Shown here: in pieces, positions 1 to 64,000 of the stretch
Layout of the letters: each line of letters starts with the position of its first letter
How positions within the stretch are numbered: position 1 is the first letter of the stretch
Assembly (NCBI RefSeq): GCF_000471625.1
Contig: NZ_AUSW01000030.1
Coordinates: 1-64,000, forward strand
DNA: 64,000 nucleotides
Direction of reading: 5' to 3'
Origin: Psychrobacter aquaticus CMS 56
GTDB lineage: Bacteria; Pseudomonadota; Gammaproteobacteria; Pseudomonadales; Moraxellaceae
Translations under genes and position numbers: made by a program
The notes under the pieces: model-generated
Told to the model about the DNA's origin: nothing
Databases searched by the model: none
The model's input: the letters and a program-made list of their open reading frames with translations, nothing else

Positions 1-369
<369 letters not shown>

Positions 370-642
370 GGGTATTTCCTCTTTTTTTGGTGAATAATCA
401 ATAGAAGCTCTTTTATGACTTATAATAAATTAAAACCATTATAAACCTAGAGCTATCAATCGTACGAACCATTATTTAAACAATGCTTCGAACTAATTTT
501 TGTATCCGTTATTATACGCTGACTTCGATTAAATAGTCATACATCTCTCAAACGAAATCAATTTTCTCTATTATCTTGATAATCAGAGTTCAACCAATTA
601 CAACATTACTTACAATCAATTCAATATATAGAGCTTACTGAA

Positions 643-961
643 TTAACTGGCTGGCATCATCAAACAATCTGTAAAATCAGTTAACATATGAAAAAGCAAA
701 CCAGTGCCAATAATATTAAAAGGCTTACGAAAAAAGAGTAAAACAAAATACACCAGCATCGCATAATACGTATGTAGCGGATGAAAATTAATGCTACACC
801 TATTTGCTTGAAAGATTGGGTTTGCAACTAAATGGTCTAAATCCACCAACATGGTCGCCAACAGAATCAAATATGCTTTTTTCCACTCTTTTTTAAAAAA
901 ATATTAACGCGATCACAAGAGGAAAGCCAAAGTGCAAAAAATAATGTATGAATGTCTGCAT
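643..961 (-). pseudogene. DUF6122-like small membrane protein gene, split by a 1-nt frameshift
   Basis: A frame from ATG at 961 encodes MQTFIHYFLHFGFPLVIALI and then stops at a TAA. The sequence continues in another frame with KKEWKKAYLILLATMLVDLD through FHPLHTYYAML to the stop near 643. Together the two parts give a roughly 105-residue protein that resembles the DUF6122 family (histidine/aspartate-rich, several membrane segments; from memory of the family). The break falls on a run of seven T followed by six A in the coding sense; removing one T restores the frame. It may be a decayed gene, a homopolymer error or, less likely, a site of +1 slippage. It lies between the tRNA-Thr gene and tuf, same strand, an unusual location. 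Confidence 0.7.
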
Positions 962-1173
962 CTTCGCCTACCAGTTTCAACTCTTTTTATATGAAAGTAT
1001 CAAAACCACTGTTTTCTTAATATGCTGACAGCACTAAAAGGCAACACCTTGGTGTCACCTTCAAATCATTACTTACCACACTATACTTATATTTATAATT
1101 TTCAATATTTTATAATTTCAATGCAGAGTTGTGTAAAAATAGCAATACAAACACAAAAAGCTTAAATAATAAA

Positions 1174-1248
<75 letters not shown>

Positions 1249-1354
1249 GTATTCTAGTCAACCAATAGATTGCACTAAAAAAAATATCACGATACAGCAA
1301 TAACAAACTGACTGTCGTGATGTATTATTAATGATTTTCGCGATGGTGTATATA

Positions 1355-1428
1355 TGGAGCGGGTGGCGGGAATCGAACCCGCGTCATTAGCTTGGAAGGC
1401 TAAGGTGTTACCATTATACCACACCCGC
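1355..1428 (-). tRNA. glyT: tRNA-Gly (anticodon TCC)
   Basis: The reverse strand folds with acceptor GCGGGTG/CACCCGC, anticodon loop CTTCCAA (anticodon TCC) and the T-arm GGTTCGATTCC; CCA is encoded. Third tRNA of the operon, between tRNA-Tyr and tRNA-Thr(GGT). Confidence 0.97.
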
Positions 1429-1511
1429 AATTGCTCTTATTCAAAAAGACTCTAATCGAGAGTCATCAAGTATATAGAGCATGCTTGGCGCTATGACAAA
1501 CTTAGAAAATA

Positions 1512-1595
1512 TGGTGGTGGGAGAAGGATTCGAACCTTCGAAGCTTTCGCGACAGATTTACAGTCTGTTGGGTTTGACCGCTCCCCAATCCCACC
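1512..1595 (-). tRNA. tyrU: tRNA-Tyr (anticodon GTA)
   Basis: 84-nt class II tRNA with a long variable arm. Acceptor GGTGGGA pairs with TCCCACC, the discriminator is A, CCA is encoded, and the anticodon loop CTGTAAA carries GTA. Second tRNA of the operon. Confidence 0.97.
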
Positions 1596-1662
1596 TTAGG
1601 TTGCTTTTAACAAAAATGACTCTTGTTTAAGACAAATTCATAAAAAGCTACTTTGAAAGAGA

Positions 1663-1738
<76 letters not shown>

Positions 1739-2067
1739 TTGTTCTCTCAAAGTGGTGGCTATTCTATCAAATATCTTGCGAGACGCAAGCTCTTTTTTGC
1801 CTTTTTCATGATTATTTTAATGAAAATTTTTAAACACTTGATTATATTGCTATTTTTTCTGAAACAAATATGGTTTATGCGCTTATGATAGGTCACATTT
1901 TTCTTTGTGCAATATTTAACAAATGCCCAAGCCATTTTTACTGCTAGGATAATGCTTTCATGCTTGCTCTCCTTATGCGGGCAGAGGCTGTGAAAACTCA
2001 TCTTAGCAGTATAGTATTCATTTTATAGAGCCTTAACTGTAGCACGGCACCTAGAGGCAAATATTGA
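1739..2067. other. Intergenic region upstream of the tRNA operon
   Basis: Holds the tRNA operon promoter near its left end. The remainder is AT-rich; I see no supported gene. The open frames here are short and of random composition. Confidence 0.6.
1761..1788 (-). promoter_or_regulatory. Promoter of the tRNA-tuf operon
   Basis: On the minus strand a -35 like TTGCGT (1783-1788) and a -10 TAGAAT (1761-1766) are separated by 16 nt. The -10 lies 22 nt before the first tRNA (5' end at 1738), the expected distance for a stable-RNA promoter. Confidence 0.7.
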
Positions 2068-3042
2068 CTACACGCCGCCCATGTTAAATAACCATAGCGC
2101 CAATCCGATAATAAGAATGGCGAGGAATACCCATATAAACCAACCGCCACTGGGCTTTTTCTCTGCCTGTCCTGCATTCGCTGGGTTACTGATTGCCTGA
2201 TCCATCGCATTGTTGCCTTCAGTACCAAGATCACGAGACTGACCTAGATTGGCCGTTCCCGAAAATTGCGAAGTGGCGGCCTGCTTGGCACGTAAGACAT
2301 CAGGGTCGGCTTCTTCTTGTAGTTCCGTTTTTGTCGTCTTATCATGTTCGGGCTCAACTACTGGCTCCTCCACCAATGGCTCACTATCAGCAGAGGGTGT
2401 CGGGGCAGTCTCGGTCGATATCACAGCTTCATGCTTCATTTCTGACGACGGCGTCTGTAATGAGGTTGGGTTTGTAGCCACTGTATTCAGGGCGGGCTCT
2501 GTATTATCTGTCGTAGGTAACAGCTCTTCGATGTCGGTTTTTTTCACGATGGTTTCCTCAATACTTGGTTCTTCAACAGTATGTTTTTCAATAGCATGTT
2601 TTTCGACCGTCGATTTAGCCATGACTGTTTCAGCGTCAACATTAGTCTCGACCACTGAATCCTCTGTCATCATTGGCGCTAATGGCTCACTCGCTGTAGC
2701 ATCAACAGGCGCATTCACCTGAAAGCTAAAACTTGCAAAACCAAGCGTGTCATTCACTTGTAAAAGACTCGACTTATTGCCCTCGATACGTTGCTCATTG
2801 ATAAACGTACCATTTGATGAGTCTAAATCTTTCACGTACAACTGACCATCCAATAGGCTGAGCACTGCATGATTGCGCGATACTTGCTTGCTTCCAAGTA
2901 CCACATCATTATCACTGCCACGACCGACAGACAAACTTTCAGTAACGGTTAATGTGAGGTCGCCAAGCGCCTCTGTTAACGCGTTAAGCTGCCAAGTATC
3001 TGTTTCTACTGTCGTACGCACACTATCTGTCTGGTTCATCAT
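2068..3042 (-). CDS. FHA-domain protein with C-terminal membrane anchor
   Basis: About 324 residues. Residues 30-105 form a forkhead-associated domain, which binds phosphothreonine peptides: the core residues are visible as VGRGSDNDVVL (R41), SRNHAVL (S55, H58) and SSNGTFIN (N77-G78). Residues about 110-290 are a low-complexity linker rich in E, T, A, P and V with repeated KHxxEKH/VEE-like runs. A single membrane segment (WFIWVFLAILIIGLALWLF) lies near residues 297-317, leaving only a few residues outside. The start chosen at 3042 has an AAGGAG ribosome site 7 nt upstream; a longer frame to 3075 has none. The orientation suggests a tail-anchored cytoplasmic FHA domain. No kinase gene is adjacent, so the phosphopeptide partner is unknown. 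Confidence 0.88.
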   Translation of the reverse strand: MMNQTDSVRTTVETDTWQLNALTEALGDLTLTVTESLSVGRGSDNDVVLGSKQVSRNHAVLSLLDGQLYVKDLDSSNGTFINEQRIEGNKSSLLQVNDTLGFASFSFQVNAPVDATASEPLAPMMTEDSVVETNVDAETVMAKSTVEKHAIEKHTVEEPSIEETIVKKTDIEELLPTTDNTEPALNTVATNPTSLQTPSSEMKHEAVISTETAPTPSADSEPLVEEPVVEPEHDKTTKTELQEEADPDVLRAKQAATSQFSGTANLGQSRDLGTEGNNAMDQAISNPANAGQAEKKPSGGWFIWVFLAILIIGLALWLFNMGGV

Positions 3043-3163
3043 GCTGTAACTCCTTGAGTTTCTATGAAATTTCAAATGCTTTTAGGCAGTCATTGCCAAT
3101 TTTTAAGGGATTTTACGGTTATTTTAATATTTGCCATCATAGGTTATATCATAACTGTCTAAG

Positions 3164-3946
3164 CTATTTCGGTATAAAACGCGGTTTTATAACGCCTTCA
3201 AGCTTACTATAAGGGATGCTAAGCATGGGCATGCCATAGGCATAAGGGCCAATAGAATAATGCTGATAACGAATATTGATGCCTTTATCCGTCAATGTCA
3301 CATTATCACTTAAGGTAAAAGGCCAGTTTTTCTCATAGCTGCTGACGTCATCGTCAACCGTTTTGACCCACGTTTTATAGGCATCATAAGCAAGCGCTTT
3401 AAAGCGAGGCTTTTGCCCTACTATCAGCATATCATCGAGTTTTACTTGCGTTTTAGTAGTGAGATCAAATATAAAATACTCATTGTAAGACATACCATGA
3501 GCACCGCCTGTATATGAATAAGAATCTATTTCAAACAATTCAAAATCATTAACATGACCCAAATAGTTGGGTGTTACTATCAGTTCATATGGCCATTGCC
3601 TGTCTTCTGGTTGCTCGATAAATTGTGAATGAATAAAATTATCAATAGCAGATTTGACATCTGCTTGAGTGTTTTTTTTCTTGATCGGTGCTGATTCAGT
3701 CGGTTGGCTATTAACGACGAAGTAATTGATACGCGTATTGATAATATTATTTATCCAATCATGATTGGTTTTAAGATATTTAACGTCAACCATTGGACAG
3801 TTTTCACGCTCAGTACACACTCTTTGTATGTTCTCGGGCAACTGATACTCAAGATAAGTGGTGGTACTAATGACACTGTTTGCATTTGCGGTCATACTGA
3901 CGGCAAATGCAAGCAGACTGCTAGCTACTAGCTTCATTAGGCGCAT
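3164..3946 (-). CDS. Exported DUF3298/DUF4163 (RsiV-like) domain protein
   Basis: About 260 residues. The start at 3946 (MRLMKLVASSLLAFAVSMTA) gives a good signal peptide ending at ANA and has AGAGGA 6 nt upstream; a longer frame to 4018 would bury the signal. The mature part has the pattern of DUF4163 followed by DUF3298: a Y/V-rich N-terminal strand region, then DSYSYTGGAHGMSYNEYF with FDLTTKTQVKLDDML, typical of the RsiV C-terminal fold and of periplasmic lipoproteins of this group. Function is not established for stand-alone members. It lies between an FHA gene and prfC, separated from prfC by a dispersed repeat, so it is probably transcribed alone. Confidence 0.85.
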   Translation of the reverse strand: MRLMKLVASSLLAFAVSMTANANSVISTTTYLEYQLPENIQRVCTERENCPMVDVKYLKTNHDWINNIINTRINYFVVNSQPTESAPIKKKNTQADVKSAIDNFIHSQFIEQPEDRQWPYELIVTPNYLGHVNDFELFEIDSYSYTGGAHGMSYNEYFIFDLTTKTQVKLDDMLIVGQKPRFKALAYDAYKTWVKTVDDDVSSYEKNWPFTLSDNVTLTDKGINIRYQHYSIGPYAYGMPMLSIPYSKLEGVIKPRFIPK

Positions 3947-4095
3947 ATGACGTCCTCTCATTGATAAATGTGTCGCCATTAATGGCTTATTGATATCAGA
4001 TTGATTGGCCGCGTCCATATATTCTCTTTTTAAAAAATAGAATGTTATTTAATATTCTACCGTAACCATTGCGACGTATTGTAGGAACACTGTTC

Positions 4096-4129
4096 GTGTT
4101 TTTAAGAGACTATTCTCTACTAAAAACAC
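4096..4129. other. Perfect 9-bp hairpin upstream of the DUF3298 gene
   Basis: GTGTTTTTA (4096-4104) pairs with TAAAAACAC (4121-4129), with an inner AGAG/CTCT stem. It lies in the leader side of the minus-strand gene starting at 3946. It has no clear T-run after it; role unknown. Confidence 0.5.
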
Positions 4130-4145
4130 CGTCTCGTATGGTTGA

Positions 4146-4303
4146 TATGGTCGATTCTAAATAAAAAAGATACATGCCAACGCAGAACTGGTATAAATTT
4201 TTCTTGCTTGCTGTGCCTTCGCAGTCTCGATGCTACGAAACTTCTCGTTTAAAGATAAGCATTCCAGTTCCGCTGACTCATTTTTATACTGAACTCACTA
4301 TAT
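4146..4303 (+). repeat. Dispersed intergenic repeat, family A, copy 1
   Basis: Shares with four other intergenic copies the 5' part TCTAAATAAA, the core TTTTTCTTGCTTGCTGTGCC, the segment GCTACGAAACTTCTC, and the 3' end TTTTATACTGAACTCACTAT. Internal arms GAACTGG and CCAGTTC can pair into a hairpin around the core. Lies between two minus-strand genes. Confidence 0.8.
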
Positions 4304-4333
4304 ATAACACTTAGGACGTAAATTATAGCCAAC

Positions 4334-4362
4334 AAAAAAGACACGGCTGGCGTGTCTTTTTT
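4334..4362. terminator. Bidirectional hairpin terminator downstream of prfC
   Basis: AAAAAAGACACG pairs with CGTGTCTTTTTT around a 5-nt loop. T-runs are present on both strands; on the minus strand it lies 27 nt after the prfC stop. Confidence 0.85.
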
Positions 4363-4388
4363 ATTAATATACCGTGCAATACTGGGTT

Positions 4389-6011
4389 TTAATGCTCACG
4401 TGTACTGCTAAAAGTCACTTCTGGGTAACGGTCTTGCATCAGCTGCAAGTTCACCCGCGATGGCGCAAGATACGTTAAGTGACCACCGCCATCTAGCGAT
4501 AATTGGTCATGCGCTTTTTTCTTGAATTTAGCCAGCACCACTTCATCATCACAGTGAATCCAGCGTACTGTGGCAATTGAGACTGGTTCAAAGATACATT
4601 GTACTTTGTATTCTTCTTTGAGACGATGCGCCACCACTTCAAACTGTAGCACACCGACCGCACCCAAGATTAAATCGTTATTAATCTGCGGCATAAATAC
4701 CTGCGTTGCACCCTCTTCACTCAATTGCTGCAAACCTTTTTGTAGTGCTTTCGATTTAAGTGGATCTTTTAAAACAACACGGCGAAACAATTCAGGGGCA
4801 AAATGCGGAATACCCGTAAAGCTCAGCGCCTCACCTTCGGTGAAACTGTCACCGATAGAGATCGTGCCATGGTTGTGTAGACCGATAATATCACCCGGAT
4901 AGGCTTCTTCTAGTGCTTCGCGGTCACCAGCGAGAAAGGTCAGGGCATCCGCAATACGGACGTCTTTACCCAGACGCACATGCTTCATTTTCATGCCTTT
5001 TTCGTACTTACCTGAGCATACTCGTAAAAAAGCAATACGGTCACGGTGACGCGGATCCATATTGGCCTGAATCTTAAAGACAAAACCCGTGAAATCTGTC
5101 TCCGTTGCTGACACTTCACGCTCTTGCGTCGGATGGGCTTTTGGCGGCGGCGCATACTTAATTAATGTATCAAGTACCATATTGACACCAAAGTTACCCA
5201 ATGCCGTACCGAACAAAACTGGTGTCATCTCGCCGGCCAAAAACGCCTCAACGCTGAACTCTTCTAATGCCATCTGCACCAGTTCAAGTGACTCCTCAAA
5301 AGCGTCAAACATCAGCGTGCCTAGACGCTCGCGGATGTCAGGATAATCATAACCTTCACGAGTCTCAGAGACCGTCATCTTACCGCCATTACCTTTTTGA
5401 TAAAAGTAAGTCTTATTTTCGGTCAGATGATACACACCTATAAAGTCTTGTCCCATACCAATAGGCCAAGTCACAGGGATACATTTGATTTTTAATACCG
5501 CTTCGATTTCACTAAGCAACTCAAGCGGCTCACGAATCTGACGGTCAAGCTTGTTAACAAATGAGATAATGGGCGTATCGCGCATGCGGCAAACTTCCAT
5601 CAACTTGATGGTGCGTTCTTCGACACCCTTTGCCCCGTCAACCATCATCAGCGCGCTATCGACGGCGGTTAAAGTACGATAAGTATCTTCACTGAAATCG
5701 GCGTGGCCGGGAGTATCGAGTAAGTTGACGACATGGTCTTGATAAGGAAACTGCATAACGGACGTGGTAATCGAGATACCACGCTCTTGTTCCATACTCA
5801 TCCAATCTGAGGTGGCATGACGATCGGTCTTACGGCCTTTGACTTCACCGACTACTTGAATGGCTTGTCCCCACAACAGTAATTTTTCGGTCATGGTGGT
5901 TTTACCCGCATCAGGATGCGAGATGATAGCAAAGGTACGGCGTTTGGACACTTCTTTGGCTAACTTTTTTGGATCTACGCTCATAGTTTTTGGCTTCAAC
6001 GGTTGTGTCAT
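4389..6011 (-). CDS. prfC: Peptide chain release factor 3 (RF3)
   Basis: 540-residue translational GTPase that recycles RF1/RF2 from the ribosome after termination. The N-terminal G domain shows [18 protein letters not shown] (P-loop), the RF3-specific switch region with [28 protein letters not shown] (G3) and NKLDR (G4). Length and the internal [11 protein letters not shown] and [12 protein letters not shown] segments match RF3 rather than EF-G. The ATG at 6011 begins [10 protein letters not shown]; a second ATG ten codons in (MSVDPKKL) is an alternative start. Flanked by hairpin terminators on both sides, so it appears monocistronic. Confidence 0.97.
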
Positions 6012-6096
6012 TTAGAAGTCAATCTAAATAAATAAGATAAATAATGGACGTATTGTAGCGGATTTAGCGTAACGGTGCAGAATTAGCGCATAAAAA

Positions 6097-6127
6097 AACA
6101 CTCTCTAATCGTCCACTAGAGAGTGTT
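6097..6127 (-). terminator. Terminator of the 6144-7067 lipoprotein gene
   Basis: AACACTCTCTA pairs with TAGAGAGTGTT; on the minus strand a run of seven T follows, 17 nt after the lipoprotein gene stop. Confidence 0.85.
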
Positions 6128-6143
6128 AGTGCGCTGTATGACG

Positions 6144-7067
6144 TTAATAATAGCGTTGTATTTGCTCCGTTAAGAAGTCTCCTGCCACCTCATTGACTAT
6201 CGTACAATCCACCACACCTCGAAGACTGTTGGTATTTGGGTCCGTAGTACCGTTGGCAACATAACTGGCTTCATAAACGGCATTGGTAATGCTACTACCA
6301 TTGGTATATTCGACGCCATTGTATTGATAAGCTGGCTGATTCATGTACTCAAAAAACGTCACTTGCGCCGCTTTTTGGCTGTTTCCAATGCCAAACCCAA
6401 GTCGAGATGTTCTATAGTCTCTATTATCAGTGAAACGATTTTCGGCCGCTGCAATCCATCTCTCAAGTGACTCATTTCCTGTTTTGTCTTTTTCGTTGAA
6501 TGCTATAAATGAGCGCTCGCTTGTGACGACTGGAATATAACAGACAGAGCCTATTGGGAATTCAGCATTGGCTGGAATGTTAGGATACTTATTTAAAGCT
6601 GTGAGTATGCCTCGACTGTTGTCTATAGTGGTGCCAGCCTCATAACTGTTCGCCCGCAGTCCTGACAGGTTGAGCGTTTTATAAGTGGTTTCGTAGTTTA
6701 GTTTATTATTGCTGTTTTTTTCATAGATAGGACGTTTGACCGTGCGGCCATTGACTTCGATGTTTTTGTTTTCAAGCTGGCCTTCAAAATTATTCGCCAA
6801 TACTATTTTGTCCAAGGTATTCAAACTCTGATTGCTATAATTATTGACGATATTTTTAATGGTGATTTCGTGTTCACCTTTACGATACGTCTCATCGATA
6901 CGCGCAATCGCACTGTCGTTGGCTCGACTGTCAAAGCTTTTGTCAAAGCTGGTCAGCGTAATATTATTACTATTGCCAGAACCATAAGAACCATCCTCTT
7001 CGCCGCAACCCACCAGCGCAAAAGCCACCAAAGAAAATACACTTGGTATCACAATCAATCTATTCAT
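6144..7067 (-). CDS. Predicted lipoprotein of unknown function
   Basis: 307 residues. The N-terminus MNRLIVIPSVFSLVAFALVG followed by Cys is a type II signal with lipobox ALVGC, so the mature protein should be lipid-anchored. The rest is polar, asparagine-rich and has two cysteines (SVCYIP, VVDCTI) that could form a disulphide. I recognise no domain. Start at 7067 is preceded by TAAGGACAGT, an acceptable ribosome site. Own terminator downstream; prfC follows on the same strand beyond it. Confidence 0.8.
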   Translation of the reverse strand: MNRLIVIPSVFSLVAFALVGCGEEDGSYGSGNSNNITLTSFDKSFDSRANDSAIARIDETYRKGEHEITIKNIVNNYSNQSLNTLDKIVLANNFEGQLENKNIEVNGRTVKRPIYEKNSNNKLNYETTYKTLNLSGLRANSYEAGTTIDNSRGILTALNKYPNIPANAEFPIGSVCYIPVVTSERSFIAFNEKDKTGNESLERWIAAAENRFTDNRDYRTSRLGFGIGNSQKAAQVTFFEYMNQPAYQYNGVEYTNGSSITNAVYEASYVANGTTDPNTNSLRGVVDCTIVNEVAGDFLTEQIQRYY

Positions 7068-7362
7068 CGAACACTGTCCTTATGGTTATTAGCATCTGTT
7101 GTCATCTATTCTGATGATTGTAGTATCAGCCACTATTAATATGAGCCTTTGTTTGGTTAGTTTACCTTAATACACTTATGGTTAATACCTAAACCTAAGG
7201 GCAAATACTCATTTATAAACATAATTCTGAACACATTACTTACACATTCATAGTATATAATTACTACTGGCCTATATAGCAAATGCGGTAGTTTGTTATG
7301 CTAAGTGCCACATTAGATGGACCGCTCAACTATAAAAACTCAAAATAACTAAAGGATATTTT

Positions 7363-7776
7363 ATGAAAACACTATACTCTACTAAAGCCACTGTTACTGG
7401 TGGCCGTACAGGTTCAGTTAGCTTGAATGATAATGATCTTAGCATCAATATGGTATCACCTGGTTCTGGTAAAGAAGGTAATAATCCAGAACAGCTGTTT
7501 GCAATGGGCTACAGCGCTTGCTTTGATGGCGCACTTGGTGTAGTCAAACAGATGGAAAAAGCTAAATTTGACTCAACAACGTCAATAGAAGTCGATTTAT
7601 TGCAAAGCGAAGGGCATGATTATAAGCTAGCTGCCAAAATTCACGTGGTTGGTGAAAATACAGAGTTGTCTGCTGATGAATTTCAACAATTGGTCGAAAA
7701 AGCGCATCAAGTTTGCCCGTATTCAAAAGCCACGCGTGGCAATATCGATGTCGAAGTGACTTCAGAAGTAAAATAA
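7363..7776 (+). CDS. ohr: Organic hydroperoxide resistance protein (Ohr)
   Basis: 137-residue OsmC/Ohr-fold thiol peroxidase that reduces organic hydroperoxides. The two catalytic cysteines are visible: C53 in YSACFDGAL and C118 in HQVCPYSKATRGN, together with the N-terminal TGGRTGSV segment holding the conserved arginine and the NPEQLFA glutamate. The arrangement HQVCPYS is the Ohr signature rather than OsmC. Start at 7363 follows TAAAGGATATTTT. No ohrR regulator gene is adjacent. A terminator follows 27 nt after the stop, so it is a single-gene unit. Confidence 0.95.
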   Translation: MKTLYSTKATVTGGRTGSVSLNDNDLSINMVSPGSGKEGNNPEQLFAMGYSACFDGALGVVKQMEKAKFDSTTSIEVDLLQSEGHDYKLAAKIHVVGENTELSADEFQQLVEKAHQVCPYSKATRGNIDVEVTSEVK

Positions 7777-7803
7777 TACAACACTAATAATTACTTCAGC
7801 ATA

Positions 7804-7832
7804 AAAGAATCCAGCCAGCGCTGGGTTCTTTT
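7804..7832 (+). terminator. Terminator after ohr
   Basis: AAAGAATCCAGC pairs with GCTGGGTTCTTT (one G-T pair) and a T-run follows. Confidence 0.85.
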
Positions 7833-7945
7833 TTTATGTCTGATTCAGTATAGAACATCTCTTAACTTTTAAGCAGTTCGGCACGCACGGGTTTTATCGT
7901 TATAATAAGCGTATATTTTTATCTAATAGCTGATAAGTGACTTTT

Positions 7946-10936
7946 ATGACCGATAATATGACCGACGCCATCACAGACAACCTGAGCGACAGCAACCATA
8001 ACTCTCATCAAGCAATTGACCCTCAAGCTTTACCCAACTTTGATACTATGCCCAATGTAGCCACCATGGACACCAGTCATGTGGACAAAGACCAACCCCC
8101 TTTTATCTTGGTTGATGGCTCCTATTATCTGTTTCGCACTTATCACGCTTTGCCCAAAACCATGCAAAATTCGCAGGGATTAATCACCAATGCGATTCGT
8201 GGCACCTTGAACGCATTATTAAAGCTGATGCGTCGCTATCATCCGACCCACATGGCCGTTTGCTTTGATACCAAGTCACCGACGTTTCGACATCATATGT
8301 CTGCGGACTATAAGGCAGCTCGTCCACCCATTGATATCGAGCTGGTAGAGCAGATTCCTTACATTCATCGTTTGGTGACCGCCTTAGGTATTCCGCTATT
8401 GCGTATTGAGGGAGCGGAAGCCGATGACATCATCGGCACCCTTGCGCACCGTGCGGTTGAACAAGGCCATCACGTGGTCATTTCCACAGGCGATAAAGAC
8501 ATGATGCAGCTGGTCAACGACTGCGTCATATTGGAAGACAGCTTTACGGGTAAAATAACAGACACCCAAGCAGTGATCGACAAATTCGGCATCAATCCAA
8601 ATCAGATGATCGACTTCTTAACCTTAATGGGTGATACCTCTGACGGTATCAAAGGCGTGCCAGGTATCGGTAAAAAAACCGCAAAAGACTTGCTTGTTGA
8701 ATATGGCACTATCGACAATATGATCAAGCACATTGGCTTTATCAAAGGTCGCGGGGCAAAAGGCTTGATTGAGCATGCAGACGATATTCCGTTTAATGCA
8801 AAGCTCGCCACTATCGTCACGGATTTGGAAATCGGTCAAGACTGGAATGATTTAAAAATCAATACCGACCCGTGTGCTCATATTGATGAATTGCGCGAGC
8901 TATATACTGAGCTTGAATTTAGAAATGAGCTGGCATCACTCGACCACCCGAATCATCCAGCAAATGGATCACAAAGTGTCGCTGATAGCCAAGCCGATGC
9001 TGAGTCACAAGCACAAGTGGCGAAATACTTACAGTCGACCAAAATCACAGACACCAAAGACAGTAAAAGCCATGACAAAGCATGGCACACGGTTTTAGAT
9101 GAGCCAGCGTTTGACAGTTTAATCAAAGTATTGGAGGCGGCTCCGCATTTCGTCATCGATACCGAAACCACCAGCGTCCATTGGCGCGAGGCACAGATTG
9201 TCGGTTTGTCATTTGCCGTTCAAGCACACGAAGCTTACTATATACCGCTCACGCATAGCTTAGAAGGTGATGAGCTGACCGTCAAGCAACTCGACCGCGA
9301 CACAGTATTGGCTCGCTTAAAACCACTTTTAGAAAACCCCAATATCGGCAAGATTGGTCAGCACCTAAAATACGATGCCCACATTCTCAAACATTATGAC
9401 ATTGACCTAATCGGCGCGCTCCATGAGCGTCCGAACAACTGGGCGATGGATACCATGCTTGCCAGCTATGTGATTAACGCGGCTGTCACTCGTCACGGCA
9501 TGGATGATTTGGCACGGCATTACCTACAAACACAAACCATCAGCTTTGAAGATGTTGCGGGTAAAGGCGCAAAGCAAGTCACCTTTGATCAAGTTGCCAT
9601 CGATATTGCCAGCGACTATGCTTGCGAAGATGCCGATATCACCTATCAATTGTTTGAGGTGTTCAGTGTCGAGCTGGCTAACGATACCAATAATGCCAAA
9701 CTGCTGCATGAGCTTGAGATTCCAACGGCAGAGATACTTTGTCAAATGGAAGCGCACGGTATTCTTATCAAACGCCCATTTTTAAATGAGCTGTCAAAGC
9801 GCTTTGATGAAGAAATCATCGCCCTAGAAAAACGCGCTTATGAAGTCGCTGGCGAAGAATTTAACCTAGGCTCACCGAAGCAGCTTGGTGAGATGCTGTT
9901 TGAGAAGCTCGGCGTCGCTGGTGGCAAAAAAACCAAGTCAGGTCAATACTCAACGGGCGAAGCGGTCTTATCAAAGATTGACCATCCGCTGGTCGATATC
10001 ACCCTTGAATATCGCGGCCTCTCTAAGTTAAAAAGCACTTATACTGATGCGCTCGATAATGTTGCAGATAGCGAGACCGATCGCGTTCATACCAGCTATC
10101 ATCAAGCACTAACCAGCACTGGCCGACTGTCCTCCACTGACCCTAACTTGCAGAACATTCCGATTCGTACCGCCACGGGTCGCTTGATTCGCCAAGCCTT
10201 CATCGCGCCAGAAGGTCGCGTGATTTTAGCCGCGGATTACTCACAAATTGAATTGCGTTTGATGGCGCATTTTTCAGGCGATAAGAACTTAACGCATGCC
10301 TTTAATGAAGGGTTAGATATTCACGCTGCGACTGCCGCTGAAGTACTTGGTAAGGATGTTGCAGACGTAACTTCGACCGAGCGACGTAATGCTAAAGCCA
10401 TTAACTTTGGACTACTGTACGGTATGAGTGCCTTTGGACTTGCCAAGCAATTGCAAATGAGCCGCAGTGAAGCGCAAGACTATATCGATATGTACTTTGA
10501 GCGTTATCCCGGCGTCAAAAACTATATGATTAATACGCGTGCTAGTGCCTATGAGCAAGGCTATGTCGAGACAATATTGGGTCGCAAGCTCTACACCCCC
10601 GATATCAATCACAGCAACCGCATGGTTAAACAAGGTGCTGAACGCGCGGCGATTAACGCACCGCTACAAGGCTCAGCCGCTGATCTGATCAAACTTGCCA
10701 TGATTGCCGTCGACAAAGTATTGCCGAAAGATCAGGCAAAAATGCTCTTGCAAGTGCATGACGAATTGGTATTTGAAGTAGACGCCGATAAAGTGGATGA
10801 AATAAGCCAACTGATTACCGATGCGATGCAAGATGTTTTGACCACGACGGCTGCCCAAAAAGGCTGGCAAGTAGATTTTGCTGTGCCGTTATTGGTTGAG
10901 ACTGATAGTGGCCAAAACTGGGATGAGGCGCATTGA
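7946..10936 (+). CDS. polA: DNA polymerase I
   Basis: About 996 residues, longer than the 928 of E. coli Pol I. An extra N-terminal stretch of about 50 polar residues (TD/SN/QA-rich) precedes the usual start PPFILVDGSYYLF. Domains: 5'-3' exonuclease (about 52-340, with EADDIIG and GDTSDGIKGVPGIGKKTA), a linker, 3'-5' exonuclease with intact VIDTETTS (about 404) and DYACEDADIT, and polymerase with ADYSQIELRLMAH (about 763) and QVHDELVFEV (about 935). Both exonuclease domains look active. A GTG at 7937 gives three more residues; the ATG at 7946 is preferred because AAGTGA lies 5 nt upstream. Repairs DNA and removes RNA primers. Confidence 0.97.
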   Translation: MTDNMTDAITDNLSDSNHNSHQAIDPQALPNFDTMPNVATMDTSHVDKDQPPFILVDGSYYLFRTYHALPKTMQNSQGLITNAIRGTLNALLKLMRRYHPTHMAVCFDTKSPTFRHHMSADYKAARPPIDIELVEQIPYIHRLVTALGIPLLRIEGAEADDIIGTLAHRAVEQGHHVVISTGDKDMMQLVNDCVILEDSFTGKITDTQAVIDKFGINPNQMIDFLTLMGDTSDGIKGVPGIGKKTAKDLLVEYGTIDNMIKHIGFIKGRGAKGLIEHADDIPFNAKLATIVTDLEIGQDWNDLKINTDPCAHIDELRELYTELEFRNELASLDHPNHPANGSQSVADSQADAESQAQVAKYLQSTKITDTKDSKSHDKAWHTVLDEPAFDSLIKVLEAAPHFVIDTETTSVHWREAQIVGLSFAVQAHEAYYIPLTHSLEGDELTVKQLDRDTVLARLKPLLENPNIGKIGQHLKYDAHILKHYDIDLIGALHERPNNWAMDTMLASYVINAAVTRHGMDDLARHYLQTQTISFEDVAGKGAKQVTFDQVAIDIASDYACEDADITYQLFEVFSVELANDTNNAKLLHELEIPTAEILCQMEAHGILIKRPFLNELSKRFDEEIIALEKRAYEVAGEEFNLGSPKQLGEMLFEKLGVAGGKKTKSGQYSTGEAVLSKIDHPLVDITLEYRGLSKLKSTYTDALDNVADSETDRVHTSYHQALTSTGRLSSTDPNLQNIPIRTATGRLIRQAFIAPEGRVILAADYSQIELRLMAHFSGDKNLTHAFNEGLDIHAATAAEVLGKDVADVTSTERRNAKAINFGLLYGMSAFGLAKQLQMSRSEAQDYIDMYFERYPGVKNYMINTRASAYEQGYVETILGRKLYTPDINHSNRMVKQGAERAAINAPLQGSAADLIKLAMIAVDKVLPKDQAKMLLQVHDELVFEVDADKVDEISQLITDAMQDVLTTTAAQKGWQVDFAVPLLVETDSGQNWDEAH

Positions 10937-10964
10937 TTGCTGACCTAAATTGATATAGATGTAA

Positions 10965-11024
10965 ATTGGGCGGATTATTTTAACTTCTCATAGAGTATAA
11001 AGATAAAACAAATCTGCCCATTTT
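10965..11024 (+). terminator. Probable terminator after polA
   Basis: TTGGGCGGATT and AAATCTGCCCA are near-complementary arms around a long AT-rich loop, followed by TTTTT. The loop is unusually long, so this is less sure than others. Confidence 0.5.
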
Positions 11025-11167
11025 TAAACTGTATTGCCCATATTAACAATCACTTGTGACCGGTTAGATAAATTAACTAAACACATCATAGTAAAATTGG
11101 CGTTATAATAGCCGATTATTAAACTGTGTGTGGTTGGGCTGTACGTGGTTAGATAGTATCGATCTAC

Positions 11168-11192
11168 AGTGAGCCTTAGCGCTCACTTTTTT
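11168..11192 (+). terminator. Hairpin with T-run directly before a coding region
   Basis: AGTGAGC pairs perfectly with GCTCACT around a 6-nt loop, followed by a run of T. It sits only about 15 nt before the ribosome site of the next gene, so it is either the end of an upstream transcript or an attenuator in that gene's leader. Confidence 0.65.
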
Positions 11193-11757
11193 GTTTTGCA
11201 AAAACGAGGAGTTTCTCATTCTGATTTCAGAGGGAATCACAGAAATCCCCAGCATGCTGATTTTGTTCGCCTGTCTGCTCCGTTGCGGGCAGTATTCACT
11301 TCAAAACCCCACCAAACACGTGCGTGCCTTTTGGTTAGCAGCTGTACTGGTGTTTTTTACTGTGATACGCCGAGAATTGAACTACCTACCCGATCTTTTT
11401 GTTCCCAGTGATTTTATGTTGCTCAGCCATTCATATGACTGGTGGGAAGACGCTGTTCTGACGGTTGTTTACTTACTGATTGTTGGCTTGTTGGCTTATT
11501 CTCGACATTACCTGTGGGCAGTATTAAACAAAGTACCTGTGTCTCTATATTTGACTGTGGCTGCATTGGCCTTATTGCAGTATATGGGTGAGAACGTGAT
11601 TGTTTTTCCAGAGGCGCTCGGCGTCATCGTCGAAGAGCTGGTAGAAACTGCTGTTTATGGTATTGCCTTGGTGTATTTATGGCGATTTAATCTGAGCGAT
11701 TGTGAATCCTATTTGTTGCATGAACTAAATTATGAATGTAGCCACTCCACTCATTAA
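11191..11757 (+). CDS. Small multispanning membrane protein, start uncertain
   Basis: Up to 188 residues. Four or five hydrophobic segments are visible (LILFACLLRCG, FWLAAVLVFFTVI, AVLTVVYLLIVGLLAY, LYLTVAALALLQYM, TAVYGIALVYLW) with acidic loop motifs DWWED and EELVET. I do not recognise a named family. The frame is open from a TTG at 11191 with no ribosome site before it. The only good site, GAGGAG (11206-11211), lies inside the frame; in-frame ATT at 11218 and CTG at 11221 sit 6 and 9 nt after it. The first ATG is at 11254. A non-AUG start at 11218/11221 is therefore plausible. Preceded by a terminator-like hairpin. Confidence 0.75.
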   Translation: MFCKNEEFLILISEGITEIPSMLILFACLLRCGQYSLQNPTKHVRAFWLAAVLVFFTVIRRELNYLPDLFVPSDFMLLSHSYDWWEDAVLTVVYLLIVGLLAYSRHYLWAVLNKVPVSLYLTVAALALLQYMGENVIVFPEALGVIVEELVETAVYGIALVYLWRFNLSDCESYLLHELNYECSHSTH

Positions 11758-11920
11758 AACCACCATAATAATAATCATGATTTAATGAATAGCTATATTG
11801 CTATTACATTGTTTGAACATGCTGTGACACCTTATCACTATTAGTAGCAATCATAACGCGTCACACTAGCCTTGATAAATAAAATCAATAATCTTTATAC
11901 ATAATAATAAGGAAACCATT

Positions 11921-12271
11921 ATGGACAATTCAAAAACCCCATTACCAGAAGAGATGGATCATATCGATAGCAACAGTCGTAGCAGTGATGACAGCATCGA
12001 GAACCAAGACAACCAGTTACTCGATTTAGACAATCCTATGTTACATACCATTGATAATAACGATGTGATTGATAATAGCGCAGGATTTGATAACTCAGAA
12101 GTCGGTACAGATGCGACTCAAGGCTTGACGCCTATGCATCGCCAAAATATTGATGAATCGCGGGTCGATGAAGTACTGGTGCAAGACAACCTCGATGACA
12201 GTAATTATCCCGATATTTTGGATATTGCAGACAGAGAAGCGGCAGAACGTAGTAACGATGATGATTTTTAA
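11921..12271 (+). CDS. Very acidic small hypothetical protein
   Basis: 116 residues with 24 Asp and 8 Glu, many Asn and Ser and almost no aromatic residues; likely intrinsically disordered and soluble. No signal peptide or membrane segment. I recognise no family. It is supported as a gene by a good ribosome site (AAGGAAACC) before the ATG, a clean terminator 22 nt after the stop and a composition far from random AT-rich sequence. Repeated ID/DN patterns (TIDNND, VIDNSAG, FDNSE) suggest a low-complexity origin. Function unknown. Confidence 0.75.
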   Translation: MDNSKTPLPEEMDHIDSNSRSSDDSIENQDNQLLDLDNPMLHTIDNNDVIDNSAGFDNSEVGTDATQGLTPMHRQNIDESRVDEVLVQDNLDDSNYPDILDIADREAAERSNDDDF

Positions 12272-12292
12272 CCAAGCTCTCTTACAACAAAG

Positions 12293-12324
12293 AAGCACGC
12301 CCGTTATATCGAGCGTGCTTTTTT
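12293..12324 (+). terminator. Terminator after the acidic protein gene
   Basis: AAGCACGC (12293-12300) pairs with GCGTGCTT (12313-12320), then a T-run. Confidence 0.85.
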
Positions 12325-12369
12325 ATTGCGAGAGAACGCTTCTAATACGAGAGTCTGTTAAGCAACCAA

Positions 12370-13185
12370 CTATACCCCTGACAATGGCTGATCCGTCCAA
12401 ACATCTCGGTAACTGGTGTAGTAAGTAATCATACCTATTGGAAACAGTGCTAAAAGACCTAGTCCTAGTGTAAAAACTACCATCAATATCATTATTATAG
12501 GAGCAATCAACCAAAAAACTAAAAATGGTAAGATGTTTTTTAAACACACTTTAAAACTCATTTTCATTGCCTGAACAGGCTCAATGTTGTGAAGCACAAT
12601 TAAGGCAGGTGCAAACCAGATAGCCATAAGTACAGGAAATAATAATATAAAAAGTAGTAAAGAACCCAATACTATACCTACGATAGCAACGTCACTTGAC
12701 TCCTGACCTAACGATAAAGCCATACCGCCGAATATAATCAGCATAGGTATCATTACAACAATAATAGCCACTAAATACAATATGAACAAAATAATTAATG
12801 GTTTGAGATGCGTATAAAAGGCTGAAAAAAGATGATCAAACTTCAGCTCGCTGCCTACAACTTGAACGGCGCAGCCTTTTATTATTCCACCAACAAAAAC
12901 AAAAGAAAGAAAAGGGAAAATGAAATTTATCACGGGTATGCTACTGCCAATTATAGCAATAATTAAATAAGCAACCCCTATAGCTAACCATAATAAAAAT
13001 TGATCTTTAAATATTACAAATGCTTTGGTAATCCAACTTATGCCCCATCCTGCTTGGCACATTCGAGGTTCTGCCAATAACTGCGGCAATAGGCCACCAT
13101 ACTCGTCAGTTGGCGGTAAATTCGGTGGTCGGCTGTTAGGTTTTTGTAGAGACACAGAGGGTTGTGAATCGTTAAAGCTGGACAT
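12370..13185 (-). CDS. BPSS1780-like polytopic membrane protein
   Basis: About 271 residues. A proline-rich cytoplasmic N-terminus (to about residue 40) is followed by CQAGWGISWITKAFVIFKDQ and six hydrophobic segments. This layout and the segments GGIIKGCAVQVVG and EPVQAMKMSFKVCLKNILPF match the BPSS1780/DUF2189-like family of membrane proteins, whose biochemical role is not known. Start at 13185 (MSSFND) is chosen over a TTG four codons upstream; the ribosome site is weak. It is convergent with the acidic protein gene and followed upstream by the hemH terminator region. Confidence 0.85.
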   Translation of the reverse strand: MSSFNDSQPSVSLQKPNSRPPNLPPTDEYGGLLPQLLAEPRMCQAGWGISWITKAFVIFKDQFLLWLAIGVAYLIIAIIGSSIPVINFIFPFLSFVFVGGIIKGCAVQVVGSELKFDHLFSAFYTHLKPLIILFILYLVAIIVVMIPMLIIFGGMALSLGQESSDVAIVGIVLGSLLLFILLFPVLMAIWFAPALIVLHNIEPVQAMKMSFKVCLKNILPFLVFWLIAPIIMILMVVFTLGLGLLALFPIGMITYYTSYRDVWTDQPLSGV

Positions 13186-13330
13186 ATTTATTCTCAAAAA
13201 TAAAGTTAAGCAAAAGCAAAATTAACAATTGTCATAAAACAAAATTTTGTTTGGCATATTTTTACATATCAGTCACAAAAAATCCCAACTTTATTCTATT
13301 TTAATCAACTTCATTAAAATCATTTAGCCA

Positions 13331-13363
13331 AAAAAATACCGAACATGATGTTCGGTATTTTTT
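13331..13363. terminator. Terminator downstream of hemH
   Basis: AAAATACCGAACA pairs with TGTTCGGTATTTT around a 3-nt loop, flanked by A- and T-runs so it works from either side; 22 nt after the hemH stop on the minus strand. Confidence 0.9.
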
Positions 13364-13384
13364 ATGATTTACAAATACAGTCAA

Positions 13385-14404
13385 CTACGCCCAGCCGTCT
13401 AACGTACCCGCCCAACCTTTGACTAAAGGCGCACTCAATGCTTCAAGCAAATCAATATGTGCGTCATCCAAGTTTAATGCGGGAATATAGTGATATTCTT
13501 GTCCACCCGCGTGGAGAAAGTTTTCACGGTTCTCAATGGCAAGCTCCTCTAACGTTTCCAGACAATCCGCTGAAAATGCAGGACTGATGACCTGAACTGA
13601 GCGCACGCCTGACTTGCCCCAGTCTTCAAGCACCACATCAGTGTATGGCTTGACCCACTCTTGCTTACCAAAGCGCGACTGAAAGCTGATAATCCATTCA
13701 TCTGCACCAAGACCCAATGCGTGGGCAACTTGCGCCGCCGTACACTTACAACGTTTAGGATACGGATCTCCTTTATCAGCATAAGGCTGCGGAATACCAT
13801 GGAAGCTAAACATCAGCTTTTCAGGTTTGCCATGCTCTGCTTGAAAACGACGTATCGAATCTGCCAACGCTTGGATATACAGCGGATGCGCAAAATAGTC
13901 TTTGACGATTGTATAGTTTGGCAAATTGCGTTGCTTTAGCGTCCACTTAGTCAGCGCATCATATACCGCACCGCCTGAAGAGGCAGAATACTGCGGAAAT
14001 AAAGGCAAAACGACAAAATGATCCACACCTTCACTACGCAAGTTATCCATCACGTCAGGCAAACCAGGATTGCCATAACTCATCGCTGGATGTACAGAGA
14101 CACGAAATGGCGCTGCTGTATTTGCCAAACGTGGCTCTAGCAACTCAACTTGACTCTTTAGTATCTTGCGAATCGGCGAGTCACCTTCCCAAATACTGGC
14201 ATAAGCCTTTGCCACGCGTTTCGGACGGCTTGGCAAGACAAACAGGTTCAGAATAATCGCCCATAAGAATTTTGGGATTTCAATCACCCGTGGGTCTGAC
14301 AAAAACTGTTTTAGGTAACGACGCACCGCAGGCGCAGTCGGCTCGTCCGGTGTACCAAGGTTGACTAGTAGGACGGCAATACGTGGTGGCAGTTCAGGTT
14401 TCAT
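13385..14404 (-). CDS. hemH: Ferrochelatase
   Basis: 339 residues; inserts Fe(II) into protoporphyrin IX, last step of protohaem synthesis. The N-terminal [20 protein letters not shown] and the signature [18 protein letters not shown] with the metal-binding histidine near residue 200 are clear, as are the [14 protein letters not shown] and [16 protein letters not shown] segments and the C-terminal glutamate region [17 protein letters not shown]. Length fits the bacterial enzyme. It is divergent from metX and ends at its own terminator, so it is probably transcribed alone. Confidence 0.97.
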
Positions 14405-14762
14405 AGCAGCACTATTTTATAAGTAGGTTTATGAGTAAGTTAAAGAAAGACATAAGATCATGTCAAACAATATCAGATAAAAGATTATTAAGACATGATT
14501 GAATAAACGGCTTGTTAGTGTAGCATTTTATCCATTCATAACGCATGGTAAAAGTGCCCTTATACAATTTTATACTCAGTGGCTATTCTCTATTACCCAC
14601 CATTATCTATCTATTATACAGTTCCTATAAAACCTGGCTCAAAAGATATCCCTCAAAGGTTGTACTCATAGGCGCATCGCCATACAATAGGCAAGCATAG
14701 CATGTCGGCATATTGCCATACTGCTTTTATTTTATTGATGATTGTTGTCTTGCGAGGTAGCT
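14405..14762. other. Divergent promoter region between hemH and metX
   Basis: AT-rich, must hold both promoters. I see no SAM-type riboswitch before metX, no repeat of the families described here and no credible small gene. Confidence 0.55.
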
Positions 14763-16226
14763 TTGAACGCACGCCCTGATAATACCAGTGACCAGTCCCC
14801 CGAAGACAAACCGCATTCGACTGGCTCAATAGGCTCAGTTGGGATTGTCACGCCCCAAATTTTTCATTTCGCTGAGCCTTTGACTTTAGAGTGTAATAGA
14901 ACCTTGCCTTCGTTCGATCTAATAATCGAAACTTACGGTACGCTTAATAACGACAAATCAAATGCTATTCTAATTTGCCATGCCCTATCAGGCAGTCATC
15001 ATGCGGCAGGTTTTCATAACACCGATGAAAAAAAAGCCGGCTGGTGGGACAATATGATTGGCCCGAATAAAGCCATCGATACCAATCAATTTTATGTGGT
15101 GTGTGTTAACAATATTGGTAGCTGTTTTGGCTCCACAGGCCCAACGACTCTCAAGCCAGAAAGTGTCAGCTCAGACGGCAATCATTCAGACAACAACCAT
15201 GTATACGAGCACAGCGAACCACAAGTCTACGGCCCTGACTTTCCCTTAGTCACCATCAAAGACTGGGTAAAAACCCAAGCCATGTTATCAGACCGCCTCG
15301 GCATTGACGTGTGGCATGCTGTCGTTGGTGGCTCGATGGGCGGGATGCAAGCGTTACAGTGGTCGGTTGATTACCCAGCCAGACTGAAACGCTGCGTGGT
15401 CATTGCCAGCACGCCTAAGCTATCGGCACAAAACATTGCTTTTAATGAAGTTGCCCGTCAGTCTATTCTCTCTGATCCTGACTTCAAAGACGGACGCTAC
15501 TTACAAGCAGGCACGTATCCTCGTCGCGGCCTTATCTTGGCACGGATGGTTGGCCATATTACCTATTTGACCGATGATGCAATGAAAGCCAAATTTGGTC
15601 GTGATTTAAAGTCGGGCAAGTTTATGTATGGTTACGACGTTGAGTTTCAAGTTGAGAGCTACCTGCGCTATCAAGGCGAACGCTTTAGCGAAAATTTCGA
15701 TGCCAATACTTATTTGCTAATGACCAAAGCCTTAGATTATTTTGACCCGACACGTGATTATTCACCAGCGTCGGAAACAGAAGTGATCGAGCCATCTATA
15801 CAAATTGAGAGCTCAATTGCCGCGTCCGTCAACGCCACCAAAGAAGCTTCTGAAAGTGAGCTAGAGGATACGATAACGTCTTTAGATGAGCATAAGCATG
15901 ACCGCCAGCAAGAGCTGACAGCGCTTAAAGCTGCCTTTGCTCATACGCAATGCCAATACTTAGTCGTGTCATTCACCACTGATTGGCGTTTTGCGCCCGA
16001 ACGCTCACAGGAAATTGTCGATGCACTGATGGCTACTGGGAAGCCGGTCAACTATATTAATGTCGACGCACCGCATGGTCATGACTCGTTTTTATTTGAT
16101 ATTCCACGTTATATGGGTGCCGTCAAAGGATTTTTGACCGCGCCATTTATTACAGACAGTCAGTCGAAAAATAGCCGACATAACAGCCATCAAAACTGTC
16201 AGAAAAAATCAGGAGCGCGCTCATGA
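14763..16226 (+). CDS. metX: Homoserine O-acyltransferase (MetX type)
   Basis: About 487 residues, clearly longer than the usual 370-400. It activates homoserine for methionine synthesis with acetyl- or succinyl-CoA; which acyl donor cannot be decided by eye. The alpha/beta-hydrolase core shows [12 protein letters not shown], the nucleophile elbow [13 protein letters not shown] (S191), the acid [11 protein letters not shown] (D407) and the histidine in APHGHDSF (H440). Two inserts break the core: about residues 133-154 ([12 protein letters not shown]) and an acidic low-complexity stretch at about 334-390. Start is TTG at 14763 with GAGGT 4 nt upstream; a TTG at 14742 lacks a site. Stop overlaps the metW start by four bases. 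Confidence 0.95.
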
Positions 16227-16846
16227 GAATGGATCATCAATTGGCTGAGCGCTGGATTGCCCCGCAGTCGCATGTACTGGATTTGGGCTGTGGTAATGGC
16301 GAGCTACTCGCGCACTTGCAACAAAAGCGCGGTGTCACTGGTTATGGACTAGAGATTGATGAAGAAAAAATCAATGATGGCATCGCAAAAGGCTTATCTA
16401 TCATAGAGCAAGATCTCAATGATGGTCTGGCACGCTTCGCTGATAATAGCTTCGATACCGTTGTCATGGCGCGAGCGTTACAAGCAGTAAAAGCACCGGA
16501 TGTGCTATTGCTCGACATGTTACGGGTCGCTCGTGAGGCCATCATCACCTTTCCTAATTTTGCTCATTGGCAAAACCGCTTGCATTTAGGGCTAAAAGGT
16601 CTGATGCCCGTCTCAGAAGCACTGCCTTATGAATGGTATAACACACCCAATATTCATCTATGCACTTTTAAAGACTTTGAGCAGCTGTGTGCGCAGCATG
16701 ACATACATATTATCAATCGCTTTGCGGTCAGTGACTCTGAAAAAGCTCATAGTCCACTGATGACAGCATTGATAAGACAAGCGCCCAATCTATTGGCAGA
16801 TGTTGCTATTTATCGCGTCACCAAACAAAAATCTGACTCACATTAA
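16223..16846 (+). CDS. metW: MetW, methyltransferase-fold partner of MetX
   Basis: 207 residues. The methyltransferase-like fold is visible from [15 protein letters not shown] (glycine-rich motif I, near residue 18), [10 protein letters not shown] and [14 protein letters not shown]. The later segment [19 protein letters not shown] with [19 protein letters not shown] is the MetW hallmark. MetW acts with MetX in methionine synthesis in many proteobacteria and has been reported to be needed for MetX activity. ATG overlaps the metX stop (ATGA), implying translational coupling in one operon. Confidence 0.96.
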
Positions 16847-17232
16847 GTATTTTTTATTCTTTATAAAAGGTTGTTTCAAATCTGATAAGGATGATTTTTA
16901 ACCTTAATGCCATGTTAAGCTATCCTTACAATCAAGTAACTCTATGATTTCATTCAGGACATAGGGGTATAAGTAAGCATTAAATCGTGTAATTAGTATT
17001 TGAGTTTCGTAAGTTTGGGTGTTAAGCTAGCGAGATAGTGTCAACCGCACACCTACAGCCACCGTTCATCGGTTCAATTAGGTCGCGTTGCCACACTACT
17101 ATGATGAATGATATTGCTAATGATTAGGTAAGTTGATATTGCAAGATGTCACCTAATTGTTATTGCCGCCTAAACTGATTTAGCGGTACAACTTTTTCTT
17201 TTGCTTATTAACTGCCTCATTCTGGAGCTGCT
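16847..17232. other. Intergenic region metW to Sel1 gene
   Basis: Contains an imperfect hairpin (AAGGAT at 16887-16892 with ATCCTT at 16922-16927, inner TTAAC/GTTAA) without a T-run; it could still mark the end of the metXW transcript. No gene seen. Confidence 0.5.
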
Positions 17233-17814
17233 ATGAAATTATTGAAAGCTGCGTTGTTTACCGCATTATTTTCTTGTGCGGGTATCGCCAACGCTGAGTT
17301 AATATCAAATGTACCACTTGATACTTCTCGTTTTGAGCTAATGCCTGTCAGTGAGCTGTCTGCCCGTGCTGCCCAAGGCAACGATCACGCTCAGTTTTAT
17401 TTGGCCAAACGCCTACAAAAGGGTGAAGGTATAACCCAGAATACTCAGCAAGCCATTCAGTGGTATACCAAAGCTGCCCAACAAGGCGTTGCCCCTGCTC
17501 AGTTGAACCTTGCCATCATGTATTTGCGCGGTGAAGGTGTTCAACCGAACTTACAACAAGCCCGTGGTTGGCTAGAAAAAGCTGCCATGCGTGGTGACAA
17601 TCGTGCCAGCTATACACTTGCTTTGTTGGATGAAAAACAAAAAAATCTTGTTGATGCCTATAAATGGTACGATTTGGCTGCCCGTGACGGCATGCTCGAT
17701 GAAAAAGTTCGTAACAAAGCACGCGGTAAAATTGGTCAATTGGCATTGAACTTATCAAGCGCTGATATCGCTAGTGCTCGCACCAAAGCGGACACTTGGT
17801 TCCAGAGTAAGTAA
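17233..17814 (+). CDS. Exported Sel1-repeat protein
   Basis: 193 residues. Signal peptide MKLLKAALFTALFSCAGIAN with likely cleavage after ANA. Three to four Sel1-like (TPR-related) repeats of about 36 residues follow: AAQGNDHAQFYLAKRLQKGE, AAQQGVAPAQLNLAIMYLRG, AAMRGDNRASYTLALL and a last one around DAYKWYDLAARDG. Such solenoids mediate protein-protein contacts in the periplasm or envelope. GGAG lies 6 nt before the ATG. Flanked by gaps and followed by a terminator, so a single-gene unit. The partner is unknown. Confidence 0.9.
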   Translation: MKLLKAALFTALFSCAGIANAELISNVPLDTSRFELMPVSELSARAAQGNDHAQFYLAKRLQKGEGITQNTQQAIQWYTKAAQQGVAPAQLNLAIMYLRGEGVQPNLQQARGWLEKAAMRGDNRASYTLALLDEKQKNLVDAYKWYDLAARDGMLDEKVRNKARGKIGQLALNLSSADIASARTKADTWFQSK

Positions 17815-17845
17815 GCTCAAATTGTGGCCTAACGCAGTGAATATG

Positions 17846-17876
17846 AAAAAAGCTCAGTAATTTACTGGGCTTTTTT
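17846..17876 (+). terminator. Terminator after the Sel1 gene
   Basis: AAAAAGCTCAGTA pairs with TACTGGGCTTTTT (one G-T pair), then a T-run. Confidence 0.88.
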
Positions 17877-18064
17877 ATTTCTTACTCTTTTGTCAAACCA
17901 GTAGGATTTGATAAAACATTCAAACACAACCCATTCAAAACTCTACCAAAATTTGCTACACTACGCGCGCATTAGCCAATTCCACAATTGCGCCAATGTT
18001 ATAAGCCTCTTAAAACACTTAACGTATTGCACTGGGTTTGCGACCTAGCCAGCAGGAGAAAAAA

Positions 18065-19129
18065 ATGAGTACGACTCAACAAACCAATAACACCCTGACC
18101 GACAACAAGTCAGCCCCTGTTTACGACAGCGTCACCAATAATATTGTCGTAGCCGCCCTTTATAAATTCACGCGCTTTGCTGACTTTGAACAATACCGTG
18201 AGCCAATTCTAACCACCATGCTCGACAATGATGTTAAAGGCACTTTATTAATTGCCAGCGAAGGCATCAATGGTACGATTTCTGGCACACGTCAAGGCAT
18301 CGATAACGTCCTTGACTATCTGCGCAGTATCGAAGCAATTGGCAGTTTTACTTTTAAAGAGTCTTATACCGACGCTCAGCCATTTTATCGTACTAAAGTA
18401 AAACTTAAAAAAGAAATTGTCACCATGGGCGTCGAGAACATCGACCCATTACAGTCAGTCGGTCGCTATGTGAAACCCAGTGAGTGGAATGCCTTGATAT
18501 CAGACCCTGACGTTATTCTGATTGATACCCGAAACGACTACGAAGTAAAAATCGGTACGTTCCAAAACGCGGTTAATCCGAATACAGAAACCTTTCGTGA
18601 GTTTCCAGAATACGTGGCAAAAGAGCTGGATCCGTCTAAGCATAAAAAAGTCGCTATGTTCTGTACCGGTGGTATTCGCTGTGAAAAATCGACCGCCTAT
18701 ATGCGCGAACAAGGATTTGAAGAAGTCTATCATCTAGAGGGCGGCATCTTAAAATATCTGGAGGAAATTCCAGCCAGTGATTCTATGTGGCAAGGTGATT
18801 GTTTTGTTTTTGACAATCGCGTGTCGGTTAATCACAATTTAGAAAAAGGCAGTTATGAGCAGTGTTTTGCCTGCCGTATGCCCATTACTATCGCTGATAT
18901 GCAAAGCCCCGCTTATATCAAAGGCGAGTCATGCCCGCATTGTATCGATAAAGCAACCGATGAGCAAAAAGCAAGATTCCGTGAGCGTGAGCATCAAATG
19001 CAATTGGCACAAAAACGTGGTGAAGCCCATATCGGTAGCGACGTCATGGATGTGATAGAAAAACGTAAGGCAGCCAAGATTGAAGCGCGTCGTCAAGCTG
19101 AGGCTGCTAATAAAGCCAACACTGAATAA
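18065..19129 (+). CDS. trhO: tRNA uridine(34) hydroxylase, rhodanese-type
   Basis: 354 residues. TrhO (YceA) hydroxylates U34 in a subset of tRNAs as the first step to 5-(carboxy)methoxyuridine. The N-terminal acylphosphatase-like part has [16 protein letters not shown] and [11 protein letters not shown]; the rhodanese domain carries the active-site loop [14 protein letters not shown] with C200. A C-terminal CxxC pair set (CFACRMPI and CPHC) is typical of this subfamily. The ATG at 18065 has AGGAG 8 nt upstream; a TTG nine codons earlier is unlikely. Own terminator downstream. Confidence 0.95.
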
Positions 19130-19149
19130 GTTTACGATTGATAAAAGCA

Positions 19150-19187
19150 AAAAAAGATGCCCTATTCACTAGAGCATCTTTTTTTTA
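19150..19187. terminator. Terminator after trhO
   Basis: AAAAAGATGC pairs with GCATCTTTTT around a 13-nt loop and is followed by a T-run. Confidence 0.85.
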
Positions 19188-19222
19188 TAAATATTCAGTG
19201 CAAATTAAAACAATGAGCGCTG

Positions 19223-19332
19223 ATATAGTTGATCCAATTTGAAAGTGGTACAAGGCAACCGAGTGCAGATGTATATTTAATACTTCAAGCGAGGTTAACG
19301 CTGTAACTCTTTTAAAGTGGATTGACTATACT
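19223..19332 (+). repeat. Dispersed intergenic repeat, family B, copy 1
   Basis: Shares ATAGTTGATCCAAT at the left, the core ACAAGGCAACCGAG, then ATACTTCAAGCGAGGTTAAC and the right end AGTGGATTGACTATA with the copy at 22462. The two ends are imperfect inverted repeats of each other. It lies between convergent trhO and serA and overlaps the serA stop region by a base or two. Confidence 0.85.
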
Positions 19333-20557
19333 AAAACAAAATACGTACGCGGATAGTCTCTTCTACGTCTTTTAGCTGATCTAAAGCGGCTGTCGAATCG
19401 TTGTAGTCAACGTCCATAACCAAATAACCAACATCGCCTTCAGTCATTAGGCTCTGCGCTAAAATGTTGATACCCGCTTCAGCAAACAGACGGTTAATCT
19501 GTGACAATACGCCGGGCACGTTTTTATGGATATGTAGCAGACGATGCGAGTTTTCTTTAAACGGCACAGAAACTTCTGGGAAGTTTACGGCTGTCGCAGT
19601 GTCGCCTTGATCTGAGTATCTGACGAACTTATCTGCAACTTCGAGTCCGATATTGGCCTGAGCTTCTTGCGTTGAGCCACCGATATGCGGGGTCAAGATG
19701 ACGTTGTCAAACTTACGCAATGGCGATTCAAACTCTTCGTCCGCAGATTTTGGCTCTTTTGGGAACACGTCGATAGCCGCGCCCAATACTCTACCAGACT
19801 CAAGCGCCGCAGCAAGATCATCAATCTCGACGCACGTACCGCGAGCAGCGTTGATGAAGTAGCTGCCTTCTTTCATTTGTGCGAATTGTTCAGCTTTCAT
19901 CATGTAGCGCGTGCTTGGCACATCAGGCACATGCAACGTCACGATATCGGCCGTTGATAATAGCTCTTCTAAACTACCTACTTGTACGGCATTACCTAAT
20001 GGCAATTTGGTCACTGCATCATGATAAATGACTTTCATGCCGAAACTTTCTGCCAACACAGACAATTGCGAGCCGATAGAACCATAACCGACGATACCGA
20101 TGGTTTTGCCACGCACTTCATGTGAGTTGGTCGCAGACTTGCCCCAGCCGCCACGATGCACGGTTGCATTTTTTTCAGGAATACCGCGATACAGCATAAT
20201 GGCTTCGGCCAATACCAGCTCAGCGACCGAACGGGTGTTCGAGAATGGTGCGTTAAAGACGGGAATACCGAGGTCGCGAGCTGCATCTAAATCTACTTGG
20301 TTGGTACCAATACAAAAGCACCCAATACCGATAAGCTTGTGCGCATGCTCAAGTACTTCGCGCGTCAACTGAGTGCGCGAACGAATACCAATAAAGTGAG
20401 CATCTTTGATTTTCTCAATCAGCTCATCTTGATCCAAGGCATGACTGATATTCTCAATGTTATGATAACCAGCGCCTTCCAATACTTTTAAAGCATTGCT
20501 ATGTAGACCTTCAAGCAATAGAAAACGGATTTTGTCTTTTTGTAGTGATAACGCCAT
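19331..20557 (-). CDS. serA: D-3-phosphoglycerate dehydrogenase with ACT domain
   Basis: 408 residues; oxidises 3-phosphoglycerate to 3-phosphohydroxypyruvate with NAD, the first step of serine synthesis. The Rossmann motif GIVGYGSIGSQLSVLAESFG, the catalytic arginine/glutamate region NAARGTCVEIDDLAAAL, and the histidine in TPHIGGSTQEAQ are present. The C-terminal ACT domain (NVPGVLSQINRLFAEAGINI) usually binds serine for feedback inhibition. Length equals the E. coli-type short form. Divergent from an FAD dehydrogenase that may recycle its D-2-hydroxyglutarate by-product. ATG at 20557 follows AGGACAGTTCTC. Confidence 0.97.
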   Translation of the reverse strand: MALSLQKDKIRFLLLEGLHSNALKVLEGAGYHNIENISHALDQDELIEKIKDAHFIGIRSRTQLTREVLEHAHKLIGIGCFCIGTNQVDLDAARDLGIPVFNAPFSNTRSVAELVLAEAIMLYRGIPEKNATVHRGGWGKSATNSHEVRGKTIGIVGYGSIGSQLSVLAESFGMKVIYHDAVTKLPLGNAVQVGSLEELLSTADIVTLHVPDVPSTRYMMKAEQFAQMKEGSYFINAARGTCVEIDDLAAALESGRVLGAAIDVFPKEPKSADEEFESPLRKFDNVILTPHIGGSTQEAQANIGLEVADKFVRYSDQGDTATAVNFPEVSVPFKENSHRLLHIHKNVPGVLSQINRLFAEAGINILAQSLMTEGDVGYLVMDVDYNDSTAALDQLKDVEETIRVRILF

Positions 20558-20860
20558 GTGAGAACTGTCCTATAATTGTCTTATTAAATTACCTAAGGGA
20601 TAATCTATGATGGATGAAACGAAAACAGTCTAGATATCTTACACAAAATCCGACGTCGATGTTAGCAGATTAGATGAATTATTGATTATCAAGCCTGAAA
20701 AAATTTTATGCTATAGTGAACCATTCTGTTCAAAGTTGCTTAAACACTTTTTTACTATTTATAATCTAGGTACGACATTTATATCATTTTATAATTGCCG
20801 TATCCATTCACGCCCAGTTATAGGAATATAATGATGTGAATACCGTTATATACCCTTAAT

Positions 20861-20880
20861 TATGTCGATATAGCGACATA
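20861..20880. promoter_or_regulatory. Operator-like inverted repeat before the FAD dehydrogenase gene
   Basis: TATGTCG and CGACATA form a perfect 7-bp inverted repeat separated by 6 nt, 46 nt upstream of the ATG at 20927 within the 369-bp serA/dehydrogenase divergent region. Size and symmetry fit a dimeric repressor site, though which regulator binds is unknown. Confidence 0.45.
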
Positions 20881-20926
20881 ATACCCCTTTTATGCCTAGC
20901 GCTTACGTTTATACTGAGACTTGACC

Positions 20927-22369
20927 ATGACTTCTTTATCTAGCCAAAGCCCATCTAAGACCAATACAGCCGCTGTCCAAACGATTTTAAGCACACTGCT
21001 TGATTCCCATCAGTTTGACGCCAGCCAAATCAAAACTGACTCCGAGAGTTTAGAGCATTGGGGCAAAGACTGGACCAAGCATTTTACTCCAGCTGCTGCT
21101 GCCATCGTCTTTCCAAAAACTACCGAACAAGTACAGTCTATCGTGTTACTTGCCAATGAATACAACGTCGTCATAACGCCTAGTGGCGGTCGCACAGGTC
21201 TTTCTGCGGGCGCAGTCGCCGCCAATGGCGAGATTGTCGTCAGCATGGATAAAATGAACCGTATTGGTCAGTTTTATCCTGCTGATCGCATGGTCGAGAT
21301 TGAAGCAGGTGTGGTGACTGAGCAATTACAACAATTCGCCGATTCAAAAGACCTCTACTACCCTGTCGATTTTGCTTCAGCAGGCTCTAGCCAAATAGGC
21401 GGCAACATCGGTACCAATGCTGGCGGCATTAAGGTCATCCGCTATGGCATGACCCGTCAATGGATCATGGGACTGACAGTAGTTACCGGTAAAGGCGATA
21501 TCTTGCATCTCAATCGCGGTATGGTCAAAAACGCCACGGGTTATGATTTGCGTCAATTGTTTATCGGAAGTGAAGGCACACTTGGTCTTGTGACTCACGC
21601 GCAAATCAAGCTTGAACGTCAGCCTCAAGACTTAAACGTCATGGTGCTGGGTATGGACAGCTTTAACGATGTGATGAATGTGCTATCCGCCTTTCAAGCA
21701 CAAATTGATTTGACCGCGTTTGAATTCTTTGACGATATCGCGATTGATAAGCTGATGGCACATGGACAAGTACAAGAGCCGTTTGAATCGCGCACCAAGT
21801 TTTATACGTTGCTAGAATTTGAAGCGCCATACGAGCCAATCATGGATAAGGCAATGGCGATATTTGAACAGTGTATGGAGCAAGGCTGGATCGTCGATGG
21901 CGTCATGAGCCAAAGTTTGGCGCAAGCGGCTGAACTGTGGAAGCTGCGCGAATATATCTCTGAGACCATCTCAGTATTTACGCCTTATAAGAACGATGTA
22001 TCCGTACTGATTAGCTATGTGCCTGACTTTATCACTGAGATTGATCACATTGTCAGCAGCAATTATCCTGATTTTGAAGTCTGCTGGTTCGGTCATATTG
22101 GTGATGGTAACTTGCATTTAAATATTCTAAAACCAGAAAACATGGACAAAGATAACTTTTTTGCCGAATGTCAGATCGTCAATAAGTACGTATTTGATAC
22201 GGTACAAAAATACGGCGGCTCAGTGTCTGCTGAGCATGGTGTTGGCATGACCAAAAAGCCGTATCTGCACTATAGCCGTAGCGAGACTGAAATCGAGTAT
22301 TTGCGAGACATCAAAAAAGTCTTTGACCCAAACAACATCATGAACCGTGGCAAGATTTTTGATATGTGA
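20927..22369 (+). CDS. FAD-linked D-2-hydroxyacid dehydrogenase, probably D-2-hydroxyglutarate dehydrogenase
   Basis: About 480 residues of the VAO/GlcD family. The FAD-binding part shows VVITPSGGRTGLSAGAVA, GSSQIGGNIGTNAGGIKVIR and GSEGTLGLVTHAQIKL. The C-terminal part has CWFGHIGDGNLHLNI (substrate/metal histidines) and SAEHGVGMTKKPYL. The family includes D-lactate, glycolate and D-2-hydroxyglutarate dehydrogenases. Divergence from serA favours the last: SerA reduces 2-oxoglutarate to D-2-hydroxyglutarate to recycle NAD, and such a dehydrogenase has been shown to drive this cycle in other bacteria. ATG at 20927 chosen over a TTG two codons upstream. Confidence 0.88.
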   Translation: MTSLSSQSPSKTNTAAVQTILSTLLDSHQFDASQIKTDSESLEHWGKDWTKHFTPAAAAIVFPKTTEQVQSIVLLANEYNVVITPSGGRTGLSAGAVAANGEIVVSMDKMNRIGQFYPADRMVEIEAGVVTEQLQQFADSKDLYYPVDFASAGSSQIGGNIGTNAGGIKVIRYGMTRQWIMGLTVVTGKGDILHLNRGMVKNATGYDLRQLFIGSEGTLGLVTHAQIKLERQPQDLNVMVLGMDSFNDVMNVLSAFQAQIDLTAFEFFDDIAIDKLMAHGQVQEPFESRTKFYTLLEFEAPYEPIMDKAMAIFEQCMEQGWIVDGVMSQSLAQAAELWKLREYISETISVFTPYKNDVSVLISYVPDFITEIDHIVSSNYPDFEVCWFGHIGDGNLHLNILKPENMDKDNFFAECQIVNKYVFDTVQKYGGSVSAEHGVGMTKKPYLHYSRSETEIEYLRDIKKVFDPNNIMNRGKIFDM

Positions 22370-22396
22370 TGGTTTGTTTTACCGTTAAATTCATAT

Positions 22397-22436
22397 AAAA
22401 AAGACGCGAACTTAAAAAGGGTTGGCGTCTTTTTTT
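22397..22436 (+). terminator. Terminator after the FAD dehydrogenase gene
   Basis: AAAAAGACGC pairs with GCGTCTTTTT around a 17-nt loop, followed by a T-run. Confidence 0.8.
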
Positions 22437-22461
22437 ATTATTGTTGTCGAGTATAAATCTT

Positions 22462-22570
22462 ATATAGTTGATTCAATTCAAAAGAAGGACAAGGCAACCG
22501 AGCGCAGATGTATACGTAATACTTCAAGCGAGGTTAACACAATAACTCTTTTATAGTGGATTAACTATAA
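22462..22570 (+). repeat. Dispersed intergenic repeat, family B, copy 2
   Basis: Nearly the same as the copy at 19223: TATAGTTGATTCAATT, GACAAGGCAACCGAG, ATACTTCAAGCGAGGTTAAC and a right end AGTGGATTAACTATA. Again between two convergent genes and in the same orientation. Confidence 0.85.
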
Positions 22571-22596
22571 GAGACATCAGAGTCACGTGTTTTGAT

Positions 22597-23229
22597 TCAC
22601 CAAAAGTATAACAGCGCCAGCCCCACCACAAGCAACAGACTCAAAAAGCCCTGAACGATTAAAAAAGCTTGATGCGGTGCCGCAATATGACGAAACATAT
22701 TACCCAGTGCATTATAAGTAATGCCTGCTGCCTGAATATGCGGCAGACTATCAAAGGTTTCGATAATTTGTAAAAACTGCTTGGTACGATCAGGCGACCA
22801 GCTGTGAGGAAAAAATGGCAAATAAGGCGATAGCTCTGCGGCTTGGTTTTTGCTGGCGGGTGACCATAGCCAACGCTCCAAAAACAGCGAACGCATACGC
22901 CAATCGATAAAGCTACGACTATCTATAGTCTGCAGCAATATTATCTCAACATTTTTATGTTGGCTATCGATAAAAATGCGCTCCATTAATGCAAATACGT
23001 GCGCTTTCTCACCTTCGATACATTGCAAAAAGCAACCGCTGCCATAACATAAGATACCTGTGATGCCATGCTGTTGATTAAAATTTCGCGCATGAGATTC
23101 TATGTCATCAAATATAGAGGCGCTCAAGCGTGAACCAAGCGTCAGATTGCTAACATAGACCAACTGTACCAATGCTGAGTCTTCTATTTCATCACCCATA
23201 CTGACTCTATCGTTATAATTTGGGGGCAT
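22597..23229 (-). CDS. BLUF-domain blue-light sensor with C-terminal membrane anchor
   Basis: About 210 residues. Residues 20-115 form a BLUF domain, which binds FAD and senses blue light. The flavin-contacting residues are present: Y25 in VQLVYVSNL, N51 in NQQHGITGILCY, Q69 in CFLQCIEGE, and W110-x-M112. A region without known domain follows, then a hydrophobic segment (AFLIVQGFLSLLLVVGLALL) at the extreme C-terminus. Short BLUF proteins of relatives usually end soon after the BLUF domain, so the anchor is notable. Start at 23229 is chosen because TAGGAT lies 9 nt upstream; the frame is open to 23265. No output domain and no partner gene adjacent. Confidence 0.9.
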   Translation of the reverse strand: MPPNYNDRVSMGDEIEDSALVQLVYVSNLTLGSRLSASIFDDIESHARNFNQQHGITGILCYGSGCFLQCIEGEKAHVFALMERIFIDSQHKNVEIILLQTIDSRSFIDWRMRSLFLERWLWSPASKNQAAELSPYLPFFPHSWSPDRTKQFLQIIETFDSLPHIQAAGITYNALGNMFRHIAAPHQAFLIVQGFLSLLLVVGLALLYFW

Positions 23230-23741
23230 AATAAATAATCCTAAAAAGCCGCCTATAGACGACAAAATGAAACAAGCAAAACAAAACTATGCCCGAAAGA
23301 AAAAATACCGACTCACAAAAACGTAGTAAACAGTTACCACGTTAGACTGTCATTGATGAGGTAGCTTGTTATGATAGCGAACAAAACAAAAGGTACTAAG
23401 AATGAAGGGTACTAAGAAATGCTATGTAGAAATGATATCAGGCAACTATGAGAAATTACTCATACCATCAGTTTGAAAGCTGTCGTAAATATTCAACTTA
23501 TTTAACTTTTGATTAATATTTTGATCAAATCAGATTCAGTTAAATTAAAATCGATAAACGAGGTAAGATAGAATATCCATCCTAACCTATTGTAAATACA
23601 ACAATAAATTATCGTAACAGTAATATTTCATTATTGGAATATTTTTATCGATTCTGTTACACAAAGACTGGTTAGCTTGAGTGCTATCCTGTCTCCCTAT
23701 TTGATATCCCCAAACCAGTAGAGATCTAAAACAGGAAAATT
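23230..23741. other. Long AT-rich intergenic region between divergent genes
   Basis: Must hold promoters for the BLUF gene and the GNAT-nitrilase gene. A short direct repeat GGTACTAAGAA occurs at 23392 and 23408. No gene, repeat-family copy or terminator seen. Confidence 0.55.
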
Positions 23742-25379
23742 ATGAGTAAAATAGATAAATTAGACGATTTGCATCTTACAATTGCTGAAATCAAGAAAAA
23801 AGATTATCCGCAATTAAAAGCACTAATGGATCGTGTCTATGTCAATTTAGGTGGTGCTTGGTCAAAAACGACCATTCATACCTTGATAGATGCTTTCCCT
23901 GAAGGTCAGATTGCTATGTTTGACCATGATCAATTGATTGGTATTGTGCTATCCATGCGCGTTGATTATGCCAAGTTTTCAAACCCGCATACCTATGAGG
24001 ATTTGATTGGTCAAAAAGAAATCATCAGAGACGATCCAGAAGGCGATGCGATCTATGGTCTAGATGCCTTGATTGACCCTGAATATCGTGGTTATCGCTT
24101 AGGCCGTAGGCTTTATGATGCCCGTAAAGAGTTGTGCCGCCAACTTAACTTCCGCGCTATTCTGGCAGGTGGGCGCATTCCTAACTATCATAATCATCAA
24201 GACCTCACGCCTGGCGACTATATTGACGCGGTGGCGGCTCGTGAGATTCATGATTCCGCGCTGTCTTTCCAATTATCGAACGGCTTTATCGTCAAGCGTA
24301 TTTTGACCGCTTATCTGCCAGATGATGCACAGTCTAAAGGTTTTGCCACGCTACTTGAATGGGCAAATATTTATTATGAGCCACAAGATTATAAGCCTAA
24401 TACGCGCAAGTCCGAAGTGCGTATCGGTGGTATTCAATGGCAAATGCGTGAGGTTGAGTCTCCTGAAGAGCTATTACAACAAGTCGAGTTTTTTGTCGAT
24501 GTCATGGCCGATTACAACTCAGACTTTGCTTGCCTGCCAGAGTTTTTTAACGCGCCATTGATGGGTCTATGTGAGTCAACGGATCAAAACGTTGCTATTC
24601 GCTTTTTGGCAGGTTATACCGAATGGTTCAAAAACGAAGTCTCTCATCTGGCGGTCAGCTATAATGTCAACGTTATCGTAGGCTCTATGCCATTGCTAGA
24701 CGAAGACGACACACTATATAACGTCAGCTATCTGTGTCGCCGCGATGGTACGGTGGAAGAGCAGCGCAAAATTCATATCACGCCGCATGAGCGTAGCGCT
24801 TGGGTCATCGAAGGAGGGGACGAGGTTAAAGTATTCGATACGGATGCTGGTCGTATTGGTATCTTGGTCTGTTATGATGTTGAATTCCCTGAACTTGCCC
24901 GCTTGCTGGCGCTTGACGATATGGATATTTTGTTCGTGCCTTTTTGGACCGATACCAAAAACGGCTATTTGCGCGTGCGCCACTGTGCTCAAGCGCGAGC
25001 CATTGAAAACGAGTGCTATGTGATGATTTGCGGCTCAGTGGGTAACTTACCGCAAGTTGAGAGCTTAGACATTCAGTATGCGCAGTCGTCTATTTTCTCA
25101 CCATCGGATTTTGCGTTCCCGCATGATGCGATTATGGCAGAAACGACGGCCAACACTGAGATGGTCTTCTTCTCAGATGTGAATTTAGATAAACTCACTC
25201 ACGTTCGTAACGAAGGCTCGGTACATAATCTGATTGACCGCCGTGATGATTTGTTTAGCTTAAAATGGAAACGCAAAGCCAAAGTACCAGCCAGCAAATT
25301 AAGTGATGAAGAACGCCGTGAAAACTCAGGCAGCGTACTAACTGGTGATCCACTGCAAAATCGGGCACAAAAACCTTAA
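23742..25379 (+). CDS. GNAT acetyltransferase fused to carbon-nitrogen hydrolase
   Basis: 545 residues in two modules. Residues about 10-200 are GNAT-like, with the acetyl-CoA loop in DPEYRGYRLGRRLYDARKE. Residues about 225-510 are a nitrilase-superfamily amidase with the complete Glu-Lys-Cys triad: E267 in CLPEFF, K343 in QRKIHITPHE and C377 in ILVCYDVEFPE. This two-domain protein is a known architecture in databases under the label bifunctional GNAT/carbon-nitrogen hydrolase, but its substrate is not established to my knowledge. The ATG follows ACAGGAAAAT. No operon partners: a gap lies on each side. Confidence 0.93.
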   Translation: MSKIDKLDDLHLTIAEIKKKDYPQLKALMDRVYVNLGGAWSKTTIHTLIDAFPEGQIAMFDHDQLIGIVLSMRVDYAKFSNPHTYEDLIGQKEIIRDDPEGDAIYGLDALIDPEYRGYRLGRRLYDARKELCRQLNFRAILAGGRIPNYHNHQDLTPGDYIDAVAAREIHDSALSFQLSNGFIVKRILTAYLPDDAQSKGFATLLEWANIYYEPQDYKPNTRKSEVRIGGIQWQMREVESPEELLQQVEFFVDVMADYNSDFACLPEFFNAPLMGLCESTDQNVAIRFLAGYTEWFKNEVSHLAVSYNVNVIVGSMPLLDEDDTLYNVSYLCRRDGTVEEQRKIHITPHERSAWVIEGGDEVKVFDTDAGRIGILVCYDVEFPELARLLALDDMDILFVPFWTDTKNGYLRVRHCAQARAIENECYVMICGSVGNLPQVESLDIQYAQSSIFSPSDFAFPHDAIMAETTANTEMVFFSDVNLDKLTHVRNEGSVHNLIDRRDDLFSLKWKRKAKVPASKLSDEERRENSGSVLTGDPLQNRAQKP

Positions 25380-25454
25380 TTGCTTATAATGAGTATCCTT
25401 TAACACAGTAATTCGGTAATACGGCTGACCACTCAGCCGTTTATTTTTATCTGT

Positions 25455-25596
25455 AGTTGATCCTAAATAAAAAAAGCACAACCATGACTACGTACTGCTA
25501 GGATAATATTTTTTTGCTTGCTGTGCCTCCGCAGACAGATGCTGCAAAAATTTATCCTAGCAGCACTGTATTTTTTATAGTGGATTGGCTATATCA
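25455..25596 (+). repeat. Dispersed intergenic repeat, family A, copy 2
   Basis: Left end GTTGATCCTAAATAAA, core TTTTTTTGCTTGCTGTGCC, right end TATAGTGGATTGGCTATA. Inner arms TGCTAGGATAA and TTATCCTAGCA are perfectly complementary, giving a strong hairpin around the core. The right end equals the family B right end, linking both families. Confidence 0.85.
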
Positions 25597-25625
25597 AAAA
25601 TATTTAGAGTAAAAACGCAGCCATT

Positions 25626-26195
25626 ATGACAACTGATACTGATACTGATACTGATACTGACAAAGTCATTAAAAAGCCTAAAAAAACACCAAAACAAAAA
25701 GTGTGGTCTGTCTTTAAAACCATACTATTATATGGTCTGGTGTTTGCCGTGATTTATACCGCGATTAATTGGTGGCGACAACCCGTCATGCCAGCCAACC
25801 CGCAATTGCAATTGACAGACTATCAAGGACAAACGGTTGATTTGGCAGCATTGAGTCATGAGCAACCAACGTTGGTATATTTTTGGGGCACTTGGTGTTC
25901 AATTTGTAGCATCACCTCACCGACTATAGATAAACTGGCAGCGGCAAATAATTACCCCGTCGTCACTATCGTCATTAAATCAGGATCTGACCAAGCGCTG
26001 CAAGGTTACCTGAATGAAAACACTTATGATTTTACGACGATAAACGACCAAGAAGGCCTCATCTTTGCCGATTGGCAAGGACAAGTCACGCCATCGTATG
26101 TGATTTTAAAAGATGGCGAGATGACACAAGGTTTGACCGGTATTCAGCCACTTTGGTCATTAAAACTACGGCTATGGTTATCATCGGTTTTTTAG
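25626..26195 (+). CDS. Membrane-anchored thioredoxin-like protein (TlpA/ScsD type)
   Basis: 189 residues. A short cytoplasmic, lysine-rich N-terminus precedes one membrane segment (TILLYGLVFAVIYTAINWW, about 31-50). The periplasmic thioredoxin fold holds the redox pair in YFWGTWCSICSITSPTID and a cis-proline region VTPSYVILKDG. This matches TlpA/ScsD-like disulphide oxidoreductases. The codons just after the start are a tandem hexanucleotide repeat (ACTGAT, five near-copies) encoding TDTDTDTDTD; length changes there would keep the frame. No other thiol-redox gene is adjacent, so its client is unknown. Confidence 0.88.
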   Translation: MTTDTDTDTDTDKVIKKPKKTPKQKVWSVFKTILLYGLVFAVIYTAINWWRQPVMPANPQLQLTDYQGQTVDLAALSHEQPTLVYFWGTWCSICSITSPTIDKLAAANNYPVVTIVIKSGSDQALQGYLNENTYDFTTINDQEGLIFADWQGQVTPSYVILKDGEMTQGLTGIQPLWSLKLRLWLSSVF

Positions 26196-26478
26196 CGTTT
26201 GGTCAGCCCTTTTTACCCTATCCTTTTTGTCATATAATAGCTGAGTTATCATCGTATCTTTTTTATTTATTCTTATGCCTGTATTTTATGGCTGATAAAC
26301 GTATTTTATGTTGCATTCGTCTCGTTAGCATTTATTATTGACGTCACTGCCTTTATAAATAGCGTATACATCGAACATCGACATTTCAGTAATAAGTTCA
26401 ATATCATCTTAATTTTTGCAACCGACTTTGAACCGATATTTTAATCAAACCACTCTACCTCTAAAAAAGACACCTTCT

Positions 26479-29328
26479 ATGACTGATAAAAGTACTGATA
26501 CACCAAGCCATGACTATAAAGACACCCTAAACCTTGCCGATACGCCATTTGCGATGCGTGCAAACCTTGCCAAACGTGAGCCTGATTGGTTGGCTGCTTG
26601 GGAAGCCGATGATGTGTACGGTAAAATTCGTCAAGCGCGTGCGGGTGCGACCAAATATATTTTGCACGACGGCCCTCCATACGCCAACGGTCAGATTCAC
26701 TTAGGTCATGCAGTGAATAAAGTCCTAAAAGACATTATCGTTAAGTCAAAAACGCTGTCAGGTTTTGATGCGCCCTATGTACCCGGCTGGGACTGTCATG
26801 GTCTCCCTATCGAACAAAAAGTTGAAGCCAAAGTTGGTAAAGTCGGCCAAAAAGTCTCTGCGACTGAGTTTCGTGGACTTTGCCGTGAGTATGCCAGCAC
26901 ACAGATTGAACTGCAAAAGGCAGACTTTAAGCGTCTAGGCGTGTTTGGCGATTGGGACAATCCTTATCTGACCATGAACTTTCACCAAGAAGCCAACATC
27001 GTACGCGCCCTTGCCAAAATTTATGACAATGGTCATGTGACTCGCGGCATGAAGCCCGTTAACTGGTGCTTGGACTGTAGCTCTGCTTTGGCGGAAGCTG
27101 AGGTCGAATACCAAGATAAAGTATCTGATGCGATTTACGTCAGCTTTGATGTGCTAGACATCGATAAAGTGGCTGCACTGGCTGAGATAAAAGACAACGT
27201 TGCCGCTGTTATCTGGACCACGACGCCTTGGACTCTACCTGCTAACCAAGCCATCTCGTTACATCCTGAGCATCACTATAGTGTGGTGGCGACCGAAAAA
27301 GGCAACTTACTGTTAGCGACTGACTTGGTTGAAACGGCACTGACTGAACTCAAATTGGATAATAAAGGCATCCTTGCGACCGTATCAGGCCGCGAGCTTG
27401 AAGGTCTGCGCGCCCAGCATCCATTGATTGCAGACCGCCAAGTGCCGCTTATCTTAGGCGATCACGTCACCACTGATAGTGGTACTGGTTTGGTACATAC
27501 TGCGCCTGGTCATGGTCTCGACGATTATATCGTTGGCTTAAAATATGATCTGCCTGTTGAAAATCCAGTGAGTGGTACGGGCGTTTATCTAGAGAGCGCA
27601 GCCGTATTTGCGGGTGAGCATATTTATAAGGCCAATCCGAAAATCATCGCGGCCTTACATGAGAATGGTCATTTAATCAGCCACACAAAAATTGAGCACA
27701 GCTATCCACATTGCTGGCGTCATAAGTCGCCTATTATCTTCCGTGCCACGCCGCAGTGGTTTATCAGTATGGAGACCAAAGGATTGCGCGAGCGCGCACT
27801 CGCTGATATCCCTAAAGTCAATTGGACGCCAGCATGGGGGCAAAACCGTATCGAAGCGATGATGACAGGTCGTCCAGATTGGTGTATCTCACGCCAGCGT
27901 ACATGGGGCGTGCCAATCACTTTCTTTACGCATAAAGAAACGGGTGAGCTACATCCAAACACCCTTGAGCTGATGGAAACGGCTGCGCAAAAAATTAATG
28001 AGGGCGGCGTAGAAGCTTGGTTTGATGCCAGCTGTGAAGACTTCTTAGGAAGTGAAGCGGCTGATTACGACAAAGCGACCGACACGCTAGACGTATGGTT
28101 TGACTCAGGTACGACGCACTTTGCCGTACTTGAGCAGCGTGATGAGCTAACCAATCCTGCTGATTTGTATTTGGAAGGCTCAGATCAGCATCGTGGTTGG
28201 TTCCAGACATCCTTACTCACGTCTGAAGCCATGTACGGTCGTCCACCGTTTAAACAAGTATTGACGCACGGTTTTGTGGTCGATGAAAACGGTCGTAAGA
28301 TGAGTAAGTCACTTGGCAATATCATCACCCCGCAAGAAGAGATCAATAAAACGGGCGCAGATATGCTGCGTCTATGGATTGCATCTAGCGATTATCGTTA
28401 TGAGATGAGCGCTGGTAAAGCATCATTTAAAGGTGCAATAGATCAATATCGCCGCATCCGTAATACCTTGCGTTTCTTACTGGCCAATACTGACGACTTT
28501 GATCCAGTAACTGACAGCGTTGATGTTAATGAGTTGGTCAGCCTTGATAAATTTATCATTGAACGTGCGCAAACCGTACAAGGTCATATCATTAGTGCTT
28601 ATGATGACATGGACTTTCACCAAGTCACCCAGCATGTGACGGCGTTTTGTTCGCAGGACTTGGGCAGCTTCTATTTAGACATTATCAAAGATCGTCAGTA
28701 CACCACGCAGGCGGATGGACAGCCGCGTCGCTCTGCGCAGACAGCGATCTATCATATCACTCATGCACTTATTCGCTGGATCACACCGATCTTGTCATTC
28801 ACCGCGCAAGAAGCGTGGGAAGTATTGCATGGTGCTGATAGCTATGTGTTCACTGAAGAATGGTACACATTCCCAACTTTTGAGCTAAGCGCTATTAGCA
28901 ACGATGACTGGCAGCGTATCATGCTGGCTAAAGACATGGTCAATAAAAACATAGAAACCGCACGCGGTGAAAAAATCATCAATGCAAACCTGTCTGCTGA
29001 TGTGAGCCTATATGCTGATGGGGCAATGTATGAAAGCCTAGCCAAGCTGAGTGAAGAGCTGCGTTTTGTACTGATTACCAGTAATGCTACGCTAAAGCCG
29101 ATGAGCGATGCGCCTGCTGATATTACCAAAAAAACAGACGAGCAAACTGGAATCAGTACAGAAGAGCCAGTAGATTTATTAGTGAATGTGAGTGCGGCGA
29201 CGGGTACCAAATGTGTGCGCTGTTGGCACATCCGTGATGACATTGGTAGCAATAGCGCGCACCCTGAGTTATGTGCTCGCTGCGTCACCAACGTCATTGG
29301 TAAGGGTGAGGTGCGTCACTATGCCTAA
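26479..29328 (+). CDS. ileS: Isoleucyl-tRNA synthetase
   Basis: 949 residues; class I synthetase that charges tRNA-Ile. Visible: HIGH motif in [11 protein letters not shown] (about residue 74), the editing (CP1) domain with [21 protein letters not shown] at about 607-611 in [10 protein letters not shown], and a C-terminal zinc site [12 protein letters not shown] with CARC. The ATG at 26479 ([19 protein letters not shown]) aligns with the usual start; a TTG at 26416 would add 21 residues without precedent. It overlaps lspA by 8 nt, so both form an operon as in other gammaproteobacteria. Confidence 0.97.
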
Positions 29329-29956
29329 CTCAACGGATCCATCTGACAACAAGCAGTCGCATACCGAGGTCGATCATTCACCTACGCCTGCTCATGCGAC
29401 TACAGGTAGCTCATCAATCCCTAAAGGTCGGCTGAATAAGACCCCAAAAATTATCGCCAATGGCAGTCGCGCGTTTGTGTGGTATCTGTTGTCACTGGTC
29501 GTGATTGTCATTGACCAGTGGACGAAATGGTTGGCTGAAACCAATCTGACTTTCCATGAGCCAGTGCCAGTGATTGAGCCGTTCCTTAATTGGACACTCG
29601 CCTACAACTATGGCGCGGCTTTTAGCTTTTTGGCAGATGCAGGCGGTTGGCAAAAATGGTTCTTCTCAGGTTTGGCGCTGGTGATGTCTCTGTTTTTAAT
29701 CGTGTATTTGCTCAAAGCGCCGCGCCAAGCCAAATTACTCTCTACTGGTCTGGCTTTGGTGCTTGGCGGTGCCATTGGTAATTTAATCGATCGCTTATTA
29801 CATGGTCATGTGATTGATTTTATCCACGTTCATAATGCCGACGTTTGGCATTACCCGATCTTTAATATCGCTGATATGGGCATCAGTATCGGTGTGGCGT
29901 TGATTGTCATTGATATGCTGTTTTTAGAAAAGAAGCGTGAAGTACCACAGTCATAA
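29321..29956 (+). CDS. lspA: Lipoprotein signal peptidase (SPase II)
   Basis: 211 residues; inner-membrane aspartyl protease that cleaves prolipoproteins. An unusually long polar N-terminal tail of about 45 residues precedes the first membrane segment ([18 protein letters not shown]). The two catalytic aspartates are in [10 protein letters not shown] and [11 protein letters not shown]. Four membrane segments in total. The start at 29321 lies inside the last codons of ileS (8-nt overlap), giving translational coupling. Several lipoproteins in this window would be its substrates. A terminator follows. Confidence 0.96.
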
Positions 29957-29973
29957 CGTTAGATAATTTTATA

Positions 29974-30014
29974 AAAAAGAAGGCGGGTTACGTATCAGTA
30001 ATCCGCCTTCTTTT
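29974..30014. terminator. Terminator after lspA
   Basis: AAAAGAAGGCGGGTTAC pairs with GTAATCCGCCTTCTTTT (one G-T pair); stable stem followed by a short T-run. Confidence 0.9.
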
Positions 30015-30029
30015 GTCTATTATTTTTTA

Positions 30030-30157
30030 TTCAATTCTAAATAAAACAGAACCATTATACTCCAACACTGAACTGGTATAATTTTTTCTGGCTTGCTGTA
30101 ACGTTACTACCAGAGGCTACGAAAAATTCATTCTTTTATACTAAACTCACTATAGCG
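30030..30157 (+). repeat. Dispersed intergenic repeat, family A, copy 3
   Basis: Left ATTCTAAATAAAAC, core ATTTTTTCTGGCTTGCTGT, then AGAGGCTACGAAAAATTC and right end TTTTATACTAAACTCACTAT. A more diverged copy, between the convergent lspA and CSD-DUF1294 genes. Confidence 0.78.
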
Positions 30158-30171
30158 TATTGCTGTTATGC

Positions 30172-30843
30172 TTATATCAGCCCTGATAATAAATTGACCA
30201 ACGTCTCCAACCCACCACCTGCCAATAAAAACAACAACCCTGCCATGTTAATCACGACGGTCAAATAATACGCCACCCGAAACTCAGGTTTTTGTGATTT
30301 GTGCCGCAGATACGTCTGTGCGACCATTGCCCCGACCCAGCCGCCAAGCGCGCTAAGCACGTGCAGCGTGGACTCAGGCGTACGCCAATCACCACTTTCG
30401 GCAGCCGCTTTGTCTTTGGCATACATCCCATAGGTTATAATTCCTAGCGCGGCATACCAGCCTACCACCAGCCAGCTCAGCTTATGAGTTGCCGCCAATA
30501 AAAGTAACACGCCATAAAAGCCAATACCAAGGAACAACCGCTTTTTTTGTCCATCTTCAAAGTCCGCTTGGGCGCTACGCTTGGCATTACGCTGACGAAT
30601 TTGCTGATTCTTTTGTGCCATTTTTTGCTGCACAAATCCCAGCTCTTGTACCTCTTTTGCCTGCTTGCGGCCTTGGCTGTCTTGCCCAAGCGTAAAAACC
30701 ACTTGCTCACCAACCTCAGGGCGACGGCGCGCTTTAAACTCGTTGATATGAAAGAAAACCGACTCGCCACTCTGCATTTCGATAAAACCAAAGCCTTTGT
30801 CATCTTGCCATTTTTGAACGTGGCCTTGTTGTTTGTTTGCCAT
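30172..30843 (-). CDS. Cold-shock domain fused to DUF1294 membrane domain
   Basis: 223 residues. Residues 1-68 are a cold-shock (CSD) OB-fold: HVQKWQDDKGFGFIEMQSGE and VFFHINEF carry the RNP1/RNP2-like nucleic-acid-binding aromatics. A basic, glutamine-rich helix follows, then a DUF1294 membrane domain of four hydrophobic segments with YAKDKAAAESGDWRTPES and GGWVGAMVAQTYLRHKSQKP, the family signature. It is a known architecture; it would place a nucleic-acid-binding domain at the inner membrane. Function not established. Minus strand, convergent with lspA; interrupts the usual ileS-lspA-fkpB order. Confidence 0.92.
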   Translation of the reverse strand: MANKQQGHVQKWQDDKGFGFIEMQSGESVFFHINEFKARRRPEVGEQVVFTLGQDSQGRKQAKEVQELGFVQQKMAQKNQQIRQRNAKRSAQADFEDGQKKRLFLGIGFYGVLLLLAATHKLSWLVVGWYAALGIITYGMYAKDKAAAESGDWRTPESTLHVLSALGGWVGAMVAQTYLRHKSQKPEFRVAYYLTVVINMAGLLFLLAGGGLETLVNLLSGLI

Positions 30844-30905
30844 ATCTACCTACTTTTTTATCATTGGTGACTGTCATGGATAGTATATCTTGTTAACTAA
30901 TTCAT

Positions 30906-30938
30906 AAAAAAAGCCAAGAGCAAACTCTCAGCTTTTTT
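30906..30938. terminator. Terminator of the small lipoprotein gene
   Basis: AAAAAAGC and AGAG pair with CTCT and GCTTTTTT around CAAA, with single-base bulges; on the minus strand 48 nt after the 30987 stop. Confidence 0.75.
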
Positions 30939-30986
30939 GGATCAGATATGAAAGCGTTTTAGACACTTATCATTAAAACAAAGGCA

Positions 30987-31304
30987 TTAACGGCACTTCT
31001 TTTGTGCATATAGATTAGTCAAATTGGCACGGCGTTCTTTTGCAGCTTCAATAGCTTCTTCTGTATTAGAGTAAGTACCAATCAATGCCGGCCAGAACAA
31101 TACTGCGGCGGCTACATTTTTGCCAGTAACTTTACGCTCAGCACGAGCATCTTTTTCAAATTGTTCAGCTTCTTCAATTTCACTAAGAATTTGTGTGCAT
31201 GACAAATTGACGTCACTTACTTTTTTAGTTTGCACGACATGTGGAGTCGCACAACCTTGTGCCAATAATGCAAATACACCAATTACTAAAATCGTCTTTT
31301 TCAT
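30987..31304 (-). CDS. Small lipoprotein of unknown function
   Basis: 105 residues. The N-terminus MKKTILVIGVFALLAQGCAT is a clear type II signal with lipobox AQGC. The mature part has two more cysteines (LSCTQIL and a terminal KKCR) and a charged helical region EIEEAEQFEKDARAERK, then a hydrophobic stretch AAAVLFWPALIGTYS and a second helix EAAKERRANLTNLYAQ. This helix-glycine-hydrophobic-helix layout recurs in small envelope lipoproteins of relatives, but I cannot name a function. Transcribed alone, divergent from fkpB. Confidence 0.8.
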   Translation of the reverse strand: MKKTILVIGVFALLAQGCATPHVVQTKKVSDVNLSCTQILSEIEEAEQFEKDARAERKVTGKNVAAAVLFWPALIGTYSNTEEAIEAAKERRANLTNLYAQKKCR

Positions 31305-31489
31305 AGTTATCTCAAAGTTGTTAAATGAAAGTTAGTAGACAGAAGTCGTTTTATTAACGAATCGAAAACACTTATATACAATATAGAAATATAAGTCAAC
31401 TTAAATTTACCTTTGACGACCACAATTAAAATTTTGCTGAGCATTTAAATATCATATATCTACGTTTTTACACTGTCCTAATGATATAG

Positions 31490-31524
31490 CAGTATGTTGC
31501 ATACTGACTATGCTAGACTATTTA
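31490..31524 (+). promoter_or_regulatory. Possible fkpB promoter with overlapping palindrome
   Basis: TTGCAT (31497-31502) and TATTTA (31519-31524) with a 16-nt spacer, 65 nt before the fkpB start. A perfect inverted repeat CAGTATG-TTG-CATACTG (31490-31506) covers the -35 element and could be an operator. Confidence 0.4.
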
Positions 31525-31588
31525 TCTGCTATAAAAACAGCTGCTCATAATGATTCATTGACCATAATTTATAAAAGAAACGACAACT

Positions 31589-32086
31589 ATGACCGACTCG
31601 CAATTTATCACTCCTAATGAAGACATACGTATCACTTACGGCAGCCTTGTAAAGCTGCATTTTGAGGTATCGCTAGAAAATGGCACAATGATTGACTCTA
31701 CTTTTAGTCGCGATGCACCAGTGACATTGACGATTGGTGACGAGAGTCTGTTACCGGGCTTTGAGCAGGTACTGATGAATCTGCGCGCAGGTGACACTCG
31801 TACCGCCCACCTCGAACCAGAGCAAGCCTTTGGCGAATGGAATCCTGATAATGTCCAACACTTTAGCCGCACCCAGTTTGCGCTTATCGCTGACAATCCT
31901 GAAATAGGCATAATGGTTGAGTTTGAAGACAAAGGCAAAAACACTTTGCCTGGAACTATTAGCGCAATCGATGACGACGAAATTGAGGTAGATTTTAACC
32001 ATCCGCTTGCTGGACAATCCGTACTATTTAAAGTGAAAGTTTTTAAAGTGACCCCGCCTGGCGTTACTGGTATACAGTTAATGTAA
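31589..32086 (+). CDS. fkpB: FKBP-type peptidyl-prolyl isomerase, SlpA type
   Basis: 165 residues. FKBP fold with an inserted IF domain, as in SlpA/FkpB: YGSLVKLHFEVSLENGTMID at the start, LPGFEQVLMNLRAGDTRTAH, then the flap insertion with FGEWNPDNVQ, and the return strand FNHPLAGQSVLFKVKV. It catalyses proline isomerisation and acts as a chaperone in the cytoplasm. In many gammaproteobacteria it follows lspA directly and precedes ispH; here two minus-strand genes separate it from lspA and tas takes the place of ispH. Confidence 0.93.
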   Translation: MTDSQFITPNEDIRITYGSLVKLHFEVSLENGTMIDSTFSRDAPVTLTIGDESLLPGFEQVLMNLRAGDTRTAHLEPEQAFGEWNPDNVQHFSRTQFALIADNPEIGIMVEFEDKGKNTLPGTISAIDDDEIEVDFNHPLAGQSVLFKVKVFKVTPPGVTGIQLM

Positions 32087-32144
32087 ACGCCCAATCGTAA
32101 TAAAAGTAATTTTAAATAAAAACAAAGTCAAAAAGGACACTCGC

Positions 32145-33185
32145 ATGCAATATGAAATACTGCCACAACTCAATGAAAAGGTTTCTAAAATTTGCCTTGG
32201 GACGATGACATGGGGACAGCAAAATACAGAATCTCAAGCACATGAGCAAATGGACATGGCACTCAGTGAAGGCGTGAACTTTTGGGATACCGCTGAGATG
32301 TATCCGTCGCCACCAGATAAAGACAAGCAAGGCGCTACCGAACGCTTCATGGGCACATGGTTTCATAAAACCAAACAGCGTGACAAAGTTATTCTTGCCA
32401 GCAAAATTTCACCGATGGATTTTTTACGGGATGGTCAGACACGGTTTAACGCTGAACATATCAGCGGTGCGATTGATGGCAATCTAGAGCGTTTACAGAC
32501 CGATTATATTGATATTTACCAGCTACATTGGCCTGAACGTCAGACTAACTTTTTCGGTCAGCGCGGTTATACTGAAACGATGGCAGCACAGTCGCTGGAC
32601 GATTTAACGCCCTTTTTAGAAACTATTCAAGCGTTAAATGATGAGATAAAAAAAGGCCGTATTCGTGCCTATGGCTTGTCAAATGATACCGCTTGGGGTC
32701 TGATGCGCTACCTTTGGGAGGCGGACAAAAATGGCTTAATCGCACCTCTTACCGTCCAAAATCCTTATAGCTTACTGAACCGTCTATACGAAGTGGGCAT
32801 GGCAGAGATGGCACATCGTGAAAACGTTGGCCTGCTCGCTTATTCACCGCTTGGATTTGGTGTATTATCTGGCAAATATCTCGATGGCAAACGTCCTACT
32901 GGCGCGCGTCTCACGATGTATGATCGCTTCGCCCGTTATACCAATGAGCAAGCTGTATCAGCCACCGAACAATACGCCAAAATCGCAGCTGATGCAGGTT
33001 TGGACATGGCGCAGATGGCATTGGCCTTTGTCAATACGCGTCCGTTTGTCACCAGTAACATCATTGGCGCGACGACGACTGAGCAGCTTAAATCCAATAT
33101 CGATAGCATCAACGTACAACTAACTGCAGATGTATTAGAGGCGATTGAAGCAGTACATACACAGTATCCCAATCCGTCACCTTAG
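32145..33185 (+). CDS. tas: Aldo/keto reductase, Tas-like
   Basis: 346 residues; NADPH-dependent TIM-barrel oxidoreductase of the Tas branch. The start MQYEILPQLNEKVSKICLGT and CLGTMTWGQQNTESQAHEQM are Tas-like. Catalytic tetrad positions are visible: Asp and Tyr in FWDTAEMY, Lys in ILASKIS and His in YQLHWPER. NADP-binding C-terminal part has AYSPLGFGVLSGKYL and NIIGATTTEQLKSN. Natural substrate unknown. AAAAGGACA precedes the ATG. Only 58 nt after fkpB, so likely co-transcribed with it. Confidence 0.92.
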   Translation: MQYEILPQLNEKVSKICLGTMTWGQQNTESQAHEQMDMALSEGVNFWDTAEMYPSPPDKDKQGATERFMGTWFHKTKQRDKVILASKISPMDFLRDGQTRFNAEHISGAIDGNLERLQTDYIDIYQLHWPERQTNFFGQRGYTETMAAQSLDDLTPFLETIQALNDEIKKGRIRAYGLSNDTAWGLMRYLWEADKNGLIAPLTVQNPYSLLNRLYEVGMAEMAHRENVGLLAYSPLGFGVLSGKYLDGKRPTGARLTMYDRFARYTNEQAVSATEQYAKIAADAGLDMAQMALAFVNTRPFVTSNIIGATTTEQLKSNIDSINVQLTADVLEAIEAVHTQYPNPSP

Positions 33186-33193
33186 GTTGATAT

Positions 33194-33330
33194 ATATAGT
33201 CGATACCAAATAAAATGGATACACGATATTATGACGCGAGACTGGCACAAATTTTTCTTGCTTGCTGTGCCTACGCCGATAGAGGCTACAAAAAATTTAT
33301 CCCAGTCTCGCCGACTCTTTTTTGTACCAG
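33194..33330 (+). repeat. Dispersed intergenic repeat, family A, copy 4
   Basis: Left TATAGTCGATACCAAATAAA, core AATTTTTCTTGCTTGCTGTG, then AGAGGCTACAAAAAATTTAT and CCCAGTCTCGCCGACT. Arms GCGAGACTGG and CCAGTCTCGC are perfectly complementary (10 bp). Between convergent tas and the acyltransferase gene. Its right end may extend to the ATTGAATATAGT near 33392. Confidence 0.85.
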
Positions 33331-33408
33331 CATGACTCATAAAAGTTATGCTAGTAGAATACAATTGACATATGCACCATCTTTATGCTGATTGAATATA
33401 GTAAAAAC

Positions 33409-33457
33409 AAAAAGGCGCAAATCGCTAGCATTATCATTGCGATTTGCGCCTTTTTTT
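33409..33457. terminator. Strong terminator between convergent tas and acyltransferase genes
   Basis: AAAAAGGCGCAAATCGC (33409-33425) pairs perfectly with GCGATTTGCGCCTTTTT (33439-33455); 17-bp stem flanked by A- and T-runs. Confidence 0.93.
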
Positions 33458-33489
33458 ATGTCTATTTACATTTTAATTTACATAAAACT

Positions 33490-34290
33490 TTATGCTTTTG
33501 GAGTTGTTGTTAACACTCGTGCATGCAGTTCGGCCAGACCTTCTTGCATACGGGCTTGTAATAAATTGGTCAGCGCACTTTTATTCAAACCTTTGGGATC
33601 TATCGGCTCAAGTGGTAATACATAGGCGGTGACATCTTTACTATCGAGCACTTTTTTTAGGCTCTCTTTCATCGTAAGCTTGCCGTAATATGGCAACGCT
33701 TCACTTAGCGTGCCGTCTTTATTGACATAAGCAATAACCAGCGGGCGAACAGGTACATCAGCATCTATGGCTGCTTGTAACAGTGTGCCATGAATACGCT
33801 TGATTTTTTTGCCGTCGGTCGTAGTGGCCTCTGGAAAAAATATCACCGAAAACCCTTCGGTTAAAAAGCTGGCAATTTGTGTTGCAACCGAGCCTGCATC
33901 GCCGGAGCCACGTTCAATAAAGACCGTGCCTGCGGCCTGAGCCAATTTACCAAATATCGGCCACTCCCCAATTTCCGCTTTAGATAAGAAAAAAGCAGGG
34001 CTGAGCGTACCGACCACAGGAATATCCATCCATGACACATGGTTAGATACCCATAGACCATGATGCTGCTGTACTGGCTCAATGGCGACGACTTTTACGC
34101 CGAAAGAGCCTGCCATTTTGCGACAAAAGGTTTGGATATAGCGAGGCAAGGTTTCGCGCGGCGGCTGTCTAAATGCGCCAATACGTTGGGCAGCGCGCAT
34201 GCCACCAGCGATCGTCGTGGTCATGCCAGCAATTTGTCTGCCGCGACCCAATTGCCGTTTGAGTGAAAAGCCTGACTTAGATTGGCTCAT
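33490..34290 (-). CDS. 1-acylglycerol-phosphate acyltransferase (PlsC family)
   Basis: 266 residues. The HX4D catalytic motif is seen in WVSNHVSWMDIPVVG and the substrate-binding motifs in KAEIGEWPIFGKLAQAAGTV, FIERGSG and FFPEATTTDGKKI. These define PlsC-type acyltransferases, which add an acyl chain to lysophosphatidic acid or a related lysolipid at the inner membrane. Paralogues differ in substrate, so plsC itself is not claimed. The start (MSQSKSGFSLKRQ) is basic and lies at 34290; downstream is the strong shared terminator. Confidence 0.92.
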   Translation of the reverse strand: MSQSKSGFSLKRQLGRGRQIAGMTTTIAGGMRAAQRIGAFRQPPRETLPRYIQTFCRKMAGSFGVKVVAIEPVQQHHGLWVSNHVSWMDIPVVGTLSPAFFLSKAEIGEWPIFGKLAQAAGTVFIERGSGDAGSVATQIASFLTEGFSVIFFPEATTTDGKKIKRIHGTLLQAAIDADVPVRPLVIAYVNKDGTLSEALPYYGKLTMKESLKKVLDSKDVTAYVLPLEPIDPKGLNKSALTNLLQARMQEGLAELHARVLTTTPKA

Positions 34291-34653
34291 CTGTGTCCCT
34301 CGTGGTTAAAAAACGTATGATTATATATCGTAAACAAGCGCTGTGAGTATAACAAAATTCATCGAGTCAGTGACGATTTGTGCACTGGATTATAAATCGC
34401 TTTTATTAATGTTCGAGTCTATTAGGGCCATTTTTTTAACGACAAAACATTTCATCATTAACGTTGTAACATAAAATCATCAATAATCATGCTAATACGC
34501 TTTAATATCAAGTGATAAGACCACATATAAATGGTTATCTGAACGTTGCGTTAGCACTGAACTTAATGAGATTAAATATTTATTTAATAGCACTCTACCT
34601 TTAAGTACTGGCCTCGTAGCGATTTATTTACTTTATTGAATAGGTGATACTCT
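34291..34653. other. Divergent region between acyltransferase gene and hflX
   Basis: AT-rich; must hold promoters both ways. No hfq gene precedes hflX here, unlike in enterobacteria. No gene or repeat seen. Confidence 0.55.
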
Positions 34654-36120
34654 TTGGATTATTTTGAAAGACATGAAGGTGGCGAACGCGCCATTATAGT
34701 ACATTTAGACATCCGCCATATTCAAGATCCTGATGATCTTGGTGAGTTTGAACTGCTGGCCGATTCAGCAGGGGCTGATCGTTTGGCGCTGGTTACTGGC
34801 TCACGCCAAAGACCGGATGCCAAATACTTCGTTGGTAGCGGTAAAGCAGAAGAAATTGCAGAATTGGTACGCGAACATGATGCGGATATTGTCCTGTTTA
34901 ACCACAGCTTATCGCCTTCGCAAGAGCGTAATATTGAAGCATTAGTGAAATGCCGTGTACTTGACCGCACGGGTTTGATTTTGGATATTTTTGCTCAGCG
35001 TGCGCGTACCTACGAAGGTAAGTTGCAAGTAGAATTGGCACAGCTGAATCATTTATCGACGCGTTTGGTACGTGGTTGGACGCATTTGGAACGTCAAAAA
35101 GGTGGTATTGGTCTACGTGGGCCTGGTGAAACCCAGCTTGAGACGGATCGTCGCTTGCTACAAGTGCGAGTCATGCAGCTCAAAAGTAGAATCGAGAAAG
35201 TCAGACAAACACGTGCGCAAGGTCGAGCTCGCCGTCAAAAATCAGATGTACCGACTATTTCACTTGTGGGTTATACCAATGCTGGTAAGTCTACCTTGTT
35301 TAATCGTTTGGTCGATGAAAACATTTATGCGGCCGACAAACTGTTTGCGACGCTAGACCCAACGTTACGCCGTTTAGACTGGCAAGGTGTGGGACGTGTG
35401 GTATTGGTCGATACGGTCGGTTTTGTCCGTCATCTACCACATGAATTGGTTGAATCTTTTCACGCAACACTTGAGGAGACACTAGAAGCCGATTTACTAT
35501 TACACGTTATTGACTCATCGAGTGAAGACATGCATGAGCAAATTCAAGCGGTGAAAGATGTCTTAGCCGAAATTGACAATGACGTTCCAGTGCTCAATGT
35601 TTATAATAAGATTGATTTGACCGATGAGCCTGCACGTATCGGTTATGCCAGCGAAGGTCAACCCAATCGTGTCTATGTTTCTTCTAGAGAAAACTTAGGC
35701 ATGGAAGAATTGTCATTGGCTGTGCAGCAGTTACTGACTGGTACACTGACTACCTTTAATTTGACACTACCTTATAACGCAGGACAGTTAAAAAATGCTT
35801 TGTATGAGCTCGGCGTTATTCAAGAAGAAAGCTATGACGACAATGGTCATGAATGCTTAACCATTCGGTTGCCAAGCGACCGATTAAGACAACTGCTCGG
35901 CCAAGCGGACTTAAAGCCTGTAGATGTCTTGCCATTAGCACAAGCCACGCTACTGATGCCAGTACTTGAAGAATTCGAGCAGCCTGATCACGATGAAGAG
36001 CAAACGCTGACTGAAGCAGAAGAAAAAGCGTTTGATGAATTTGATGCGTTAAATGCAGTATCAACCGATTCAGAGCCGTCAGCCGCGAAAGAATCCCACG
36101 TTTCTGATTCACAGATTTAA
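34654..36120 (+). CDS. hflX: Ribosome-splitting GTPase HflX
   Basis: 488 residues. N-terminal HflX domain with AIIVHLDI, KYFVGSGKAEEIAELV and FNHSLSPSQERNIE, then a coiled-coil RQKGGIGLRGPGETQLETDR and the G domain LVGYTNAGKSTLFNRL, DTVGFVRHLPHELVESFH and NKIDL. HflX splits stalled 70S ribosomes under stress. The start is TTG at 34654, supported by AGGTGA 6 nt upstream and by the family start MDYFERHEGGE. The C-terminal tail is an acidic EAEEKAFDEFD extension. Terminator after the stop. Confidence 0.96.
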   Translation: MDYFERHEGGERAIIVHLDIRHIQDPDDLGEFELLADSAGADRLALVTGSRQRPDAKYFVGSGKAEEIAELVREHDADIVLFNHSLSPSQERNIEALVKCRVLDRTGLILDIFAQRARTYEGKLQVELAQLNHLSTRLVRGWTHLERQKGGIGLRGPGETQLETDRRLLQVRVMQLKSRIEKVRQTRAQGRARRQKSDVPTISLVGYTNAGKSTLFNRLVDENIYAADKLFATLDPTLRRLDWQGVGRVVLVDTVGFVRHLPHELVESFHATLEETLEADLLLHVIDSSSEDMHEQIQAVKDVLAEIDNDVPVLNVYNKIDLTDEPARIGYASEGQPNRVYVSSRENLGMEELSLAVQQLLTGTLTTFNLTLPYNAGQLKNALYELGVIQEESYDDNGHECLTIRLPSDRLRQLLGQADLKPVDVLPLAQATLLMPVLEEFEQPDHDEEQTLTEAEEKAFDEFDALNAVSTDSEPSAAKESHVSDSQI

Positions 36121-36158
36121 ATAGGCAGCTACTTAAAGTAGCCTTATAAGTCATCAAT

Positions 36159-36187
36159 AGACGGTATCAATCGATATCGTCTTTTTT
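36159..36187 (+). terminator. Terminator after hflX
   Basis: AGACGGTATC pairs with GATATCGTCT (one G-T pair) around AATC, followed by a T-run. Confidence 0.85.
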
Positions 36188-36333
36188 TGTATGGTATATT
36201 TTATTAGTCTGTTTGCGCTCTATATAATCGCTTATGGTATGTTCCATAAATATTAATTTATAGGACATCATTAGCAGCCTATGATTGCTTATCATGTAGC
36301 TGCCCTATCTCCCTGACTTGGCCAAAACTTCTT

Positions 36334-36786
36334 ATGAAATCTACTCATTCCACCCATTTACCTCTGTGGCTGGCGTTAATCCTAACTTTAGCCATGGTCA
36401 TCTTTGTCCGTGAGTCTGCCGTTATCATCTGTCAATGGGCAGGTATCGAAAAAGCGGCCAACATCGTAGGGCTGGTCGCCATGTTTGTGATTTTGATGAT
36501 ATGGCGATTGCTCAAAGGTCTGCCTAACTGGCTCACTCAAGCCAGTAATACACTGTTGGTCGATAGCGGTTTTGCTTTTTTACCTGTCTCTGCTGGTGCA
36601 GGTCTATTGCTGTTCGCCTTGGGCGATGAGCTATGGGGTGTGATGGTAACGATAATTGTCAGCACACTCATACCACTTTGGGGGCTGGCCATACTTGCCC
36701 ATCGCTGGCTAAATCATGATACTGGTACTGACAGCACCGTCATTCATGAGCAAAAGATGAATAGTATGAATGAGGATCGCTCATGA
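36334..36786 (+). CDS. CidA/LrgA family membrane protein
   Basis: 150 residues. Four hydrophobic segments (LWLALILTLAMVIFV, ANIVGLVAMFVILMIW, AGAGLLLFALGDELWGV and VTIIVSTLIPLWGLAIL). The segment DSGFAFLPVSAGAGLLL is typical of the CidA/LrgA holin-like family, which with its CidB/LrgB partner affects murein hydrolase activity or exports small metabolites such as pyruvate. The C-terminus is a polar tail. It overlaps the next gene by four nt (ATGA), so both are one operon. Confidence 0.9.
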   Translation: MKSTHSTHLPLWLALILTLAMVIFVRESAVIICQWAGIEKAANIVGLVAMFVILMIWRLLKGLPNWLTQASNTLLVDSGFAFLPVSAGAGLLLFALGDELWGVMVTIIVSTLIPLWGLAILAHRWLNHDTGTDSTVIHEQKMNSMNEDRS

Positions 36787-37472
36787 GTTTTGATAGTGTA
36801 TTTACAGCAACCCTTGCGGCGATATTATTAACCTTAGCAGCACATGTGATTGCTCGAGTACTGGCACGCAAGCTCTCATGGTTGCCAATGGTCATTACAG
36901 CGCTAGGGTTGGTTCTGGTGTTTTTGTTCATTTTGCAATGGGATTATAATCATTATTATAGTGTTGCCAAACCTGTATTTGATCATCTACTAGGATACGT
37001 CACGGTACTATTGGCCGTACCACTGGCAGCGATGAATTTCAAAGGGTTACCTATCAAAAAACTCACTTTAATCGTCGTCATTGCCAGTATGGTGGGAGCA
37101 TTATTACCGATGTCATTGGCTTATTTATTGTCATTAAGTCATGACACTATATTGGCCTTTGCTACGCGCTCAGTGACGACGCCCATTGGCCTGAGTGTCG
37201 CAGATTTGATTAAAGCGCCCTTGGCGATGGCAAACTTGATTATTATTGTTTCAGGGCTTTTGGGTGGTACGTTAGCGCGCTTTTTGTTTCGCGGTATTGA
37301 TGACGACCGCGCCAAAGGCTTGGCACTTGGTTTGGCGGCTCATGCCTTTGGTACAGTAGAAGCGTGGCAAATCAGTCACACTGCAGGACGTTATGCTGCG
37401 TTTGGACTGGCCGTGAATGGCCTCGTCACTGCGGTTTGGGTACCTGTCTTTATCAGTGCGCTTAGTGGTTAG
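36783..37472 (+). CDS. CidB/LrgB family membrane protein
   Basis: 229 residues with about seven membrane segments. Hallmarks of LrgB/CidB are FDHLLGYVTVLLAVPLAA, RSVTTPIGLSVADLI and GLAAHAFGTVEAWQI. Works with the CidA/LrgA-like product encoded just upstream (ATGA overlap). Neither a LysR (CidR) nor a LytTR regulator gene is adjacent, so the usual control genes are missing from this locus. Confidence 0.93.
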   Translation: MSFDSVFTATLAAILLTLAAHVIARVLARKLSWLPMVITALGLVLVFLFILQWDYNHYYSVAKPVFDHLLGYVTVLLAVPLAAMNFKGLPIKKLTLIVVIASMVGALLPMSLAYLLSLSHDTILAFATRSVTTPIGLSVADLIKAPLAMANLIIIVSGLLGGTLARFLFRGIDDDRAKGLALGLAAHAFGTVEAWQISHTAGRYAAFGLAVNGLVTAVWVPVFISALSG

Positions 37473-37508
37473 ACGAGTTAACGTCGTTGCGTTAGCCTTG
37501 TCTTTTTT
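37471..37508 (+). terminator. Probable terminator after the cidAB-like pair
   Basis: An imperfect stem (AGAC/GTCT and AG/CT outside, TAACG/CGTTA inside) followed by a T-run just after the stop. Confidence 0.5.
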
Positions 37509-37525
37509 TCTAAACTGCTTTTATA

Positions 37526-37684
37526 CTTAATCCTAAATAAAATGGATACACAGCATTATGATGCGTGACTGCTACAAATTTTTCTTGCTTGCTGTGCCGT
37601 TGCTGCCAGAGGCTACGAAACTTCTCATTTAAAGATAAGCATCCCAGTCCCGCTGACTTTTTTATATTGACCTAACTATATCTA
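37526..37684 (+). repeat. Dispersed intergenic repeat, family A, copy 5
   Basis: Left TAATCCTAAATAAAATGGAT, core AATTTTTCTTGCTTGCTGTG, then AGAGGCTACGAAACTTCTC, a TTTAAAGATAAGCAT stretch shared with copy 1, and right end TGACCTAACTATAT. Lies in the 510-bp gap between cidB-like and the transglycosylase gene; the rest of that gap is AT-rich with no gene. Confidence 0.85.
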
Positions 37685-37982
37685 TTCCCCACCCCTGAAA
37701 ATAATAGCCTATTGATTTATTTACAGTTATGTAAGAAATGACGTTCATATTTGGATAATATTTTGACAATCAAATGCGCTAAAAAGTTATTATATGTTAT
37801 AGTAAGCAACTATTATTTTTTGTATCTATTGCAAGTGGTTTTTAGTTAGATGTGGTTTTTGCTGAGTTGTTGTCACACTAGTGGCAGTAAAATCCTGCAA
37901 GCCCGATAACCGCTTAAACGCGCAAAAAGACGCGCCTATAGGCAAAGCAATTTGCTATTACTCGATAAAAAGTGATGACCCC

Positions 37983-38795
37983 ATGATGAATGTTGCAACC
38001 TTAGTTACTCGCTGCATATCTTCCACTTTCCTCACCGCCATCGTCCTATCTAGCTTGCCTACTATTGCCGCTCAAGCAGGCAACATGTATATCTATAAAG
38101 ATAAAGGCGGGCAAGTTCTTTTGACCAACGTCAATCCAAGTGGCAATTTTGATAAATTTACTAAAAAAGTAAAAGTCACTTATTATAAAAACTCTAATAC
38201 GTATGACGATAGTAGTAGCAGCAGTAATAATTACGGTAGTAGCGCTGCCAGCAATAGTGGCAGCCGTAACGCTTATGACAGCTATATTCGTGCCTCGGCT
38301 CAGCGACATGGCGTGGATCCTGCACTCATGAAGGCGATGATGCATACTGAGTCAGCATTTAATCCCAATGCACGCTCACCAGTCGGCGCACAAGGCCTTA
38401 TGCAGTTGATGCCAGCAACAGCTCGTCGCTTTAAAGTAAGCAATCCTTGGAATCCTGCGGACAATATCGAAGGCTCAGCCAAATATATCGCTTGGCTGAT
38501 GCGCCGCTTCAACAATAACGTTGAATATGCCATTGCAGGCTATAATGCAGGCGAAGGTAATGTCGACAAATATGGCGGCATCCCACCTTTTAAAGAAACA
38601 CGCAATTATGTCCAAAAGGTGATGAGTCGCTATCATAGCTTATACAAGAATGACACAGGGCTTTCTAGTGCCAGCATGAGTGCCAACAATCAACCGGCAA
38701 GAGTTAATAATAGTGGTGGTTTACAAAATGTCAGTTACGGCACTAGCAGTAATAGCGCCAGCTATACTAACTCAGCCTATGCAGCACTACGCTAA
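37983..38795 (+). CDS. Lytic transglycosylase with DUF4124-like N-terminus
   Basis: About 270 residues. Start at 37983 (MMNVATLVTRCISSTFL) gives a signal peptide ending near AAQA; the frame is open to a GTG at 37881, which would bury the signal. After the signal comes a DUF4124-like stretch (MYIYKDKGGQVLLTNVNPSG), a serine-rich linker, and the SLT domain: ALMKAMMHTESAFNPNA holds the catalytic glutamate, followed by SPVGAQGLMQLMPATARRF and AIAGYNAGEGNVDKYGGIPP. It cleaves peptidoglycan in the periplasm, forming anhydro ends. Ribosome site is weak. Terminator downstream. Confidence 0.92.
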   Translation: MMNVATLVTRCISSTFLTAIVLSSLPTIAAQAGNMYIYKDKGGQVLLTNVNPSGNFDKFTKKVKVTYYKNSNTYDDSSSSSNNYGSSAASNSGSRNAYDSYIRASAQRHGVDPALMKAMMHTESAFNPNARSPVGAQGLMQLMPATARRFKVSNPWNPADNIEGSAKYIAWLMRRFNNNVEYAIAGYNAGEGNVDKYGGIPPFKETRNYVQKVMSRYHSLYKNDTGLSSASMSANNQPARVNNSGGLQNVSYGTSSNSASYTNSAYAALR

Positions 38796-38835
38796 AAAAT
38801 AAGACACTCATTCAAGCAGTAAGACCCAGACACAA

Positions 38836-38866
38836 AAAAGCCCGCTAATTTATTAGCGGGCTTTTG
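38836..38866. terminator. Bidirectional terminator between transglycosylase gene and tsf
   Basis: AAAAGCCCGCTAAT pairs with ATTAGCGGGCTTTT around TT; flanked by A- and T-runs, so it can serve the plus-strand gene and tsf on the minus strand. Confidence 0.92.
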
Positions 38867-38974
38867 CATACTTGACGGTTTCATCTTTTATATTGCACTA
38901 TTATTAATGAAACCAAACGATGAACATTGAAAACTTAGTCAATACTCATCGCCGTTCCTAGTATTTTCTAAAAC

Positions 38975-39856
38975 TTACTTATTGGCCGCTTGCGTGGCAG
39001 CAACTTCAGCAGCGAAATCTTCTTTCTTTTTCTCGATGCCTTCACCAACTTCTAAACGTTTAAAACCAAGAACTTTTACGCCTTCAGATTTTAGTACATC
39101 ACCAACTTTTTTCTCGTTGTCCATGACGTATGGCTGACGTAGTAAAGTAACTTCGTCTAGGTACTTACGTAGGCCGCCTTCGATCATTTTTTCAACGATA
39201 TTGTCAGGCTTGCCAGACTCACGAGCTTTCGCTTCAATGATGTCTTTTTCGCGTGCTAATACATCAGCAGCCACGTCTTCATCATCGACAGCAACAGGGT
39301 TAAACGCAGCGATATGCATAGCTAGGTTTTTGCCAGTGTCTGCGTTGCCGCCTTCATAAGAAACCACTACACCGATACGTAGACCATGACGGTATGATGC
39401 GATATTGGTGCCTTCTAGGGTTTCAACACGGCGGATTTGAATATTTTCACCGATTTTTTGTACAAGAGATACACGCGCTTCTTCAACAGTTTGACCATCG
39501 CCATAAGGCAATTCAGAAATAGCAGCCACGTCAGTTACGTTATGCTCTAATGCAATATTGGCTACTTTTTCTGCAAAAGCAGTGAAGCTGTCATCTTTTG
39601 CAACGAAGTCAGTTTGGCAGTTAACTTCTAACAAAAAGGCTTTGTTGTCGCCTTGAGCAATTATGATAGCACCGTCAGCTGCAATGTTACCCGCTTTTTT
39701 AGCGGCTTTTGCTTGACCAGACTTACGCAAGTTATCAATGGCAACTTCAACATCACCGTTTGATTCTTCTAACGCTTTTTTACATTCCATCATGCCAAGA
39801 CCTGTACGGTCGCGCAATTCTTTTACCATTTTGGCAGATACTTTTACTTCTGTCAT
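38975..39856 (-). CDS. tsf: Elongation factor Ts
   Basis: 293 residues; nucleotide exchange factor for EF-Tu. The N-terminal UBA-like part [20 protein letters not shown] and the EF-Ts signature [19 protein letters not shown] and [16 protein letters not shown] are clear. It lies downstream of rpsB on the same strand, the usual rpsB-tsf pair. The 295-bp gap between them is larger than usual and contains a hairpin. ATG at 39856 follows AAGGTAACTCTT. Confidence 0.98.
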
Positions 39857-40027
39857 AAGAGTTACCTTAGTATTGTTATGTATGGGAGTGCTTAACGTCT
39901 ATTCGCTACGTTTTTACTATTTATATGTATGATGTCACTTTTATAATAAAAGTGCTCATTATCGATCATTGTAAAAAATATTATGTGACCAATACTCACT
40001 TATTTACGAGCTATTAATCAACAATAA

Positions 40028-40055
40028 GGCATGACGAGTAAAACTACATCATGCC
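40028..40055 (-). terminator. Hairpin in the rpsB-tsf gap, possible attenuator
   Basis: GGCATGA pairs with TCATGCC around a 14-nt loop. On the minus strand the sequence TTATTGTT follows, a weak T-run. It could set the ratio of rpsB to tsf messenger. Confidence 0.5.
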
Positions 40056-40151
40056 TATTATGAGCCTATACGCTGTTAATAACGTTATATGAATATCGAT
40101 AGACAAACTATCAATGCATCCCTACAACGTTAAACCTTTTGGGTCAGCTAC

Positions 40152-40949
40152 TTATTCTGCTGGAGTCGCAGCTTCTTCTGTTTGAGCTTCAGCTGGTGCT
40201 TCTTCAGTAGTAGCAGGCTCTTGCTCAGCTTTGCCGCCAGCTTGAGTCTGAGCATATTCTTTACCAGCGATAATCGCATCAGCCATAGAAGTTACATACA
40301 AAGACACAGCGCGGATAGCATCATCATTAGCTGGGATGATGTAATCAACATTGTCTGGGCTAGAGTTTGTATCAACGATACCGATAACTGGGATACCTAG
40401 GTTTTTAGCTTCTTTGATAGCAATCGCTTCGTGATCGACGTCTACAACAAAGATTGCGTCAGGTAGGCCGCCCATGTCTTTAATACCGCCCAATGAACGC
40501 TCAAGCTTTTCCATATCACGAGTACGCTCTAGCGCTTCACGCTTGGTTAGCTTAGCGAAAGTACCGTCTTCTGCTTGCTTCTCAAGCTCTTTTAGACGGT
40601 TGATTGACTGACGTAGGGTTTTCCAGTTAGTCAACATACCACCTAACCAGCGATGGTCTACGTATGGCATGCCAGCACGAGCAGCTTGCTCACGGATGAT
40701 ACCGCTTGCCGCGCGTTTAGTACCAACAAACAATACTTTGTTCTTCTTAGCAGCTAGACCGTTTGCGAAAGTCAACGCTTCGTTAAAGGCTTTTACTGTA
40801 TGCTCTAGGTTGATGATGTGAATCTTGTTACGGGCACCAAAGATATACGGACCCATTTTTGGATTCCAAAAACGTGTTTGGTGACCAAAGTGAGCGCCTG
40901 CTTGTAGTAAGTCGCGCATTTCAATTTTGGTTGGATTCTTTGTAGCCAT
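40152..40949 (-). CDS. rpsB: 30S ribosomal protein S2
   Basis: 265 residues. S2 signatures are [20 protein letters not shown], the [18 protein letters not shown] segment, [20 protein letters not shown] and [19 protein letters not shown]. The acidic C-terminal tail ([20 protein letters not shown]) is lineage-typical. First gene of the rpsB-tsf pair. The long leader (over 300 nt) may carry S2 autoregulation as known in other gammaproteobacteria, but I cannot identify the RNA element by eye. Confidence 0.98.
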
Positions 40950-41291
40950 GTGAAAATATCCTATTGGTTGGGTTATGCCTCCACATCACAAAAACTGCCT
41001 ATCTAGCGACACGCATCTGCTAACGGTTAATGTCTTTTGAAACTGCATTAACGCCTTTGCAAATTAATCAAGTCACCAAACACCCAGCAATTTTTTGCCA
41101 TGATGTGTGTGTCATTGGTTGGTTAAAAAAGAAGCTATTGTCAGATTTAAGCACAATGCTCAAACCGAAACGATAAAGTGAATCATAAATATAGCTGCGC
41201 TGTATTTTACCATACAATCGATTAGAACCTCCAGCAGTTTATTAGCTTAGCGTCATTGAGACAACAGTAAAATAGGGAGAGATGAAAGACA
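40950..41291 (-). other. rpsB leader and promoter region
   Basis: No gene seen. Minus-strand reading shows AACCAACCAAT and ACCCAACCAAT about 110 nt apart and a GTGGAGGCATAACCC segment near the start codon. It could be an S2-responsive leader; this is inference from the known presence of such leaders upstream of rpsB. Confidence 0.4.
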
Positions 41292-41322
41292 AAAAAAGCG
41301 ACACAGAGTGTGTCGCTTTTTT
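41292..41322. terminator. Terminator at the end of the CheX-CheY-kinase operon
   Basis: AAAAAAGCGACACA pairs with TGTGTCGCTTTTTT around GAG; on the minus strand 51 nt after the last cheX-like gene. Confidence 0.93.
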
Positions 41323-41373
41323 GATTTGTACTTTGTACTTACAGGGTCTGGCTATTGTCTAAGTGGCTTGAGA

Positions 41374-41823
41374 TTAAGCAATACAAATCCCTATCACTGC
41401 TTTATAACCACGCCATGTAAATGGCGTGATATAGCTTTGACGATCTTTGGGCAAATAAGACACGTTTGGCGCACCTTCAACGATATGAGGAGGAGAGATA
41501 ATAAACTCCGAGCCAAACTCAGTACGAGCGTTACCAGAAATAGTGTTGGCCATTTCGCCCAGCAAGTCTTTCATCATTGTGATTGAGGAGTCAGGCTCTT
41601 TCATCACCTTTATTATTTCTCGCAGCATCACACTAGGGGCACTCACATATACACAGCCTACAAGCGGACCTGATATCTTGATAACACCACTAAAATCATA
41701 ACCAATAGCACTTTTGTTATGGTTCAGATAAGGGGTATCAATAGCCACTTCCGAGCTATCAATCTGTACAAAAAATGCGTTAATCGAACTGAGAAACACA
41801 CCCAATTTTTCTACTTTAAACAT
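41374..41823 (-). CDS. CheX-type phosphatase, second copy in operon
   Basis: 149 residues. A CheX/FliY-like phosphatase fold: the conserved ExxN pair is E90 and N93 in GEMANTISGNARTEF, which in known CheX proteins attacks the phosphoaspartate of CheY. The N-terminal part VEKLGVFLSSINAFFVQID and the closing strands ITPFTWRGYKAVIGICI match the family. It is about as long as, and clearly homologous to, the neighbouring gene product at 41862-42311 but diverged, so an old duplication. Last gene of the operon; terminator follows. Probable role: dephosphorylate the CheY-like protein encoded upstream. Confidence 0.88.
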   Translation of the reverse strand: MFKVEKLGVFLSSINAFFVQIDSSEVAIDTPYLNHNKSAIGYDFSGVIKISGPLVGCVYVSAPSVMLREIIKVMKEPDSSITMMKDLLGEMANTISGNARTEFGSEFIISPPHIVEGAPNVSYLPKDRQSYITPFTWRGYKAVIGICIA

Positions 41824-41861
41824 AGTATATTAATATCCATCTGTATTACGTGGCAGCAGCA

Positions 41862-42311
41862 TTAATCCTGCAAACAAACCACAATCTCGCCAATCTGCGA
41901 GTGCCAAGTGATGGGAATGATAAAAGAACGCTCGTCGTTTGGTAATACAATACTTTGCGGAGCGCCTTTGAAGACGAAGGGCACAGAAATATGAAACTCT
42001 GGACCAAATTCTTTACGCGCATTGCCCGAGATTGTATTGGCAACTTCACCAGCCAAATCTATATAGTTTTCATCGCTTTTATCGGTTTCACCCATGCTAT
42101 CTAATATAGAAGACAGTAACTGACGTGTTGCCGAAAAATACACCACACCTTTTTGTTCACCAGATATACCAATCACACCTGTATAGTCATGGACTTTTGG
42201 CTGCTTGTTCTCTAATAAGTATGGCGTATCAGCGACGAGCTCTTCTCCCCCAAACTGATTAAAATAGTTACTAATAATGCTTAAAAAAATCTGTAGTTTT
42301 TGTTCTTTCAT
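41862..42311 (-). CDS. CheX-type phosphatase, first copy in operon
   Basis: 149 residues, same fold as its downstream neighbour. The catalytic pair is E89 and N92 in GEVANTISGNARKEFGPEF. The N-terminus LQIFLSIISNYFNQFGGEE and VADTPYLLENKQPKVHDYTG align with the paralogue. It is 30 nt downstream of the cheY-like gene and 38 nt upstream of the second cheX-like gene. Two phosphatases for one receiver are unusual; they could act as a heterodimer or on two targets. Confidence 0.88.
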   Translation of the reverse strand: MKEQKLQIFLSIISNYFNQFGGEELVADTPYLLENKQPKVHDYTGVIGISGEQKGVVYFSATRQLLSSILDSMGETDKSDENYIDLAGEVANTISGNARKEFGPEFHISVPFVFKGAPQSIVLPNDERSFIIPITWHSQIGEIVVCLQD

Positions 42312-42341
42312 AGTGACATCTACTTAAGTCGTTGAATGGTA

Positions 42342-42704
42342 TTAGTCTTGCATCAGCTCATACAAAGACTCTACAAGCTCCTCTTCTGAAAAAGGCTTAC
42401 ACAAAAATCCGCTGGCGCCCAACGACAACGCTTCAATACCAGTGGCTTTATCAGACAAAGCTGATACCACTAAAATACGTACATTAGGGTCAATCGCTAT
42501 GATTTTTTCAATGCACTCAAGGCCATCCATTTGTGGCATGGTCAAGTCCATCGTAATCACATCAGGACGATGCACATTAAACTTTTCGATGGCTTGAACG
42601 CCACTGGTAGCCGTAGCAACCAGCATAAATTTCCCTGAATCGTACGCGCGCTGAATACGATTTCTAATAATATTTGAATCATCAACAATCATTAACTTAT
42701 ACAT
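42342..42704 (-). CDS. Stand-alone CheY-like response regulator
   Basis: 120 residues, only a receiver domain. The acidic pocket D8-D9 (LMIVDDSNIIRNRI), the phosphoacceptor D53 (DVITMDLTMPQMDG), S81 (ILVVSALSD) and K103 (GFLCKPFSEEEL) are all present, so it should be phosphorylated. There is no output domain. It lies between the kinase gene (60 nt) and the first cheX-like gene (30 nt) in the same operon. It probably acts by binding a partner, as CheY does, but the partner is not encoded here. Confidence 0.93.
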   Translation of the reverse strand: MYKLMIVDDSNIIRNRIQRAYDSGKFMLVATATSGVQAIEKFNVHRPDVITMDLTMPQMDGLECIEKIIAIDPNVRILVVSALSDKATGIEALSLGASGFLCKPFSEEELVESLYELMQD

Positions 42705-42764
42705 AACTTATATTACCTTTAATAAAGTGCTTGTCGTCCTTGACAACGTACCTATGGTTTCCAA

Positions 42765-44969
42765 TTAAGCTTTCGGTAAAGTAATGACAAACCGCGTCAT
42801 CTGCCCCAGCTCACTGTTTACATTAAGCGTGCCATTATACTCTTCTACTTGCGCTTTGATGATATCAAGACCAACGCCGCGGCCGCCATCTTCGTCTGCA
42901 TGCTCTTTAGTAGAAAAACCTGAAGAAAACAGTTGTTCAAGTAAGTCATTCTGACTGAGCTGATTTGCTGCTTCAGTACTAAAACGACCGGATGTGCTCA
43001 GTTTAGCACGAATACTTTCGTAGTCGATGCCTTGACCATCATCTTGTACAGTCAGTATGATACTTGAACCGTTATCTTGCACTTCCAAATCAATCGTTCC
43101 TACGGCATTTTTTCCAGTAGCATAACGGACACTTGGTTTTTCGATACCATGTACTACAGCATTACGTAATAGCTGAATACTAATCTCTTTGATCGGCTTT
43201 TCCAGCTGTGCTGGTATGGCCATTTGCGTTAGCGTATCGCTTTTTAGCTGTACTTGCTTACCTTGTCTAGCAGCGATATCTTTTGCAAACGCTTGGTAGA
43301 AAGACAATCGATCATCATCTGCTTCACTATCAATGTTCATGTTATCGACTAAAGAGTTTGATGGCACACCCTCAGTCACAACAGCTTTTGACACACGGCT
43401 TTTGACAATACTTTCATCCAACCCAGCTGATGTTTGAGTGGTAGCAGGTTTGGCGCTCATTGGTGCTGAGCGGTTGATGCGTTCACCCAAGGTTGCAATG
43501 GTATTTGAGAGATTTAATAAGTCATCTAAATGTACTGCTAATTGCAAGAAATCATTGCCCGATAGCTGACCTTGATTTTGTAGCGCGTGCAGTTTGTCTT
43601 CTGCATCTGAAGCAATCTTAGTAAAGCTGTGCAGTTTTAACGCAGACGCCTCACCTTTCAAACTGTGCATTTCGCGATAAATAGCTTTTAGCTTGGCTTC
43701 AAGCTCATATTGTGAGCTACCAGGGTTTTTCAAGATATTGTTCATTTTCTCGATATGCTTCTGAGTATTGTCAATGAACTCATTGATAATCTTCGGATTT
43801 ACATTCAAGATGGTTGTTAGCATCTCAATCTGCATATCATTTTGCGAACGCTCTTTTTCTAAACGCTGCTCTAGATAAACGGCATCTGACACATCGTTGA
43901 CGTTGACTAGAATACGAGCAATGTCTTTATCTTCATAGACTCGTGAAAACTTAAAGTCTAAAAAGCGACTGCTAGAGTCCCCTCCTCTAGTAGCACCGTG
44001 CAACATAACTTTGTTTAGAGGATTCAAAGAGTCGACCAGTTTTTCTTTCACGCGCGGATTATATAGCTGATCAATAAACTGCTGTGTGGTTACCAGATCT
44101 TTATCAGAAATACGACCACGTAAGACATTGGTAAAGTTCTCCCCTGCCAATCTGTCCTCACCGATAATATCATTCAGTGCTCGAGAATGCTGCTGACCAA
44201 TATTTAAGTCTTTATCAAGCAAGAATAGACCCGTATTTACCGTTTGCATAATTTCTTGTGTTTCGCGACGAGCGGCAAGCGCCTCTGCATCCGTCTCACG
44301 CAAACGACGTACAAAGAAGAATACGAAGATCAAAAAGTACGCAAAGATAGCGGCAACACCAAGTACCTGAATCAGGCGGATGGTATTTGCTTGGCGTTCA
44401 GCGTCAAGGAAAACCTCGTTAGTCAAATCTTCTAACGACTCGTTCATGAGCAAACTGGATGTTTTTGCCTGTTCAACGGCCTGAAACAACTCATCTGAGG
44501 AGTCAACCGTCACGTTATCAGCATCTTTTAGGTAGCTTTGAATTCTAGGCTCTAAAAGTTGCCACTGTTCATTCGCGGCTTGAACACTCTCTTGTGCACT
44601 ACCACTAACCTTGGGTAGCTTATAAGTTTGACCATCCAATTCTTTAGTGACCGTACCACCCTGCTCAATGGCTACAATAGATTCACTGATGAGGGCAGTA
44701 TTTTCTTCTAGACGACTCAGTACTCGCTGAATATGTGGAGAGCTGGTGTCTTCACCATAGCTGCTGTCTAGGTCGAATAAGTCTTTAATTACCGCTTGCG
44801 CGCTGTTTGCTACTTGGTTGGTTTGATCGATCAATACTGTATTTCTTTCTAACAAACTTGATGTATAGAAAGTAAATGCAAGTAGAGCACCAATCAAAGA
44901 TAAGAATAGCGCAATTGAAATAATCAAGCCGCGATAGCGTTTGTTATCTACATTACTGGTGGTTGCCAT
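42765..44969 (-). CDS. Membrane-bound CheA-like histidine kinase without CheW domain
   Basis: 734 residues. Membrane segments at about 14-36 and 200-221 enclose a periplasmic domain of about 160 residues that is mostly helical. A PAS-like region (about 235-360) follows, a coiled coil, then an HPt-like domain with the phosphohistidine in EMHSLKGEASAL (H435), as in CheA P1. The ATPase part has the N box IQLLRNAVVHGIEKPSVR (N603), the G1 box DDGQGIDYESI and DGGRGVGLDIIKAQVEE. The P4-like ATPase is the last domain; no CheW-like P5 domain follows, so it cannot dock CheW in the usual way. Starts 13 nt after the solute-binding gene. Confidence 0.9.
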   Translation of the reverse strand: MATTSNVDNKRYRGLIISIALFLSLIGALLAFTFYTSSLLERNTVLIDQTNQVANSAQAVIKDLFDLDSSYGEDTSSPHIQRVLSRLEENTALISESIVAIEQGGTVTKELDGQTYKLPKVSGSAQESVQAANEQWQLLEPRIQSYLKDADNVTVDSSDELFQAVEQAKTSSLLMNESLEDLTNEVFLDAERQANTIRLIQVLGVAAIFAYFLIFVFFFVRRLRETDAEALAARRETQEIMQTVNTGLFLLDKDLNIGQQHSRALNDIIGEDRLAGENFTNVLRGRISDKDLVTTQQFIDQLYNPRVKEKLVDSLNPLNKVMLHGATRGGDSSSRFLDFKFSRVYEDKDIARILVNVNDVSDAVYLEQRLEKERSQNDMQIEMLTTILNVNPKIINEFIDNTQKHIEKMNNILKNPGSSQYELEAKLKAIYREMHSLKGEASALKLHSFTKIASDAEDKLHALQNQGQLSGNDFLQLAVHLDDLLNLSNTIATLGERINRSAPMSAKPATTQTSAGLDESIVKSRVSKAVVTEGVPSNSLVDNMNIDSEADDDRLSFYQAFAKDIAARQGKQVQLKSDTLTQMAIPAQLEKPIKEISIQLLRNAVVHGIEKPSVRYATGKNAVGTIDLEVQDNGSSIILTVQDDGQGIDYESIRAKLSTSGRFSTEAANQLSQNDLLEQLFSSGFSTKEHADEDGGRGVGLDIIKAQVEEYNGTLNVNSELGQMTRFVITLPKA

Positions 44970-44982
44970 CTTTTATAGCCTC

Positions 44983-45861
44983 TTAGTTCAATTGCTTAGT
45001 ATTAGTATCAGCAGCGCTCGTATCAACAGATGTGTTTTCACCCAACCAGCGCTTTTCAATTTCTTCAAATGTGCCTTTTGCTTTGAGCTTAGTAATACCC
45101 TCATTCACTTGATTGATAAGTGTATTATTGCCTTTCGCCATTAATATGACTTGCTGCGCAGATGGATTGTCCTCGCCCTCGTAAGGAACGATAGTAACGT
45201 TATATTCTGGATGGTTTTTTGCCGTGTATTGCAAGATAGGCAAATCATGCAATATGGCGTCTACCTTGCCTTGGACGAGATCTTCATACAATAAAAAGGG
45301 GGTAGTTTTGGTGGTCAAACTATTATAACTGCCCATCAGTTCAGCTTGATCTTCTTGCTTTGAACCTTCCATTGCAGAGATATTCTTGCCTTGCAAATCT
45401 TCTAAGCTATTGATATTCAAATCATCTTTAACATACATGATGGCTGCTGGGTTAAAAAAGTAGGGGGTTGATAAGCCGTATTTTTCAGCACGATCGTCTT
45501 TGTAAGAAATACCTGCAATAGCCAAATCTCGGCTACCCGATTCCACACTATCAAACAGATTCTGCCAAGTTTCTTTATAGAACTCGACTTTGAAGCCTTG
45601 TTCTTCACCAATAGCACGAATGGAGTCAACATCAATACCCTGCATGTTGCCATAATCATCTTGGAACGAAAACGGTGGCGTCGTACCTGTTGTCGCCACT
45701 TTTAAAGTTGGCGCAGTAGCAGGCAATTTACTGACAAAGCTGTCTTTATTTTCTGTAGCTGGTGTGCTCGTTGCGTTAGCATTTTCTTGAGTGGAAGAGT
45801 TACCGCAGCCAAATAGGCCCACACTCAATACCATTGGTAACACTCGATATAACTGCATCAT
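44983..45861 (-). CDS. Solute-binding lipoprotein (family 3) dedicated to sensing
   Basis: 292 residues. N-terminus MMQLYRVLPMVLSVGLFGCG gives a lipobox (LFGC), so the protein is lipid-anchored on the periplasmic side. The mature part is a family 3 periplasmic binding protein: TTGTTPPFSFQDDYGNMQGI, DVDSIRAIGEEQGFKVEFY, DLAIAGISYKDDRAEKYGL and GKVDAILHDLPILQY. Such proteins bind polar amino acids or similar small ligands. No ABC permease or ATPase gene is near; instead it is the first gene of an operon with a membrane kinase, 13 nt apart. AGGTAG precedes the ATG. Ligand unknown. Confidence 0.92.
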   Translation of the reverse strand: MMQLYRVLPMVLSVGLFGCGNSSTQENANATSTPATENKDSFVSKLPATAPTLKVATTGTTPPFSFQDDYGNMQGIDVDSIRAIGEEQGFKVEFYKETWQNLFDSVESGSRDLAIAGISYKDDRAEKYGLSTPYFFNPAAIMYVKDDLNINSLEDLQGKNISAMEGSKQEDQAELMGSYNSLTTKTTPFLLYEDLVQGKVDAILHDLPILQYTAKNHPEYNVTIVPYEGEDNPSAQQVILMAKGNNTLINQVNEGITKLKAKGTFEEIEKRWLGENTSVDTSAADTNTKQLN

Positions 45862-45963
45862 AATCTACCTTTAAGCTTAACGTTGTTCCAAAATCCATTG
45901 GATAATAATTTAGTGAGGTGAAGTAATATCTTCACAACATTTAATTACATAAAGTTACGTTGG

Positions 45964-45992
45964 ATAATACTTATCTAATTTAACTATTGCAA
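45964..45992 (-). promoter_or_regulatory. Promoter of the signalling operon
   Basis: On the minus strand TTGCAA (45987-45992), a 17-nt spacer and TATTAT (45964-45969). It lies about 100 nt before the solute-binding gene and is the only strong promoter seen for the five-gene operon. Confidence 0.65.
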
Positions 45993-46049
45993 TAATTATG
46001 TTTGTTTTTTACAAAAAATTTGTATAGTCAAAACAAAAGACTAGACATA

Positions 46050-46090
46050 AAAAAAGGCATTGATACAGGGAGAGAGTATCAATGCCTTTT
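46050..46090. terminator. Terminator after the Bcr/CflA gene
   Basis: AAAAGGCATTGATAC pairs with GTATCAATGCCTTTT around a 9-nt loop; 32 nt after the 46122 stop on the minus strand. Confidence 0.92.
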
Positions 46091-46121
46091 AAACATAAGG
46101 CAAAAAAGTAAAGCTTATGAT

Positions 46122-47381
46122 TTATTCAGCATCATCAAGGTTTAAATTACGGTCTATTTGCCAGATTAAAAAAGACCCAAGGCCCATCAGGGCAAACATA
46201 GCAATACCAATTTTGAGTACTGGATTGACCGGAAATAGATTTAACAACAAGCCACCGAATATACCGACCGAAAACATGAGCGAACCTTGCAGCGCACTTG
46301 CCATACCCGCACGGCGTTTTTGAAAAGCGAGCGCAATGGCAGAGGCATTCGGCTGAGTCAGACCCAAACCTGCAATACAAAAGAAAATACAGGCAAGCAC
46401 CAAGGGTAGCCAAGCATCAGTCCCCAAAAATAAACCTATAAAAAACAACACGCCTGCAGAAATAACCTGCATCATCGCACCAAAGCGTAGAATACTTAAA
46501 ATACGAAAACGATTGGTAAGCCATTGGTTCAGCTGGGTCAAACCCACAAAGCCTGCAGCATTCATTCCAAACAGCCAGCCAAAGTGTGTTGCTGATACGC
46601 CATAAGTGTCCATAATCAACTCAGAGGCTGAGCTGATATAAACAAACATCGCGCCCATCAGCAAACCGCCCCCAATCGCTGGATAATTAAAAGTGGGATC
46701 TTTTAATAGCTCCCAATACTGGCTTAAAACTTCTTTGGCAGGACGCACATTACGATTTTCTTCCGTCAATGTTTCAAAAAAGAAAAACTTAGTGAGCAAC
46801 AAATTAAGCGTACCAAAGGCTGCCAAAAACCAAAAAATCGAATGCCAGCTAAAAAATTGTAAAAATACCGCACCAAGCGAGGGGGCCAATATAGGCGCTA
46901 AACCCATGACCAAAATCATAATAGAAAAGGCTTTGGCCGTTTGTTTGGCAGTCAGACGATCACGAATCGCAGCTCGAGTCACCACTGCCCCCACACACGC
47001 GCCAAGTGCTTGCATAGTACGCCCGACAAATAAGACATACTCATTATTGGTGGTGGCACAAATGATGGAAGCGATAACATAGAGCGTCATACCGATATAC
47101 AAAGGCTTCACTCGACCAACGCGATCACTAAATGGCCCATAAAATAGCTGACCAAATACCAAGCCCAAAAAGTACGCTGGCACAGAGTTGGCCATAAACG
47201 CAGTTGATACTCCAAAATCATCTGCCATGGATGGCAACGCTGGCAGATACATATCGATAGACAATGGCCCAACTGCCACAATAAGCCCAAGCATCATAAT
47301 CCATGCAACAGGCAAATCGGCCGAGCGCACTCGTTCAGAAGCGATGGGTTTATTGGGTAGGGAAGATTTTGGAGCAGACAT
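46122..47381 (-). CDS. Bcr/CflA family drug exporter
   Basis: 419 residues, about twelve membrane segments, MFS fold. The Bcr/CflA branch is indicated by DMYLPALPSMADDFGVS in the first loop, FGQLFYGPFSDRVGRVKPLY (MFS motif A) and LVMGLAPILAPSLGAVFLQF. Such pumps export chloramphenicol, bicyclomycin or similar compounds; the substrate cannot be told from sequence. The last residues form an acidic tail. Start at 47381. Upstream of it lies a small mobile-element remnant, downstream a terminator. Confidence 0.92.
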   Translation of the reverse strand: MSAPKSSLPNKPIASERVRSADLPVAWIMMLGLIVAVGPLSIDMYLPALPSMADDFGVSTAFMANSVPAYFLGLVFGQLFYGPFSDRVGRVKPLYIGMTLYVIASIICATTNNEYVLFVGRTMQALGACVGAVVTRAAIRDRLTAKQTAKAFSIMILVMGLAPILAPSLGAVFLQFFSWHSIFWFLAAFGTLNLLLTKFFFFETLTEENRNVRPAKEVLSQYWELLKDPTFNYPAIGGGLLMGAMFVYISSASELIMDTYGVSATHFGWLFGMNAAGFVGLTQLNQWLTNRFRILSILRFGAMMQVISAGVLFFIGLFLGTDAWLPLVLACIFFCIAGLGLTQPNASAIALAFQKRRAGMASALQGSLMFSVGIFGGLLLNLFPVNPVLKIGIAMFALMGLGSFLIWQIDRNLNLDDAE

Positions 47382-47402
47382 ATTTAGACCATTTTATATA
47401 GT

Positions 47403-47484
47403 AGACTTCTTGCAAAAGCACCATTTTATTGACTGCTATAAACAGTGCTTTAAAGACTAGCGACGACTTATTTACAAGAAGTCT
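47403..47484. mobile_element. 82-bp MITE-like element
   Basis: AGACTTCTTGCAA at the left and TTACAAGAAGTCT at the right are inverted copies (10 bp perfect from the outer ends). AGT flanks both sides (47400-47402 and 47485-47487), consistent with a 3-bp target duplication. It has no coding capacity. The ends suggest mobilisation by an IS transposase not encoded here; the family is not assigned. Confidence 0.7.
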
Positions 47485-47690
47485 AGTGACTGTTATTTTA
47501 TTATTCTTGCTTGTTTTATTTTTGGCATTTATTCAATGTTGAAAAACGCCTCTCTGATAATAGCGTATGTTGGCATGCATTTGTGCTGGCAGACAGTGTT
47601 ATATCGTAATATCTGCCTGCGTTTCAAGAGATGTATAACAGTAATAAAACAAACCCCAACAACCAGACACAATCACCTAAAGTCTCAAAA

Positions 47691-47772
47691 TATAGTCCAT
47701 CAAAAAAAAGCATCTTAAATAGCTCAATCTTTTTGTAATAGTATTCACTTCTTTTAAAGTGAATCGACTATA
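47691..47772. repeat. Short TATAGT-bounded repeat, about 82 bp
   Basis: Left end TATAGTCCATCAAAA and right end TTTTAAAGTGAATCGACTAT are near-inverted copies and equal the ends of the family A/B repeats. The middle is unrelated to the A and B cores. Rest of the 47382-47815 gap holds the MITE and no gene. Confidence 0.6.
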
Positions 47773-47815
47773 CACTTAAAATTTTTAAACAAACGTTTTT
47801 TAATAAAAAAATTGA

Positions 47816-48628
47816 TTAATTAAACTGACGCTTGGCAAACGCTGTACTGGCTTGTTTGGCTTTTCTGAGCGCCAGTTTACGATTGCGGCCAAGCATCATT
47901 TTAATCTGCCATAACTTTTCTTTATAGAGCGTTGTCGCAGGCTGCTGATACATGGCGTTAATCACTCGCTTACTTGCCAGCACGGCATCAGGAGAACGCT
48001 CGGCAAATTCGGCAGCAAGTTGCTGTGCCTGTTCGAGTGGCGTCTCACTACAATGACTAATTAGACCCAGCTCATGGCCTTTGTTGGCATCAATAATACG
48101 AGCGCTCATTGCCAGCTCTTTTAAGATATCTTCTCGTACAACCCCAAAGGCGGATTGTGTCAAACCCATGTCCGGTACTAAGCCCCACTTGGCTTCCATA
48201 ATAGACAATTTACAATCAGGGTGACTGATGCGCACGTCGCAAGCGAGTGCCAATTGTAGCCCGGCCCCAATGCAATAACCTTCTAAAACCGCAATAACAG
48301 GGACAGGTACATCACGCCACACAAGACAAACGCGTTGGAATGCGCTTTGCCAAGGCTTTATAAGCTCCCAAAGGGCAAATGCTTGATTCTTTGGATGGTT
48401 TAAATCACCCAAGTCGATGCCTGCACAAAACGTCTCTTCTGCGCCATTTAAAATGACTGCTCGTATAGTTCTGTCTTTGCTAACGCGACCAGCCACGGCA
48501 ATCAGCTCATTGATGACCTGAAAACTCATGGCATTTTTTTTGTGGGGACGGTTTAAAGTAACCATTAAGATAGTATCGGTCATGCTAACTTGTAGGGTTT
48601 CATACTGGTAAGTGGCAACTGTGTTCAT
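47816..48628 (-). CDS. Enoyl-CoA hydratase/isomerase (crotonase) family protein
   Basis: About 270 residues. Crotonase-fold features: VTLNRPHKKNAMSFQVINEL, the oxyanion-hole segment FCAGIDLGDLNH, AVLEGYCIGAGLQLALACDV and IMEAKWGLVPDMGLTQ. These support acyl-CoA binding and hydration or isomerisation; the exact reaction is not clear because the second catalytic acid position differs within the family. ATG at 48628 is preferred because AAGG lies 6 nt upstream; an ATG at 48634 overlaps that site. No beta-oxidation partner genes are adjacent. Confidence 0.88.
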   Translation of the reverse strand: MNTVATYQYETLQVSMTDTILMVTLNRPHKKNAMSFQVINELIAVAGRVSKDRTIRAVILNGAEETFCAGIDLGDLNHPKNQAFALWELIKPWQSAFQRVCLVWRDVPVPVIAVLEGYCIGAGLQLALACDVRISHPDCKLSIMEAKWGLVPDMGLTQSAFGVVREDILKELAMSARIIDANKGHELGLISHCSETPLEQAQQLAAEFAERSPDAVLASKRVINAMYQQPATTLYKEKLWQIKMMLGRNRKLALRKAKQASTAFAKRQFN

Positions 48629-48653
48629 AACCATCCTTATTAGAAAATAAATA

Positions 48654-48694
48654 TATAGTCGAAGCCGTAACGACTTATAAGTACGTTGACTATA
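48654..48694. repeat. Minimal 41-bp TATAGT-bounded repeat
   Basis: Begins TATAGTCGAAG and ends CGTTGACTATA, inverted ends like those of the larger repeats, with almost no interior. Just upstream of the crotonase gene start. Confidence 0.5.
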
Positions 48695-48786
48695 GCGTTG
48701 ATAGTCGCAATACTAACAGGCTTACATCTGCTCTACTTCAGCAACAACTGACTGCCACGGCACTCTACACAATGCACCCATAAAAT

Positions 48787-48878
<92 letters not shown>

Positions 48879-48949
48879 TCTGCCTATTGAAAACAATGAT
48901 TTCTTAAAAATACTGATCTTGCGAAAAAATATCGATTTTATTTTTCAAT

Positions 48950-51900
48950 TTATATCATTTTCCAAGTCATATCATTTTCACTTAAGCGGTGATAATTGAG
49001 CTGAGGATAGAATGACAAATCTAGCGTTTGTAAATTATTTAACGCGATTAACAATGAGTCATAGTAAGGTTCAAGCATCGCAAACTGTGCCGGTGTGGTG
49101 TGCTGGACATTCAACAAGCATTTGTCTTCTAAATCTTGGCTGGCTTGACGTAATTGCGGCACACCAGTGTAACGACTGCCGCCCAATATACGATGGGCAA
49201 TTTGTGCCAGCATATGACGATCGCGTGTTTCCCACGCTTGCGTCAATGCCTGTTTTTCATTATCAATGGTATCAAGCATCATAATGATGAGTTTGGCTGC
49301 CAGATCTGGTTTGTTCGCAGAGCGAGTAAGTGCGTCTTGCCAATCTAAAATATCTAGAGTATTAATATAACTAACACTTAAATGATTGCGGCTAAGATGG
49401 GTTGCGCCGCTTGCGTCTGTTGTCACCTCATCATGAGAGCTGTCCACGGAGTTTTTAGGCGGATGCAATGATGACGACGACCCTTGTTTTTGCAAGCGTA
49501 TACTCTCATAGCGCGGCTGAGTATTGCGCGGCGTTTCTCGTCTATAGTCCTCACGAGGCTGGCTATCGCGCAAGTAATCATCCCGAATTTTTTTCAATGA
49601 TAAAGGTCGAGTGATCTTTGGCTGGTTGGTTATATCAGAGGCACTGGTGTGATTACTCTCATGATTTTTAACCATAGGATAAGCAATGACGGTAGAGTCT
49701 GAAGGCCAAGTTGAATAGTTTTCAGCATCGCTATTTTGCAATACCGTGGCTTGTAAATCGTTCAAGTCAATCGCTTGCGGATCAACGCTATGTAGAGTGG
49801 TGTCAGGCAACGCCAACTGTGCCGTGGTCGTTGTGCGTCCAAGCCATTTTTGCAGCACTTGCAATAACTGAGGCTGGCTGATGGGCTTACCCACATAGTC
49901 ATTGATACCGCTTGCGATAAGCTTGTCACGCTCGTCAGCCAAACCATGCGCGGTCAAAGCAATGATAGGTATGCGGCTGTCATCATTCTCAATGTTGCGG
50001 ATTTGGCGCGCCGCTTCATGACCTGACATACGTGGCATTTGAATATCCATAAATATTAAATCAATATTGTTTTTATCCTGAGCCGCGCCTTTGTCATCCA
50101 CACTCGCCTCTTCATAAAGCGTGCTATTTGCTTTTTTACTGACCTCATCACGGGTTTCAGCTTTAGAGAGTTGGGTTTTATTTGAGAGACTTTGTTTGTC
50201 GTTTTTAGTAGTTTTGATATTTTTGGTTTGTTGTTTGCTGATGATCTCTATGGCATCAAAACCACTACTCGCTGTAATCACCTGAATACCAAGCTCGCTC
50301 AGCAACGCATCAAGCACCAGTAGGTTGGGCAGATGATCATCCACTGCCAGCACAGTCACCCCTTTCCAACGGGGTTCTTGCATGCTCTTTGGAACGCTGC
50401 GACTTTGTGTATCCAGCATGGCATAGAGCTGCCTTTTGTCTAGTGGCTCATACAGTATATTGGCGTGATAACGATTCAATAGTGCTTGATCGGCGGCCAC
50501 TTGATAGCCAAATACCGCAAGTTTGCCTTGATAATGGAGACGAATCTGTTTGAGTAGCGCCATCATATCGTCTTGCGTATCATCGTCAACGATGACCCAA
50601 TCCCAATAGTTGCCATGCTCTTTTAGTGACTCAAGCACTCCAGGCAGTGAATTGGCTTGGGTCAGTTTAATCGGTAAATACTGTAGGCTGGCTTTGAGCA
50701 CTTGGATAGACGCGGTATGATTGATCCATACCAAAACATTGAATTCGTCGGTAGCACTCGCTAGTGGCGCTAACACTGGCAGCTCAATGGTTTGACCAGT
50801 AGCGGCTTCTAACACATCAACATGCGCTGGCATACGAAACCAAAAAGTCGCGCCTTGATTGGCAATGTTTTCTTGAGCATTGTCATGAAAACCAATATCG
50901 CCGCCCATTAGCCGAGTCAATTGCTTGGAGATGACCAGACCCAATCCCGTACCACCGTATTGGCGAGTGATTGAGGGATCGCCTTGGCTAAAGCTTTGAA
51001 AAAGCATCTTTTGATCGGCCAAAGATATCCCTTTGCCGCTGTCCTGTACACTAATCATCAAGTAGTTGTCACGGTGATCGTCCAAGCTGACGCGCACTAC
51101 TACATCGCCACTATCAGTAAACTTAATCGCATTACCGACGATATTGGTTAATACTTGCTTGAGGCGCAGGGCATCACCATTGATACGCATCGGTACGTCA
51201 TTATAAAACAGTACTGCCATACGCAGACCTTTCTCTGCGGACACAGGTGAGAGCATATCAACCACATCATAAATGGTGTCATAAAGATCAAATTCATGGC
51301 GATCAAGTACCAGTTTACCCGCTTCAATCTTAGAAAAATCCAAAACATCATTAACGAGTGCCAATAAGTGTGCCGAGGATTTGCGTATGGTTTGCACATA
51401 CAAATCTTGTTCAGGATTCAATTCACCATGACGTGCCAGCAAATTAATAAAGCCATCGATACTGTTCAGAGGAGTGCGCAGCTCATGGCTAATATTGGCC
51501 AAAAACGCCGATTTGGCCTGACTGGTGGAGATAGCTGCATCACGCGCATTACGGATAGAGATGTTTTGCATTTCCATCTCATCAAAAGCAAGGCGCAAAT
51601 CATCTTCTGTTTGTTCGGCATGATCTTTTAATTCTTGAAAACTTCTGTGCAACCGGCGCAACGTTTTGACCAAGTCCTGCTGCAATAAATTCAGTTCACC
51701 ATCCGACTCAACGGGAATGGGGTGATACAGATTGTCGACATGGGTGCGTTGCAGCTGCAAACGTAGCTCATAAATTGGGGCTATCCAACGTTTTGAATAA
51801 ATATTCAAGCTCAGCAATAAAATCAAAATAGTGAACAAACCCGTGATCACTAGCGCCATAGCAATCCGATAACGCGCAATGTACAGTGGCTCGTTGTCCA

Positions 51901-52411
51901 TGTCCACTAACAACCACATTCTTTGGCCTTTAAACTCTCCTAACACACTGCCATAAGCCGTACCAATAGGGGTTGGTCTTTGCGATAAGAATTTTTCTTG
52001 TAGCCCTATCAAAGGCCAAGCTTCATCCCGTCCATAGCCTACGGCGGCAAGTACTTGATTGCTCTCGTTAATAATAGCAATGCGCTGTACATGCTGCTCG
52101 GACTGCATGCGATTCAGCTTATCTTGGATACCCTTGAGCTGAGCTCCTTCTGTTTTCGATGTGTCATTTGCACTAACATCAACGTCATTACGTGCTTGCT
52201 CTAACAGCTCAGGAATCAGCTCAGCAATTGCTGGCGTATAACGAATCAGCACCGCTTCGGCCAGTACCTCTTGCTCTGAATTGCTAGCACGCATGGTTTC
52301 GTAAAAAACCAAAATACCACCGACCGCCGCCAACACACAAATGGGCAAAAACACCAATATAATGAGCTGACCATATGCACTACTGGTATCAAAACGTTTT
52401 TTGTGTGCCAT
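48950..52411 (-). CDS. gacS: GacS/BarA-type hybrid sensor histidine kinase
   Basis: 1153 residues. Membrane segments at about 15-37 and 182-201 flank a periplasmic sensor part; a HAMP-like region and coiled coil follow. HisKA: FLANISHELRTPLNSIDGF (H309); ATPase with NIVGNAIKFTDSGD and GTGLGLVISKQ. A degenerate receiver (about 560-660, VIVDDDTQDDM) is followed by an active receiver (DIQMP, D789) with an inserted charged stretch, then a C-terminal HPt AHRILGGSRYTG (H1073). This order H-(D)-D-Hpt is that of GacS/BarA, which phosphorylates GacA/UvrY to induce small RNAs that sequester CsrA. cysM lies next to gacS in pseudomonads too, supporting the call. No gacA in the window. Confidence 0.93.
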   Translation of the reverse strand: MAHKKRFDTSSAYGQLIILVFLPICVLAAVGGILVFYETMRASNSEQEVLAEAVLIRYTPAIAELIPELLEQARNDVDVSANDTSKTEGAQLKGIQDKLNRMQSEQHVQRIAIINESNQVLAAVGYGRDEAWPLIGLQEKFLSQRPTPIGTAYGSVLGEFKGQRMWLLVDMDNEPLYIARYRIAMALVITGLFTILILLLSLNIYSKRWIAPIYELRLQLQRTHVDNLYHPIPVESDGELNLLQQDLVKTLRRLHRSFQELKDHAEQTEDDLRLAFDEMEMQNISIRNARDAAISTSQAKSAFLANISHELRTPLNSIDGFINLLARHGELNPEQDLYVQTIRKSSAHLLALVNDVLDFSKIEAGKLVLDRHEFDLYDTIYDVVDMLSPVSAEKGLRMAVLFYNDVPMRINGDALRLKQVLTNIVGNAIKFTDSGDVVVRVSLDDHRDNYLMISVQDSGKGISLADQKMLFQSFSQGDPSITRQYGGTGLGLVISKQLTRLMGGDIGFHDNAQENIANQGATFWFRMPAHVDVLEAATGQTIELPVLAPLASATDEFNVLVWINHTASIQVLKASLQYLPIKLTQANSLPGVLESLKEHGNYWDWVIVDDDTQDDMMALLKQIRLHYQGKLAVFGYQVAADQALLNRYHANILYEPLDKRQLYAMLDTQSRSVPKSMQEPRWKGVTVLAVDDHLPNLLVLDALLSELGIQVITASSGFDAIEIISKQQTKNIKTTKNDKQSLSNKTQLSKAETRDEVSKKANSTLYEEASVDDKGAAQDKNNIDLIFMDIQMPRMSGHEAARQIRNIENDDSRIPIIALTAHGLADERDKLIASGINDYVGKPISQPQLLQVLQKWLGRTTTTAQLALPDTTLHSVDPQAIDLNDLQATVLQNSDAENYSTWPSDSTVIAYPMVKNHESNHTSASDITNQPKITRPLSLKKIRDDYLRDSQPREDYRRETPRNTQPRYESIRLQKQGSSSSLHPPKNSVDSSHDEVTTDASGATHLSRNHLSVSYINTLDILDWQDALTRSANKPDLAAKLIIMMLDTIDNEKQALTQAWETRDRHMLAQIAHRILGGSRYTGVPQLRQASQDLEDKCLLNVQHTTPAQFAMLEPYYDSLLIALNNLQTLDLSFYPQLNYHRLSENDMTWKMI

Positions 52412-52854
52412 GCGAGCATTACTCTCTACTGGGGTTTGTGCTAGGTATCAATAACAGTGACCAGCTGCTAGTCATCGTTAAACTCTATCTATTTTGGGTA
52501 TTTTAACAGCATTTATGCGCATAGAGGTCATCATCACCGATCATTGCTAACAAATGAGATGGCTAGAACGCATTTCAATTGTCTGGCCATGTTTAGATAT
52601 CTCTCATTTACCAAAATTTCTGGATGCCCTCAGCGTAGCCAAAAACAAAATGATATAATGATGCAACCTCTTACTTGTCACCAGTTTTTTGTAAAAACCG
52701 TCAGCTTATTTTGATATAGTCTGTTCACAGTACAAAAGTAAAGTGATGCAAAAAACATACTACTGATATAAAGCCGTTATCCAGAAATCAAAACTCTATT
52801 TAAAAAATACGCCTTTACTCGACAATCAATTTTGGAAACCAATAAGGATACCCT
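52412..52854. other. Divergent region between gacS and cysM
   Basis: 443 bp, AT-rich, no gene, repeat-family copy or hairpin that I can support. It must hold both promoters. Confidence 0.55.
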
Positions 52855-53823
52855 ATGTCCGCTACGGCCATGTCAAACGCCAACTTTATCACTCAAGTCA
52901 CGACCCTTGCTGATTGCGTCGGTCAAACGCCATTGGTCAGATTACAGCGCCTACCTGAACAAGCACACATTACCAATGATGCGACATTATTGGCCAAACT
53001 TGAAGGGAATAATCCAGCTGGCTCTGTCAAAGACCGTCCTGCTTTTAATATGATTTATCAAGCAGAACAACGCGGTGATATAAAACCTGGTGACATGTTA
53101 ATCGAAGCCACCAGCGGCAATACGGGCATTGCCTTAGCCATGGTAGCAGCCATGCGTGGCTATCCAATCACATTACTGATGCCAACCAACTCAACTCAAG
53201 AGCGCAAAGATGCGATGATTGCTTACGGTGCCACGCTAATCGAAGTAGATGAAGGCATGGAAGCGGCGCGCGATTTGGCACTGCAGATGCAGGCGAATGG
53301 TAAAGGCATCGTCTTAGATCAATTTAACAACCCAGACAACAGCCAAGCACATTACCTGACCACGGGCCCTGAGCTATGGGCACAAACTGACGGTAAAATT
53401 ACGCATTTTATAAGCTCCATGGGTACTACCGGTACTATCACAGGTGTCTCACGGTACTTAAAAGAACAAAATCCAGACATCAAAATCATTGGTCTTCAGC
53501 CAGATGAAGAAGCCTCTATCGCTGGTATCCGTCGCTGGCCTGCTGCCTATATGCCAGGCATCTTTGATGCAGATTTGGTCGATGAAATCATGGATATCGA
53601 TCAGCACATTGCAGAAATCTATATGCGCAAATTGGCCAAAACCGAAGGTATCTTCGCGGGTGTGTCTTCAGGCGCAGCGGCATGGGCGGCGCTGCAAGTG
53701 GCTAAAGAAAACCCTAATGCCGTTATCGCTTTTATTGTTTGCGATCGTGGCGATCGTTACTTATCGACAGGTCTCTATAGTATTGAAGACAGCAGTGTTG
53801 ATGATGGTACAGAAGTTAATTAA
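52855..53823 (+). CDS. cysM: Cysteine synthase B
   Basis: 322 residues; PLP enzyme that makes cysteine from O-acetylserine and sulphide or thiosulphate. The PLP lysine is in KLEGNNPAGSVKDRPAFNM, the phosphate-binding loop in EATSGNTGIALAMVAAMRGY, and the GTTGT loop in SSMGTTGTITGVSRYLKEQ. The segment PDEEASIAGIRRWP is typical of CysM rather than CysK. ATG at 52855 follows AAGGATACCCT. It lies beside gacS, and its end is 45 nt from the next gene. Confidence 0.95.
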   Translation: MSATAMSNANFITQVTTLADCVGQTPLVRLQRLPEQAHITNDATLLAKLEGNNPAGSVKDRPAFNMIYQAEQRGDIKPGDMLIEATSGNTGIALAMVAAMRGYPITLLMPTNSTQERKDAMIAYGATLIEVDEGMEAARDLALQMQANGKGIVLDQFNNPDNSQAHYLTTGPELWAQTDGKITHFISSMGTTGTITGVSRYLKEQNPDIKIIGLQPDEEASIAGIRRWPAAYMPGIFDADLVDEIMDIDQHIAEIYMRKLAKTEGIFAGVSSGAAAWAALQVAKENPNAVIAFIVCDRGDRYLSTGLYSIEDSSVDDGTEVN

Positions 53824-53868
53824 CGCACAGAACGCCGTTCAGTTTAGTTGGTTCAATCAGGAATCCTT

Positions 53869-54693
53869 ATGCCACAAGCTCTACCATCCGACCCTATCTT
53901 AGTCTTTGATATTGAGACCGTCGCTGATATTGATGCGGCTCGCCGTATTTATCCGCAATTGGCGGATCTAAATGATGCGGATGCATTAAGTGCATTGACT
54001 GCGATACGCACACAAGAGGCTGGACATGATTTTATGCGCTTGCCATTACAGCGCATCGTTTGTATTTCAGCCTTATATATTAAAGATGGCAAATTATCGT
54101 TATTTTCGTTGACAGCCGATAAGTTTGACGAAAAAGACATTATTGCCAAGTTTTTTCGAGCATTTAGTGACCTTGAAAAACTGCCACAGCTCATCAGCTG
54201 GAATGGCTCAGGTTTTGATATTCCGGTGCTCATATATCGTGCCATGCAGTATGATTTGTCCGCACCGTGGTTGTTTGAAGAAGGCGCACGTATCAAAAAC
54301 ATGCGCTTCGATAATTATGTCAATCGCTTCCACACGCGCCATCTTGATTTGATGGACAGATTTAGCCAATACGGTGCCAGTCGCCGCGAAGCGATGGATG
54401 TGGTTGCAAGTTTATATGGCCTACCGGGCAAAACAGATGTCGATGGCAGTATGGTTGGCGATCTCGTTAGCAATGACGACTGGCAGACACTATCGATATA
54501 TTGTGAGTCTGACGTCATGAATACTTGGCTGATCTATTTGCGCTGGTTGCGTTTGACAGGAGAGCTGTCTTCCACAGATTTTGATGCTTGGCAACAGCAG
54601 AGCTATGATTATCTAGCAAAGTATACCCAAGCAGATGGCAGTGCACGCCATCAAGAATTCATTGCGGACTGGTCATCTGCACCCAAATCATAA
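53869..54693 (+). CDS. DEDD-family 3'-5' exonuclease, PolB-like
   Basis: About 274 residues. Exo I is VFDIETVADIDAARR, Exo II is SWNGSGFDIPVL, and the last motif lies in YCESDVMNTWLIYLRWL, giving a complete DEDD metal site. This is the predicted 3'-5' exonuclease related to the proofreading domain of DNA polymerase B; no polymerase domain is attached. Start at 53869 has CAGGAA 5 nt upstream; a TTG at 53848 is less likely. It lies between cysM and rlmD, probably co-transcribed with cysM (45-nt gap). Confidence 0.9.
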   Translation: MPQALPSDPILVFDIETVADIDAARRIYPQLADLNDADALSALTAIRTQEAGHDFMRLPLQRIVCISALYIKDGKLSLFSLTADKFDEKDIIAKFFRAFSDLEKLPQLISWNGSGFDIPVLIYRAMQYDLSAPWLFEEGARIKNMRFDNYVNRFHTRHLDLMDRFSQYGASRREAMDVVASLYGLPGKTDVDGSMVGDLVSNDDWQTLSIYCESDVMNTWLIYLRWLRLTGELSSTDFDAWQQQSYDYLAKYTQADGSARHQEFIADWSSAPKS

Positions 54694-54772
54694 AACACCG
54701 TATTACATATAATGGCTGTTACCCTCATTACCCTATTTTTAGTTATTTATCATTTATTATTAAGGCAGGTTT

Positions 54773-56326
54773 ATGCAACCCACCGATTCAAAAACGTCTA
54801 CAACGCTTGATACCACGCAAGATGCCGTGCAAAAAGCCAACGATACTCAAGCCATTGCTATTCCACCTAATAAAAAAAAATCCAAGCCCTCACCAAAGAC
54901 GCGTCGTCGTCTGAAAGAGGCAGAGCCGATTCCTTTTACCGTTGATAGATTGTCACATGATGGTCGCGGTGTTGCCATCTATGGCAATGGTTTTGGGGTT
55001 GATGATGGCCACGCTGAAGACAAACATGGCAAAACAGTCTTTGTCAGTTTTGCGTTGCCAGGTGAAAGCGCATTGGTCAAAATAACCAATAGCCGTGCCA
55101 GTTTTGAGGAAGGCGATGCAATCAGCATCACTGCCAATACAAATCCTGAACGCGCCGTACCGCCTTGCCCACATTTTGGCGTCTGCGGCGGCTGCAACTT
55201 GCAGCACTGGGAACCTGTAGGACAAATCAATTTTAAACAATCTGTACTGGCTGAAATGCTTATGCATCAAGCCAATGTAGCGCCGGATCATTGGCTTGAG
55301 CCAGTCGTCGGCGACCGTTTAGGTTATCGCACTAAAGCTCGACTTGGCGTCCGTTATGTCGTCAAAAAAGAAACGGCATTGGTGGGTTTCCGTGAGCGCT
55401 CAAGTAATTTCTTAGCCGAGTTAAATGAATGTCATATCTTAGATCCACGCATTGGTTTTGAGATTGAAAATTTAAAAACGCTAATTAGCACATTAGAGAG
55501 CCGTGACAAGATTGCCCAGCTTGAATTGGCCATGGGTGAGCAAATACCTGAGCTGCCCGATGGCAATCAACCCGTTGCTCTTATTGTGCGCAACTTGGAA
55601 CCATTGTCAGATGCTGATATAGATAAATTAAAAGTGTTTTTTGCTGCCCGCAATTGGCAACTATATTTACAGTCTAAGGGTGTTGATAGCATTCAGCGTA
55701 TCGCCTTAACGAATGATGATGACATGAGCCAGCAGTTTGGACGCTTGTATTATCAATTACCAGAGTATGACCTCACTTTTGAGTTTATTCCTACCGATTT
55801 TACGCAAGTAAACCTGTCTGTGAACCGTCAAATGACCAAAATTGCCTGCGACTTGCTAGAGTTAAAAGCAGGTGAACGCGTACTGGATCTGTTTAGTGGA
55901 TTGGGCAATTTTAGCTTGCCGTTAGCGCGACTCGTTGGTGAAACAGGCTCAGTTATTGGTGTTGAAGGTAGCGAAGCCATGACCGCACGCGCCGCTGATA
56001 ATGCACGTCGCAACGGCATCACCAATACTGAGTTCTATAGCCAAGACTTGACGCAAGACTGCACTGACAAACCTTGGGCCAATCAAGGCTTTGATGCGCT
56101 ATTAATTGACCCACCGCGTTCTGGTGCATGGGAGATTATGCAGTATTTGCCTAAATTCAATGCCGAGCGCATCGTTTATGTTTCTTGCAACCCTGCAACA
56201 CTTGCTCGCGATACCAAAGCATTGTTAGAGCAAGGCTATCGTTTGACTCATGCTGGCGTGATGGATATGTTTTGCCATACGGGTCATGTCGAGTCAATCG
56301 CTCGTTTTGAGAAAATAGCCGTTTAG
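54773..56326 (+). CDS. rlmD: 23S rRNA (uracil-1939-C5)-methyltransferase
   Basis: 517 residues; SAM-dependent RNA methyltransferase with a 4Fe-4S cluster. An N-terminal lysine-rich tail precedes a TRAM domain ([19 protein letters not shown]). The cluster cysteines lie in [16 protein letters not shown] plus the later ECHIL. Motifs [16 protein letters not shown] (SAM), [11 protein letters not shown] and the catalytic loop [12 protein letters not shown] are all present. Between the exonuclease and relA, as in pseudomonads where rlmD precedes relA. AAGGCAGG lies just before the ATG. Confidence 0.96.
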
Positions 56327-56571
56327 TACCCTTCTTCGTTAATTGAACCTTTCAAAATAGCCGTATTTTCAGCAACTTATTCTTAATCAAAACTTAAGTT
56401 AAGCAACGCTAATAAATGACGGCTATTTATTCTAATTAACAACAGACATTACATAGCCTCCCTTGATTTGTCGCTTCAAAATGCGATAATAACAAACAAT
56501 CTTCTTATGTTTACTTAGTCGAAACATAGTGAATATTTGCACTCATAACTTTATATATTTTACGCGCATTT

Positions 56572-56607
56572 TATGGCTGCTAGAAATAGAGATTTTTAGC
56601 AGCCATA
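56572..56607. other. Perfect 11-bp hairpin in the relA leader
   Basis: TATGGCTGCTA (56572-56582) pairs with TAGCAGCCATA (56597-56607) around a 14-nt loop. No T-run follows, so it is not a plain terminator. It lies about 97 nt before relA in a 377-bp gap that otherwise shows nothing. Confidence 0.6.
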
Positions 56608-56703
56608 CTGGCTTATATCTGACACTTGGTGAATCATAAATTCAAAGTGTAGGCATAGTAGATGAGGTTATAATCAATTCAAAATAGCTAAGAGGAGTCG
56701 GCT

Positions 56704-59256
56704 ATGGTAAAAATTCGTGAAGGATTACCGCTAGTGGATGGACAGACCACGCAAGCCGATAGTGCAGCACTGGCGGCGCAACTGGTCGCGAGCCAACGCT
56801 CTCATCAGTCCGCCAACAGCTATGCCCAAATCCCGCTCGATATCAAATACCAGCTGTCCACTCATAAGCTACACACCACTTTTGATCGCTCAGCTTTATA
56901 TGCTCTTCACAGTCATGATCCAAAGCTCAAAAATGAATATTCTGACAATCTGCTTTTAGATAAAAATCATGCGATTTCAAAAAAAGAGCTTGAAACGATT
57001 GACTCAGATCAGATGAATATTGATATTCCTACTTGGTTAGACAATGTAGCCAAGCGTATTGGGCAAGAGTCCGTACCCAATCTAAGCGCTGCTTGTGAAT
57101 TTATCCGCAATCATATGAATACCAGCAAGTCTGAGCGTTCAGGCGCTTATGTGACTGGTATCGGTATGACCGACATATTGACCTATCTGTATCAAGACGA
57201 AGATGCCCTTGTCGCGGCCATGCTATATCGTAGCGCACGTAAATCAGTCATCAGTCTCGCTGATATAGAAAAAAACTTTGGGGCGGACATATCGACCTTA
57301 GTCAAAGATACTCTAGCCATGGGGCAGCTGTCTGAAATTATTGAGAGTAATAAACGCTTAGAAGATCACTTCGTCAACAATCAACGTGACCAGCTATCTA
57401 ATATTTATAGCATGCTCATTTCTGTCACCAACGATGTGCGCGTGGTACTGATTAAACTCGCTGAGCGTACTTTTGCCATGCGCGAATTGACCTTTTCTAA
57501 TGAAGAGCGTCAAAGCCGCGTAGCACGTGAGGTCATGACTATTTATGCTCCGTTAGCGCATCGATTGGGTATCGCGCAACTTAAGTGGGAGCTTGAGGAC
57601 TTAGCCTTTCGTTATCTTGCGCCTGAACGTTACAAAGAGATCGCCAAACTGCTGTCTGAAAAACGCAGCGAACGCGAGTCCTATATTCAGCGCGTGCAAG
57701 ACCAGCTGAATGAAGCGTTGGCAGAAGCCAATATTGAGGGCGAAGTTTCTGGACGCGTCAAGCATATCTACTCTATCTACCGAAAAATGAAGCTCAAAGG
57801 TTTATCTTTCGATCAGCTCTATGATATTCGTGCGCTGCGGGTACTGGTGACTAGCCCCTCAGATTGTTATCACGTGCTCGGATTGGTACACGGTTTATGG
57901 CGTTATATTCCTGAGCAATTTGATGATTATCTTACCAATCCTAAGTCCAATGGCTACCGCTCATTACATACGGCGGTGATTGCTGAGAACAAATCGCTTG
58001 AAGTACAGATTCGTACTCATGAAATGCATTTTGAGGCCGAGCTTGGCATGTGCGCACATGTCAATTACAAAGAGGGTCTGAAAAACAAAAAGGACAACTA
58101 CCTTAATCAACGGATCAACTCTCTGCGTCAGCTATTATCTATCAATAATGAAACGCGTAATCAGCCACGCTCGTCTTTAGTAACAGGCGAAGACATAGAT
58201 GAGATGGGCCTTGATGAAGAAGAGCAACTCGTTGATTTTGATGAGCTCGAACGTATTTATATCTTTAGCCGTGATGGAGACATTACCGAGCTGCCAAAAG
58301 GCGCGACCGTCCTTGATTTTGCCTATTATGTGCATACGCAAGTTGGTAACCGTGCGCAGGCCGCTCGAGTCAATCAGCGCTATGTACCGCTGACCTATCA
58401 GCTCAAAACTGGCGAACAAGTCGAAATCATTACCAAGGCCTCACGTGAGCCCAATCGCGACTGGCTGGTCGCTTCACTTGGTTATATTCATACCAATCGC
58501 GCCCGCTCAAAACTGCGGCAATGGTTCAACAAACAAGATCGCGATAAAAATATCGAGATTGGCCGTCAAATGCTCAGCAAAGAGCTTGAGCGTTTATCTG
58601 TGCATCCAAATAGCATCGATTTGAATGACTATATTCAGCATTTTCACGTCAATACTACCGATGACATAATCGTTGGATTGGTGACAGGCGACATTGGTCT
58701 AAATCAGCTGACTGCCCATATTTCTCGGCAGCTACATTTAGAACCTGAAACAGATCCAGAGGATTTTGTACCGAGCGCAGACACCAGAGATGCAAGCAAA
58801 CTTGATGCTTACAAAATTCGTATCGATGGGCTGGATAATATCGAAATTAACTTAGCTGGCTGCTGCCATCCTGTACATGGTGAGCCGATAGCTGGCTATA
58901 TTACCTTGTCACGAGGTGTCAGTGTGCACAACCGTGGTTGCCCTGAATATTCACGCCTTATCGAGCGCGATCCTGAACGCGGCATAGAAGCAGCTTGGCG
59001 GGTTCAGTCTGGTCGTTATCAACCAGTTGATATTCACGTAGAGGCCTATGACAGACGGGGGCTATTGCGGGATTTGACGCAAATTATCGACAAAGAAAAC
59101 GTCAATATTCGCCAAGTGCAAACGCTTAGCAATGACGATAACATTGCCTTTTTGAAATTTCATATTGAAGTTTCAGGCTTGGCACATTTATCCAAACTGT
59201 TGGCCAAACTGGAGCAGCAACATGGTATATTGCATGCTCGGCGTGCCGTTGCTTAA
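56704..59256 (+). CDS. relA: GTP pyrophosphokinase RelA
   Basis: 850 residues; ribosome-linked (p)ppGpp synthetase of the stringent response. Residues about 130-290 are an HD-like domain whose metal site is lost: at the expected HDxxED place the sequence is MLYRSARKSVISL, so hydrolysis is not expected. The synthetase has YRKMKLKGLSFDQLYDIRAL, NPKSNGYRSLHTAVI and VQIRTHEMHFEAE. Then TGS (IYIFSRDGDITELPKGATVL), a zinc-finger region with AGCCHPVHGEPIAGY, and a C-terminal ACT (RRGLLRDLTQIIDKENVNIR). AGAGGAG precedes the ATG. The neighbour rlmD is conserved. Probably monofunctional. Confidence 0.96.
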   Translation: MVKIREGLPLVDGQTTQADSAALAAQLVASQRSHQSANSYAQIPLDIKYQLSTHKLHTTFDRSALYALHSHDPKLKNEYSDNLLLDKNHAISKKELETIDSDQMNIDIPTWLDNVAKRIGQESVPNLSAACEFIRNHMNTSKSERSGAYVTGIGMTDILTYLYQDEDALVAAMLYRSARKSVISLADIEKNFGADISTLVKDTLAMGQLSEIIESNKRLEDHFVNNQRDQLSNIYSMLISVTNDVRVVLIKLAERTFAMRELTFSNEERQSRVAREVMTIYAPLAHRLGIAQLKWELEDLAFRYLAPERYKEIAKLLSEKRSERESYIQRVQDQLNEALAEANIEGEVSGRVKHIYSIYRKMKLKGLSFDQLYDIRALRVLVTSPSDCYHVLGLVHGLWRYIPEQFDDYLTNPKSNGYRSLHTAVIAENKSLEVQIRTHEMHFEAELGMCAHVNYKEGLKNKKDNYLNQRINSLRQLLSINNETRNQPRSSLVTGEDIDEMGLDEEEQLVDFDELERIYIFSRDGDITELPKGATVLDFAYYVHTQVGNRAQAARVNQRYVPLTYQLKTGEQVEIITKASREPNRDWLVASLGYIHTNRARSKLRQWFNKQDRDKNIEIGRQMLSKELERLSVHPNSIDLNDYIQHFHVNTTDDIIVGLVTGDIGLNQLTAHISRQLHLEPETDPEDFVPSADTRDASKLDAYKIRIDGLDNIEINLAGCCHPVHGEPIAGYITLSRGVSVHNRGCPEYSRLIERDPERGIEAAWRVQSGRYQPVDIHVEAYDRRGLLRDLTQIIDKENVNIRQVQTLSNDDNIAFLKFHIEVSGLAHLSKLLAKLEQQHGILHARRAVA

Positions 59257-59311
59257 TATAAAAATAAATTCGTACACCTTTTTTTAATCAAAGAGTCACC
59301 CTAAAAACACC

Positions 59312-60271
59312 ATGCCTGAATTGCCCGAAGTAGAAACAACTAAGACCAGCCTTTCACCATTATTGGGGCAACAAGTCGTTGATCTAAAAATATTTCAGCC
59401 GAAGCTACGCTGGTCGATGCCCGATGACTTAGATAAGCTAGTCAATCACACATTAAATAGCGTCGAACGTCGAGCGAAATATTTAATACTAAATTTTTTG
59501 CCAGTAGCGCCCAATAATGCTCACACTGCTGCTGGAGTTGATACATCAGCGCCGCGTCAGCTATTGATTCATCTCGGGATGTCAGGTAGCTTACAGCAGC
59601 ACCGTTACGGTACTGAGAAACGCAAACATGATCATTTGATGATCGTTTTTAACGATGCAGATAATACAAAATATCAGTTACATTATCATGACCCAAGACG
59701 TTTTGGCTCAGTTTTATGGTATCAGGATTATAGTGCTAAACTATTGGATCATCTGGGTCCTGAGCCACTGTCAGATGAATTTACTGCTGACTATCTGTAC
59801 CATTTAATCCAACGTACAAACCTAGCAGATAAACACATATCTAATAAAAGCATTATCGATAAAGCAGCCAATAAAACCAAATCACCTAAATCACCACAGC
59901 CTATCACCCGCCCTATCAAATCAGTCATTATGGAACAACAGGTTGTGGTTGGCGTTGGTAATATCTATGCGACAGAAAGTTTGTATCTATCAGGCATACA
60001 CCCTGCTATCCCTGCTCATCAACTATCCTATGAGCAAATCGCTATTTTGGTTGGTCACATTAAAGTTATCTTACAAAAAGCAATAGAACTTGGTGGGTCG
60101 ACACTACGAGACTTCACAGTGGCAAGTGGCCAAACCGGTTACTTCCAACAGACGTTGAACGTTTACGGTAGGCAAGGTGAAGCATGTACACATTGTGAGA
60201 CAATGCTCGAGAATATCAAACTTAATGGCCGAGCCAGCGTTTACTGTCCACATTGCCAACCTATCACCTAA
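59312..60271 (+). CDS. mutM: Formamidopyrimidine-DNA glycosylase
   Basis: 319 residues, longer than the usual 270. It removes oxidised purines such as 8-oxoguanine. The processed start MPELPEVETT provides catalytic P2 and E3; the lysine in RRAKYLILN (K56) and the H2TH segment VVGVGNIYATESLYLSGIHP are present. The C-terminal zinc finger has C292, C295, C312 and C315 with the arginine in KLNGRASVY. Two inserts are visible: about residues 63-82 (PVAPNNAHTAAGVD) and about 169-200 (KAANKTKSPKSPQPITRP), both polar and absent from standard MutM. It follows relA by 55 nt and may share its transcript. Confidence 0.95.
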   Translation: MPELPEVETTKTSLSPLLGQQVVDLKIFQPKLRWSMPDDLDKLVNHTLNSVERRAKYLILNFLPVAPNNAHTAAGVDTSAPRQLLIHLGMSGSLQQHRYGTEKRKHDHLMIVFNDADNTKYQLHYHDPRRFGSVLWYQDYSAKLLDHLGPEPLSDEFTADYLYHLIQRTNLADKHISNKSIIDKAANKTKSPKSPQPITRPIKSVIMEQQVVVGVGNIYATESLYLSGIHPAIPAHQLSYEQIAILVGHIKVILQKAIELGGSTLRDFTVASGQTGYFQQTLNVYGRQGEACTHCETMLENIKLNGRASVYCPHCQPIT

Positions 60272-60539
60272 AAACCTTATCATGGGCAATTAAAATAGAT
60301 TTGAAACATTAGGGCATGTCATAGTCAGCTATCTTATATTTTTGCTATGACGGCTAAACGGCGCGCATTTGTATTGCTTATTAACGCGCATCTTGCTTTA
60401 ATAGTGCTAGGATTTACATAAATAGTGCATACTGTTTAGTTGTCTGTAATATTTAATTCATCTATCATCGCCGCGGTATTTCTATGTAGAAATAACAGCA
60501 GCAAGCAATCATATTAATTATGAATTTTAGGATATCGTT

Positions 60540-60980
60540 ATGACTGTTAAAGCCAAGAACCGACGCACAGTTAAACAGAAAGTTTTTACTGTAGCCGCAA
60601 GTTTAAGTTTATTGGTCGCTAGTATGCAGCCCGCCTTGGCAGCAATAGAAATTGATGAAACAGATTTTGGACCTTCTTACGAAACCATGGTGGTTGATAC
60701 TGTCGTTGGTAAGCCTTTACAACTTGTAACCGCCGTTGCAGGCACTGCCGCTTATCTGGTTAGTTTGCCTTTTTCACTTATCGGTGGTAACGCAGATCAG
60801 GCGCAGCAGAAGCTATTTGTCGAACCTTGGGATGCAATGGGACGTTGCTTGGGTTGCACTGTCGCCGAAGATAACTACTATAAATCACAAGTCGATAATA
60901 ATAATATTATACGCATCGTCGTCGACCAACCATCAGAGATTTTGATCAACACTAATGATTATGTAGTCGTGACTCCATAA
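60540..60980 (+). CDS. Exported small hypothetical protein
   Basis: 146 residues. The N-terminus is a basic signal peptide (VKQKVFTVAASLSLLVASMQ, cleavage likely after ALA). The mature part contains DTVVGKPLQLVTAVAGTAAY, then LVSLPFSLIGGNADQAQQKL and VEPWDAMGRCLGC; the first two match a recurring small envelope-protein pattern in Moraxellaceae, which I cannot name. Two close cysteines (RCLGC) may bind a metal or form a disulphide. AGGATAT lies 6 nt before the ATG. Terminator 67 nt after the stop. Confidence 0.8.
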   Translation: MTVKAKNRRTVKQKVFTVAASLSLLVASMQPALAAIEIDETDFGPSYETMVVDTVVGKPLQLVTAVAGTAAYLVSLPFSLIGGNADQAQQKLFVEPWDAMGRCLGCTVAEDNYYKSQVDNNNIIRIVVDQPSEILINTNDYVVVTP

Positions 60981-61047
60981 TCATTTATTTTTAAGACAAT
61001 TCAATAATATACGATTATCCAAGATAATAACTTTATTAATAGACAAT

Positions 61048-61079
61048 AAAAAAAGGCTAACATTGCGTTAGCCTTTTTT
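61048..61079. terminator. Bidirectional terminator between the exported protein gene and typA
   Basis: AAAAAAGGCTAAC pairs with GTTAGCCTTTTTT around ATTGC, with A- and T-runs on either side. Confidence 0.92.
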
Positions 61080-61125
61080 GTTGTTTGATTCTGCTTAAGT
61101 CAAACTATCAACTTAAATCAAACTA

Positions 61126-62976
61126 TTAAGCACCTTTCTTACCACGACCATGACGCTTACGCTCACTCTCGGTCAAATAGCGTTTACGAATACGAACCGC
61201 TTTTGGTGTTACTTCGACCAATTCATCATCTTGGATAAATTCAAGTGCCTGTTCAAGCGTAAATTTAACGGCTGGCGTCAAAGTCAACGCTTCATCTGTA
61301 CCACTAGCACGAACGTTGGTTAATTGCTTAGCAGTGGTAGGATTGACGGCCATATCATCGTTACGAGAGTTTAGACCAACAATCATACCTTCATAAACTT
61401 CAAGCTGTGGCTCAGCGAATAGTTTACCGCGCTTTTGTAGGTTAAACAGTGCAAAGCCTAGGCAAGTGCCATTTGCCATAGAAACCAATACGCCGTTAGA
61501 GCGACCACCAACATCACCGATCTTTTGCGGACCATAATGTGAGAAGCTTGACGTCATGATGCCACTGCCTGAAGTCAGTGTTAAGAACTCTGAGCGGAAG
61601 CCGATCAAGCCACGAGCTGGCATGGTCGCTTCAATGCGCATACGACCTTTACCGTCAAGCTCCATATTGGTCATTTCGCCTTTGCGTAGACCAACCTGCT
61701 CCATAATAGAACCTTGATGTCCGTCTTCAATATCAAAGACAACGTTTTCATAAGGCTCTTGTAGCTTACCATCAACTTCTTTAACAATAACTTCTGGGCC
61801 TGATACACCAAGCTCAAAACCTTCACGGCGCATGTTTTCAATCAGTACAGACAAATGAAGCTCACCGCGACCTGATACTTTAAATTTATCAGGAGATTCA
61901 GTATCTTCTACACGTAATGCTACGTTATGAATCAGTTCACGCTCAAGACGCTCACGGATATTACGTGAAGTCACAAACTTACCATCACGACCAGCAAAAG
62001 GTGAATTATTTACTTGGAAGTTCATAGATACGGTTGGCTCATCTACCGTTAGTGCTGGCAGCGCCTCAACATTATTAGGATCACAAATTGTGTCTGAAAT
62101 ATTAAGCGCATCAATACCTGTAATACAGACGATATCACCCGCTTGTGCATCTTCTACTTCAATGCGGTCAAGACCGTGATAGCCCATAATCTTTAAGATG
62201 CGACCATTACGCGTTTTGCCATGCTTATCAATAACCGTAACTTGTGTGTTCGTTTTAATCTTACCACGTTGGATACGGCCGATACCGATAACACCAACAA
62301 AGCTATTGTAATCAAGGCTTGAGATTTGCATGCGGAATGGCGCATCTGCATCAACCTGTGGCGCTTGTACAACATCAACGATAGTTTTGAAAAGTGGTGT
62401 CATGTCATCAGCTAAATCGTCTGCTTCTAGACCTGCAACGCCATTTAATGCTGATGCATAAACAACTGGGAAATCCAACTGCTCATCAGTGGCACCTAGG
62501 TTGTCAAACAGATCAAATATTTGATCCATTACCCAATCAGGGCGTGAGCCAGGACGGTCAATTTTGTTAATAACAAGAATTGGCTTTAGACCTTGCTCAA
62601 ATGCTTTTTGTGTTACAAAACGAGTTTGAGGCATTGGACCATCAACAGCATCGACAACTAAAAGTACGCAGTCAACCATTGACATTACACGCTCAACTTC
62701 ACCACCGAAATCGGCGTGACCTGGAGTGTCCACAATGTTGATACGATATTCAGTGTCTTCAGTCTGATCTGTCCAGCGGATAGCTGTATTTTTAGCCAAA
62801 ATAGTAATACCACGTTCTTGCTCAATATCACCTGAGTCCATTGCACGTTCAGCAATGTTTGCACGGTCGCCAAAAGTACCAGATTGATGTAATAGCTTAT
62901 CAACCAAAGTCGTTTTACCGTGGTCAACGTGGGCAATAATTGCAATGTTACGCAGGTGTTTGATATCGTTCGCCAT
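61126..62976 (-). CDS. typA: Ribosome-associated GTPase TypA/BipA
   Basis: 616 residues. EF-G-like GTPase involved in ribosome assembly and growth at low temperature or stress. The G domain has [55 protein letters not shown] and INKIDRPGSRP. The C-terminal part holds the BipA-specific RMRIEATMPARGLIGFRSEF and a basic tail (RKRYLTESERKRHGRGKKG). It lies alone on the minus strand with terminators on both sides. Cold growth relevance fits a psychrotolerant host, but that is inference. Confidence 0.97.
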   Translation of the reverse strand: MANDIKHLRNIAIIAHVDHGKTTLVDKLLHQSGTFGDRANIAERAMDSGDIEQERGITILAKNTAIRWTDQTEDTEYRINIVDTPGHADFGGEVERVMSMVDCVLLVVDAVDGPMPQTRFVTQKAFEQGLKPILVINKIDRPGSRPDWVMDQIFDLFDNLGATDEQLDFPVVYASALNGVAGLEADDLADDMTPLFKTIVDVVQAPQVDADAPFRMQISSLDYNSFVGVIGIGRIQRGKIKTNTQVTVIDKHGKTRNGRILKIMGYHGLDRIEVEDAQAGDIVCITGIDALNISDTICDPNNVEALPALTVDEPTVSMNFQVNNSPFAGRDGKFVTSRNIRERLERELIHNVALRVEDTESPDKFKVSGRGELHLSVLIENMRREGFELGVSGPEVIVKEVDGKLQEPYENVVFDIEDGHQGSIMEQVGLRKGEMTNMELDGKGRMRIEATMPARGLIGFRSEFLTLTSGSGIMTSSFSHYGPQKIGDVGGRSNGVLVSMANGTCLGFALFNLQKRGKLFAEPQLEVYEGMIVGLNSRNDDMAVNPTTAKQLTNVRASGTDEALTLTPAVKFTLEQALEFIQDDELVEVTPKAVRIRKRYLTESERKRHGRGKKGA

Positions 62977-63339
62977 ATAAAATGCTCGTTTTGTCTTAAA
63001 AAAATGCAGTAGCAGTAAGCGCCGCTGGATAAACTTCTATAATAAATCAGACAGATATTGAGTAGCTATTTTTAGAGAACCTCATAATAGTGAAGATCAA
63101 AAAAAATAAAATAATTTCAATATAATCAGATATCTATGCTGATGAATTCATCGTACAGATGGCTATGCTAATGTACACCCTGTCAACTTACAGAATGTTT
63201 GGGCGGTTAGTATAACATTATTGCTTCATAAATTTATGTAATAACTTGCTTTTCTCAATACATAAATAAAAAAAAGCCACCTAGTGGGCAGCTTTTTTTG
63301 TAACTAATTATTTAATAATCATAACCGAGTGGCTACTAA
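62977..63339. other. Intergenic region typA to OmpA-type gene
   Basis: AT-rich typA upstream region; contains the terminator of the OmpA-type gene near 63268. No gene or repeat copy seen. Confidence 0.5.
63268..63300. terminator. Terminator of the OmpA-type gene
   Basis: AAAAAAAGC and CAC pair with GTG and GCTTTTTTT, with a 3-nt bulge; 40 nt after the stop on the minus strand. Confidence 0.75.
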
Positions 63340-64000
63340 TTACTGAACAACCATATCTTTGGTTTGTTCAACAGTCATTGTTTTGTCACCAGTAATGATG
63401 GCATAAACACGACGGTTCATAGCGCGACCTTCTTCAGTGTCGTTTGGCGCGATTGGATTATCGTAACCATAGCCAACAGTTGATAGACGGTTTGGAGCAA
63501 TACCGAATTCGTTAGTTAGCATAGATTTAACAGCAACGGCACGAGCTTCAGACAGACGTTGGTTATAACGTGCTGATGGACCAGTCTTAGAAGCATGACC
63601 TTCTACACGCGCCATAGAGTTAGGATACTCACGCATCTTCTCTGCTACTTTAGCGATTTCTGGCTTATATTGATCTTTGATAGCTGATTTGTCGTTATCA
63701 AAGAACACACGTAATTCCATTTTTAGTTCATCAGTAATGTCTACTGGTACTGGGCAACCACGTTCATCAACAACCACGTTCATTGGAGTACCTGGACATG
63801 CATCCATGCTATCAGATACGCCATCACCGTCAGAATCAAGATCAGATTCAACAATGACTACTGGAGTGTTGTCAATAACTGGCTCTGGCTCTTGCATTGG
63901 CGGTACTGCTACCGTAGGTGCTAAATGGCCACCAAGTACAACTTCTAGACCGGCCAAAGCCATGCCTTCCCACCAGTTTTGATCAAAGTTATGAATCGCA
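63340..64000 (-). CDS. OmpA-family outer-membrane protein, C-terminal part (cut by window edge)
   Basis: About 220 codons to the right edge; the frame continues beyond it (AIHNFDQNWWEGMALAGLE is coded up to 64000). The first part ends in a beta-barrel-like strand (GMALAGLEVVLGGHLAP). A proline-rich linker and a calcium-binding-like SDGDGVSDSMDACPGTP (thrombospondin type 3-like) follow. The OmpA C-terminal domain has VFFDNDKSAIKDQYKPEIAK, RVEGHASKTGPSARYNQRLS and GYGYDNPIAPNDTEEGRAMN, with the peptidoglycan-binding Asp/Arg (NRRV). It anchors the outer membrane to the murein. Start lies outside the window. Confidence 0.95.
   Translation of the reverse strand, partial: AIHNFDQNWWEGMALAGLEVVLGGHLAPTVAVPPMQEPEPVIDNTPVVIVESDLDSDGDGVSDSMDACPGTPMNVVVDERGCPVPVDITDELKMELRVFFDNDKSAIKDQYKPEIAKVAEKMREYPNSMARVEGHASKTGPSARYNQRLSEARAVAVKSMLTNEFGIAPNRLSTVGYGYDNPIAPNDTEEGRAMNRRVYAIITGDKTMTVEQTKDMVVQ

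Follow-up and report, generated by a model that had tools for sequence, protein, structure and literature searches.

A solute-binding lipoprotein (SBP), a membrane kinase with HPt and CheA-type domains, a CheY and two CheX proteins are encoded, in this order, by five minus-strand ORFs at 41374..45861 of a 64,000-nucleotide stretch of Psychrobacter aquaticus CMS 56 DNA (the window), separated by 13, 60, 30, and 38 nt. What does a binding protein do beside chemotaxis-type signaling proteins, and do these genes form one conserved system? A preliminary description, made from the DNA alone, had read them as a receptor-less chemosensory operon. Its ORFs, coordinates, strand, and gaps were all correct, and Pfam bore out its domains (SBP_bac_3, Hpt and HATPase_c, Response_reg, and CheX twice). 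The term "receptor-less" holds in that no MCP is encoded in the operon, nor CheW, CheR, or CheB (ORF list and Pfam), but the kinase itself is the predicted receptor.

Table 1. Features of the operon and its flanks, in window positions
Feature	Position	Strand	Details
SBP lipoprotein, family 3, orphan	44983..45861	-	292 aa; Pfam SBP_bac_3 3.5e-35
Membrane kinase, HPt + CheA-type ATPase	42765..44969	-	734 aa
Periplasmic sensor domain, predicted four-helix bundle	44367..44873	-	Kinase residues 33-201; model pLDDT 85.7
PAS-like fold (predicted)	43893..44231	-	Kinase residues 247-359; AlphaFold2 strand pattern
HPt helical bundle, H435	43467..43796	-	Kinase residues 392-501; Pfam Hpt, AlphaFold2 model
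CheA-type ATPase domain	42768..43316	-	Kinase residues 552-734; phmmer, Foldseek
CheY-type receiver, stand-alone	42342..42704	-	120 aa, D53; Pfam Response_reg 1.5e-28
CheX1	41862..42311	-	Pfam CheX; E89/N92
CheX2	41374..41823	-	Pfam CheX; E89/N92; 47% identical to CheX1
Exchangeable input cassette, mature SBP to just before TM2	44397..45711	-	From L133/L101 break points; approximate
Terminator-like hairpin, intrinsic	41292..41322	-	14-bp stem
Sigma-70-like promoter match, weak	45964..45992	-	9/12 positions match

Architecture of the operon and its kinase

The kinase shares 87% identity with a protein of Psychrobacter vallis and has TM helices at residues 14 to 32 and 202 to 220. Pfam finds Hpt (3.9e-08, residues 394 to 484) and HATPase_c (3.8e-17), and the ATPase domain matches CheA P4 by phmmer (2.1e-29) and Foldseek (1i58, 5.8e-12); the two-TM, HPt-like, CheA-like kinase described beforehand is there. 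The phosphoacceptor H435 lies within HSLKGEA, and this histidine is kept in 179 of the 180 kinase relatives gathered (overlapping collections). The AlphaFold2 model (51-row alignment, pLDDT 83.9, pTM 0.52) adds a coil at residues 361 to 389, a disordered linker at 504 to 549, and an ATPase domain that closes the chain. Between TM2 and the HPt domain it predicts a PAS-like fold, absent from the preliminary description and without a Pfam match, and the solved folds nearest to the model of the periplasmic domain are chemoreceptor LBDs.

No CheW-like (P5) domain was found by Pfam, as had been claimed, and there is no HisKA match, Hpt being present instead. Pfam also gives no match to H-kinase_dim (P3), a domain often missed by HMMER (PMC10542144, as far as its available text goes), and residues 504 to 549 are disordered in the model. 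We considered whether the protein is simply a CheA and rejected this, because it combines the lack of CheW with a sensor of its own (two TM helices, periplasmic bundle, PAS-like fold); in the available text of a CheA survey, four core domains, CheW among them, occur in 100% of CheA proteins, and CheA is described as having no sensor domain of its own (PMC10542144).

The lipobox, R124, and D206 of the SBP are each kept in 98/98 relatives gathered (overlapping collections). We take the two residues to be the amino-acid site, and the ligand is probably an amino acid. The claim that ABC transporter partners are lacking agrees with a motif test, which covers ATPases rather than permeases and detects the ABC-ATPase at a transporter locus: it found no ABC-ATPase-like ORF in the 64-kb window. 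Seven loci carry two tandem SBPs. As to the downstream proteins, the phosphoacceptor of CheY and the two ExxN pairs of CheX, both claimed to be intact, are present and nearly invariant, with D53 in 162/162 relatives and E89 and N92 in 271/271 and 269/271, respectively (relatives gathered in overlapping collections). Pfam scores for the two CheX proteins are 8.3e-21 and 6.7e-19. The closest solved chain to CheY is that of Thermotoga maritima CheY (8.3e-26), followed at about 1e-12 by chains that are presumably enterobacterial CheY, and CheY is 32% identical to the PilG-like and 26% to the PilH-like protein of its own genome.

An MFS gene (46122-47381) lies upstream of the operon, and downstream are two genes that we take to be rpsB and tsf; their homologs are the next genes at seven of the 13 kinase loci examined. 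The terminator proposed for the operon is strong, in a window with nine terminator-like sites versus 4.4 ± 2.0 in shuffled sequences. The proposed promoter is a weak match to the sigma-70 pattern, and such sites are no more common in the window than chance would give (11 found, 12.7 expected). Also near the operon, at 48950-52411, is a hybrid sensor kinase, presumably BarA/GacS-like, that contains a receiver and an HPt domain; it accounts for one of the genome's eight HPt matches.

The reading that we lean towards is that the orphan SBP signals through the kinase to CheY, countered by CheX, and that the pathway acts on type IV pili. The predicted four-helix periplasmic domain would be the docking site of the lipoprotein, whose cargo is likely an amino acid; when ligand bound, the lipoprotein would alter this bundle, and the change would be relayed to the interior by TM2, the PAS-like fold, and the coil. 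The ATPase domain, on its flexible linker of about 46 residues, could then reach H435 of the membrane-side HPt domain, from which phosphate would move to D53 of CheY. The two CheX proteins likely dephosphorylate CheY and would thereby set the decay time. CheY-P might act on the pilus machinery beside Pil-Chp, which is the least certain step.

Distribution of the core and its candidate output

Pfam CheX was found in 56 genomes of the 149 sampled from the host family (own included); among 105 Psychrobacter genomes, 82 carry the kinase. In a sample of the class, the kinase aligned over sensor, HPt, and ATPase in 11 of 368 genomes besides its own, counting kinases in one or two pieces and excluding the ATPase-only matches expected of ordinary CheA; this may be an undercount, since a maximum of three candidates per genome was scored. 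A scan of named genomes gave at least 389 relatives, of which 80 loci were retained; going by record titles, 33 are from Moraxellaceae (some overlapping with genomes in our other sets) and 47 from other groups. Among the matches listed, the latter include Burkholderiaceae, Thiobacillus, Sulfuriferula, Neisseriaceae, Steroidobacter, and Spongiibacter, together with one Acidobacteria and one Spirochaetales MAG.

The partnership of CheY and CheX with the kinase is conserved, as had been proposed: among the matches listed, the kinase is followed by both in 69/80 loci (40/47 non-Moraxellaceae, 29/33 Moraxellaceae) and by an adjacent CheY in 78, nine of these having CheY alone. Of the two loci where neither follows, one lies at a contig end and the other has CheY-CheX upstream of its kinase. 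Within L062-L077, kinase, CheY, and CheX come in this order in 13 of 16 loci. The second CheX is found in Moraxellaceae, although several Moraxella loci have a single CheX, and at one distant locus (L075). The SBP behaves differently. Among the matches listed it was found only in Moraxellaceae, none of the 47 other loci having a same-family SBP upstream of the kinase (within 3 kb, some contigs being shorter), and it is absent beside 9 of the 77 Psychrobacter operons typed below. The five genes therefore do not stand as a conserved set, and a check of their co-occurrence across genomes divides them: kinase, CheY, and CheX are co-conserved, but the SBP is limited to Moraxellaceae among these matches. 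Judged by gene neighborhoods, the conserved unit is kinase-CheY-CheX, shared across mostly beta- and gammaproteobacteria, because CheY and CheX follow the kinase widely.

Several loci depart from the common layout. In L260, from Spirochaetales, CheY-CheX lies upstream of a 909-aa kinase relative, reversing the gene order, and kinase-CheY units without CheX downstream occur in Moraxella and Neisseriaceae (L240, L244, L247, L256, L236, L237, L243, and L257). L075 carries two tandem kinase-CheY-CheX units (3846-12431), the upstream one with two CheX, each unit being followed by a protein of about 300 aa without a Pfam match. In L078 (genome G203) the kinase is interrupted by about 1.9 kb containing a 435-aa opposite-strand ORF, and the SBP is split as well, with CheY and both CheX still present. 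Genome G194 has a second kinase-CheY copy of equal score on three contigs (L077 and L180 on C8 and C19, the third on C32), which may be a repeat or an assembly artefact.

An output other than flagella had been suggested for this system, and the host genome indeed has no match to FliM. It has a pilG-pilH-pilI-pilJ-pilK-chpA-like cluster, whose genes we named by their presumed order, and both of its CheW matches fall within this cluster. CheW was present in 24/24 carriers searched (own included), 23 of them with a CheW ORF of more than 1,000 aa, and FliM in six. In Psychrobacter, CheW occurs in 82/82 kinase carriers and is missing in 4 of the 105 genomes, all among the 23 kinase-less ones (Fisher 0.0019, kinship uncorrected). 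A ChpA-like match was found in 11/11 distant carriers versus 215/369 class sample genomes, the weaker matches among the 215 possibly being other CheA (0.0023; 0.013 when the eight families count once). Considering this last pattern and the lack of a FliM match in the host genome, type IV pili are the likely output, the link being one of co-occurrence among carriers that include related genomes.

The same input and phosphate chemistry could instead end in CheY-P binding to exopolysaccharide, c-di-GMP, or envelope machinery, a possibility that we regard as rather unlikely given the CheW and ChpA-like matches of the carriers. In its favor, the operon contains no target gene, and 19 of the 23 kinase-less Psychrobacter retain CheW, which means that Pil-Chp can do without the system. 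Furthermore, a fusion of a receiver with a Ser/Thr protein kinase domain comes directly after CheX in one distant locus (L066:9113-10357), and Myxococcus has a CheY-like exopolysaccharide regulator, EpsW, according to the part of the account available.

Matching classes of binding protein and sensor domain

The 82 Psychrobacter carriers yielded 77 operons (window included) that could be typed by the kinase periplasmic domain; those with broken or cut kinases (G080, G203, G174, G182) were omitted, as was L153, in which most of the sensor domain is missing at a contig end. Domain A occurs with SBP-A in 60 operons, B with SBP-B in seven, and C without SBP in eight, so that SBP class and periplasmic class match in 75/77. 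The two mismatches are L147, with domain A and a third SBP class, and L149, with domain A and no adjacent SBP. Across 68 SBP-kinase pairs with an SBP longer than 270 aa (65 from Psychrobacter), SBP distance correlated with periplasmic distance (r 0.917; 0.891 given cytoplasmic distance; 0/2000 permutations as high) and did not track cytoplasmic distance in the same pairs (partial -0.06). Among operon pairs more than 80% identical cytoplasmically, SBP and sensor both agree in 679, both differ in 144, and one alone in none (agreement cut-offs of 55% and 60% identity for SBP/sensor; pairs not independent). A quick tree built from the cytoplasmic parts implies at least 10 changes of type, and well supported branches force at least seven changes between type A and the rest. 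In seven independent pairs, SBP and sensor shift in the same direction in 6.5 on average and never in opposite directions (sign test, median p 0.016).

Single operons reveal where the replacement begins and ends. L133 (type B) and L101 (type A) have kinase cytoplasmic parts 99.8% identical, and their DNA is mostly 92 to 100% identical in the MFS gene and again from the kinase cytoplasmic half through CheY and both CheX to the gene that follows. Identity is 80 to 93% in bins that separate the MFS gene from the start of the SBP, and 21 to 71% (100-nt bins) from about SBP residue 51 to about kinase residue 191, just before TM2; in the window SBP, the Pfam domain begins at residue 53. The pair L137/L097 has similar break points, with the upstream one slightly earlier. 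Of the type C pairs, L150/L130 diverges from the MFS gene end to TM2 and is 80 to 100% identical thereafter, and L148/L123 is 92 to 100% identical in the cytoplasmic half and mostly 70 to 90% in CheY/CheX and the MFS gene. These alignments indicate that SBP and kinase outer half are swapped together between near-identical operons, the kinase cytoplasmic half remaining nearly unchanged, as do CheY and CheX in the clearest swapped pairs. The near-identical stretches, where recombination is easy, sit outside the cassette.

Since the SBP and the sensor domain are adjacent, linkage could move them jointly; we therefore examined unlinked SBPs. Seven genomes have a type A sensor but lack an adjacent SBP; in six of them, an SBP 37 to 47% identical to that of the window is encoded elsewhere (best E 2.7e-48 or better); four of the six belong to one genus, and the G056 kinase, in two ORFs, was typed by eye. 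In the seventh, G050, no near SBP was found, the best E being 2.6e-31. Near SBPs were found in 0/8 type C genomes, 0/3 kinase-less Psychrobacter, and 0/3 Moraxellaceae with other sensors, where matches had E values of 6.8e-26 or weaker, or there were none. No ABC-ATPase motif was found in 20 regions around unlinked SBP matches, one being a second kinase locus. Because cassette swap and unlinked SBPs point the same way, the SBP is likely the input of the kinase, and one kinase may serve several SBPs. The input from the binding protein to the periplasmic domain, proposed at the outset, gains support from class match, coordinated replacement, and SBPs elsewhere in the genome.

It is improbable, in our view, that the SBP is a bystander, a scavenging lipoprotein carried by linkage next to a four-helix domain that senses its ligand directly. 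Neighboring genes do recombine jointly, type C kinases and the 47 non-Moraxellaceae loci among the matches listed have no upstream SBP, and solved domains of the same fold are given with directly bound ligands. Nevertheless, same-family SBPs lie elsewhere in six of the seven type A genomes that lack an adjacent one and in none of the eight type C genomes, there is no ABC-ATPase motif nearby, and SBP-kinase precedents exist in the literature available in part.

Relation to known signaling systems

Named three-component systems usually have a DHp-type (HisKA) kinase and a gene regulator as output. Like them, the operon encodes its kinase alongside an SBP that matches the sensor domain; unlike them, it has an HPt domain with a CheA-type ATPase, a stand-alone CheY, and CheX. 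Examples in the available portions of two sources are CuaD-CuaS-CuaR, with SBP, kinase, and regulator (PMC10384115), and XylFII-LytS, TorT-TorS, and LuxP-LuxQ (PMC6321045). Another parallel is GlnH-GlnX-PknG of Corynebacterium, in which, as far as the text available describes it, a family 3 amino-acid-binding lipoprotein signals to a membrane protein for which extracellular four-helix bundles are predicted (PMC9769921). The operon shares with it the family 3 lipoprotein and the (here predicted) four-helix membrane partner, but the Corynebacterium pathway, in that same text, has no histidine kinase, CheY, or CheX.

CheA-CheY-CheX chemotaxis modules are known from Thermotoga and Borrelia. The P1/P4-type parts, the T. 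maritima-type CheY, and CheX with ExxN resemble these modules, from which the operon differs in lacking a CheW domain, MCP, CheR, and CheB and in having a kinase with a membrane sensor. It also differs from Pil-Chp, since its components are separate genes and ChpA has CheW and several HPt domains. SBP-mediated input is named for PilJ only as a possibility in the text available (PMC12632253). Our literature search found no account of a system of SBP, HPt kinase, CheY, and CheX. What is new, as far as predicted proteins and operon comparisons go, is the joining of a three-component SBP-kinase input to a chemotaxis-type CheY/CheX output, with a cassette that is naturally exchanged.

If true, beta- and gammaproteobacteria would have a widespread switch in the style of chemotaxis that works without chemoreceptor arrays and whose input can be deduced from swaps that occur in nature. 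The boundaries of these swaps would provide ready-made chimeras for studying the action of an SBP on a four-helix sensor, and with paired SBP/sensor classes the search for ligands would be direct. Were the pilus the output, a nutrient input to surface motility would be added beside Pil-Chp. More tentatively, the HPt kinase, CheY, and CheX could be a plug-in port that steers type IV pili in parallel to Pil-Chp, its input re-aimed by cassette recombination or by scattered orphan SBPs.

That CheY and CheX are merely a phosphate sink or cross-talk node for ChpA, with no separate output branch, is very improbable: the carriers do have CheW throughout (24/24 searched and 82/82 Psychrobacter), but CheY follows its own kinase in nearly all loci among the matches listed, and no other protein of the operon is as strongly conserved. 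Within the genus, median identity to the window proteins (70 to 74 proteins each) is 70.1% for the SBP, 77.9% for the kinase, 89.9% for CheX2, 94.0% for CheX1, and 96.7% for CheY, a rise from SBP to CheY as expected if the input evolves fast and the output is fixed.
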